Assembly (NCBI RefSeq): GCF_024713945.1
Contig: NC_134677.1
Location: forward strand, 4,405,001-4,469,000
Source: Dermatophagoides farinae
Taxonomy: Eukaryota; Arthropoda; Arachnida; Sarcoptiformes; Pyroglyphidae
Length of the DNA stretch: 64,000 nucleotides
Direction of reading: 5' to 3'
The notes beneath the pieces are model-generated. The model ran no database searches. It was not told the origin of the DNA and saw only the letters and a list, made by a program, of their open reading frames with translations. Position numbers and translations under genes: made by a program. Every line of letters starts with the position of its first letter. The stretch's first letter is position 1. This document shows, piece after piece, positions 1 to 64,000 of the stretch.

Positions 1-3000
1 TCATATCTGAAAATGATTGTCCTCTTCAATTAATTAATTTTTGAATTGATTGATTCAATGATTGACATTAGATAATGATCGATTTAATGATGGAATCTAT
101 TAAATGTCATCGTTCATTCAATTTTTCAATGAAATTATATGCAAATAACGAATTCATTTGAGTGACTAAATCAACTTTTTCTTGAATTGAAAATGTTAAC
201 TCTTAAAATCTTTTTGGGATAGTCTATAAAAGTTTTTTTTTCACACTTTATTTGTTTGAATTTTTCTCCGTTTTTAATTCATTCACTGTATACAGTTTTT
301 ATGAAATGAATTTATTACTAGATGTTGTTGTTTCTGTGTTATGAAATTAAAAAAGAACAACAACAACAACAACGATGATGATGACAAGTTGATTAATTTT
401 TATGGCCATTGCCATAATTATTATAACTACTATCATTATCATCATCTGCCATGTAATACTACGCCCTGATTTTTTTTTATTCGAATTGGAATTTTATTTT
501 TCATTTGTTGTTTGACATTGATAAAATGAACTTTGGATGGAAAACTTTTTTTTTCCAATTTTGCTGTTGATGCTACTGTTCAATGTTGAATTTACATTTC
601 TTAGATTCGTGATTGTTACAAACATTTTTAAGGCTTCCGTTTCGTTTTCCTCATATTTCATTTTGTTAGTTTGTTGCATAAATATCGCTGAAAAGTTGAA
701 TAACATAAAAACAATATATTGAAAAAATCAACGAACCACACGAAAAAAAAGAACATCAACAATCATTGAATCAAGTCTTATTGATGACACGCAATAAGAA
801 TGGTTTTGGAGAAATTTTCTTTTGAAAAAAATGGCAGGTGTTTGACGTCATTTCATTAGCATCATGGATTTTTGTTTGGTTTCCTTGTTTTTCTTATTGA
901 ACTCTTCTCTCATTTTGTGTAAGTGCGGCCATTTTCATTCCAAACTTCATCCAAGATATTGGATAAAAAAAAGATTGGCGTCTGTCTTTACAATGTCTAT
1001 TTACTATAGAGATATTCAACTGAAAATAAATGTTGATGAAATATGAAATTCGTTCATCATCATAATCATCATTGCTTATGATGAGTACAAGCATATTCTA
1101 TTTTTATGGAATTTCACCATTTTCGAAAGGCTTCTTTCATCAACTTGTGAAAGTGAAAAAATGCGATTTTCTTGAAATTGAATACAAATGATAATTAAAT
1201 CAAACATCAATGAAAAATTGAAAAACCGTATTTGTGTAGTGAAAGTCTACAATAGAAAAAGTATCGAAAGAAACAATATTTTTAGCACATTGAACTCATT
1301 GTTCGTAACTGTAGGAAATAAAAAGAAGAATAAAGCCGATTATTATAGCTAATTATAGTTGATCTGTAGCCAATGATGATTAGCTATTATTGATCACGAT
1401 CACCATAAATATTATATAAATCATCAAACACAGAATTTACTGCGGTTTTCACTTATCATTCAATTCTGAATTGAACGGAAAATTTTACTCTACATTTTCA
1501 TATATATAGCTGAATAATTACGATCATCAATGATATAATTCTTTTGAAATTGTTGTTATTTTTGGTTGTTGAAATGATTGTAATACATCAAAATTTCTTC
1601 ATGGTTTTCATTGTAAACCCACACATACACACAGAATATCATGCTTTGTCTAATTAGTTGCCATTCGACTCTACAACTTTTTCTTCTCACACACTATAGA
1701 TTTTTAACTAATTTAATGTTGTGTGTATGTGTTTCACATCCTTGAATTAAAAAAAAAATCCACCGAATATAGAGAATTTATTCGTGTATTTTTCAAGTGT
1801 TTTTCTCGCAAACCATATCTCTTGTTTTATATACCTGATTCGTGTGTGTGTATGTGTATTTGTTTGATACCATCAAACACTACATGTGTGTGTGTATTCA
1901 TGATGATGATTAATGGTCACCGACCTATACAACAAACGGCAGGTGCACATCGAATATATATTATATAATAATAATAATTTAATGTATTGCACTAAAATTA
2001 TACAATTGAGGATGCCAGACAGTGCACTAGCAAACAGACACACACACAATGATTTTCCTATTTAGGATGATGATGATGAGGATCGATTTTTTTTGGGCGC
2101 TTCTTTGTTTTTTTATATGTTTTTCGAGTTTTCATTGATTATCAATCTTGACACTATGATATTCGGTGTTTTTGTTGGTTTTCATTTGCCGATCAGTTGG
2201 GCTATTGACCTAATGACTCACCAATAATTTTTTTTTTCTCGTATTACAGAAATTATTTTTCGAAATCTATTCACCAGAGAATCGATGCGGCTGTTTTTTA
2301 TTGTTTTCAAATTTGAAATTTTTTCCATCATAGTTTCCATTTGAGACATAAGGCTGATGATGATGATATTTGCTATGAAACAATTGGGAATAAAAAAAAA
2401 CGATACAAAAAAAAGATGAAAACCGGCATGTTGTCCTGTGTTTATTTTTTCTGTTGTCTGTTTTTAATTCTTTGTCGATTCAACACTTTATTTTTAGCAA
2501 GTTAAATAATTCAAGCGAATAAATTTTTTTGGTTTTGTTTTTGATGAACGCAAAAATAACTTTTGTCAAAGGACATTTGTTTGTCATTTGGACGACAAAT
2601 GATTCTTCTTACTTAGAAACAATATAGAAACACATTAGGGCCGAAGTTCAGAATCTTATAGCTAATCTCTTGATTCTGCTACCATAGCTATAAAATAGTG
2701 AAAGAGTTTATGATTGTTGAAAAATTGGAGCGGATATCAATGGACAAACATGACTTGATTGAAATTCCTAGGCAACTATTATAGTTGATATGCTTTTCAT
2801 TTTTGTGTGTGCATGTCATTTTCTGTGTCATTTTCAAGATTTAACGCTTACGATAAATCACACACGCAGCCTTTTGCTTATGACACATTCACACCAAAGT
2901 TGGACACATCATCATCATCACTTGTTTGTTTATACGTTTGGAGTTGATGATGAAAGATTATTTTTAGATTGACATTCATTATCATAATTCATAGTCCGAA

Positions 3001-4211
3001 TGAATGAATGAAATCATGGTGATGGTCGACATTGCTATGGATCGAATGACGGTCATAATGATGATGACACAATCCAATTGAATGAATAGATGAATGAAAT
3101 CATATTGTTCATTAATTTTATTTCTTATGAGTTAAACTAATAAATAGAAAAAAAATTTATTTGAAAGTCTAAACAAATAGATGTACAGTGATTGCTAATC
3201 TTTTAGTTTTGATTGCTTTGTTGGTTTGAATTGTAATCAAATGAATGATGAAAATTTACCACCACACATAAACCACAAGCAGCAGCATTCAACATCCAAA
3301 ACATTCATTTATGATGATCGAGCAGGATCGGCCTCACAACCACGATGGATTTTTTTTCACGTTTATTTATCGTTTTTGGAAACTGGAGTTATTTGTTACA
3401 GAAATTTTGCTGGGAAAACACCTATGAATGAATGAATGAATAGGGAAAAAAAATATTGAACGACAACAATAGTGATCATTTTGTATGTTCAGGTGTTCCA
3501 TTTGGTATTATTTTTTTGTGTTAGCCTCACTTCCGAACTTGGCTGGTTGATTGGTTTTGTGACCATGTGGGCTCGTGCTTGTTTTGTCTGTATGTATATA
3601 TGTTCATTCAGGCAACGAGGCCCTTATTGACTTTCATGCAGACAAAAGATCAAATAGTCTATTCATTTTTCCAACACCCGGTACTGGTTTTTTGTTTGTT
3701 TGTTCTGGTCTTTCATTTTTTTTTCGTCGTTGCTATTATTAAGATGGTACTAGTTCATTTTGTTCTTCTTTTGAATCGGATATTCTCACCTTAACTATGA
3801 TTACAAATCAAACTTTCTATTCAATCATACGCACATTGGGTTCTCCATTTTGTTTGAGGTTTTATTTTTTTATTTTTTTGAAAAAGTACACCACTTGAAA
3901 ATTGGAACTTTAAAAATTTAATTTAATCATTCAATAAGCCACGAAGAGTTTTTTCATTTTTTAAAGTGGATGAATGAATAATAACTTAAATAATGAAACT
4001 GTTGCATAATATTACATTGTATAAAGCATTGCATTGTAAATGATTTTTATGATTCAATTTTTTTCAATAATTTTGTATTTTTTTTTTTATTATCATTTCA
4101 TTATAGATTTCACGCATCCATCATCATCGTTTTATTGATATAATTAAATTGAAAATTCCGGAAACCGGATATATTTTTCATTGAATAGAATGCAATGATG
4201 CTATAATAATA
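1..4211. other. Intergenic region upstream of the Mcr-like gene
   Basis: AT-rich non-coding sequence. It contains short ATG/ATC runs, a CAACAA run near 358-373, TG/CA-rich patches near 1840-1890 and 2038-2048, and short GAAT/ATGA repeats near 3000 and 3423-3442. The open frames here are short, low-complexity and lack recognisable domains or matching splice sites. The promoter and any 5' non-coding exon of the downstream gene presumably lie here, but I cannot place them. Confidence 0.6.
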
Positions 4212-7200
4212 ATGTTTATAATGGATGATGATTCAATAGTTGAAAGTCATCAATCGGGACATTGGCAACGGCGACGACAACGACAATTTCAACAAAAACA
4301 CCAATCATTATTGGTTCAAAAAAATTGGATTGAAATGTACAAGTATTCAACATTGTTTCATGGCCATTATCGAAGGTTATTATGTTGCCTACTTGTATTG
4401 ATATTTTTCCTCATCGAAGGAATTCAATCACAACAATTTACGCCTATCGAACAACCAGGCTCACAACAACAAACACCATCGATATCATCATCACAATACC
4501 CTTCGGATTTAAAAATTCTGGCCAATAACAATCCTAACATCAACGATATAAATAGTGATCTCATTCTACCCGAACCGTAAGTTTATTCTTTTTTCTGATG
4601 ATTTTTACAATTTAAATTTTGTCTTATTATTGATTAGATAGATGCCTACTAGCAAAACTTGACAAAATCATTGCATTATTGATTATTCTACTTTTTTCCT
4701 AGTGTATTATAGTGAAAAAATGCTCTAATTCTTTTCATTCCATTTAAATGTTTTCTCAATAGTTTTCTATTGCAACTTTGGACCTGTTCTGCTTATTAGC
4801 AAAAACATTCACGTTGATTTCATTCAATCATTCTTGTCTTTTTCACCAAAAAAAAACTACAGAATATGGCACGTGTTTTGTCTTAATGGTGAATGTGTCA
4901 ATCAGTCAAAAAAAATTTTTTCCATCTCACTGCTTCACTGTGATTTGTGTTAAGAGCATGTTTCGTATCTTTTATTTTTGGTAGTGATGATGTTCAACCT
5001 TTCACGTAATATATTCTAACCTTAACGTTCGTGCCTTATTTTTTTGCCGTTTGTTCCACTTTAATTGGCCCATTTTCAATGTTGTTTGACATTTAAAGAA
5101 GGGGAATAACATCTATGATTCATCCATATAACATTGAATTTAGAATTACGATTCTTATTATTTTTATTGCGAATTTGAAATAATAATAATAATAAAGCGA
5201 TTTGCTCGAACGCTTTTCATAACCACGATTGTGTGTTTGTGAGTGTTGCAAAAAAAATAAATTTCAATGCCGCCATTGCCATATTCAAAAAAGACTACTA
5301 GACTAGAATTGGTTGAGAGAATGTAACCAAAGAAAAAAAAATTTCCATCCATGTCATTGAACCATTGTCGCGTGCATAATCAATGTTCATTCAGCTTGTA
5401 TTGTTTGTCTGTATATGTGTAACTGTTCGATGATGAAAGATACAGCTGGGCCATGTGATCCAGAAACAATTATTTTTTTGGCGAGCAAAGCAGGGTGCGT
5501 GATTCGCCTATATATTGTGATAATTCTTATGAGGATAGTAATGATGATGATTTTGTTTTTTATATGAAAAAACAAGGATCAAACATTTAAAATCAAACAA
5601 AATAAAGAATTACAATAATAGCGATATTAATATTGATTAAATCTATTTTTTGGTTTTTTCAATTGAATCGATGAATGATGCTCATATGATGATGGCTAGA
5701 TTTCATTTCATACTTGTCCCATTTCAGTTTGTTCATTTATTTTCTGAAATCAAATGATCCTGATGATGATTTTTTTTCTCACCATTACCAGAAATATCAA
5801 TTTGATTTTTTTTTATCTGAACAAAACATAGTGAAATTACAAATTCCAAATGTGAATACATATAAGATCCGGACTTGCAAAATTCAATGGACTTGATCGA
5901 ATTCATTGAAAAGCGGGCTCCTATTCAATATAAGCAATGATCCGTATGGTCTTTTTTTGTGATGTATAAAAAATTTTTCCAAGTCTTTAGAAAAAAATTA
6001 ATGACCTCTGACCGTGTTTCTGTTTGTGTGATTTGAATTTCAAATATTGTGATTTTCGCATTGATCAAAATAATAATAATTGTTTTTTATCCCGTTTCTT
6101 TTCAGAACTTATTTCATTGTAGCATCTCGTATTGTACGTCCCGGTCAAGTATATCGTTTACTAGTGACCATTTATCGTAGCGCTTCACCAATCAATGTTC
6201 GAGCTTCTTTACAACGTAATGGTATCGAATTATCATCAGCTGTGCAATTATGTAAAGAAAGTATTCCGGAAACATTGCTATTACGAATGCCAACGAATTC
6301 TTTACCCGGTACATATAAATTATGGATCGAAGGTAATGTTAATGAATATTTTGGTGGCAATATATTCCATAATGAAACAAAATTGGAATTCGAACAACGT
6401 TTTATGACCATATTTATAACGACCGACAAGCCGGTCTATATGCAAGGACAGACAGTACGATTTCGTGCAATGCCCGTCACAACGGATCTGAAATCATTTA
6501 CCGATGCAATCGATATTTATATGCTTGATCCTCGAGGCACAATCATGAGACGTTGGCTTTCAAGACAAACGAATCTTGGTATGTATTCGTGTCTAGAATT
6601 ATAATTTTTTTTTGAAATTTTGCTTAGTTTACACCTTTTTTCCCTGATATTACAATTCATAGCGTATATTAGTGATAGTAAACAAACTAATTAAGATATA
6701 GAATTATATACCACTGGGAAATAAAAGAGAATTTAGAATTTTGTTTTTGATGAAATTTTCTGCTCAGATCAGCTTTCGACAAATTTCAATTTTCGAAAGA
6801 AATTGTTTTTATGTTGCTATAGGCTAAATTTTTTCATCAGCTTTTGTTTGATTTCATGCCAATGATTTTTCTCAAATTCTTGTTTTGAACAATGTTATTA
6901 ATCGATCATCATTAACATCATGGCCAATAAATGTTTTGTTGTTTTGCCTACGTTTCGTCTTATTATTATAATCAGGTGCCGTCAGTCTTGAATATCCACT
7001 ATCACAGCAGCCGGTCTATGGACAAAATTGGACGATTAAAGTTGTCGCTCAAGGACAGGTGGAAACAAAACATTTTGCTGTTGAAGAATTCTGTATGTAC
7101 ATTTATTTAACTGTGATTACAAAATGACCAATTGTCCTTTTTCTCTTCACTTTTTGATCGATTCGATGCGTTTTTATTTCGATGAAATGAATGAATTTTG

Positions 7201-10200
7201 ATGATGATTATAATTGACGATAGATCAAACTCGTTTCGAAGTAAATGTTTCAATGTCTGCATTCTTCCAAGATACGGACGCCTACATTCGTGGTTCAGTG
7301 ATGTCCAAGTAAGTATTGTTCGAATTATTGTTGTTCGTTGACCACAATTATGACGGCATAATTCAACTATTTTATCTTTATTTCATATAGTTTTACGAGT
7401 GGTGTGCCAATCATCGGTAATTTGACCATTGTATATACATTGCAATTAGCTTCAACTTCCTATTCATTGTCTTCATCAACCATTTATAATAATAATCGAG
7501 CTAATATTAATTATTTTGATCGACCTGCCATCGAAACGACCGAACGATATGTATGATCTGATGTATGTTGTTTATTTTATTAATTAATGAAATTTTTTCT
7601 ACAATTTGAATAGTTTGATGGATATTATGAATTTCGTTTACCAATGTCAGAAATTATCACACAATTAGCGAAAGGTGCACAGGTCGATGGCGCTATGCTT
7701 ACTGTAACTGCTTATGTTGGTGAACGTTTCCTCAATCTAATCTATTCCGGTTATGCAAAAGCCTATATATTCAATTCTAAAATTCGTCTAAAATTTTTGG
7801 GCCCAAATCCACAAACTTTTAAACCACCAATGCCTTTCAAAGCCTATGCAGTATTGTCACATTCGGATGGATCGCCTATACATCGTGATTATCTTTACAC
7901 CGATCGAATTGAAGTCCATACACGTGTAAATTCAAGAGGAGGAATACTAGGATCCTTCAAAGAAGAAGTGCCAATGTCGAAAAATGAATACGGTCTTTGG
8001 GAAATTAAAGTTAATTTACGAAATCTGCTTAACAATGACATGTTAGCTCTTAAAAATGTTGATTCGATATCATTGCAAGCATTTTTCAAAGATGTTTATG
8101 GTTCAACGGTTAAATCTCCTGAGTTACGCGTTTTCGCTACCTATGCTCCCAATAATCGTTTAATTCAGATATCAACAAGTACAATGAAACCTAGTGTTGG
8201 CCAATATATCATTTTCCATGTACGCACAAATTACTATGTCAACCTGTTCAGTTATTTAGTCATATCAAAGGGAATCATTTTGGTTGCTGGTCGTGAAGAG
8301 ATGAACTCAATGTTAAAAACATTCACATTTACGATTTCATCGGAAATGGCGCCAAGCGCTACAATTATCGTATATGATGTTGCACCTGGCGGAGAAGTGA
8401 TCGCCGATTCATTGACATTCCCTGTTGATGGCATTTCTCGTAACAATTTCACTGTTGCATTGAATAATCGGAAAGATAAAACAGGTGATACGATTGAAGT
8501 GGTGGTTTTTGCACAACCTGGCTCATATATTGGTTTATCAGCATTGGATAAAGATCTTTTTGGTATAAATGCTGACAATCAACTTAGTTACGCACATGTC
8601 CAACAAAAAATGATCAGTTTTGATGATATTCTACCGTTGAATAATGCATCATTAAGCTATAGCTGGTATTCACGTTACGGAATTCTCGACCGATTCTTTT
8701 ATTTCCCATCACCAACATTTGGCATCGATACTAATCAAACATTTGAGGTATATCATTTATAAATGATTCAAAACGAAAATTCTAATGATGGTTTTTTTAT
8801 AATAGCATGCCGGTCTTATTGTATTCACCGATGGCAATCTAGTACGTCGACCAGAAACTTGTAATCGAACTCGTGGATTACTCACCTGTATGGATGGTGG
8901 ATGTTATCATTTTTCGAAAAAATGCGATGGTCGTTCGGATTGTCGTGATGGAAGTGACGAAAGCCTTTGTATGTTTGAATTTTTTTTCTCTTTTTGCGAT
9001 TATATTCGATTTTTTCTCATTAGGTCAAAATAACGACCAATATAATATGGCTCATTTTCGTATGACACGAACGAATCGTTTACAACGTTTATATGACAAT
9101 AGTTGGCTATGGAAAGATGTTTTTATTGGTCCACTCGGCTATCATATATTCAAAGTTCCAGTACCAAACGCTCCAGTTAATTGGATTATATCCGCATTCG
9201 GAATGAGTAAATCACATGGATTCGGTATTCAACGTTCCAAACTGAAGCATTCAAGTGTCCGTCCATTTTATATGAATGTTGAAATGCCTTCGAGTTGTTT
9301 GCTTGGAGAACAGATTGGTATTCGTATCAGTATTTTCAATTATCTTCCATATGAAATTGAAGTGGTCGTTATTCTTGCTCGATCTCCCGATTACAAATTC
9401 GTTCACGTCGAATCACTTGGTCGAGTGCAATCGTATAATCCACGTACATCGTTCGGACAACATCAACATTTGATCATGATTTATCCTAGTCGAACCAAAG
9501 TTGTTTACATGCCCATTGTTGCTACAAGAATCGGTGACATCAATGTTACTGTTATGGCCAAAACACAAGTAGCCAAAGATATTGTTACAAAAACAATTCA
9601 TGTTGAACCGGATGGAATACCACAAATGACACACACATCGGTTGTTCTTGATTTATCACAAGGTGCCTACCTGATAAAATATCTTGAAACGAATGTCACC
9701 GAAAGTCCAATTATACCCTATCGAAAAGAACGACGCTATGTTTTTGGATCAAATCGTGCAAAAGTCACCGTCGTTGGTGATGTTATTGGTCCTGCTTTTC
9801 CAACGATACCTATGAATGCTACCTCTATGCTAAGAAAACCATTCGATGCATCCGAACCGTCAATGTTTAGCTTTGCTGTAAACGTATACACATTGCTTTA
9901 TCTTCGTTACACCGGCCAAAGAAAACCGAACCTCGAGAAAGAAGTTTTCCGATACTTAAACATTGATTATCAACGTCAATTAAGTTACCAGAATTCGGAT
10001 GGTTCATTCCGAGCTTTTCGATGGCATCAAACACCATCAGTATGGATGACTGCATTCTGTGCTCGTATTTTACACCTTTCAACGTTTCAAGAATGGGAAA
10101 ATTTCCTTTACATTGATCCCAAAGTAATACAGAATGCTATCGTTTGGTTGTTGAACCAACAGCAAGCAGATGGCTCATTTGTTGAATACCCGATGCAGAG

Positions 10201-11683
10201 TCCATTAAATCGACGAACCAATATGACTTCAAGCATATCGTTAACTGCTCATGTTTTGATCACATTGGCCGAAGTTCGTGATCTAAGTGGTGAAGTTGAT
10301 TCAAAAGCTACTAGTGCACGAACTTCAGCGCAACGATTTCTTGAAAGAGCTTTACATGTGGTTAAAGATTATGAAGATCCATATGAACTTGCCATTGTAA
10401 CCTATGCCTTAACATTGGTCGAATCAGTCGAAGCTGTTGAAGGTTTTAATCATCTTTACTTACGAATGCGTGAAGTTAGCGGTATGCGTTATTGGGGCAA
10501 AGAACCTGTAGCTCCTATTCGTACACAGGTAGAAAGTAATCGACCATTTATACTGCCACGTCTTCCAAATAGATTTGACTCCTCAAATGTCGCTACAACT
10601 GCTTACGGATTATTAATCCATATCAAGCGTCAAGCATTCATACAGAAAGAAATTGTTGAATGGCTCAATTTCCAACGTTTATATGATTCAGGATGGTCAA
10701 CAACTGAAGACACAATTGTCGCCCTACAAGCATTGATCGATTATTCAAACAAAGATCGTTTACGTGATGTCACCGATATAACTATAACAGTCGAAGCTCC
10801 AACGTCTCATAATTTTTCCTCAATGATACATATAAACGAAGAGAATATCTCGAAAATGCAATCGATCGATATACCAAATGCATTTGGTGCAGTCACAATC
10901 AAAGCTCAAGGATCTGGTGTAGCTATCGTACAATTAAATGTGGAATATTGTGTTGATTGGCCACAATTCCAGATTCAACCACCGATTCGATCATTTGATC
11001 TAGATGTATCCGCTACATTTACTGGGCGTAATAGTTCACATATTACATTTAAATCTTGTCAACGATGGATACATACACGAGAAAGTCTATCATCTGGTAT
11101 GGCCGTTCTAGAAGTAACCGTACCTACCGGCTATTTCATACAACAGCAAGATCTGGATAGAATGGTTCGTTCTAACATTCAGAACAAATTGAAAGAAGCA
11201 CGATATTTCGAACGAAAAGTTGTCTTCTATTTTAATTCTGTAAGTAATCTGAAATTTTTCTAATGAGGCAAGTTCTAATCAAATTTTCTGTTTTCAGCTT
11301 GATACAAGTTTTACTTGCGTTTCATTTACGGTACAACGATGGTATCCAGTTGCAAATCTTACACGTTACATTCCTATCCGTGTTTATGATTATTATGCTC
11401 CAGGTAAATCATTATTAATATTCAAAACATGTTCTTATTTTTTTCTGTCTCTCTCTCTCTTTCTACAGAACGTTTCAATGAAACAATGTTCAGTACACAG
11501 AATTTATATTATCTAAGCGTCTGTCATGTCTGTGGTTCTTATCAATGTCCATATTGTCCAATTTTCAGCTCTTCACCTTATTGTTCATCACCGAATTTGA
11601 TTTTATTATTCATATCCATATTGATGGTAATCATCACAATGTTTTATTCATCATCACCATCATCAAATATTGTCATTATTTAA
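4212..11683 (+). CDS. Mcr: Macroglobulin complement-related protein (TEP6/Mcr-like), thioester-less, with LDLa domain
   Basis: Ten exons with consistent phases: 4212-4576, 6106-6578, 6976-7092, 7224-7308, 7391-7550, 7614-8747, 8806-8968, 9024-11239, 11298-11403, 11469-11683 (1677 residues). Seen: a hydrophobic signal near residues 56-72 (LLCCLLVLIFFLIEG), macroglobulin domains opening with a typical stretch (YFIVASRIVRPGQVYR), MG2/MG3 signatures (TDKPVYMQGQTVRFRA), an LDLa domain at 797-833, an alpha-2-macroglobulin/TED/receptor-binding block from exon 8, and a Cys-rich tail ending in a hydrophobic segment (NLILLFISILMVIITMFY) that could be a membrane anchor or GPI signal. The thioester GCGEQ is replaced by PFDASEP near residue 1106. 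Known: Drosophila Mcr combines an LDLa with a lost thioester and acts at septate junctions and in immune binding. Inferred: a secreted or surface scaffold, not a covalent opsonin. Start: Met 42 (4335) would give a more normal signal peptide than 4212. No poly(A) signal was assigned. CD109-like TEPs are the alternative, but the LDLa and dead thioester favour Mcr. Confidence 0.9.
4577..6105 (+). other. Intron 1 of the Mcr-like gene (1.5 kb)
   Basis: Donor GTAAGT follows CCGAACC, and the acceptor is TTTCTTTTCAG. The phase-2 junction restores a proline in the sequence LPEPTYFIVASR, which supports both sites. The intron is AT-rich and shows no coding or repeat content beyond short homopolymers. 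It separates the signal-peptide exon from the macroglobulin domains. Confidence 0.75.
8860..9025 (+). other. LDL-receptor class A domain of the Mcr-like protein
   Basis: Six cysteines in LDLa spacing (residues 797-833) end with the acidic calcium-binding signature CDGRSDCRDGSDE. The last cysteine is made by splicing T from exon 7 (ends 8968) to GT of exon 8 (starts 9024). The insert lies between the macroglobulin/bait half and the complement-like half of the protein, the placement known for the Drosophila Mcr/TEP6 class. Calcium binding is inferred from the conserved acidic residues. Confidence 0.9.
9839..9859 (+). other. Degenerate thioester site (PFDASEP in place of the GCGEQ region)
   Basis: The flanking context of a thioester domain is present. 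The preceding strand ends in GPAFPTIP and the following helix reads SMFSFAVNVYTLLYL, matching the usual NMxxFxPNxxVLxYL. The Cys and Gln that form the internal thioester are both absent. This shows directly that covalent target attachment by this domain is not possible. The surrounding frame is intact, so this is divergence and not a frameshift. Confidence 0.85.
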
Positions 11684-14600
11684 AGAAAAATGTCACCATT
11701 ATAACAAAATAATCTTGTTAAATGAATTGAATTATCGCTTGCTTATCTGTATCTCATTGTTGCTATTGTTGAATATATGTTATGTACGTTTGTATTACGT
11801 TAAACATCAGTCATCATATTTTTCATTCATTCATTCGATTTGTTAACTGGCCATTTTTTGGGAGAAAATTTCACTGACGGGCCATAGAACTAAAATGATA
11901 TTTTCCTCAATTTTTTTTTTGATTTTTATTTATGATAATGAAAAATACACAATAACAAGAAAAATTTTATTCATTTATTCATGTCAAACGCAATATCACA
12001 TCCCATTGGATTCTATTATCAATGAAATTATAATGACATTATCCGATGAGATTACCTTTGTACATTTCTTATCTGTATTTTTAAATTATATTTTTATTTT
12101 AGTTTTTTTCTTACTGCTTCTTATATATTTTTCATACAGCTTCCAATCATTATGAAAAGTTAATGGAATTCGGAGAAAAAAGACTAATGAAATTTCCGAT
12201 TCACCTTATTCAATAAGGCTTATTGGTAATGTCGATTATCTGAATCTGTATAAATGTGTTTATAATTTTTTCTTGATGTCATCCTAAACATGCTTATTTC
12301 TTATTCTTATTCAAAAAATAATGAATTTTTTTTAAAGAGAAAGAATCGGTTATATTATTAATAGATGGTCATAAGATGTCAGTAACGGTCAATTTTAAAT
12401 TGTCACTTGTAGTAAATCGTTTATGCCGGACGATTTAGGATCAGTAGTGTCAATGATGATGGTTTTTTTTGTTTTTTTTTCCTCATCGAGCATTTTGAAA
12501 TGATATGAATGGCTAAAAAACTTTTTTCTTTCTATACAGAATAAAACATATTGGCATCAATTTTATGATCCCATTATACACCGTTGATGTTTAAAGTTGA
12601 TGATGTGAAAATCAATATTTCATTCAAATACAAATCGAATTTATGTAGGAATAATGGTTACTATCTGGTACGGAAAAGATTAAATAAAAAAACCTCCGAT
12701 AATGATGATGATGATGATGATGGCAATGAAAATGGACAATGAACAATGCAAAACGTATAAAACAATCAATGAAAACAAATGGTTTATTGAACCGTAAAAA
12801 AAATTCCAACAGCGATATCGATAATATACACAAATGCCTATTATTTTGATCTAACTAGTCAAAAGATTTTCTATGAAGAAATCAATGTGTATATTGCAAA
12901 ATTATTACACAGAGAAATAATAGATTGAATCGATTGAATTTTGATTATTGGTTTTTGTTTTTTATTCTCATGTTCTCATGTTGACTTTTTTTGAAGATTC
13001 CATATATTGCTTATACTAATGATTTCTGAAAATGATGATGGTGATGATGATTATGGTTTTAGAAAACCAACATTTGAGAATAAGTTTTAGTTTTTTTTTC
13101 TGTACAAACTATGGTGTCAAATGGTCATTTAGATAAATTAGCACAATAGTCAAAGTGTAGAATATTTGTCATTGATATTCAGTCTGTAATGTTTGCTCTA
13201 TAGTCAGATGACCGATGAATCAACACTGTTTTACCCATATATATAGAGAAAATATTCCTGATGATAGTCAATTTGATGTCTTTCCTGATCGTGTGTGTGT
13301 GTACTCAACCTTCATTGATCTTTGTTTTTCTTCTGATCAACTATATTTGTATTATTATTTTATTCGTTTTCATTTGTTTTATTGTCATTAAATCATTAAA
13401 TTAATTAAATAAATATAACACAAAGCAACAATGACTCAGAAACAAAAAAAAAACAAGAATCAGTTGATGAAACAAAATGGAAGAAATGAGAAAAAGAAAT
13501 AAAAACAATCAGTGAAGCGTAATAATTAACGATAGTAATACGGTTTTAGCAACGTTGTTACTATGGAAGCTTTTTTTATTTTAATGGTACGTTTTTTCTG
13601 GTTTATGCTTCCAGAAAAAAAAATTCATCAAAAATGAATAATCGCAACTGACCACCAAGTAAAAATAAAAGTATCATTATTTTCAATAATGTGATTATAC
13701 ATACAAAATAGTGTTACCAAATTTAATGACAACAATCATATCATAACAATAATTAGATTGTATGTATGGCCATACCAATACTCTCAATACACTCCATTCA
13801 CTCTTTTCATTCATATTAGTGGAATATTATAGAATTTTTTTTAGAAATTGAGAATGAGAATAAAATGGCAATGACAAAAAGAATTCTCAAGACCAAAACT
13901 AAAAAAAAAAAAATTAATAATCACCTTTATGTTGTCATTATAAAAAGTAGGAAAAATAGTGAAACAAAATGTTGAATACTAAAGTTCTGAGTGCAATATT
14001 TATAGTTCATTATAATCATGATGATGAACATGATAAACAGTTAAGCCAATTAACATGGGTAATAGGGTTAAAAACAAATTCTTGACGCAAGTAATAAGCC
14101 AAAAAAAAAAAGAAAAATAAAACTCGGACCATCAAAGATTTATGAATGATGAAGACAAATGAAAGAAAAAAAAATTTGATCTAACGTGCGTCAGATGTTA
14201 AATTTTTTTTTTGCTGACGATTTCAAAAAAAGTGAAAAATGACATTTTAAAAAATCTCTTAGTCTGTAAACTTTTCAAACAATTAGCTTCATAAAAAAAT
14301 GTCGATCATTCTATAATGATTCGATAATTCAAAACAGCCAAAAAGCATAAATTTTTACGCATCATTTATTACGCAAAAAGTAAAAAAAAATGAAACCATA
14401 CCAAAAAACAATGAGCTCTGATTAATCGAATGAAAATTTACGGTCGCTATGGTCATTACCAACTAATGATATTGATTTAAAAAATTGGAATCATATGATA
14501 CCACAATTTTTTGGCAAAAAAAAGCACGTAATAAATTTATCATCGTCGTCGGACACAATGACTTTCTGATTTCTTTTTTATTAATCATTAAACCATTCAT

Positions 14601-16201
14601 ATATTTTATTATTTCAAAAGACGTCTTGCTGTAAAGAATTTAATTCACTTTTTATTCATCCATTCTCTATTCAGTTCACATGACTTTTATAAATTCTATT
14701 CCTATTTAAGTGTTTGCATTCCTTTTATTTTCATCATCATTGACATCATTCCAAATGAAACAAAAAAAAATCCCCGATTACAATAAAAGTGGACAATTTT
14801 TGCTCTTTTCAAATAAATGTAAATATTCATCACATGTCCAATTCTTTTGGGATTAACTAATTGAATAGCTCTCTCTTGGTTCAACCACATTTTCAAACAA
14901 TTTTTTTGGACTGTAAAGAATGCGTTTGTTTGCATTGCTCACCTTATTTAACTATGAAATTTTTTTTTCAAGCATTTCTTTATCTATCTTCAGTTGATAA
15001 ATGGCAATAATGATGCTGATGATGATGAAAGAAAATAAGAATAAATAGACTATTATTCTATTGCTACGAATGAACGGAAACAAATAATATAATAACAAAA
15101 TTAAAATACATTAAAATTCTGTCTGAAAACTCTCAGACGTTCTTATAAAAAAAAAGTTCTATACATGTAATATATACTGTATGAAAGATGAAGCTCTATA
15201 GGAATTTTTTCTTCTTCACAAATGTTTTCATTCATCGTTTTATCACGCAATGCCAACAATGAACAAAAAAAAATGAGAAGAAAATGAAAATTCTACGATT
15301 TTTTTTTATTTAGATGATTCTCGAATAGACATAAATGTCAAGTACAATGAACAAAATTACATATACACGAACCGACAGAATCTGAAACTGATAGCATCGA
15401 GAAAGAGAAAGCGAGAGAGAGAGTGAATTCATTTTATATTAAATCATCATCATTAAATTACAATTTCCATGTGTATGAAGGAAGAAAAAAATAAAAATGA
15501 AAATAAAGTTAATTAAATTTAGCATTTGTATTATTATTAAATGAACCATCACTTTGGGATTGACATCCTCTTCTATTATCAATACACATACAAAACACGA
15601 ATGAAAGAAAACGTTTTTTTGGACCAGTCATATTTATAATGGTCCAAGTGACCCTTCAAATTTTGTTATTCAAAACGAAATAAAGTGAACTTTTTTCTTT
15701 TTTATGATTTTCAATTACGATAATCATTAGTTAATGAATTCGAGAATGGAATTAAATTCAAGCTTTCAAGCTGCTGTGTGATTCTTAAACAAAATTGAAT
15801 CGTTGATCGAATTTTATGCAATTTTTCCAGAACAGAAATTCTAATTTTATATCGGAAACGATTTGCAACAAATGAATAAAAAACAATTCCAAACTTAACG
15901 TTAACACAAACGCGAAATATTTAAAGTATTTTTCAGTTCTAATATTGAATCAAGTAAACAATACAACCGACGTAATGATCTTTGAAAAGATGATATTCAT
16001 TTCGATAAACAACAATAAAAACAATACATAATCATCATATACGACAATTGTAGCGTTTTAAATTATTTTCGATGAATGATAATCTCAAGAATATTCGATT
16101 TATTCAACAATGAATAGTCAACAATGTACAATAGGTTTTATAAAAAAGTATGTATTTTTGTAAGAAATTTGTTATTTATTATTTCTTTATGAATGTGAAT
16201 A
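11684..16201. other. Intergenic region between the Mcr-like gene and the unrecognised two-exon gene
   Basis: AT-rich, no supported coding exons. It must hold the 3' UTR of the upstream gene. The first AATAAA seen is at 12540-12545, rather far from the stop. Simple repeats include an ATG run at 12703-12721, GT near 13290-13302 and a GA-rich tract at 15400-15422. No transposon termini were recognised. Confidence 0.55.
12703..12721. repeat. ATG trinucleotide repeat
   Basis: A short perfect ATG run in the intergenic region after the Mcr-like gene. One of many ATG/ATC runs in the window; no function apparent. Confidence 0.8.
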
Positions 16202-18000
16202 ATGACGGATTCTCTAAAATCTCAGATTTCATTTCTCGAAAAATCAATAGATTCATCGATGGCCAATGTGTTGACAGATTATCATTTCGAATTGATTGAT
16301 AAAAAATTTCAGTCATTTTTCAATCAAGTCAATCACTATTATTTGATCGATGATTCGATCAATGATACTACCATAAAGGATGAACACTCATGGATAATTT
16401 ATTATGTTAATAATTGCGTTATTGAACGACCAATCGGATGGATTGATGGAGCAATCAAAATAGAAGATAATAACATTCGAAAGAATTGTTCAAACTCATT
16501 GATTATTATGAAATTGAATCGGAAAAATAGACTACAACTGAATGATTTCAGACGATTGAATACAAATTCAGAGAAAGCCTTTCGATTTTGTTTTGATTCT
16601 TTCTATGGGGAAAAAATTGAAAAAAAATTCATCATAAATAGCTCATTAAATCCAAGCAAAAATTTTGTTTTAGAAGCTGACGCAAAAATGTACGTCCATG
16701 TTGAAACATTAAAGATTTTTGAAAATGATAAAAATGCTCTGCCCATAACGCAACCAGCAACAGTTGAAATACAGTCAGGATGTATTGATTTATTTTTTTC
16801 AGCAGATGATTCAATCTATATTTGTCGTTCACAATCCGATCAAGAATTTCGTATCAGGATTGTATCTGAAAATTATCAAATAGATTATGCCACTATTAAC
16901 AAAGAATTGCTTCATGAAAAAAACGAAACTCGTGCGATGATTGAAAAGAAAAATAGCTTAAAGCCACGCATTTCTTTGTCCAATAAAATAATACGAAGAA
17001 ACCTTTTTCAATTGGCTGATATGAAACAAACGCTGTCATCATTATTAAAAACAAATTTGATATCAAAAACTAGAAACAACGAATTGACCGAAAAAGAAGC
17101 GAAAAAAAATATAAAAAATGAACTGGAAACATTTGAAACTGTGAAAAATCATACAGATGAACCTAACAACTATGATGAACAACCATCAAATCAAGAAACA
17201 CAAATGATAATCCGAAGCAAAGAATCGTCAGAAATTCAACTTGAAACTAACGACGAACAACAGCCAAAAGCTCTAGATCTATTAGAATCAAATGAAGCGC
17301 AATCAGAAATGACAAAAATTTTTCAAAATTATTTTCAAAAGACAAAAGCAATACCATTTGATGAAATTGAAAAGTTTATCAAGTTGGATTCGGTTTTAAT
17401 TGTCAAAAAAATTAAATTAAATAATTTGGCTTCTTCTTCAGCTGTCATTTCATCACAGAAATCCACTATTGCAGATCAAAGTGCGCAATCATTATCAAGT
17501 CCGGTGACAGAATCAACACAAACATCACCATCAATAACAGATAGAGAAATATTACGAAAATCGGCCATACATCACATACAGAAATGTATACGATATCTAG
17601 AACATGTGGATAATTTCGTAGCAAATAATAAGGCTAATTTTAATGAAGGTATGAGAATTTTCCGGTGAAAAATTCTATAATCTGATTTTTTTTTTGAATT
17701 TTACATTCGTAAAACACAGATGCAATCGAAAAAAAATTCAATCGTTTACGAAGACGATTAAATGACAAACTAATGACAACTATCGATCGTGTTGAAGATT
17801 ATATTCGACCATTGATCGGTGATGACGGCGGGAATACTACCAATATTAATTCTACTAAGCAAAGTGAGCATAATTTTTTTTACGAGTTGGTCGAAAAAAT
17901 ATTCAAACTAATAGCATCCATGGAACATGAATTATTTCGAATGATTTCCAAACAGATAATGACTTGTCTAATGAAAATAAACAACAAATATTTGCTTTGA
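16202..18000 (+). CDS. Unrecognised two-exon protein, 575 residues
   Basis: Exons 16202-17648 and 17720-18000. Donor GTATGA and acceptor ACACAG give a phase-1 junction that restores NFNEDAIEKKF. The start is supported by an in-frame TGA two codons upstream (16196). I do not recognise the family. Residues 1-240 look globular, with alternating hydrophobic strands (e.g. NFVLEADAKMYVHVETLKIF, QSGCIDLFFSADDSIYICRS). About 240-420 is charged and Lys/Glu/Asn-rich, with helix-forming and probably disordered stretches. About 420-475 is Ser/Thr-rich (SSPVTESTQTSPSITD), with possible phosphosites. The C-terminal 100 residues are basic and helical (FNRLRRRLNDKL). No signal peptide or membrane segment is seen, suggesting a nuclear or cytoplasmic protein. 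It runs in the same direction as the upstream gene and converges on the exchanger. Codon use looks like the neighbours. A long open frame with one clean intron makes a real gene likely; function is unknown. Confidence 0.72.
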
Positions 18001-19747
18001 AACACGCATATATTCATCAAATAATGAATTTATACACAGATCGTACCAACAAAAAAAAATCATTCAACTTTTTTTGAATTTATTAACAGAAATTAGTATG
18101 TTTGGGATGTTCAACACTTATTGTGGACAAATGACATACCCAAAAAAAGATATCATCATTTTTTTTATTGTTGCTGGAAATCAGTTTTTTCATCTTTGAG
18201 TCCTTCATTGTGTTATTATTATTTTCTTTTGTTGTCATTTCCATTCAGATTCGTGTCTGTAAGTGTTTTTCTCAAAAAATTTAAATTTCATTCCACTTTA
18301 TAAAAAATTATCATCGCCATTGTCTCAAGCATCATTTCAAATTGATTTATTCGTTTACATTTATATCCTAATGTAACATTTTTTTTTTTCTTTTCAATCT
18401 TAAATACATGCACACACATATAATCAATAGCACTGAAAATTCTTTTGTTTTTCATTCGATATTTTAATGAAAATTGCATTTGCTTATTGCTATTTTGATT
18501 ATTATGATGTTTTACACATAAAATTTCCTATTTCATGACTGCAATCATCATCAATATAATCATTAAAAATCAATACGATACGAATAATCATCATCATCAT
18601 CGCCAATATAATCATTATTTGTAATGATACGAAAATGAGAAAACGATTCCTCGGAATTAAAAAAAATTTAATTTGATTCTATTAAAGATCCCTATGACGA
18701 TAATGAGACTAGAATTCACTTTTCTATTTTCGATTTTAATTTTGACTAAAAGAGAAATTGGAGAAAAAACACATAATAGTAAAATTCCATGATGAGAGAT
18801 GCTACCGTATAGTGAGGATGAAAGAAATAAAAATCTGATTTCTTTTTCCATGATGATACATTATATTTGTAGATTTTTTTTGTAGTTGATCAGAATTTAT
18901 CTTCTATTTTGTTTAATCAATAAGATGAAAAAATGTCAAACAATTAGAATTTTTTTTTATAATGGATAGATTCAATGTTTGTTTTATTCAAGTTTTACCA
19001 ACTTGGAAACACTTGGAATTAAGTAAGTATTTGAAAATCTACCAAGCATAAACAGTGCAATGTATACTTTGAAAGCGAAAAAAAATTCACGAGAAAAAAA
19101 ACTGGATTCAAGTTGATGTATGTGGTAAATGTGTTTATGTGCACATCTGTGGTTCATTTAAATGGATTCTTTCATTTCTTTTTCTCAACTAAATGAAAAG
19201 AATTTGTATATTTCATACAAAATATTTTTCTGTCTTTTTTTTATTGGTGACCAATTTCAATCGATATCAATACATCCACATTATATCATTTGGGTACTTA
19301 TGTTTTTCATGAATTTTTCTTGAATTATCTGGGAAATTATTAATGTACATAGAAATTTTTTTTTTACCACAAAATTTCCCATTTGTTTCATATGTTTTGA
19401 TGTGTGTGTATCGGTGGAAAAAAATGATGAGGCTAATTTTTCAATTCACACACCAAAAAGAATTTCGTCTTTCAATTCAATATATGTTTTGTCAATATGT
19501 ACATGTTCTATAAAGAATCAAATTAATAATATTGGCTTATAAAACAAGCATTTTTTTTCACTACCTTTCATTGCCATTTTTTTCTTGCTGAATCGAGTGA
19601 ATTATGGTTATTTTGATCTAATAATTTTTTTCTCAAATATCGACCAGATGGTCATAATGTTTAGATTGAATCGATTTCTATTATTGATATTTTTTTCTCG
19701 TCCGTTTTGGGCAATATTTCTGTATCCATTAACCGAATTTTCGTCAT
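18001..19747. other. Convergent intergenic region between gene 2 (+) and the Na+/H+ exchanger (-)
   Basis: AT-rich, holding the 3' ends of two converging genes. On the minus strand the first AATAAA I see beyond the exchanger stop lies near 19238-19243 (TTTATT on plus), about 500 bases away, so its use is uncertain. No coding potential or transposon termini were recognised; short ATC runs occur near 18585-18602. Confidence 0.5.
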
Positions 19748-22700
19748 TTAAAATCGATCTGATCGAGTGTCGATGGTTACTGGATGAACAATCGATGATG
19801 ATGATGATCTTAAGTTGCATTTATTGACCATTGCTTTTATTTTTCCATTAATAATTAAAAAGAAACTAACAATTTTTGTTCTGAAATTTGCCAAAATTAG
19901 TCCAAAGTGTGATAAATTCTGTGAAATTAATGTTTTAAACGACCATAATTTTTTTCTATTTGAAAAGTTTTGTTCGGTTTGTTCATTCAAAAATAATTTT
20001 CTGTGAATTCTATTGAAATTCTGAAATCTTGTAGTGGTGCTATTGGTGACTGAATGATTTGAGGAACTTTCCACCAAATGATTATCCAATATATCAGCCA
20101 TTGTTAATTGTAAATGAAATAAAGGACAAAAAATATAAAAACTCAAAGCAAAAAAATTTTTTTTTGTTTACTTGTTTGATAAAACATGACTGATAATAAT
20201 CATTGTGTATGGATGATGAAAATCTGATTCATTCCCAAATTTATTCGAAGGATCGTAAATTTCACCATCATTCCAATCATCGTCATGAGAAAAATCGATT
20301 TGATTTTGATGAGAAGGTGGTTGTATCAGCATTTGTCGAAAATAACGATATCCAGATTGTAACCATTTAATCATCTATGATATGATAAAAGATAGAATTT
20401 AAATTAACCATGATTCCAATTCCTATTAACTATGTTTTATAATTAGATTTTTATTCTATCTTCAAGTTTAAGATGTTCATGCACAGTTTTTTTTCATGGT
20501 TTATTTTTTTTTTTTTTTTTTTTTTTGGTTGAATAACCTTGAAACGGTATTCAAGTATGATAGGTTCATAAATAAAAAATTAAAACCATAGTCTAGCATC
20601 ATCTAATCATCTGTATCTGTAACTTTTTCTTCCTGAATTCTTCATTCAAATTTAGATTTAAATGCGTCTAAACATTGAATTATTCATGACATTATAATGA
20701 ATGTCGAATGAAGAAAATTTTATTTTGAATTAATTTTGTTATTATTATTGGAGAATATATGACAATATATAAAAATTATCACAATCTGAAATAATAATGG
20801 CATTTCCTATATATATCTAGTTTATCTGTATTAAATTTCACTAAAAATTGTGAGATAAATTATAAAAACAATAGTTTTAAATTCTAACTAAATTTTGTTA
20901 ATCAAATTTAATAATTTGATCTAATCATTGCTAAGAACAGGCACGGAAAACGCAATGGCTTCTCGTTGACGCTTTAATAACAAAAAAATTGTGTGAGAAA
21001 ATAGAAAACCTATGCAACTCATTTAATCATTAGATTCGAACATAGAAAAATCATGGAGTTTTTTTTCGTATTATCAAAGTTACAACCTCAAGGTTACCCA
21101 TTTTAACTGTAACTGAAAAGTGACAACCAGAAAAAAAACCGTTTATAATGAAGTAAGCGACAATATCATTAATCAAAGTGATACTTTCTACATTCAATCT
21201 ATTCATATACTCTCTCGATTCTTTTCATTTAATATGTGTTTATTGAACTTTTTTCTTTTTTTTGGTTAGCAGCCAAAACTTTTTCAGTGAATGTCCTGTT
21301 TTATATTGTAATGCTATTGTTATTGTATAATCAGAGGTAAGGTTAGGTTATGATATAATTTTTTTTTGTCTTGTTATTGATGTATACCATGAATGCATGA
21401 TTTAAATCTTTCTAATAGCCGGGAAAACTATTCTTTAGGAACTTCCTGAACGAACAACTAAAATGAATGAAAGAGGACGTTCGGTCTTTGTCATTATGTT
21501 TGATTTTTTTTAAATTGAGTTTTATCGTCGTTTTATAATCGTTTTATTTAAACTATTTTCATTACTAATTTGTGTATAGATTATTGGCAATGTCATCAAA
21601 TATACATCAAGTGTTGAACAATGAATTTAAATTATCTGGAAAGTTTTGAAAATGTTCCAGACACAAGAATTTCAAATTCTTATGTGGAAAAAATTTGTTA
21701 TTTTAAAAGATACAGTACCATAAATTTAGCCGTAGTGTGTGTTTATTAAATTGATGTTGAAATTCTCATTATTATTTTTTGTCTGTAATCGTTCATGATG
21801 AAAAAAAATAAGAAATATTTTTCAAGAAAAAAAATTTATCGGCCTATTCGATAATCTTTTCAGGCTATGTGTAATACCTAATGACACCCACTCACGAACA
21901 TAGAATTTAATCTAATTTTTAAGTTCATCTATTGTTGTTGTTAGCAAGTTTTAGTTCATTACTTACAAACAATTGTTAAAATATTAAATTAATTTAAATT
22001 TTTTTCATTGTAATTTTTTAAATGATTACATAAGAACAACATTTGATAATTGTTATGATGTATCAATTTTTTTCAAACTTATCAAATTATAAATGTTTGC
22101 AAATGAATGAAAATATTTTTTTTTTGTTGAAATTCTATGAACAATGTACGTATGTAGAATTAAAAAGATGTTTAAGTGATGACGTCATTCATTTCCAATA
22201 ATTTTGTCTCTATCCACTCGTTGAATTCACCACATAAGCTACTATTTCCTAGAAAAATTCGATTTTTTTTCTTGTTATTCATATAGTTGTTGATTGAAAA
22301 GAAAATCATATTGAAAACGAAGTATTTTTCCATCTATAGATAGAAACGAAATTCGATATTATCAACTCTATGTTTATATTCGCACTTAATGTTTAGATGT
22401 GTAAACAAACATAAATCTTTTTTTCAAATATCATTCTCGATGGTGATGATAAAAATTGACAACAACAACAACAACAATAGCGTGACATAAAAATAAAATT
22501 TAAATCTAAGGAAAAAATAATTCTACTCACTCGAAATCTTGTTGATATTTTGTCATTTTGAATTGATGTTGTTGTTGATGCCATCATCAGACTGAATATT
22601 GACTTGCTGATATCATTGAATAGCTTTCATTTCAAGCCCCAAAAAAGTATGAACATTTTCAACAACGAATACGAATCAATTTTGAAACGAAGCCGTTTTT

Positions 22701-25700
22701 TTGTTGTTTGTTTATTTGTTTTTCAATTTGTTTTGTTTTGTTTAGGATTGAATTCATAAGATGTCAGATACAAAAGTGTAATCATTAGTTGTGTTTTTTT
22801 ATATTATAATAATAATGAGAAAAAAGTCATTCGATTGATTTTTTTACACCACAATAAACATACCTGATTATTAAGACTAGCAAAGAGTTGTTCATTTGAT
22901 TTCAGTCGTAGACGATAGTCGGATGGTGATTTGTCTGATATTTTAGTTTGTCTTTTATCATTGTCATCGATGACAATCTTCAAATAAGTTAACAAAGGTC
23001 GTGTGGTAGAGCCCTATTCTTTCCCATTTCAAAATAATTAAATCAATATTAAAACGCACATACATTTATTGTGTTTATACCATGATAAATACGGTGAATA
23101 TTATTATGAATAATGTCGTTGTCTGAAATAAATGATATGTTGACATGTTTATCGGCGATGATGATTTTGATTGTAAATCATAACAATTAATATAACTAGA
23201 GCCATCATTATTGTTTTTTTGATAATACTTATTCCAGAATATTAAAATCCTAGATAATATACTTTTATCCTTCATACAAAGTTGATTTTTTCTTATGAAA
23301 ATCAATATATCGACCAATCTGTATGCCAATAAATGTTGATGTTGTTGCCAGAAAAAATTCCTATCCATTATTGTTTTTGTTGATTCCAATTTTGATATAT
23401 ATTCTTCATGATGATTTATTTCTTGTCCATTGTATGATGTGGAAATTAATGCAAATGCTATTGCACCACGAAGTCCAACATGGACCTAGATTTGAAAAAA
23501 ATAATGTATATCAAAATGAATATCCTCAGATTAGTAATGAGGATAATGTAGATAAAATTAAATAAAATTTATGACTTTCGATACGTTTTGACGAACAAAT
23601 CATTTTTTAGGCCTAAAATTTTTTTTCGTCTCACTACGAATATATGACAACAATTGCCGGAATTTATTCTCCTCTTAAACTACTAGAAAAACACAAATTA
23701 TTTCAAAAAAAAGAGATCACCATTTTTGTTTTCCCATAGAATTTGTTTTTTTCTCAATTCCATATTCTCAAAAGAATTTATATGTAATAAATTTCCCGTT
23801 CATCATTTGATGTATGATATAATAATAATAATAATGATAATAATAAAATCAAACATCATTGGTTATGTAGTCAATAGGGAGTAATTTATCCTAGCATCCA
23901 ATATACTATGAATGTAAGGATACATGAATATTTTACTATGTTTGAACATTTATTTTTCTTGGTAATAACCATATAGTAATTAAAAATAATGTTTCCTATA
24001 CACTACAATTGAAAAACAGATATTTTGAACATATTATCACATTACATACCAAAAGAATTTGTTCCTTGAATTTTATCCAACGTCTAGCCAATAATTTTGA
24101 CCATCGACTAATCCAATAATGATTGACAAAAAAAGTCAACATTATGATTGCTATATGGAAATGATGATGATGAAATTGATTATCAATAAATATTATTATT
24201 TTTGTTCTGATTAAAAAGGATATATTACAATATTTATGTTATTAATGCTGAATACATGGATATATATATGTCTACCATATACATTCATTTCATCTAATAT
24301 TTAATATCCAGAGTAAATGTATATAAATAATTTACCGATAAATCTATAAAAGATGCAGAATATTATCGCATATGAAATGAATATCCAATTCCAATTGTGT
24401 TCATTTTGTATGAGAACCATTCCAAGAAATATAAATATTATTTTATCGCAAATGGAACTAAAAATATTACATAAATATGAAAAAAAAATCAGAAAAATGA
24501 TTGGTTGGTTGTTTTCGATGCATTACATGTTCAATGATTTGGATGTGCGAATAACACATTTTTTATGCATATCATAAGATATTTTTTTTTGAATATTTAG
24601 TCAACTTTTTTTATATTTTGCTAAAATAAATCCTTAACAAACAACATATCCGTGGATATAGATGGGAATAAAATGCAATTTATTTTTTTTACCTCAAACT
24701 TTCAATCGAACTTTTTATCGTTATTCGAGATCGAGATGATACATTGACCAAAGCGTATTCGGACTGAAACTTTTCCACATACAATCATTCCAAACATGAA
24801 TATGACCATTATATAATAATGCACAAACAACATAGCAATATTAGCATTTGGAAAAAATTCAATTGAAAAAAGTTTATATAATGTTTATGGAAAAAAAAAC
24901 TTTATATACCAGACCACATGCAATAATGCTCATGACACCTGACCATCCGATTAGTTCGGAAATCATATAAGAACCATATGCCAATATAATCACCAAGATA
25001 GGCTCGATTTCTGTATATACGAAAAAAAATTTCGTTGGTATTAATAAATATCAAGAATGGGTTCCGTATAAAACTTTTTTTTGTTGTTATTGACCTTCAC
25101 TTATTTAAATCAACACTAAGGGTAACATAAAAAATGTCTTGCAAACCTTGATGATTTCCGTTTCTGTTTTTACTGATAGTTTTCGTAAATATTGTCGTAA
25201 GGATTCCATGAAATAGACCAATAATAAGGCTACCAAAGCTGACAACAGTGAATTCAATCAATCCGTTTGAAAGTAAGGTAACAATAGAAAATGAACTGGA
25301 AGTATTTGAATGAAAAGCGTCTAATAGAATTTTATGTACAACTAAAACGACTGCATCTAATTATAATGATACAAAAAGTGAAAAGTGAACAAAATGACAA
25401 TGAAAAAATCAAGAAAAATGTACGGATAGAAAATATTCTATTCTGAAAAGTTTTTGTTATACATTCATGTACACGCAAATGATACATACCATTGAGTAAT
25501 GATTCTCCAAAAACTAAATAATAAAGAGATTTTTCCACTTTGAAATCTTTGAACAAAGCCAACACCTAGTGAAACAAAATAATATGAATATATGAGAGAA
25601 AAACTTTTTAGATTCATTGAAAACAACTTGACATAAAACATACACAAACAGGATCAATGGCACTAATCGATGTGGAAAAAATCATCATTTCTAACGCTGA

Positions 25701-27455
25701 TATCGAAGACAAAGTTGCATTGATATGAATGTTCATGACAATATATAATGATGTGCCAATCAAGATGATATTGATCAATGTACCCTATTTTTAGTTACGT
25801 TTATTATTCAAATTTTTTCTCTGTAAATAAAATGCTTACCATAATTGCATAGAGTAAAATAGGCAATAGATTTCTATAGAATTGTCGATGATTGAGAGCG
25901 AACGCCGATTCTAAAATGATTCTTTATTGTTAATTAAAAAAATGTTTTATGAATTTTGTTCTTATTTTACTTAAAATAGTCTGCTTTTAATCAATATTGT
26001 AATTTTTATGATTTTTTTTATACATACGGAGGTAGTAATATATTGAAAAATAATTCAGCAGTAAAAGTAGGCTTCCATTGCTGTGAACGTGTTAAACTAT
26101 AGAAATATACAGATATCAGAAGATAAAAAAAAATAAAATAAAATCTTATGTGAATGCAGTATATTTCAAACAAAACGATATGTTAAAAGAAGTTAAACAA
26201 GAAATTATCATTTTTTTTTGTTTTTTTTTCTATTCAAATTCCTTATTAAATTGAAGCGATATCTTGGTTAACGATGAAAATTTTGTTTCCACAGAGATTG
26301 ATGAATTGTTGACAGATGTCACATTTAACCTAGATGCCACTGTATTCATATTTGATTACATTCATCACTTTGTGGAGAAAAAAAACACTACAATTTAATG
26401 AAAAAAAAATTGAAAAAACTGTTTACCGTGAAAAGATGTCTGAGAAAAAATTGAAATATTTATTTTTTTTGTCAAGAATTTCCTAGAATCTTATACAAAT
26501 TTTATCGCATATTTTCAATCTGTTTGTATCATTTATAAAATTTTCAATATATTCCTTTTTTTGCTTTTAGATTCAATCATTATTATAATGAATATAAACT
26601 AAATAATCTCTTTATATGCATTCGATCTGTATTGTAAATAATTAAATAAAACTTCCTATTGAAAACTGAATTAGGTTTGTTCAGATTTTTTTGAAATCAT
26701 CATGAAATATGAATGCAAACAATCCATTGACATTTTTTACTAATAATTTGAAATGATGATTCAATTTTCAATTTCAAAATTTTCTCTTCATTTATTTTTT
26801 ATTTCTTTTTGTTGTTTATTCTAGTTAAAATCTTAGATTTCTCAAATTTATTTATTTACAGAATTTTAAAAACAAACAATAGAAAAAAATTGTGATTCTG
26901 AATATATATTCTGTTTGAAAAATAATACCAATTTTTTTGGCAAATAAATTTAGATCAAATTTACTAATGGATATGGGCGTTTCTTTGTTACATTTCGAGA
27001 AAAATCTTGTTCATTAGATTATACAATTTACCTCAAAAATTGTTCAATGATGCAGCCTGCAACGAAGAAAATACTGAATTCAGTCGATTGAAAAAGAAAA
27101 ATAGAAAAAAACAAATTAAGTTAGATTTTCCACTTTAATAATAAGGTTTGGTTTGTTTTTTTTTAAAGATGAAATCGTTATTGCTGCTAAAAATAGATGA
27201 ACACACAAAAAATAATTTGAAATTAACTTTTGGGGTGTTTCCATCTTCTGAAAATGATTCTTATTTTTACGTAAGTCTCGTATTACATAAGTAGAAGAAC
27301 AAAAAAGAAAATTCTATGACTGGCAAAAGCAAAATAAAAAACCAATCATACCATGGTTCAGGAATCCAACGAGCAATACGATTGGTTTTAAGCTGTTGAA
27401 ATGTTATTCCGATTATGCAGGCTAATATTAGAAGAATTATGTAACTGATAAGCAT
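19748..27455 (-). CDS. Nhe: Sodium/hydrogen exchanger, plasma-membrane SLC9A type
   Basis: Sixteen exons in transcript order: 27352-27455, 27032-27073, 26028-26096, 25840-25921, 25644-25784, 25490-25565, 25147-25356, 24910-25010, 24693-24763, 24336-24457, 24050-24150, 23081-23485, 22864-23013, 22531-22623, 20172-20374, 19748-20141 (787 residues). Phases agree throughout. Membrane signatures appear in family order: RWIPEPC-IFFVAG, FFNILLPPIILESAFAL, SISAIDPVCVLALF, LVFGESLLNDAV (Asp made across a splice), IEPILVIILAYGSYM, SSICDKIIFIFLGM, VGLRGAIAFAL, FTVFIMGSTTRPLL, then a cytoplasmic tail. It should exchange Na+ for H+ across a membrane. It resembles NHE1-5 (ITIKSS..., NWNWIF...FCIFYRF) more than the endosomal NHE6/7/9. 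Odd: about 90 extra residues in exon 12. The start at 27455 is the first ATG after an in-frame TAA. Acceptors of exons 4 and 14 are pyrimidine-poor, and the last two exons (tail) are less certain. Confidence 0.88.
20375..22530 (-). other. Intron 14 of the Na+/H+ exchanger (2.2 kb), separating transporter core from tail exons
   Basis: Donor GTGAGT follows ...STRFR, and an acceptor ATCATAG precedes MIKWLQSGYRYF. It is AT-rich with long T runs near 20503-20526 and one GGTTAGGTT match near 21341. No additional exon was recognised, but a short tail exon here could be missed because NHE tails diverge fast. Confidence 0.5.
20503..20526. repeat. Poly-T tract
   Basis: A long T run within exchanger intron 14 (A run on the transcribed strand). 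Length is likely variable; no transposon 3' end was recognised next to it. Confidence 0.7.
23123..23443 (-). other. Lineage-type insertion in the exchanger between the GLRGAIAFAL helix and the next membrane helix
   Basis: Exon 12 encodes 135 residues. After VHVGLRGAIAFALI about 105 residues precede FQTTTLFIIIFTVFI, where NHE1-like proteins have roughly a dozen. The insert is charged and Asn/Ser/Gln/His-rich (e.g. QEINHHEEYISKLES, YYQKNNNDGSS), with no clear domain. The frame stays open. I looked for an internal GT-AG pair that would remove it in frame and found no convincing one, although a good acceptor-like TTATTTCAG lies just before ACAACG. Confidence 0.6.
26230..26349 (-). other. Short open frame in exchanger intron 2, possible alternative first exon
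   Basis: A 39-codon frame (MNTVASRLNVTSVNNSSISV...) with several N-glycosylation sequons sits just upstream of exon 3. Two weak GT sites inside it (TCTAG|GTTAAA and TCATC|GTTAAC) would both be in phase with exon 3. The resulting protein would lack the first membrane helix. Nothing else supports it, so I list it as a weak possibility only. Confidence 0.2.
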
Positions 27456-29032
27456 ATTGTGATCATTATTTGTAGCAGAAGATGATGATTCTCTATTTAT
27501 TTTTTTGTTTTCTATGATTGATAATGTGGATAAAAATATTTTTTATTTAAATTTTGATGAAAAACTAATGATACAGGTTATGACGGCGAACTTGTTTCGC
27601 AAATTAAACGAATATAAAAAATAAGAAGAAAAACAGTGTTTAGAATGTGAATGTCGATAAATAACAAAATTTGCAACTAGCCAAAAATATTGCTCAGAAA
27701 AAATAAACGAATAAACAAATAGATCGATGACTGTCATAATAGTCATCAATTTATTTGTGGAAAAAAAATTAGATCAACAAATCAGAAATGTACAAACGCA
27801 AACACAAATATATAGATAGAAATCAATGAAGAATAAAAAAAATGACCCGATTATTATATGGATTTCATTTCTCATAAACAAATCACAAAAATATTGTCAT
27901 AAGAATCATTATGATGAATCATATCGTATTTACAATGTGTACAGAAGTATCATTTATATTCAAACACTATTCTGGTGATTTTTTTTTATATCTATCGATA
28001 AAGATGATTTGATTTGATTAATGATGTAACATATACATACAAATAGATGTGTATTTTTTTTATTCATCAATATTCTTATCAGCCATTTTCAATGTGATGA
28101 TCAATTCTCATTTTATTATTTCCTATGTATTGAATAATGGTTCATAGTATCGGTTTATACCAAATTCTATTTATTTTATGGCTATAAATTGTTTTTAGTC
28201 AACATATTGATAAGAATTTTGGTCATGAAAACATTCAATTTGCTAATTATTCATTCATTTATTCTGATACACAGTTGATTAATATTATTTATGAGCATAG
28301 TTTTTTTTAAATTGTTTATTGATGATCAGGCAAAGTTCAAAAAGTTTCATTGGTGGTTTATTCATTTATAAAATTATATTTTATTTTGTGTTTTAGTTGT
28401 AATGGATAGATTTGTTGGAATTTATATGATCAGATTATCATTAAAAAACTTATAAATGAAAAATTCTTTCATTACTCAATTTTTTAATGTATTATTTGCT
28501 TGTGAAAAAATTATGACAGTGAAGCCAACTTTTTTTCTATCGCCTTTGGGCTGTTGATGTCTTTGTTGTGGAATTGTATCTGTTTCATCATCTAAGTACA
28601 GATCTGTTCTTTGTATTTTTCTTTTTCTTGCCAGAATTAATCAGTTCTAATTTTCTCTTTCAAATTGTTACAAATACAGCATCATCATTACAATAATCAA
28701 TTACATAAAAATTTGTTTAAAAATAACCGATCATAACTTTGATTTTAATCTAAATTATGCAATGTCCATTTCATCATATAAAATTATTTTGATTCCATTG
28801 CATTCTATATGTAAATCTATCTCAGAATTGGTCTTTCCTTTTATAATTGAATATATCTTATTCATAACTATAATAGAAAAGTTAAACTTAATAATGATGA
28901 TGATGATGATAATCATAAAGTTTGTGTTCTCATCTTCTTTTTCTTGGTCGTATTCTATTCATAATAAGATGCATCAAAAATATGTTACTATGTACAAAGC
29001 TTATCATAGAAAAAAATGTATGGGAAAAAAAT

Positions 29033-29290
29033 CAGTGGTCGACAACCCCCGGCAAGCGTGTCAACTTTTTCAACGAGTGCCAATGTAATGCAATGGTGTT
29101 TGGCACGCAACTAGCAAATGTTTCTCGACTCCTAGGATTACCATACGTCCGGAATTTCAGCAATCAGCTTGTACTGATTGTCTATGGTGACCATATGATT
29201 GAGAAACACTGAGAAAAATGAATTGTCCGGCTTTTTTTGGAAAAATATGGTAGCCCTACCGACTCCTGGACTAAATGGTAAAAAAATGTT
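29033..29290. mobile_element. hAT-like DNA transposon remnant, interrupted by a second element
   Basis: The segment begins CAGTGGTCGACAACCCCCGG, the kind of terminus seen at hAT-superfamily elements (CAGNGGTC...), followed by sequence rich in AGTGCCAA/TTTGGCACGC motifs. It is noticeably richer in G and C than its surroundings. The right end is not clear, so the 3' border given is approximate. No transposase frame is present; this would be a non-autonomous, decayed copy. Superfamily assignment is from the terminus only. Confidence 0.4.
29133..29258. mobile_element. Small inverted-repeat element (MITE) inserted in the hAT-like remnant
   Basis: The ends TAGGATTACCATA and TATGGTAGCCCTA are inverted repeats with two mismatches, and both carry a nearby TCCGG/CCGGA block. 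The element is flanked by the direct repeat CGACTCCT (29126-29133 and 29260-29267), which overlaps the border by one base and fits an 8-bp hAT-type target duplication. Length is about 126 bp with no coding capacity. Confidence 0.55.
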
Positions 29291-32200
29291 GGTTAGGTTG
29301 TTTAAAACGCTTGACATACACTTGTCTGTTGTTTATTTCCGCAGTGTCTATTACTGACTTCTAATGCCTTAGTTTTTGTTATAACATACAAATATGTAAT
29401 AAATGTTCGGGTTGTTTCAGAGAATCTTTTCTTCAATTTCCTAAAAAGTGATCAATCATAAATTGGCTATATTTTTATACAGAAAAAATAGAATAAATAT
29501 CAGTAAACAAACAAATTGAGTAATCCTTTCTTAGAAAACCACAATTCACTAAATATAACACAAAAAAAACTTGATTACAAACAAACCAGCCAAGCACATA
29601 AAGCTATTTTTAGGATTAAACTTATAGTTAGTAAATTAAAAATCTGAAGATAGTAATATTAGTAGATTCAAAATTCGTTCATTATTATCGGACATAGAAT
29701 TGATTAAATCTTTTTTCTAAACTAGAGTGAAAAAGTCATCTTTGTATATGTTTGTCGATATGAAATTACATTTTTCATCATTTTTAGTTTATTATTGGCA
29801 TCAGTGTTATGTGATTGCATTTAGTTTCAATGAACATCTTTGTTGATCACAATCTCATGTGTTAATAATGTTTCTCTCTCTCTCTCTCTACTGTGTGTCT
29901 CTTAATTTTTGTTGACTGGTTATACCAGTGTCAATTCTCTATTAATATATTCTAGTAGACGTTGTATTGAAAACGAAGAATTGGCGTATATGAAAGACGA
30001 CTTTTTAGAGACAAATGAAAAAAAACGCAGAACACAAAGAGAAAACAAAACGGAAACAAAAGTTTTATCAATCGAAAAACAGATACGAATTTTATTACAA
30101 AAAAATGGACCATATAAAAAAATACATAATATAGCTATATCGAGTAATCTAACTTTTTTTACCACGTTTTTACATTGACTCAAAAAAAAAAAATATTTTT
30201 ACCCAAAAAGTATTTTTAGATATTTCGGTAATCTAATGCAATAAATCCTTTACTCTGGAAATTGTGATACGAATTTTTAAACATTTGTTTGTTGATGTGA
30301 TTTTTTATGCTTTCTTCGAAACAATTAAAAATAAAAAGTTTTTTTGTATATAATGAAATGAAATTTTTTTTTTACCGATTTCTCGGCCAATACCATCAAG
30401 GACAATAATTATGCATTTCTGTATAACAAGTTTTTTTTGGATTTTGACGTCATCAAAACGAAAATGGATTATAAATGAATAAAAATATAAACAAAGTGGA
30501 CAAGATAATTGAGGTAATCTTTACAATTTTATCTTGTTTATTCATCAAACTCGTTATCGTTTTTTTTTGTTTGTTTGTTTGTTATTCAGTTGTTTTCCTT
30601 GGTAATTTGGTTTAATACTTATTTTTTGTTTGTCATACTATATTCTATCACAAAACTTATTATTGGAATTTGTAACAATATTCTGTATTTTCAGTGAACA
30701 AATTCATTTTCCCTGTTTTATTCACTGTCACTGTTTAGGATTTTTTTCTTGTTTATTTTCTGGCCATAATATAATAGAATAATTGAAAATTGGCCAACAA
30801 ACAAATGATGGTCATGTATATTAATGCTTCTATCTTCATATCATTCACAGTATATCAAAAAAAAACCTATTTTCTAATTATGATTATTGGTTTATCCATA
30901 ACCACAAAACTACCATGTACAGTACATAAAACACATTCTATATTATTATATACAATGTGTGCGTATATAAAATGAATGCTTGAATGAATTTTACTACAAT
31001 AATCCCGATTGGATTAACAGCAAAGAAACCTGACAAGGAAATTGGATATTGCAAGATATTATTATAATCATATTTATATGAAAAAAATTAATTATTCTAT
31101 TCGAAATAATATTCTTGCTTAATATAAATATATGTGCTCTAATGCAAAAGGCCAAATGACTATTTGTTGATAAAACCGTATATGAATTGATACAAATTCT
31201 ATGAATAAGATAACTTTTCAATAAATTCCGATTATTGAAATCATTTGAAATAAATAATCCACATTAGACTTATTTAGTAGAATTTAAAAGAATTTTTTTA
31301 TCGTGAAAAATTACATCAACACGTGTGAGTTAAAAAATGATGACAATTTAAAAAATAACAACAGTCAAGCATACACACATACACTATAAACGCTATCTAC
31401 ACTAATGATTTTTCTCATTTGAAGTGCTAGTGGCTATTTATCATGTTTTACTGAAAGAATGAAACTCATTTCATTCAACATTCTATATTATTTTTTTGGT
31501 TATTTCATACATTTATGAAGGTGTATGTTTTTGAGAAAAAAAAAATTTCCACATTTATGACGGAAGCAAAACCATAAAATATATTGATAATAATATGAGT
31601 GTTTTTGTCTGTTTTTTTTTATTTTCTATTGATTCGACCATACATATGCATACATGGTACATGTATCAAACCTACATATTTGTTGGTACAATCACAATGA
31701 CGATAACAGTATGAAGGAATGTCCTGAATGAAAACGTTTCGCTTTGTTTTTAGATATGATTTTTCATTTGATCGTCTTCATTTCCGTTCACATTGACAAT
31801 GATGATAGTTCTTCGTATGAAGTTGATTATATCGATATTACAATCAATTTTTTACGTTTAATATATACTGCCGGCAATTTTCAACACATACAAAAATGAC
31901 TTAATGCTAAATGTCAGCAATTGTTTTAAAGTTAAGATATTTTATGTTTTGTTGATTAATCTATATTGACTGTGGGCTTCGCATATAGATATCGAAACAA
32001 AATCAAGTGTTAATGTAGCATCAATATTTTGGATTCAACCAATCAATGTACGCACATTCATTTTTGAATCAGATATCACCACAAAAATACAGGCTATAGT
32101 TTTAGCAGTCGAACAAAAATTGGCGCCGTTTTTCAATGTGGTTGCGCTTGCTCACATGATTTGGGACACAAATTAAACCAGATTTTATCAAGGATATGGT

Positions 32201-32841
32201 AGAATTTTGGTTTTTGCGTGTGTGTTAAATTCCATCAGTGATGGAATGAAAATGATTCTTTTCATTCATTCGTTTGTTGGACGTCGTCGTACACTGATCA
32301 TTGTTATAAGTGAGTTTCTCTTCACTCATTATATTCTGAAGGAGAACTTTTTTTCACATTAGTATTTTGACAAAAAAAAATTTGACTCCAACCTATTATG
32401 AACTTCAATGTAGAATTTGAATAGAACACAATATAAAAAATTTTCCATTGAACAACATTGTCAACACAAATCCTTGAAACTTAAAACCTGATAACCGAAT
32501 ATCCATATCGTGTTTGTGATTTTTTTCACTATATATATTGTTTGTGTGTGTGTGATCAATTTTTAGATTAGATTCACGTACGACTACTATGACAACAACA
32601 AAACATTCGTTCAAGCAATAATCAATTTTATTAAATCTGAATTCTTTTTTCTTGAAATTTCTTGAATTTTGTTTGTGTGTGTGTTTGTATGTGCATGTAT
32701 TTCTAAATTCATACACTGTATATTTGTTGACATAAAAAATACGTGTTTGTTGTATCGTGTCATTCAATAATTTTATTCTACGTTTTTTTTAAAAAATCCC
32801 AAAATCAATTTGATTCACATGAATAAGCCAAAATCAATCTG

Positions 32842-32864
32842 ATCATCATCATCATCATCATCAT
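32842..32864. repeat. ATC trinucleotide repeat
   Basis: A perfect ATC run in the divergent region upstream of the receptor gene. Confidence 0.8.
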
Positions 32865-33274
32865 TATTTGTGTATAAAATAAGCATTCAATAATAATTCG
32901 ATTCTTCAATTGATTATTTCACATTATCATGATGAATGATCAATCATCGAGATTATCATAATGATGATGATGATCATAATGAAGACAATTGCAATAGTCA
33001 ATAATCAATTTGATTGAATGAAGTGAATATTTATTTTTATTTGCTCTTGTTTTTTCTTACATCCGTTTGTGTGTTCAAACCATAGTAGAATTTGGTATAC
33101 TTTTCTCATTTCATTCAAATATAATATTCTTCTGTTCTTTTTTTCGTTCATACAAAATGACCGACCACTCATTTATTGATTTTAATATAGAATTGAATGA
33201 GAAAAAAAATCATCAATACACCATCATTAGTTTTGTTGGTTGTTTTTTTTTCTTGAATAAATGAATATTCTTTA

Positions 33275-33301
33275 CAACCACAGTTGCTAATGCTGTGGTT
33301 G
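33275..33301. other. Perfect hairpin upstream of the receptor gene
   Basis: CAACCACAG (33275-33283) and CTGTGGTTG (33293-33301) form a perfect 9-bp stem with the 9-base loop TTGCTAATG. It lies 300 bases before the receptor start codon, possibly in its 5' leader or promoter. It also contains AACCACA/TGTGGTT, the core bound by Runt-family factors, twice in opposite orientation. Function is inferred only from sequence and position. Confidence 0.35.
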
Positions 33302-33600
33302 AATAACGACAACATGATAATATATGATGATCAATATTTTGACCATCATTAAAAAACCATTGATAAACGAAGATATATCAAAATGGTATGAATATATTTG
33401 CTACAACAACAAACGATTTGAATGAATATGATTATATAATAATGGCTCATTTTTTTACATAATCATCTTCATCATATTTATCATTGTTAAACATAGTGAA
33501 TCATAATTTTATCATTTTTAAAATTCGGGACATACTTAGCTAGAATTGTACAATTTATAATCCATGTTAAAAGAACTGTGGACCAATTCAAAATATTGAA

Positions 33601-36600
33601 ATGCAATCAAATTTGTTGGGTGCTCAAAAATGTCAACATCGATTGACATTTTCAAATAAATCATCATCATCATCAATGTATGGTCATGTAATTTTATCCG
33701 ATTTTGATGATGCAAACACTGATAGTGGTGATCATGATTTATATGAAAAAAATTCTATTACTTCGGACGATAATATTAGTGATTATAAAAAACGAAAACG
33801 AAGAAGAAAAAAATTAACAAATAAGGAATATTTTAATAATAAAAAATTAATAATTAAATCCAATGACTATCAACATAGTCATTCCGGTCATCTTAATAAT
33901 CAGGATAAAATAAGTGAGATGCAAAACTTGGAAAAAAATTACTCAACAAATGTTAAATTGCCAGAATTTTTGCGACAAACAAATGACGTAAAACTTAATC
34001 AAAATAATAATAGTGACGATGATGTTTTTTTATTCAAATATTTCATGAATCATTTTATGCGATTCATCATTACCATTGTTGCCATTTTTTGTTCTACTGT
34101 AAATAATTTAAAATGGAGAACTATAGTTCTGTTTGTCAAATGCATACAACATACAATAAAATATCAAAGTTTTCAAAAATTTTGTTGGACATGGCATCGT
34201 TTCTCGCCAACATTCAATGGTCAAAAAATAAAAAATTTTACCATAAACAAGATGAATAACATGATTATATTATTGAATCGTCACGTATTCAGATGGAAAA
34301 AGTGCTTTCTGACTTTCACGCCTCCTTTCATCATTAGTGACCATCATTGTCGAAAAAATTTTGCTGCCATTTTAAATTTTCGTATTTTGTTTACATTTTT
34401 GGTTATCATTCTTTGTTTATTACCGCCATTGCCGTTTAAAACAACCAGAATGACGACAAAGACAACAATGATGATGACGATTCTGGTACATACATATAAC
34501 TATGGAATTTCATCAGTTTTTACAGAAAAAATAAATTATCAAAAGCCATCAGAAGCTGTTACTGAAATCATTTCCATGACAACATTCAATTATGATGATG
34601 TTAATTTCGATGAAAGTGATAATTTTGTCAGTAAACACAATAATGATCGTCATCATCAATCATCATCGCTTAAGTCGATTACCATCGGTCCGTCATTTAT
34701 TTATGATGATTATCATCATGATTACCATCATCAACAACGGCTTCTACATCATTCCAAATTAACTAAACAACGACAACAACAGCCAAATTTTATCGACACG
34801 ACAATAACCAAATTAATCAATAATGATAACGATCCTAATGATGATCAAAATGATATTGATAATCATTTTTTTTGGAATAAGATTGATCAAAATCCAATCA
34901 AACGTTCACAAATTCATGATAATCATCCACATCATAATTATCATAAAATTAAAAAACATCAGACACTTTTCAACATGACCACAATGATTAATACTGAGAA
35001 TGAGGATAAAAAATTTCTCGAAACAATAAAAAATTTCGGCCTAATCAATAATAATGAACCAATACCAAGTCCAATTCCATTCAGTAATGTGTTGGTCAGT
35101 ATAAATTCACGTGATCAATTTAGCGGAAATTCAATTGATAGTTCAGAAGTTGATTTTAAACAAAATTTTCCTATATTATCATCATCATCATCATCATCAT
35201 CATTGTTTGAATCATTTCAAAGTAATGAAGATGATGAATCAGTAACAAAACAATGGAAAAAACATAGTAATTTATTTGCTGCTGATGGCAGTAATATATC
35301 CGGTGAGAGCAGCAGTAGTAGTAGTAGTGAAGAGATTGAATTTCAACATTCATTAGTGGCAAAAGATCATTTGTTCGATATTATCAACAATAAAGAAATT
35401 GATCTACCAAATCAGAATTCAAAATCTCATTTCTATGTTAATGATAGTGATGAATGGAATATTCATCATTTTATAAAAAATGAAGATAATCATTATTATA
35501 ATGATGCATCATTGATGAAAAGTAATCGTCCACCACGTTATGTATTATCAGGTCATCATCCAAATATAAATATAACATGGCCAGTGAAAAAAGTTGCCGA
35601 AGTTCATGGCAATATAACATTAGGTGGCCTGATGATGGTACATGAACGTGAAGATCAAAAAATTTGTGGACCAATCATGCCACAAGGTGGTATACAAGCA
35701 TTAGAAGCTATGTTACATACAATTGATTATGTCAATTCCCAATCAAATATTCTACCTGGTATTACATTGGGTGCCTACATACTTGATGATTGCGACAAAG
35801 ATACCTATGGTCTTGAACAATCCATCGATTTTATTAAAGGTAAGTAGTACTATCCTCTTTTTGCATCAATATACTGAATTTTAATCATTATAACATCATG
35901 AAACACATCCATAATTTTCATATTTTTCTACAAAAGCAGAGTGTTTATCATAAAAACATTCATTCTTGTTGTTTTGCTACCAAAAAAGAATATGTAATTT
36001 TTTCTTTCACGAAAAATGATTAAACATGTGAAAAATGATTTTTTCTTTGTAGATTTGTGCTAAAAAAAACCTTTTTACAAGTTCTATACATCAAAACAAA
36101 GACAAGACAGACTATTCGTTTTATATTAACTTATGTATTTGCTCCACATGATTTGATATATGACGTTCATTCTTATACTATCATTGGAATTGTTCAATTC
36201 CATTACATGCATTGTTCATTGATGATGATTTTGGACATTATTTACTTATGTATAGCCAAACAAGGGTGACAAATAAAGAGAAGCAGCAATTTACTTTTAA
36301 CATATTAAAAAAAAATTTATAAATATTATACTCGGATATTTTTCTCTTGGTTGCTGAGCATTGATCAAATACCAAGAAGAATAAAAATAAAGTGACATGA
36401 AGTATGAGAGAATAGAGAAAAAAATATCAATTCATCTATATCAAATAAATATTTTGTCAGTTGATAAATACCGTTTTTTTTCATTCAATTTCCACCATTT
36501 ACAAAAACGATGTTCAGAGTTTCGGATCCATCAATATTATTGGGGTAATTTGATCAACAGAAACGAAAATCACGAAAACTTATACATACACATACACACA

Positions 36601-39600
36601 CACATATACTGATGTATACATGAAAACAAATGTGAAAAATGTGTTCTTCCATTCTATTTGATTTCTGTATAACATTGATTGTGAGTAATTGATCATTTTT
36701 GGTCCTATTCTCTTTTTATTTTTGCCCGTTTAAACAATATTGATGATCATTTGTTAAAATGTGTTTTGTGTAATTCTCAACATATATGTTGCGATGTACA
36801 TACGAAACTAATAACAACCATGACAAAATAAAAAGCCTAAGCAAATCTTTAGTTGTATGATCAACACATACACATTGAAAGCTGGCCACATTGACCACAA
36901 AGTTTCATTAGATCTGATCAATTATCCTCATCATCATCATCATCAGAATCTGTGGTAATGATAGTATTGGTAATTAAAGAATTCCATTTACTATATATAG
37001 ATGAAACAAAACAAAGACAAAAGAAAAACGTCAAACGTCAACATGAAACATACGTTTTGTCCATTTTTTCTTAATTCCATTATCTAATTTTTTTTCTGCT
37101 AAGAACATAAAGATTTCTATCTTTAATTTGAGAGATTCGTCATGTTCACCATCAGGATATTGTTCATAATCATTATCTGATTGTATGCGTGTCTCCATGA
37201 GTTTATGTACAAACGTAAAAGTAGAAAAAAGTATTTTTTATTTTGAAAATGGATTCATACTTGAACAAACATCAACTGCCATCTTGTTGACCCATTGGGA
37301 TTCGAGTTTTTCTTTCTTTTCAGAATTTTTTTTCTATGAAACAATCCCAAAAACAGTTTGATTCTATTTCAACCATCTGCCTACTCTTTTAAGGTCTGAT
37401 GGCCGGTCATCAGAATAATTTAATGTTCTAAAGCTTTTCAATTTTTCAGTTTTTTTTTCTACTTTAAATAAACATCATTCAGTTGTCTACTTTTTATCTT
37501 CTTCGTCCTCATCAAATTGGCCATGTCTAGCTAGAATATATTCATTTGGGGATCAGGTTTTTCACTACCTCTACTCAATGGACATATTTAAATGGATATG
37601 GAATTTATTTAAACTTGCAAAAAAAAATTCACTGAGAATTCATAATGATTCTAGTCATGATGATAGTAGTAATAATAGTACTATTTAGGCCACAAAAAAG
37701 TCCATTAAAATAACTTTTCAATTTCAATATATTTTAATTAATATAATTCAAACATTTTGCATGCTTTTAAATATGATAAATTGACAGTAATTGAATTCCT
37801 GTTATGCTACTAATGCTGCCACCTTGTATTGATTGCATGCATAATGACAATTTAAAACATTGATATATTTTCATTTAGCTCACAATAAACGATTAGAAAA
37901 AGGTGATTATTTTGCTTTTTGGTTGCTAAAAATGTAATGAAAAAAAAATATTCGAAAATTGTTCACAAATACTGATAACTGCTAATCGTAATATCTTATC
38001 TTATATTTTAATTATAATTGTAATCATCATAAATTATAAGATAACTTATTACGGTTGGCGGTTATTTTGTTGCTGCTGCTGCTGCCACTACCATTACTAC
38101 TGATTATGATAATGACAAAACATTTTTATTTTTTTTTTATTTATAATAAATGCATCTTGATTACAATGCTGACCATTTGCCATTTGTTTTATTCTTTTTT
38201 TTCACCTTAGTCTATTCATGTGTTTATACGATGAAGCACGTATGAATTAGTGATGCTTTTTGATGATCTTATGTCCATTGAAATTAAATTCAGAGCTTAT
38301 CGAGTTCAAAGAATTTCAAGAATTAATAAGAAACACAACCTCAAAAACTGATGAACGAATTCATTATTATTGAATACATTGTTTTTCCTTGGTTTTAATC
38401 ATTGTGTTTTTTTTCATTTTTTTCTCGTTTCATTCAACGCAAATTAATTCACGTTCCTCTCTCCCTCTTTTCGTATCTTGTTTGATTATATTATATAATC
38501 AAATTAACACTACCAATAACATCAAACAACCGCACATAAGATGATCAAACAAATTCATGATATTAGCATATTTTCTCCGAATATATAAGTAGAATTATCG
38601 ATGAGAATTATTATGCTGGAAGAAAATTGAAAAAAATAAAGCAACTTTCAGCAATAACAATTGAGAATTTTAGCAACGATAAATTTGAGAGAGATAGAAA
38701 AATTTGCTGACTACGATAGTATTGTATTGATGATTTTGTTTAGAAAACCAATGATCCAATTTCGGCCAACGGAATTTTTCGGTTTTTTCTTCTTTTTATG
38801 TTTGTTGAATTTGTTCATTCATGGAAGTAGTAAAAATAGAAATAATTCAACATCGAAAGAATCTTACAACAACATCACCATTATCATAGTAATGGTACAT
38901 AATTAAATCGTTTTTGTATTGTGTCTATGAGAAACATTGTTTTTTTTTATTATTCACACACATACACACACCCATAAATTCAAAGTAGAATAAATTAATC
39001 AATATATAATCGATGAATGCCTTAATTATTGAATATTATTCGACTGTTTAATTCTTGTTATTTTTTGCATTTCGATTTGCAGATTGGTAATAATTAAATT
39101 ATTCTTGCACTTGCTTTATTTACATTCATGAGTCATTATCATCTATTTATTGAAATAATTGTTCTTGTTTCTTTCATTCAAAAGCTTGATAAATTAATCA
39201 ATTTTAGATAAAAGCAAATTGTTGACTTTATTTATATAGCATGATTATTATCATTACGATGAAGATGATGATGATGATGTTGATGATGATAATATTGATT
39301 AAAAAAAATGATAAAACCAAGGCAAACAATTTACTAGCAAATTAGATAGACAGTTATTAAACATGAACTTACCCATTCCCACCAAAATTAATTCCAACAA
39401 TGAATCAATTTGAATATCGTCAGATATTAATAAATATTCATAAATTATTATTTCTATATATTTTATATGGAAAAACACTTCCACTTGAATCGTCACCATA
39501 CAGGCTTCAACAGTAAAAATTTTATGATTATATAACTATTATTATCTTATTATGAGATGATAATGACATTCTTGTCTTTTATTTACATTATCATGAATTT

Positions 39601-42600
39601 TGCCCAAATTATGAACATTTTTCTAAAGGCTTTTCATCTACTTTTCTGGATAGGGAATATATATAAAAAAAATTTGTCTTATCTCTGCCTTCTTTATACT
39701 TCATTAATATCAATGAATCACTATAATTATGATAAATTTTTCGTTTATTCATACAAAATTAACGAATCTCAAGAAGAATATGAAATCCAACCAAGTATTT
39801 TTCAATAGAGTAATAGTTTCAAAATGATACCCTGAAACATTGTTACGTGATAATTTGATTTATTGATGAAAATCTTATCGGTAAATTTTGATTCTTTCCT
39901 GAACTTGAATTTTTTCTTTATTTTTTTTAAAGGTAATTACATTTGATTAAAAATTTTTACCATCTTCGTTTTCCATTCAGACATGATTGATTTCATTTAT
40001 CCAAGACCGTTTATTGAATTGGATTTGATTCAGAGCCAAAGGATCCAATGTTTTTGATAATGCAATTGTTGATTACAATAATGATAGTCAGCAAGTTTGT
40101 CTGGAATAGTGTGTGTATGAAATTGCAAATACTTCAGTATAATGTAAAAGTCGATAGTCATCATCATTATCATCATTGAATGCTTAACGATCAAAATAAT
40201 AAAAAAGAAAAAGAAGAAAGTGAGAGAATGCATGAAAGAAATTCGGACTTAATTCAGTTTGATTTTATTAAACACGCACATTATCAACGAATTTCAAGCA
40301 GAAAAAATATAGTCAATTCATTCAGCTTTCATTTAAACAATTACTGACTGTTAATGACAATTTGTTGTGTTGAAAATTTTATTCTTTATTCTATAAGATA
40401 TCATTCAAATTCTTTTCTCGGTTACACACACACACACACACAAAATTCTTGAAATTCTATCAATTTATTCTTCTTGTAAAAATTTATAATGGGAATGAAT
40501 CAAGATTTTTTTTTATAGTTCAATTTTCAAAACGAGTTTTTACTTTTTTTTGTGTATTTTTTTTTTGTTTTAAATTTTAACTTTTGAATTACAAATAATC
40601 ATTATCATTATCATTGGTTTGATATGATGGTAGTTGTTGGGCCGAACGGAAAAACGAATGAAAAAAATCTAATTCAATTTGAAATGGTATTTTGTTTCTT
40701 CTTTCTATACATCATTACCATTGTTTCGACTTTTTTTCATTTGTTCTCACAAATACACACACACACACACATTATTCTTAATGTGTGTCCATTCGAGTGC
40801 AAATTCGTTTTTTCAAGTTTCATTTGGCCATCTCGTATCATCATATTCTTCACGTTTTTAGTGCTTAGTTTTTAGTTCTCCATGTTTTTTTTATAGAATT
40901 CAATTTGTAAGAAATTATAGAAAAAAAAAACAAAGAAAACAACAAAGTTTTCAAGCCGTTTTTATAACATAATTTTCTTTTTTGTCATTGATCTTATTCG
41001 ATGTGCTTCATGTGAATGTAATACAATGTAGAAAAATCAATACCAATTTATATTATAGTTGATTGATAGATTTTTTTTGTATGATGATGGCTTCATGTTC
41101 ATGTGTTTTCCGTTTTTTTTTTGTTTCTCTCTAAAATCAAAAGTAAAACGAAAAAGTTTTCCTCATTTCTCATTTGACCATTCGTTGATGAGAAATCATT
41201 TTTCATTAACAAATTGACTATTGTCGATTTTTTCTTTTAGTATGATAAATCTTGAAATAAACAAGAATTGTAAAGCGGATTTATTACCACAACAACAAGA
41301 AAAAAAAACTTGGCAAAAATCTGTTAACTTTATAAAATTTGGAAATCAATATCAGATTAATTATTTGTTAATTTGTTTCAGGTTGCACACACACACATAC
41401 AAACAGTCAATATGAATGATGTGTAGATTTTTTTGCTCAAATGATTATCATTAGTTTTTCAAAGAAAAAATTACTTTCAAACTCATTTAATGCATTGATC
41501 TTAAATCAGAATGCTTGACACTTGGTGAAGATGAGATAAGAATTGTGAATTTTGGTCGTTTTAAAATAATATATTGATCTTGAACAAGTATTTTCAGAGC
41601 TTGTTAATATTGTCAATCATTTATGAATGAATGTTCAAAAAAAAAGAACAATTTCTAAACGGATTAAATGCCGAAAATACTATGATGACAGAAGGCTAGA
41701 TGATTATCAATTAATAATAGTAGGAAGCAAAAAGTGTGGTGATTTAGAATATAATATATTTTTCGCAACTAATGCCTTCCATGATCATAGACATTTTTGG
41801 CATATAATTTATTTTCCTTTATTTCACTCTTCAAAAAAAAGTTTTTTTTCCATTTTATTCTCTTGTGCCTATAGGCATAGTAATTATACATGAACTCACG
41901 TTTTGACAAAATGTGTTACTAAGAAAGGAAAGAAAAGTTTTTCCGATTCTCCTAATAATAATAATAATAATAATAATAGTGATGAAAATGAGAAGAGTAA
42001 AAAGATCGTTTTTCTCTATTTCCATCCACCATTACATCATCATGATGATGATAATGAGATGTTATTGAACATCCGTTCTATCCATTATGTTACCAATAAA
42101 ATCAAATGAGATTTCCTTTTTGAGGAAATGAAAAAATAAACTTTAAATGTCTCAACAATGATAATCAAAACAATAGTGATAATGATTATGAATAAACTAG
42201 ACTTTTATAATTCATATTTATCGGGTTCTTCAAAATGATCAAAATAATAAAAGTGACAAAACAAAACTTTTTACTTACATTGTTCTCACATTGGCATTTC
42301 CTGATTGTTATATTTTGATGTTTTTCTATTTCATTAATTCCATTTTATAAAATTTCCGTTTATACACACATCCATCATTTTAAGGTTCCATCACCAATCT
42401 GGATGATAGTTATAGCTGTTCAGATGGTTCAACACGTTCACAAAAACAAAAACGTATTTGGGGAGTATTGGGAGCTGCATCAAGTGCAACATCAATTCAA
42501 GTGGCCAATTTACTACGATTGTTTCGTATACCACAAGTGAGTGAAATCATTTAAATTGGGGTTATTTTTTGCCATATTTATTAATAATAAGCACATTTAA

Positions 42601-45600
42601 AATGCTCTTTCATTCATTCAATCAAAATTTCGTATTTTTTATTATGATTTTTTCATTTCATTTTTTTTTATTATTTTTTTTCTGTTTGAAATAAAAATCT
42701 AGGTGAGCTTCTTTTCAACTAGCTCAGAACTGAGCAATAAACAACGTTTTGAATATTTTCTACGTACAGTGCCAAATGATAAAAGCCAAGCAATGGTTAT
42801 CGTTGAAATAGTCAAACGTCTCAACTGGTCATATGTGTCAATTATTTATGAAGAATCTATTTATGGAATAAGGGTAAGTGTATTTATAGATTCATAAATA
42901 TGTATGTGTGCAACAGAAACAGAACCAAATGACTACTACTAAGCTTTAATGTTGTTAACATCTTGTATTGCATTATTTTTTTTTGTTGATTTATGTCTTG
43001 TATTTAAACTTCTATTATTTATCGAATAACATGGAATGAAACAAACCAAACTGTATTCCTTGTGAAAGTTTTAAAAGCTGTTTTTTCTCCACTCATGAAG
43101 ATTTTATAATATGATTTCCACGATAGGCGACAAAGAATTAGTTTCCAGAAAAAAAAACTAGACTGCTAATTTTTCTGAATATACCAAAAGTCAAATGAAA
43201 CCTTATATTGATCAATCGAATTATGTTGTTTTGTTTCTTTTTTCTATATTATTTTGGATCGAATCTATCTGTACAATAATAATGAACCTTAATATGTTAG
43301 CGTATGTAAGTGTTAAAAAAAAAAGAATTTTCATTTTCAAGCTGTTGCTGTTGCTGCTAAGAATAGAATGAGAAAAAAAAGTTCTTTCTATTTATTGTAA
43401 GTAGGTTTATGCTTACTCAGCAACATCACAGCACATCAAAATTGATCACAATTCAATAATCAAATGATAATCAACGTTTATTTTTCACATTGAAATAATA
43501 TGTAAAGAAAAGAATGAGAAAAAATTTTATCAAAAAACGGATATTGATGTCAATAGAGATAAATAAATGAGAAAATAATTGTTGTCGTTCTTTGTCTTTG
43601 GAAGTGAAATTAATTTTTTTTTTCATTTATGCAATGGCAATTTATTTTTCTATATCTTATGTTGTCATAAATTTTTTTGGATATTTTAATTTCTTAGAAA
43701 TTTCCATATGAAGTCGACTTGAATTTTTTTTTGAATGCAGAACGGCAATAAAAAATCCAATTTTTCATTTTTCTCCAAAAAAATTCATGATGCTAATTTT
43801 AATCTCCATTTTTTTTTTTTTTTGGTTATCATGATTTTTATGAAGGCATTCAACGATCTCGAAGAGCTTCTTGAACAAACAGACATTTGTATTGCCATCA
43901 AAGAACGTTTGACCAAAGATTCTGGTATCGCAGCCAATAGTTCTTATGACAACATTGTTCGTAAATTGGGGACTAAACCTAATTCAAAAGGTGAGTAAAT
44001 TTTTTCTGATGTTATGTTCACTGTATTAGTTGTATTGTGTGAATTGATTGAATTTTTTCCAGCTTACATATCTATTTCTGTTTTCATTAGAATTTTGATT
44101 CATTCTAAAATCAATATTGGAAAAATCTAACTACATTATCCTTGTATTCTTGTCTAGTGACTGAATAAATTAATGAATAATGGGAAAAAACTTTCCAAAC
44201 AAATACAAAGATAGAAAGATTTAAAATGTTAAAAAAATATTTGATAAAAAACGGATTTTTTTCATAGCCACAAATTATTATAACAATGTGTATATGAAAT
44301 GTTGAAATTTTTTTTGTTGTTGTATATCCTTATTGCCATTTCTGACAAAGTGGAAAAAATATGTTTTTCGTCAATACTACAAAACAAGCTATGGATATTT
44401 TCCCATAGAAATATTATCGATAATCAAGAATTTTTCGGAATTCATTTTCTTTAATCTCAAAGTGATTGTGTGTATGTGTGTGTGTGTGTTTGTATGTTGA
44501 TGTTCATTATGTGAGCACATTTCCTGATTTCATTTCGTAACAAGTGCATGGGTTCCATTCTCTTTTGTTGTTTATAATTTTTTACTCACTTTCTCATTCT
44601 TTTTCTCTTTTCTCTATTTTTAGCTTTATTTTTGTTAATAATAATGTTTTTTCCGTTTGTCGATTGATGGAAAACTTCTGTTTTCCGTTTTGTTTTTCCG
44701 TTTGTTCATATTTCATATTTGTTATTTGTGTATCTGTGTAAAAACCATGCATAGTATTTTTGTCATTGATGATAACCTGATCAACCGTTTATAGATGAAA
44801 ATTTTGATTTTTTGTTGATGAGAATGATTATAGAATAGAGATATGTGTTAAAGTGTATGAAATAAAATAAGACTAAAATGATTCTTCGATCGGACAAACT
44901 AACAATATTTCAATATTTATTATTCATTGGAAATTTTCTTCTTTTTTTTGCTGACAAATCGATAAATTGGCCATCTTTTTTAGGAATAAAATGATAAAAA
45001 ATAGCTGATATACCTATTTTGAATCAAATTATTCTGTTATGTCTTGTTTCAATAAACTTGGTCAAGTTTTTTTCTTCTATTGATGATAATAAGACAGACA
45101 ACAAGCCATATATGTGTTTTTATGTGCATGAAAAATTGGTCCAAACTTCTCAGAAAAGAGTTTGGATCAAAAAAAAAAAAAAGTTTGTCCAAAAGAACAA
45201 CCTATACCGATTGGTTAGATGTCATTGATGATGATGATAATGATTATCGTTCATTGTTCATCAAGTTGCCCGAGGAACAAAACTGTTTTTTTTGCTTCAC
45301 CTCTTCAATGGTTTGTTTTCATCTGTTTTTTTTTTGTTGTTGCATTTGGCCTTTTGAAAATGTCGCCTGAAGAGCTAGAATGGAAAAACTTTTTTTTTTG
45401 TTCTTTGTATTTATTATCATTTGACATGATGATATACAATACATACACAGACAAAAAAAAATCATCTTATTCACGATAATTAACTTCAATGATAGTCCAA
45501 ATGATGACAAATACAAAAATAAAATTCCCTAGACTAAGTGCAAAATTTTGTCATCATTTCATTTTTTTTTTTTTTTGATTGTTTGTAGTGTTCTATTTTG

Positions 45601-48600
45601 ATAATTTGGTAACACAATATGACGAGGAAACAAAAAAAAAAATGTCATTCTGTATAATGAAAGAATTATAATTTTTTTGACTTTTATGTTTTTTACGTAA
45701 TTTGATATGTTGGAATTTATAAACAAAGTTAATTTTTTTATCATAAATTTGATTGATTTTTAGGAATTTGAAATTATCCATTCATTTATTACAACAACTT
45801 ATAATTTGATTAATTGATGTTGATAATAAGAATTAATAGCCAACCTCCTAATGATGTACAAGCAGTAAATATCCATTAGATGGTGATAATATTCTTTATT
45901 AGTGTTTCCTTCATACTTGTCTATGAGTGATAAATGGCATATAAAATCAACTTATGGTGACATGATAAACCAAGGAGCTAAAAAACTGATTAATATTTAA
46001 TTGTTATGGGGTCATTTTTCATTCCTTTCATTCCATAATATTATTGCAATATATTTGATTTGGTTCGTTCATTTTTATTTTATTGTTTATTTTTCCATTC
46101 AACCATAAAGGAGTGATTGTATTTGGATCTGATCAAGAGGTGGCAATGCTAATGCAAGCAGTTAAACGTAACAATGCTACCGGTCAATTCTATTGGATCG
46201 GTTCGGATGGTTGGAGTGCAAGAAAATTAGTATACGATGGTAATGAACATCAAGTTGAAGGAACAATTTCCGTACAACCAATGGCAAGTCCTGTTCCCGG
46301 TTTTTATGATTATTTTTTCTCATTAACACCACAAAATAATCATCGTAATCCATGGTTCATTGAATATTGGGAACATACATTTAAATGTAAATGGCCAAAT
46401 AGTGATTATACTCCATATAATTTGGAATTTGAAAAGTAAGATATTTTTTTACAATTATTATCTATTTTTTTAAATCAAAATTGCATGCTTGTCACTAGTT
46501 TTAATTAGTTTCATATCAAAGTGAAATACTTATTGTCATTGTTTAATTTTTTTCAAAAGAATTTTTCATGACAATTTTTTTTAGAAAAAAAAATGTAGAA
46601 AATTAACTCAGTTTCTTTTTTTGTTCATTTAACAAAAAAATGATGAATACAATCAAATTATCAAAACTTACATCCATATTTATTTTCCATTTACCTATTT
46701 TCAATATGAATATCATCATTTGATTGAACATTTGTAATAGAAATTGTACGGGTAATGAACGAACAATGTCAGCTGACAAAGAAAGCGATGATGATGTTGA
46801 AATGCAATTACAATTTGTTAGTGATGCTGTACTTTCATTCGCTTATGCTATACAATCAATGCAGCGAGAATTATGTTCCGGTACACGCGGTGTTTGTCCA
46901 CGAATGTTGGCCGCTGATGGTAGCCAATTATTGCAACATTTACGTGCTGTTCAATTCAAAGGTGAGTGAAAAGAAACCATTTTTTTTTTGTTTAATCAAT
47001 CAAACTAAATCCCTACACATTATTATTATGCTAATTATTATTGAAACAGACTATTGTACACTATTTTTCGTATAAGTTTTTTTATCAAGTTCAATTTTTT
47101 AAATTTTACTTGTCCAAAATTCACTATTTTTTAGACCTTGAAAAATGATCGATAAATTTTTTTTTTTGGTATACAAATGTAAATGAGATTTATTTTTCAA
47201 AAAAATTCTTGTAAACATACAAGTAACACGATGGCCATAATGATATTTTCGTTTTACATAATAACGATCTATTGTTGATAGTCCAAAGAAAAAATTGGCT
47301 CATTGACATAAATCTGAGCAATATCTGGTAAAAATCGATACAAGATCGATATAAAAGTGAAACAACAGAGTGGGAGATTTATTTTATCGGCATGTTTGTT
47401 CTTATTGTAACATGTCATACATGTCGTTATTTTCAAACAAATAGGATTGGATCGTTAACAATGACATTAAGATGCTTAAGCTATTTACATCTATCTATCT
47501 ATCATCGTCATCATTCTCCACAAGGTTTCAAGTATCCATGCTTTTGTTTTAGTGAAAAAATTTGCCTCATTATTTGACGAATAAATGAAAATTTGGAAAT
47601 ATGAAAAAAGTATAAATTTCAATCACAATATTTGACTTATTCTATCGTTTTTTTTGAAATTGTCTAAATTGATTTCCCTTTTTGATGACAGAAAAAAATC
47701 ATCCAATTTATTGCGATGTGTATCAAATCATTACAGACACAAAGAATTGTATTCAATATATTCAAAAAGTTCTTTTTGTAACTTGATGATCGGTGAAAAA
47801 AAAATCAAAGTTAAAGTGAAAACTTCCTCTATTACTTTTCATATCAAAAAAAATTTGCTAAAAAGGAAATAATGAAAAAAAAGTGAAAATCAAACTATTC
47901 TCTTGTCATCATGATTTATATTGCCGGATATGATTATTTATTGTTGAACATTATTATCATAATGTAAATATTAGTTTCATTCGTTTAAGCGGCAGTAAAA
48001 ACGCAATGCTCATCATCATCGGGTATATGAAAATGATGATGATATTGAAATTTGATATGAAATCTATAGAATAAAAATTTACTTTTCGATTTCTTGAGAA
48101 AAAAAAACACTTCAAACAGAAGAACAAATTCTATTTGTTCATATTCACGAATTTTGTTTCCTTTCTTATTGTTTCGTTAGTGTTGTTCTTTTGATGGCTC
48201 TTTTCAATGTTATATTTCAATTTCAATATACTTTATATAAAACGCTTAAAATTGAATCACATCACAATATATCGTTTTGTTCTTGGCAACCACATCTGAG
48301 ATTCGATCGATTTTATAGTGCAATAGAAAAACTTCGAAACAAAAACACATTCACCCACTGAAGATAGATGTATGAATGTTAATCTAGGATTAAATCTTCA
48401 GGTTTTTATTCCATTTTTGTTGTTGTTCAATTGTTTTCTTTCCATTATAAATGCTGAAGAGTTTTTCAACCACAACTTGCATTCGCATAAATTTTATTTC
48501 ATTTTTTTTTCTTCGAATCATCTCTTCAATTTTTTTTGTTGTTGTAAATTTCAAAAAATTTTTGAAATTCTGTAATTTTAACCACTATACATTGGTTAGT

Positions 48601-50332
48601 ATTGATGAAATTTCTATTGCCATTTTGTCTGAACAAATCAACCACCACCAAAATCATTCAGTTTAGCTTGCTAATAATTGAGAATTCATTTTCAAATAAA
48701 ACACAAACACTAAAGACTTAGATTATATTGAATTGAATGACGATAGTTTTTCTAACACCAAAAGCAAAAAAGAAAAAAAAAATAGAAGGATTTCACAATA
48801 CGAACATATTGAAAGAATAAAAATCTTACTCTGCTCTTGTTTCATTGTGGCCCATTTCAATCACAGAGTCGTTAATCTTTTTTCTCTTCATTCTCATTCC
48901 ATTTCAATCATTCTTTTGTTCAATTTATTCTATTCATTCATTCAATATTAATACAGTAATACCCCGCTTAACGCGGGGGTTACGTTCCAAAAATTCTGAG
49001 CGTTAAGCGAAACATCGCTAAGCGGGGCTATCTTTACATAATGCATTTTTACCCTTCATATACAATGTAACAATGTAATGCAATGTAGGGTAATTGTACA
49101 GCGTTATATCGAATCAGCGCTAAACGGGGCAGCGTTAAGCGGGGTATTGCTGTACTACTATAGTGAATGATGTGCACAGTCAAAAAAAAAATACAAGATT
49201 TTTCTATTAGTGTTTTTTCTCTTCTCCATATCATCTTGATGGATTCTTTTTTAAATTTCAAGAATAAAGTTGATGAAGATCATAATGATGTTGAGTGAAA
49301 TGATTGAATGAAAATAGTGTATGTGGTTTTATCATATGTTTTCTTTTTTTCTGTCTCAAGCTCTTATCGATGAAAACAAAAAGATGATTATAATGCTGAT
49401 GATGATCCTTTGATTCATTCATTTTTAGATAGAATTTAACTTTCTTATGGTTACGATGTTTGTACAAAATTAAATCCACGCAATGATGAGGATCATTATT
49501 CTTATTATTATTGTCATAACATTTTTGATTTCAATTTTTTTTCTTTTGTTTGTCATGATGATTAAATGGAATTTGTTTTATCGTTGTCAAAAATGTCCCA
49601 ACATCATCATATAATCAATATAATGATCAAGAAAAGCTAATGATTATTATAGTTTATTTGCTTGTTTGTAGATCATTAAATTCTTGATTTTTATATCTCA
49701 AAAATAAAAAATAATGATTTTTTTTAGTAATCATCAATTTCATCATCAATTCGCTTCTTCTATCTGTGTGTGTGTGTGTGTTCCAAATTTCACAAATCAC
49801 CTATATGAAATTTCAATCTCTTGAATCAGTAGAGCTTAATTTAATGGATAAAATCATTAAAATTGTTTCTATAGCTTCATCGTTGTCAGAAAAGATGAAT
49901 GAAAAAAATCCAATATTTAAAATTTAAGATATTTTTCCTATTTTTTTTTTGTAATGTTTATTCCTTTTGTCACTTAATTAAATAGAATCTAGATTCAAGA
50001 AAAAATATTGACGTTTGTTTGTTTCTAATTGAAAATTTCTTTGCTTCAGTTCATCTTTCGATTCTTGATTCCATAATGTAAGAAAGACTTTTTTTTTGGT
50101 TTTTTTCAACACCATTATCGTTCTTGGATGAATAATTTTTAACTTGTTTTTATTTTGTTCACCACAATCTCATCAATACAAAAAAAAAATATACAGCGGC
50201 ATCTGTTGACAATTAGGAATTCCTATTTTATTAGCTATCAAATCGAAATCTGTTTATTTTGCTCATTTTTTTTAATGATTACATTTTCTTGGATGAATTA
50301 AATTTTCTGTTTATATTTCTTGGTGCAATGTT

Positions 50333-50363
<31 letters not shown>

Positions 50364-53300
50364 AAACATTTTGGCCATTGTCAAAACAAATTTCAATCCA
50401 TTCTTATTTCCTTCATCGACACTAATCATCATCATCATCATCATCATCATAGTCGAATCTATCAAGTGTATGTATTGTTTGAGAATTTACCATCCATAAA
50501 AACATTCTTTCCAACGATCACAAGTCACGTTCTATTTGATTAGATGTGAAAGTGAGTGTGTGCTTCTTTTCTCTTCAATTTTTTAATGGCCTGGTGTGTA
50601 CATGCTATATGGTATTTTTTCCCTAAACTCAGAATCTGGTCTTCTAGTATCATTATCTGGTTATTTATTTGTTTGATCACGGTTAAAAACATACACACAC
50701 ACACGCAGAAATACATAAAAATCCCCCTTATGATCCAAAATTTGTAGATCTATACTCTTTATCTGGAAGTTTTCTCATGGTACCATTATTTTTTTTCACT
50801 TCATTATTATTATTATTACTAGTAGCATTATTTTCAATCTTTTGTATGATTTTTTTTTTTTTTTTTTTGATATTGAATCCAAGATTTTCATTGAATAAAG
50901 TCAAATAGCCAAATATTGAATCACACTTTTAGTCATTTTTGTAGTCACATGGCTTTGTTTTTTTGTGGGCTTATTCATATTTCCCTTCACATCTAACAAA
51001 AAAAAAAAAAAAAAATTCAAGAACATTATTGATTTATAGATCAATAATAATTTTTTTATTGTTCGATTGCCTTCACTTATCAAATATAGGTTATTGTTTT
51101 TTCTTTGTATGGTCGAATCTTTGTTTTGATAAAAAAAAATTATTTTAATGTATTCATGTTGTTGCCCTTGTTCTGGTTAGTTTTTGATTTTGTTCTAAAA
51201 TCAAAAACTATAAGCAATAATAATCATAATTTCATGGATGACTTGAACAGACCATTTTTGATGATGATGGCGATGATGATAATGTTATTGTCATACAGAA
51301 GTTATTCGTTTCCATTAATGAATGAAATTTGCATTGAAAAAAAAAATTTGATTTGCTAATATTATGAGAATCAAATAACATCTTTTTTTTTACTATACTT
51401 TCATTGTTTTAACTTCAAACTGAATAATAAAAATATATAGGAATGACTGGTCATGAATTTCATTTTGCTGAAAATGGTGATGGTCCTGGCCGTTATCGTA
51501 TTATTCATTTTAAACAAGTTGATAAGAATAAATTCGATTGGATACAAGTGGGCGAATATGTTGATGGCAATCTAAATATAAATTTAAGTAAAGTACAATT
51601 TCGTCTATCGGATCCTGATCCCCCAATATCTGTTTGTAGTCAACCATGCGACAAAGGTCAAGCAAAATCATTTCTTGAAGGAGAAAAATGCTGTTTTCAT
51701 TGTATCAATTGCACAAAATATCAAATATTAGTATCTGAAACACAATGTATCGATTGTCCATCCGGTTTCTTACCCGATTCCGAACAAATCGAATGTATTG
51801 CCATACCGGGTAAGTTTTTCTTCTTTTTATATTTTGATTTCTTTTTTCATTTTATATTTTTACATTTTATTTATTATTATATTCATTTTTTCTTCATTTA
51901 CATTTTGATGGATGACATCTAATTTGACAACAAAAACCAATTTGTTCAATTATATGCAGAGGAATATATGCGACCCGATAGTTCATGGTCTGTTGGAGCC
52001 TTAGTGTTCGCATGTATCGGCATTGTATTCACAATATTTGTCATTATAATTTTTATCCGTTATAATGATACACCTGTTGTTCGTGCATCTGGGCGTGAAT
52101 TATGTTATGTGCTACTTATCGGAATTCTTATTTGTTATTCTATGACATTATTCTTGGTACAAAAACCAACCATTTTTATTTGTGGTGCACAAAAGGCTGG
52201 CATCGGTCTTTGTTTTTCTGTCGTATATTCTGCCATATTGACCAAAACGAATCGTATTTCCCGTATATTCAAGGCCGGAAAACGTTCAGCACGTCGCCCT
52301 TCATTTATTAGTCCTAAATCACAATTATTAATCTGTGGTGGTTTCATTATGATTCAGTGTTTTATCATTGCAATTTGGTTTGCATTTTCCCCACCAAAAG
52401 TGATTTATTATCATCCAACACGAGAGGACAATAAACTCATCTGTCAAGCATCCATCAATGCTGGCTATTTTGTTGCATTCATGTACCCGATATTTTTAAT
52501 TGGTTCGTATTGATCATTTTTATACTATTTATCATTCATATTCTTTATAAAAACTATGAAAAATAAAACATAAGTAATGCATTAACACTAAGCTAATAAG
52601 AATATAACAAGCAAACAAATAAAATAATAACATTCCTATTATTATTACATTGCACTAGGCCGATTTATTTTTTTCTTTCAATTCATTTTTTTTAGGAATT
52701 ACAGAATTGGTTTTTGAGTTGGAAATATTGATCCTTATAATTGAGTCACGACAAAGATAGAAAAAAATTTCTATTTAGCCGATTTAATTGTTTTTTTTTG
52801 TGCAATTTCATATTTCTCTTTCACATATTATAAGGGTTCAGATATTATTTGTTTTTTATTGATGTATTTTTGGTCTCTTTCCATTACTTGACGCATGTAT
52901 ATTGGCAGGATTTATGTAGACGACTTATAAAAAAAAAAAATCTTGTCACTACTACTAATCTAAAACAAACAGTAATCATTCATCTATTCATTCACCTATT
53001 GAAGCTATTGAAGCTTCAAAAAAAAAGAAAAAACACCGTAAATCATAAAAAAAAGAATTGACATCAAAAGTAATGACGATTCTTTAGTGCAAATATTTCA
53101 TTTCAAAAGATTGTGTAAGTAGGTTTTCTTGTCAATTTTAAATTTCGTTTTCATCAATAAATGTTATTTCCCTATATTTGCTTGATCATCGATGTTGATA
53201 AAATTCTTGCATCAGGAATTTATTGAATGTGTAAACAAACCATTGAAGATCAAACTTAAAATACAAACAAGTTTTTACATTTTTTTCTCTGTCTTTAATT

Positions 53301-56300
53301 CTAAAAATCCTAACAAGAAAAATAACTCGACTTTTATAAAGATGTTATGGCAATTTTCGTTTTATTTTATTCAATTTTTTCATTGTCAGTACTAATGAGT
53401 CACGTAATCGACAAAGCTTTATGTTTGTATGTGTTTGTGTTTGTGTGTTTGTGTGTGTGTGGAAAAACAAATCTCTTCCTAATTTACGGTCAACGTTTGT
53501 ATTTATATTGCCGTTATAACACCGAAACAATCACAGTATTTGTACTGATTTTTCTTTCTTATTTTGTGATTCTTTTTTCGTTTGATTTTATCGTCGAATT
53601 TCATCTATACTTTTGTATATAGAATATTTTCACATAAAACAGTAAAGAATATAAGAAGTAAGAAGTATTAAGTCAATGCCAAAGTTGATTATAGAAAGCT
53701 TTATGAGTGTGTAAGCTGTGTATGTGTATGTGTGTATGTTTGTTTTGTAATACAAAATAAAGAAAGAAATCAAATTCACTATTAGTGATAATAATGATCT
53801 ACCGAAGTTTTTTTGAATGAATATGTGTATTTACAGTATACATGGTTATGAGTAATAATGAAAACATGTCAAAGAAAAAAAACATGGTTAGGTTAACCTA
53901 ACCTAACCTAACCAAGCCATTATTTTTTATTTTGTCATACATATGAAATCTGAAAATTTTGTTCAGACACAATGGAAGGAAAAAAGCTTTTGACGGCATC
54001 ATTTTTTTCCTAATCCCATTGAATGATGTGATGATTATATTATTTTATACTCTGTTTTTTGCCTATATGTTTTCTCCAGAATTTGTACAAAAAAAAATAA
54101 TTATTTTCCATTATTATGACAGCAAAATGACCTAATTATCAATACATACTAATATGACAGACCAATTCATTGTGTATCCAAAAAAAAAAAAAAAATGAAA
54201 ATGAAAAATCTCTATTTTTTTGTTTGTTTGTTTGAATAAATAGATTACTGGTTACAAGAATGAGCCAAAAAAAACATATTGTTTTCGTTATCACAAAGCT
54301 GAGTACCAAACGTATGTCAATTTTGTTGTTTGAGTTATTTTAGCTCTAATTATCACTCTCACTGACAACAACAACAACAACAACAATGAAAGATTATGAA
54401 TTTGATGTAAATAAATTATATTTATGTTTTGCGTAACAAATAATAAATCAAATAAAAATCATCATTTGAACAGAAATGATGATGAAAAAAAAAATAAATC
54501 AAAGACATTTAATGATGATGATGATTGCATATGGAATGATAATCTTTTTTTTACAATTTTTATGCTGTTCATTCCGGAAAATGAAACGGAAATAGAAGAA
54601 TCAAAAATATTAAAAATGAAAATACAAATAATATGCAAAACGAAAAAAAAATCAGCTCATCTAAAATCTGTGAAAAGAACCGTTAATGTGTTATCACGAA
54701 ATACAAGACACATCATCATTTTTCTTTCTTTTTTCATTGGTTGATAGTTGATTTATTTTATTTTATTTTTTTTTTTTTTTGAACGAGTTTTTGTCAATCA
54801 GAATATTTTTGAATAATGACAATAGAGTTTATTTGAATTGAATCAAATAAAATGAAAATGAAATATGCGAATTTATGCATAAAAGAGAATGGAATAGAAT
54901 TCTCATTTATTCAATCATTTACCGTGATACGTTGTTTTTTTTCAATGCATCATCATTCTTTTTTTCTAATATTGAAATTTTCAATTTTCAATTTTCATTC
55001 AAGCCATTCACATACAATTCATTTGAAATGACTTTTTTTTTGACATTTCAGTGTGTTATTTCATTTTTTCGTTTTTATTTATGCTGTATAACTGTATAAC
55101 TGTTGAAAACATTGGCTATATTGAATAAACTTGCACACACACATTGATAGTTGACGATGTTGATGAACAACATTATACACAAGTGACTCATCGTATAATA
55201 ACACAAAATCGATAAGCCAATGAACAGAAATTTTTTCAATGTCTTTGTTCTTGATGATGAATCTTCTATTCATTGGTAGTTTCTTCTCTCTTTCAAATAA
55301 CAAAGAACGAAAAAAAAAGAAATGTCTATGAACAAAAAAAAATCGAAAATGTCTAGTATTTTCACAATATATGACATATAATACGGCAGTAGTCATTCAA
55401 TTAAATTTTTCTTATTGTTCTTGTTTCTCAATATATATAACGAACTCGTTAACCTACTTGGTGTTACTACAGTGCGAAAAAAAAACAAAGAAAAAAGTAT
55501 TCTTTTATCACGTACATAAAATGACAATTATTGTGACAATGCTGTCAATATAAATAAATATATCATCTTTTGTTATCACAACATATGTTATTCTTTGAAT
55601 TTTCAACATTTTTTTCCATTTGTTGTTGTTGTTGTTTTTTCCATATCAACTGTTTTTATTAATAGTTTTTTCTGATCTTTTTTTATGCTGTTCATATTGG
55701 ACAGAATGTTTTTCTATTGGAAAAAAAAGAAAAACTTATAGCATTTCTATTGATCCAGCTTAACTTGTAAACTAGTCTGATGATTTTGATCATAACATTT
55801 TTTTTTTCACTATAATTAGACTAATTAAAAGTCTGTGCCATACGTGTATACGTTTTTTATTTGTTGGTCGAATAACCGAATGAATCTTTTTTTTTGCGAA
55901 AAGAAAAATGGTAATCTCCTTTCACTCATTTATAATGATAAAAGTTGACAAAGATCCGTGGAGCATGGTTTGTGTTTGGAATTTTTTATACAGTAATACC
56001 CCGCTTATCGTGGGATTATGGTCCAAAAATTTTGAACGTAAAACGAAACAGCGCTAAATAACGTTATATCGAAACAGATCTAATCGAGGCAGCGTCAAGC
56101 AAGGTATTACTGTATATATAAAAAAACCGTTACCCCCACCTACAATTTTGACTGCCCATTCGTTTATTTTGTCTGTTTCTATACAAAATTATTTCTATTT
56201 TCTATACTACTTTCTAGTTGACTTGAACAATAAAGAAAAAAAATTTGGCTTTTCTTTCTCGCATTTTTCATCATCATGTCAAAATTTTTTTTCATTTTCT

Positions 56301-59300
56301 TTTTTTTCAATGGAAATAGTTTTTTCTTGAACTTCATTTTGAATTCTTGGACTGAATTGGCATCTCAGCTTCTGGTTTTTTTCTTTATTTATATTCATTC
56401 TTAGAATATTTTTGTCGTTGAAAAATGGATTTTTGATATTTTTTCCTGCTCGTTTTTTTTTGCTTTTTCACTTGTATTTTACAAAATCGTGAATGAATGA
56501 AAGAATTTAGAAAATTAAACATTTTTTTTGTGTGTCAAAACACTGTTTATTATATCTATCTATGATATTGAATAGGTACATATATCATTGCGTTATTTTA
56601 GTTTGGTGAATTCTGTTTTGATACCAATTTATCATCACATTTTATCAGAAAAATGGATACATCTGATCTTTGGCCTAGTCAGATGTGTTTGACGTTATTT
56701 TCATACATTCTATTCGAATAAAATTTCAATTTTATCAGAATTTTCATTTTTTTTACTACAATATCAAAAATGATGAATCTTTTTTTCATCGAATCGAATT
56801 TGTTGTTTTTTTCATGTTTCGTTTTGGTTATTAATAATATCTACTACAGCATATATATTGTTATTCAGGAACAAAAAAGAAACGAAAATTTGAACCAAAG
56901 AAGAATGATTCATGACTTGTTGCAATCAATACAAGTATATGTATCATGAGTGTGTCAAACATTTTTTCTATTCACACGCATAGTATTGTACTGATTTTAT
57001 TTCAGATCAAATGGATCACACAAAAATTTTGAATGATTTTTCACTTTTCGAATTGATAGATGCAACGACACTTTCAGTACCATAATTCAATACACCCGTG
57101 ATGATATATTGACTGTTTTGTGTCTGCCTTTAACATCATTTGATCAAAAATTATTATTTACATTTATTGATTTTGTGGTACATTTTTTTCTTTTCAGATT
57201 ATTAATCCTTCATCATATATCCATCCTATTATCGACCGCATATGCACACAGCTGCTTTGAAAAATAAAAAAAAATGATAAGGATAACATGATCGAATTTG
57301 TTGTTTTTCAATAATCAATGAAAGCAATCATTCAAACATTTTATTAGATTCTTAATGTCAATTCGATTTTTTCTTTCCACTCTTTTTTCTGGTTCATTTT
57401 TATCATTTTCTGTTTGTGTGTTTCATTGTTGATTCATTTTCTTTTTTTGATTTTTTTTCCCACTACAATCATGGTGTCATTTTTTATTGAACCAAAAAAA
57501 AAACATTAAATAAAACTATTTGAATTGATTCTGATTTATCGCCAAAAACACTTATCAAATGAATAAAATACAAACATTCGTATTCGGTTCATATTCATAT
57601 ATATTTTTGGCGGTGATATATGCATATGTGTTGATATTTATGGTGAGAAAGGAACGAAAAAAAAAATTCAAAGCTATTAAATATTTTATATATTCCATAT
57701 ATATTCAAATATTGTTTTTTTTCTCACTGATTTAGCCGCTTATCGAATTTTCTGGTCCTTTTTGTATTATATAAAAATTTCAAATGTAAAAGGATTATTG
57801 CACCACACGGGTTTAATAGTATTAATGATGATGATGACGATGATGATGATGCTAAAATTTCAATTCCGTTCTATTTCTCCAGTTTATTTTTGGTTGATTT
57901 TCTTTTTCAATTTATTTTTTACACATATATACCCATTAATATTCAAAGGATGTTGAAAGGAACAAAAAAAATTTTCCGTTACACAAATAGAATTCTTTCC
58001 AAATATAAATGAAAATCTCAATACGAATTCAGTACAACTTCATCATTATTTCTGACAATACATTTAATTTTAACACAATAAATACAACGGTAACGGATAA
58101 AAATGAATTATGTTATCACAATTTTAAGCCTTTTGGAACATATTCATCATTCCATACAATAATTTTGAATTCCAAAGATGCAATTTGAAATTTATTCGAT
58201 TTTCATAATCTTTTTTTTTGCATGACTGTTGATTTTTGATCGGATAATTATGATCTTATTGATTTAACAACTTTCTGAATTTTATTATTTATTAATTTAC
58301 CAAAAAAAACACCCCTTTACCTTTAAAAATAAGGGATTAATTAACAATATCTAAAAATCACAAAAAATGAAAAATTTTTTTTCATATGAATTCAATTAAC
58401 AGATTTTATTTGTACAAGTTTTTTGAAATATTTTTGAAGGAAAAAATAATTTTTATCAATTCCATAGGCCATTAAATTATGCGTCTGGTATTTAATCAGG
58501 TTCTTTATTTGAATGGTATGAAGATGAAAAATTCAATCAAATTAATCAGACATTTTTATTGTCTATGCAGATGAATAAATGAAATTATTATTGTGATCAA
58601 TACATTAAAATTGAGTTGAATAATCTTCCATTAGGCTATTTTATAATGATTCGGTAATTCTTAACCAAAAAAAATAATGAAAGAAAAATTTTTCTTTTAT
58701 GTTAAAATAAACAAAAGACGTTTTTCTATAGAATCCTGAATCCCCAAAAAAAATGCTTAATGGAATGCATCAGATATAATTAGCCAAAAAATTTACATAT
58801 GGTTCAATAATTTTGAATAAAACAATCTTTCGAAAAATGATGTGTTTTGCTTTAGTTGTAGTTTAATTATAATTGATGATGATGTTAATGATAATAACAT
58901 ACATTTAGTTCCATTTTTTTTCTTCTGGTTATTATATCAAATCGGTGTTAATATTCAATAAATCCATTGAAAGAAAATTTTCCTGAAGCTGTATAGAATT
59001 TTTCCAATGTATGAATTTTTTTTATGTTTATTTCACAACAAAATTAATGGTTAAGAAGTCCATTTTTTCTTCATTTATATGAAAACAAGGTCCATCAAAA
59101 CAATCATCAATGAGTATAAATATATTAAAAAGAGAATAACCAAACTATTTGAAAAAATTCTCATCATTATGTTTTCATAATAAAAGTTTTTTAAAGAAAA
59201 AACGACAAATCTTTACCATACCTTTTCCAACATGATGATTCTGGTAATACAAAGTGAAAAGTTTGAATGACGTTTTTTTTGAATTCATCTAGAAATTCTT

Positions 59301-61987
59301 ACTTGGTCCTCTTGAATCTTTTGAATGACATTGGTTGAAATTCATCTATTTTTGCAGAAAAAACTTTTTCTTGTTGTACTTTCTTTCATATAAAAAATAG
59401 TGAACAGCTCATAACAACAGATAAAATCCATCATGGACTGTTTAGATAATTTTGTTTTCAAATCCAACTATCCTTAACTTCATCATTACATTCGATTCTT
59501 CTTTTTTCCTTTTTTTTGATGAAATAGAAATAAATAGAAACATAGCTGGACAGTTTTTGTTTCAGAAAAGTTTATGATACATGTTCTTTTCTTGACTGGA
59601 CATATATTTATTTTTTCACCAAACAATTATTGTAGTTTGTAGTAATGGCATCATTGCACATCATTTCTAAATAATATTCTGTTCTTGGAAAAAAAACAAA
59701 CGAAACAAATTGTCATGTTCTTATAACAATCATTGGTTTCTCCTTTAAATCACCGCATTCTGTTATGTATTTTATATTGATTTTCCAATTCATTTTCATT
59801 CATACTTTCATATTTCAATTTTTATTCTTCATAACATAACATGAAATTATTCAGATTGAAATAAAACCTGGAAAAAAATTTTTTTTTTTCATGTCAAAAC
59901 ATTGATTTTCATTTTTTTCTTTATATCTCTGTGAATTCATTATTCCATCTTTGTTTTCTAAGTGTGTTTTTTTTGTGTGTCTGTGTATTTCATTATTTAT
60001 ATCAAAATTTATGTGTTTTCAGTTTTTGTTGTTTTTTTTCATTTTTTCTTGTTATTCAAATTCAATTTATTTTATGATAAATAATGGGATGATGATGATG
60101 GTGATCAGCAGGATATTTTTTTTTTTTTTTTTTTTGAAAAATCTGCATGAATTGAAAATTTTCATCCCACTTTTATCATACTCATATATTTCAATCATAT
60201 AATTCCATTGAATTGAATATATTATTGCTGTGTCGTCAAAAAAAAAAAAAAAAAAATTTTGCAGACACTTTACCATTATCGTCACAAATTATGATCAATT
60301 GTTCTGAATTGTAATTGTATTGGCTATATGGCTATAAATATTGATGATATGAAATCTTATTTATTTAGCAACACACACGCACAAAAATTTTCATGTCAAA
60401 ATGATTTTTGTTACATGTTAACGCAGCCAATATCCATCCAAATTGTTTCATAGAATGATGTTGATAAATGTATATTCTTTATATTGGGAAATTCACGATG
60501 TTGAAAATATTCAACAATCATCACATCACTTGATCACAATTGATAATGTTTTCATTATGAATTTTTCATAATGAAGATGACAAAAATGAAAATGAAATTG
60601 AATGAATTCAAAATAAATGATCGTTTAGTATGAAATGAAAAAAAAATTGATATTTAGAAAAAAAAATGTAGAAAATTTCAATCAACAACTTTGTTGATGT
60701 GCAAAAAAAGTAAAGTATACTGTTATTTTGTTTTTCGCCCTTCTTTTTCTTCTTCTTCTCATCATTCCAAAACATTAGGAATTTTGTTTATTTTTTTTTG
60801 AATTACTTTTTATTCTTATTGAAAAATAAATTTTTCCATTTTTTCTTGTATATTCTATTTGATAATATAGTGGTCTGTACTGTTTACGCTGTGATAACAC
60901 GTAATATACCAGAAGCATTCAATGAATCAAAATTCATTGGTTTCACCATGTATACAACATGTATTATATGGCTTGCATTTGTGCCAATATATTTTACATC
61001 ATCACAAAGTAATCATATAGCGCTCAATTTAACAACATTATCTGTTTCAATATCACTTAGTGCAACGGTTACATTATTGTGCCTATTTTCACCAAAATTA
61101 TATATAATCCTTTTACATCCGGAAAAGAATATTCGTCAATCGGTTACAATGCCTCAGCATAAGTATTCAACAACAATACATCATCATCATAATCAACAGC
61201 AACAACAATCTAATCAAAAAACTGTAAGCATGACACCAACAGCACCACCATCATCATCATCATCAAATACAATAACGGCAGCAAAACCAACAATACAATC
61301 GGATCCATTATCAACAACATTTAATGTTGGCGGTACTGGTGGTGGACAAAATGCCGTACTTAAAATGAAAAGATTCAACATTCAAAATGATAATAGCAAC
61401 AATATTGTTGAACAACAACAGCCAACAATTAATCAAGTTGATTCATCCACACAATCGGATGGTAAGTTTTTTATTATATAACTCATTATTGTTTTAGTAA
61501 AGAATCCTAGATCACATTTTTTTTCGAATATTTAATTGAAAGATTTTTAAATGATTCTGATCGAAAATTATTGGCTAAAATATTTCGATTGATTATCTTA
61601 ATTTATCACATTTGTCTGATTAATAATGTGTTTATGTGTATATTTTAAAATGTTGATCACACCATCATCATTGACTTTTTTCCATATGAATTTATGTAAT
61701 TTTTTTTTATTTTCTCTTCTGTTTTTCATATAGCATTCATTCATAGTCTATTTAATATTCTGTGTGTGTGTATGTTTGAGAATGAATGCATGTTCTAATC
61801 AAACGATATATGGAACAAGAATATCAAAAAAAACTAATTACAATTAATGCACACACACACACACATTCACTCACAAACAAAAGCAATTGAGCCTTGAGAT
61901 ACACGTAAACACATATAATTTTGTTTAGATTTGGAAGTTGGCTGTCAGAATCTGGCTGATCAAAATACAAACATACACATACACTGA
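33601..61987 (+). CDS. mGluR: Metabotropic glutamate receptor-like class C GPCR, X/mangetout type
   Basis: Ten exons: 33601-35839, 42385-42536, 42703-42873, 43846-43990, 46111-46435, 46741-46961, 51441-51809, 51960-52502, 60871-61461, 61929-61987 (1604 residues). The start follows an in-frame TAA at 33568. Order: a low-complexity N-terminal region with a hydrophobic stretch at 260-278; a Venus-flytrap ligand domain from about 670 ([44 protein letters not shown]); the Cys-rich NCD3G domain around 1120-1207; seven membrane helices in exons 8 and 9 ([27 protein letters not shown]); a Gln/Ser/Thr-rich tail ending [15 protein letters not shown]. Compared with mGluR1, the alpha-amino-acid contacts S165, T188, D208, Y236 and D318 are kept (S780, T803, D823, Y851, D935), but Y74, R78 and K409 become G696, A700 and Q958. 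Known: insect X receptors show this pattern and do not respond to glutamate. Inferred: a plasma-membrane neuronal receptor for another amino-acid-like ligand. Odd: the long N-terminus and the weak exon 8 donor (GTTCGT). Confidence 0.92.
40424..40443. repeat. CA dinucleotide repeat
   Basis: A perfect CA run in receptor intron 1. Confidence 0.85.
41953..41978. repeat. TAA trinucleotide repeat
   Basis: A perfect TAA run of about eight units in receptor intron 1, near its 3' end. Confidence 0.85.
42874..46110 (+). other. Introns 3 and 4 of the receptor, with exon 4 between them
   Basis: Intron 3 is 42874-43845 and intron 4 is 43991-46110. The small exon 4 between them is secured by homology ([20 protein letters not shown]) and phase. 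Both introns are AT-rich. Intron 4 has a GT repeat near 44467-44488. No other features were found. Confidence 0.65.
48954..49152. mobile_element. Tigger/pogo-like MITE, copy 1 (199 bp)
   Basis: Terminal inverted repeats CAGTAATACCCCGCTTAACG and CGTTAAGCGGGGTATTGCTG are flanked by TA on both sides (48952-48953 and 49153-49154), the target duplication of Tc1/mariner/pogo elements. Sub-terminal motifs (GTTACGTTCCAAAAA, GCGTTAAGCGAAAC) resemble the known Tigger-type ends. There is no transposase. GC content is higher than in the host intron. The assignment rests on termini and TSD, both directly visible. Confidence 0.8.
49765..49781. repeat. GT dinucleotide repeat
   Basis: A perfect GT run in receptor intron 6. 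Confidence 0.8.
50333..50363. repeat. TC dinucleotide repeat
   Basis: A TC run with one interruption (TG near its 3' end) in receptor intron 6. A GAGA-type tract on the opposite strand, but too deep in an intron to call regulatory. Confidence 0.85.
50425..50450. repeat. ATC trinucleotide repeat
   Basis: A perfect ATC run in receptor intron 6. Confidence 0.85.
53886..53918. repeat. Interstitial TTAGG telomere-type repeat with inverted junction
   Basis: GGTTAGGTT (53886-53894) is followed directly by AACCTAACCTAACCTAACC and one more AACC unit block (53895-53918). This gives about five units of the arthropod telomere repeat TTAGG on the minus strand, meeting two units in the opposite orientation at a GTTAAC centre. 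It lies inside receptor intron 8. Such arrays arise by repair of double-strand breaks or from telomere-derived insertions. Confidence 0.75.
55991..56112. mobile_element. Tigger/pogo-like MITE, copy 2 (122 bp, internally deleted)
   Basis: It starts with the same 16 bases as copy 1 (CAGTAATACCCCGCTT) and ends with CAAGGTATTACTG, again flanked by TA (55989-55990, 56113-56114). Shared internal blocks include GGTCCAAAAAT and CGTTATATCGAA. It lacks about 80 bases of the copy 1 interior and has more mutations, so it is older or a different subfamily member. Confidence 0.75.
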
Positions 61988-62083
61988 AACATCAACTTGA
62001 CTATCATCATAGCTATCAACAACAACTACATGATGATGATTAGGATGATGATGATGATGATAAAACCGACATTACCAGAAAAA

Positions 62084-62106
62084 AATAAAAATTACGAACA
62101 AATAAA
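62084..62106 (+). terminator. Candidate poly(A) signals of the receptor gene
   Basis: Two AATAAA hexamers (62084-62089 and 62101-62106) lie about 100 and 115 bases after the receptor TGA at 61985-61987. Their closeness to the stop makes them plausible, but AATAAA is frequent by chance in such AT-rich DNA. Confidence 0.35.
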
Positions 62107-63149
62107 AACACCAATATATGTCGACCATACATAAATAAATTGGTAATATTTAAGCATAAATGTAAACATTTAACTGGAAAAATGAGCCGCATCTTGTTCC
62201 GAAATTCTTTGGAACCCTAAATACAAACGCACATACATACACTAATCTATACTGAAATTCTTGAATGCACGTTCATATATATTATATGGATGGATGATTA
62301 CCCGAAAACAAAAACTATATTCATGCGTGTATGTATTTTAGTAAGAATAACATTTGTGCTTCACTGTCTGCTTATTATATATTACACTAGGACCGATATC
62401 ATCACCATGATGATTATAATGATCGGGACCCTAAATACAAACTGCATACATTTACCATAGCAATTACTTTTAATTAGATCGCTTACAATTTTTTTTTCTT
62501 CTTCTTTTTTTCTACTATTGTCGTCATCATTATTGTCATGGTTGCCGTTGGTTCAATGCTGCTGTTGTTATTATTAATGCTTATTATACTGATTAATGTC
62601 GATTGTAGAATTATATTTTTTTTCCATCGTCTTTTTTGGAAATATTTTAGCAAAAATTCTTTTTTCAATCCTTTAATACATGTTTGAATGAGAAAGCAAA
62701 AACTATTTTTCCTTCTTGAATTGTTATTTATCGATCAATTGATGGTCTAAACATTTATTTTCTAATCTAAGATTTATTCACATTAATCGATTTTTCATTA
62801 CATTCAATTTGATGATTATATTATTTTTGTATATGAAAATAATGTCAATATCTAATTGCATTTGAATCATATCTGTAGCATTTGTAAGTTAAAATATTTA
62901 ATTTAATTTTTTTTCGGATTCACAATCTTAATGGTAAACTCTAAATGTTTCAGATAGTTTTATATGTTGTTTAAATCTATGTAATTAAAGTATTTCATCA
63001 ACATATGATTGATTTCTGTATAAATATTAGATGTGATTAAATTAAAAATCATTACAGCACAAGCAAACCAAAAAAGATCGATAAAAAAATTCAATACCAA
63101 TAACATTGTCGTGAGACCTAATTACGTGATGTGTGTCATTAGTTTTGAC

Positions 63150-63173
63150 AAAAAAAAAAAAAAAAAAAAAAAA
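63150..63173. repeat. Poly-A tract
   Basis: A long A run in the region downstream of the receptor gene. It could be a processed-insertion tail, but no element was recognised upstream of it. Confidence 0.7.
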
Positions 63174-64000
63174 TAAGGACAGCAAAAAAATGACATGAAA
63201 AAAATGTTGGAATTTATTACAATTTTTCTTTTCCATCATCTATTTTATTGAATTTTAAAACATTATGATAAATATTGTTAGTTTTGGTTGTTATATCAAA
63301 TTTTCTTCCAACAACAACCCACGCACACTTTCGGTGTCTATGTGAAAATGAATGAAATTTAAAAGTTGTTCCAAATGTTTGTTTATTATATTTATTTTAA
63401 AATTCTTATTTGTTTTCACATCTATCTTACAAGTGATGATCAAATTAGAAACTTGCCTTAAGATATTTTGAAAAAAATTATGCAGACAAACACACATTGA
63501 TAGACAATGGAAAAAATTTACATTGTCGATATGAATGATATGATGATACATATGGTAGTTATAAATAGTGACATAATTTAAATTTTTTTTCCTTACAATT
63601 CTCACATCAAACTACAAAATTCAATTAGTCATTGAAAATGAATTTAACTATTTTCTATTCAACTAAAATTCTCTATAAATAACATGTACATTTCAATCGA
63701 CATTGAAAAATTGACAAATAATTTTTCAAGTGAATCAAAAGCATCATTATGTGGAGATAATAATCGTTATTGTATTAAATAGAACTAACAACAAAACTTG
63801 TATTTCATTCATTTTTTCACAATAATTTAAATAAGAATTAATTAATTTTATTATTGAATTTTTAATTTACATTATAATTTATTTATTTTTTTTCATTTGA
63901 ATGTTTTTTATATAAAAACAAATCAAGACACACACACACGCAAACACGAAAAACTATATTCATTCATCATTTAGTTTTAAAATACGTTTGTTCGTGATTT

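Follow-up and report, generated by a model that had tools for sequence, protein, structure and literature searches.

In the excerpted text of PMC2695807, the Drosophila receptor DmXR, or mangetout (mtt), is described as not activated by glutamate and as having L-canavanine as a ligand in HEK cells; its contacts to the amino-acid part of the ligand are conserved, its contacts to the gamma-carboxylate are not, and its Thr-176 is conserved in all mGluRs. The insect X receptor has no settled natural ligand, and the role of canavanine is disputed (PMC3261222, reference list; PMC3646046, excerpt). The title of the 2004 DmXR paper, as it appears in that reference list, names an endogenous ligand other than glutamate. 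According to Lee and colleagues, as reported in the excerpt of PMC3646046, avoidance was normal without DmXR, and PMC4660205, whose main text does not mention DmX, assigned canavanine to gustatory receptors. Homologs of DmXR are given as known only from insects in excerpts of papers of 2009 and 2024, and among the receptors listed in the excerpt of a crustacean review is one called Mangetout. A planarian receptor, GSMD001419, is described as having diverged significantly from GABA-B receptors as well as from mGluRs (PMC3261222, excerpt). The five class C receptors in a mite GPCR survey are all named mGluRs (PMC12193088, excerpt), and in the excerpted literature searched we found no mite or tick receptor described as having this type of pocket.

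Here, we examined a receptor gene in a 64,000-nt stretch of the Dermatophagoides farinae genome (contig NC_134677.1, positions 4,405,001–4,469,000; hereafter, the window). A preliminary description of this locus had compared its pocket with that of DmXR and linked the latter to L-canavanine, a link that holds for HEK cells (PMC2695807, excerpt) but is disputed for the fly (PMC3646046, excerpt; PMC4660205).

Results

The spliced model gave an intact class C receptor gene of nine exons on the plus strand (33571–61481), with one open frame across all exons and GT-AG boundaries at all eight introns, although the exon 8 donor (GTTCGT) is weak. A pseudogene was ruled out by the lack of any stop or frame break in the nine exons. 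The encoded protein has the mGluR architecture, with ANF_receptor, NCD3G, and 7tm_3 domains, each above the Pfam cut-off. Exon 1 (33571–35839) encodes a low-complexity N-terminal stretch followed by the start of the Venus-flytrap domain; its N-terminal part (33571–35569) had no Pfam match, its start codon is ambiguous, with candidate Mets from 33601 onward, and it contains two signal-like hydrophobic stretches at approximately ORF residues 163–177 and 264–290. The flytrap domain continues through exon 2 (42385–42536; S165 position), exon 3 (42703–42873; S186, T188, D208, and Y236 positions), exon 4 (43846–43990; flytrap lobe 2), exon 5 (46111–46435; G293, D318, and R323 positions), and exon 6 (46741–46961; K409 position), and ends in exon 7 (51441–51809), which also carries the nine-cysteine (NCD3G) domain. 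Loops i1 and i2 and most of the seven-transmembrane domain (7tm_3) fall in exon 8 (51960–52502), and exon 9 (60871–61481) encodes the final transmembrane helices, loop i3, and the C-terminal tail with the stop. At all 23 columns where at least five of the nine alignment rows have Cys, the window receptor also has Cys. These include the column aligned with mGluR1 C140, the position of the inter-subunit disulphide, and the receptor probably forms a disulphide-linked dimer.

Pocket positions were read from the spliced model and a MAFFT alignment including rat mGluR1, in which mGluR1 numbering is the 1EWK chain position plus 32. The residues contacting the alpha-amino and alpha-carboxyl groups, already reported as intact in the preliminary description, were confirmed: S165 (42483–42485), T188 (42718–42720), which presumably corresponds to DmXR Thr-176, D208 (42778–42780), Y236 (42862–42864), and D318 (46206–46208). 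R323 is also kept (46221–46223). A three-residue shortening after Y236 was considered and found to be absent, the spacing to the next Cys being 19, as in seven of the eight other rows. In the distal pocket of lobe 1 (35677–35700), mGluR1 R71 is replaced by Met, Y74 by Gly (35686–35688), and R78 by Ala (35698–35700). W110 is replaced by Asp (35794–35796), as it also is in X2, a second receptor of the same genome. S186 is Phe (42712–42714), a position that is Ala in mGluR3 and mGluR7, and G293 is Asp (46131–46133), as in mGluR7. K409 is replaced by Gln at ORF residue 1043 in exon 6 (46805–46807).

The Y74, R78, and W110 substitutions as such agree with those described earlier, where the gamma-carboxylate contacts were said to be gone. 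This claim stands for R78 and K409, which are present in all six glutamate receptors compared and are Ala and Gln in the window receptor, but it was overstated for Y74 and W110. The Y74 position is Arg in mGluR3 and mite mGluRA and Asn in mGluR7, and the W110 position is Ser in all three; because both positions vary among glutamate receptors, their change is no loss of a conserved glutamate contact. The Gln first assigned to K409 (Q958) was the wrong residue: it is ORF residue 968, in the motif TISVQP, and a hand count on the alignment placed it opposite mGluR1 K341. Residue numbers in the earlier description lie 10 below the ORF numbers (Met at 33601), this partner of K409 excepted, and the true position lies beyond 46320, where the earlier feature ended. 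Because the true partner is also Gln, the conclusion on K409 stands. An alignment artefact was ruled out: R78 lies inside the block GIQALEAM, and QFVSDAV, just upstream of which the sequence varies in length, serves as an anchor for K409. In addition, phmmer gave the same pairing, with the window Gln (46805–46807) opposite the Lys of mGluR7, and R78 and K409 are both retained in two further receptors from this genome. An ordinary glutamate receptor, in which both residues would be present, was rejected for the window gene.

The window receptor retains 82 and loses 15 of the 97 extracellular columns that are invariant in all six glutamate receptors; X2 loses 22. If the losses were placed at random, R78 and K409 would both be lost and the five alpha contacts kept with a probability of approximately 0.011 for the window receptor and 0.015 for X2, figures that are indicative because the seven positions came from the preliminary list and the mGluR1 structure. 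Across ten pocket sites, the net charge was +3 or +4 in all six glutamate receptors, −1 in the window receptor, and −2 in X2; random ten-column sets shifted the charge as far in 9 of 20,000 draws for the window receptor and in none of 20,000 for X2. All five loop columns separating Gq-type from Gi/o-type receptors are of the Gi/o type in the window receptor.

Three hits to Blo-t-5, a family of mite allergens, agree with a mite host. A genome search yielded four NCD3G loci, including the window gene. Two are glutamate-type receptors, one of group I and one mGluRA, and the fourth, X2 (contig C3), has lost both R78 and K409; X2 and the window receptor each retain all five alpha-group contacts. 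In phmmer comparisons, the group I paralog clearly preferred its own group (927 for mGluR5 vs 651 for mGluR3), as did mite mGluRA for group II (875 for mGluR3 vs 793 for mGluR8). The scores of the window receptor against the different mGluR groups lay within a narrow range (719 for mGluR7, 697 for mGluR3, and 669 for mGluR5), and those of X2 were highest for mGluR2 (646), followed by mGluR3 (615) and mGluR7 (601). A scan of genome-contig, viral-contig, and plasmid collections, made as an insect contaminant scan, found no animal relatives.

In trees built from few sequences, four of them from one genome and with long branches, the window receptor and X2 paired at 97/97 (full) and 97/95 (ECD), at 96/96 without the pocket columns, and at 97/95 without CaSR. 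Outside the pocket, 11 ECD columns are exclusive to the two, compared with 16 for the group I pair and 4 for the next pairs. Among the four mite genes, the intron at column 279 (phase 1) is common to these two only, and its junction in X2 was also recovered with human guides. The pair was absent from the 7TM-only tree, where X2 was placed with mGluR3 (55/44), yet it was not rejected (p-AU 0.207); its 3 exclusive 7TM columns are no more than those of four other pairs. In the full tree, the pair fell weakly with group I (72/83), and with its members kept together, neither a position with mGluR7 (p-AU 0.204) nor one outside the three groups (0.291) was rejected. On these results, the window receptor has no clear place in any of mGluR groups I–III.

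Discussion

New here are the four NCD3G loci in the mite genome, including X2, which has lost the same two residues. With reasonable confidence, we read the window gene as encoding a member of the mGluR subfamily that is X-type (DmXR/mangetout-like), in which the alpha groups of the ligand would be clamped and the gamma-carboxylate of glutamate would no longer be gripped; it is similarly likely that the genome carries an X subfamily of two members in addition to its two ordinary receptors of the glutamate type. Because both positive charges for glutamate (R78 and K409) are lost, the window receptor probably senses another amino-acid-like signal, in the manner of the known insect receptor. The flytrap would still clamp an amino acid by its alpha-amino and alpha-carboxyl groups, and without R78 and K409 would not hold the gamma-carboxylate; glutamate is probably not the natural agonist. 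The ligand would instead be an amino acid, or a compound derived from one, whose side chain is neutral or basic, perhaps a basic non-glutamate amino acid, and its binding would close the flytrap and signal through Gi/o.

We consider it unlikely that the mite X receptors came from the mGluRA (group II) line, apart from the insect X receptor, with independent loss of the gamma-carboxylate site and a convergent likeness to DmXR. Several observations are consistent with that history: the 7TM domain of the window receptor is nearest to that of mite mGluRA (53.8% identity; tree pair 68/83), and among the four mite genes the intron at column 167 (phase 0) is common to these two alone and that at column 512 (phase 1) to these two and X2. 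The X pair placed with group II was not rejected (p-AU 0.084 in the full tree and 0.113 without the pocket columns) and appeared weakly in the 7TM tree (60/76), and GSMD001419 is evidence that pockets of this kind can evolve in other receptors (PMC3261222, excerpt). However, phmmer showed no group II preference for the window receptor, which has only 2 exclusive ECD columns with mGluRA vs 11 with X2. Placing only the window receptor in group II was rejected (p-AU 0.006, full and ECD), but this test also breaks the X pair and therefore supports the pair more than it opposes group II; we accordingly dropped it as grounds for rejecting group II.

The charge and contact data bear on two further readings. 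That the window receptor is a partner subunit binding nothing, or functional only when paired in a heterodimer, with X2 for instance, seems improbable: class C heterodimers are common, the genome has two X-type receptors, and the dimer cysteine is kept, but both receptors keep every alpha contact, which a non-binding subunit would be free to lose. Less probable still, and in our view very much so, is a glutamate receptor that holds the gamma-carboxylate by other residues, such as the kept R323. Although most of the invariant glutamate-receptor columns are retained, R78 and K409 are both lost, the net pocket charge is negative, and DmXR, whose published description gives the same pattern, reportedly does not respond to glutamate (PMC2695807, excerpt).

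Returning to the X-type reading, we tentatively suggest, as one possibility, that X-type receptors are an arthropod or older mGluR branch and not an insect invention, that mites keep two paralogs whose distal pockets turned from positive to negative, and that they sense a basic, arginine-like internal signal, canavanine sensing in the fly being a side effect. The same pocket occurring twice in a mite, an animal presumably not exposed to the legume toxin canavanine, would favour an internal signal, in which case the ligand search would narrow to amino-acid-like molecules suited to an acidic pocket. The label "metabotropic glutamate receptor" on such mite genes can mislead as to the ligand.

Among known receptors, CaSR also lacks R78 and K409 and has two extracellular states in common with the X pair (334 V and 500 Y), but its phmmer score to the window receptor is far below those of the mGluRs (375 vs 652–719 bits). 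The planarian GSMD001419 follows the same pocket logic by its description in the excerpt of PMC3261222, so this pattern by itself does not mark a receptor as belonging to the mangetout clade. The mGluRA/group II receptors (mite mGluRA and mGluR3) resemble the window receptor in their Gi/o-type loops, and the mite member in its 7TM domain and two introns; unlike it, both retain R78 and K409. DmXR has the same architecture of flytrap, NCD3G, and 7TM domains, is reported to have Gi/o-type loops, and, as the preliminary description had proposed, matches the pocket pattern in its published description, with amino-acid contacts kept and gamma-carboxylate contacts lost (PMC2695807, excerpt). Two gamma-carboxylate residues that all mGluRs conserve are changed in the window receptor as in that description, which in the excerpt names none and for which we took R78 and K409. 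Unlike DmXR, the window receptor comes from a mite whose genome encodes a further receptor with this type of pocket, and it has a long low-complexity open frame in front.

Class C receptors in the mite genome and the window receptor gene

The mite-allergen family Blo-t-5 is matched three times in the genome (62.4 Mb, 22 contigs; best E 2.6e-53), which identifies the host as a mite. When this genome was scanned for NCD3G, the nine-cysteine domain, and the best candidates were scored, at least four loci were found: the window receptor gene, C5:178766, C5:790310 (where the match fell below the family cut-off), and C3:3337507. The spliced protein of C5:178766 (L035, mite mGluRA) scored 875 bits against mGluR3. 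C5:790310 (L037/L036, within C5:779501–795000) scored 927 against mGluR5 and 651 against mGluR3, and represents a group I (mGluR1/5-like) receptor retained in the mite. C3:3337507 (L033/L034, within C3:3334501–3349500, minus strand), an mGluR-like receptor outside the window designated “X2,” scored 646 against mGluR2, 615 against mGluR3, 601 against mGluR7, and 578 against mGluR5. The window receptor scored 719 against mGluR7, 708 against mGluR8, 706 against mGluR4, 697 against mGluR3, 677 against mGluR2, 671 against mGluR6, 669 against mGluR5, and 652 against mGluR1, with CaSR at 375; judged by score, it is mGluR-like with no clear group. The cited portion of one study gives DmGluRA and DmXR (mangetout) as the only mGluR-like receptors of Drosophila (PMC3261222).

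The window receptor gene occupies 33571 (open frame) to 61481 (stop codon) of the plus strand, with nine coding exons and GT-AG boundaries at all eight introns, the exon 8 donor (GTTCGT) being weak. Its conserved part comprises ANF_receptor, NCD3G, and 7tm_3 (Pfam). Upstream of the flytrap domain lies a mostly low-complexity open frame of ~670 residues (33571–35569, plus strand, ~666 residues, no Pfam match), rich in S, N, I, D, and H at ORF residues 301–670 and containing two signal-like hydrophobic stretches; part of it may be untranslated.

The window also carries an alpha-2-macroglobulin-family gene (6080–11263, plus strand) with MG2, bait region, A2M, TED, and receptor domains (Pfam). At what we take to be the place of the GCGEQ thioester motif in the TED region, the frame reads RKPFDASEPSM, so the product may be a thioester-less, MCR-like protein.

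Ligand pocket

Pocket positions were numbered according to 1EWK, to which the rat mGluR1 query matched identically over 480 residues. The alpha contacts S165, T188, D208, Y236, and D318 were all kept in both the window receptor and X2, bearing out the preliminary description, which had called all five intact in the window receptor. R78, rightly described there as lost, is Ala in the window receptor and Gln in X2, and K409 is Gln and Ser, respectively. The Gln at K409 had been predicted correctly but assigned to Q958, which aligns with K341; the true partner lies in exon 6 (46805–46807, plus strand), outside the interval 35650–46320 originally described. R78 and K409 were both found in 6/6 glutamate receptors compared (mGluR1 [extracellular domain], mGluR3, mGluR5, mGluR7, mite mGluRA, and mite group I, for the last two of which we infer glutamate binding from sequence). 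Y74 and W110, changed to Glu and Asp in X2, had also been listed among the altered positions; they vary among the glutamate receptors, which leaves R78 and K409 as the informative pair.

Over ten sites presumed to line the side-chain end (71, 74, 78, 110, 164, 186, 292, 293, 323, and 409), the six glutamate receptors each carry a net charge of +3 or +4, compared with +2 for CaSR, −1 for the window receptor, and −2 for X2. Among 20,000 random ten-column sets drawn from 420 gap-free extracellular columns, nine reached the shift of the window receptor, none that of X2, and none both, in a test whose sites were picked from general background knowledge and whose columns are not independent. The result counts as supporting evidence rather than proof, and suggests that the ligand side chain would be basic or neutral. 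L-canavanine is an arginine analogue. The available text of one report gives it as an in vitro ligand of DmXR (EC50 0.5 mM) and arginine itself as without effect (PMC2695807), which calls for caution against a simple charge rule.

Relationships of the receptors

The window receptor and X2 formed a pair with support of 97/97 on the full 802 columns and 97/95 on the extracellular domain. Support was 96/96 without 15 pocket positions and their neighbors, and 97/95 when CaSR was also removed. With pocket sites left out, 11 extracellular columns were exclusive to this pair (16 for the group I pair, 4 for the next pairs). Among the four mite genes, an intron at column 279, phase 1, occurred only in these two; at column 100, both have introns of differing phase (1 and 0), which were left uncounted.

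The 7TM domain alone did not recover the pair, which was not rejected (p-AU 0.207); the window receptor stood beside mite mGluRA (68/83) and X2 beside mGluR3 (55/44), and 3 columns were exclusive to the pair, equal to four other pairs. Of the introns in the four mite genes, one at 167/0 (column/phase) occurs in the window receptor and mGluRA alone, and another, at 512/1, in these two and X2.

With the pair kept, the best full-alignment tree placed it weakly with group I (72/83), and the alternatives were not rejected, p-AU being 0.084 for group II, 0.204 for mGluR7, and 0.291 for a position outside all three groups; without pocket columns, the values were 75/82, 0.113, 0.267, and 0.255. Rejection followed when the window receptor alone was assigned to group II (p-AU 0.006) or to mGluR7 (0.015), in tests that also break the pair; when X2 was left out, neither placement was rejected (0.148 and 0.278). 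The pair's states 334 V and 500 Y are identical to those of CaSR, a thin indication that would suit an early branch.

Comparison with known receptors

Five loop columns distinguished Gq-type rows (mGluR5 and mite group I) from Gi/o-type rows (mGluR3, mGluR7, and mite mGluRA). The window receptor was Gi/o-type at 5/5 and X2 at 4/5, with neither type at the remaining one. DmXR is described, in the cited section, as having conserved Gi/o-type loop residues and coupling best via Gqo5 (PMC3646046).

According to the accessible parts of the literature, DmXR retains the contacts to the amino-acid part of the ligand, lacks those to the gamma-carboxylate, and does not respond to glutamate (PMC2695807), its homologs were stated in 2009 (PMC2695807) and again in 2024 (PMC10815649) to be known from insects only, a crustacean receptor named Mangetout has been listed (PMC8256442), and a planarian receptor has a matching pocket pattern (PMC3261222); the name “Mangetout” is absent from the main text of a crab GPCR paper (PMC6341585). 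Similarly partial texts give five mite class C receptors, all labeled mGluRs (PMC12193088), several scabies mite proteins named metabotropic glutamate or sweet-taste receptor-like (PMC4930577), and, in excerpts of a tick foreleg survey, class C candidates among which the name mX did not occur (PMC5322884). The role of DmXR in canavanine sensing is contested in the passages cited (PMC4660205, PMC3646046).

The original observation is genuine and makes biological sense. The present analysis adds X2 as a second X-type receptor, moves K409 to its correct place, and contributes the pocket charge and the loop type. As to a distinct group within the mGluRs, the pairing with X2 appeared in the full and extracellular trees and not with the 7TM domain alone. 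As originally proposed, the window receptor resembles a DmXR-type receptor by sequence and is a candidate mite member of that family, sharing four of its features: mGluR-type domain architecture, conserved amino-acid contacts, changed gamma-carboxylate residues (R78 and K409), and Gi/o-type loops.
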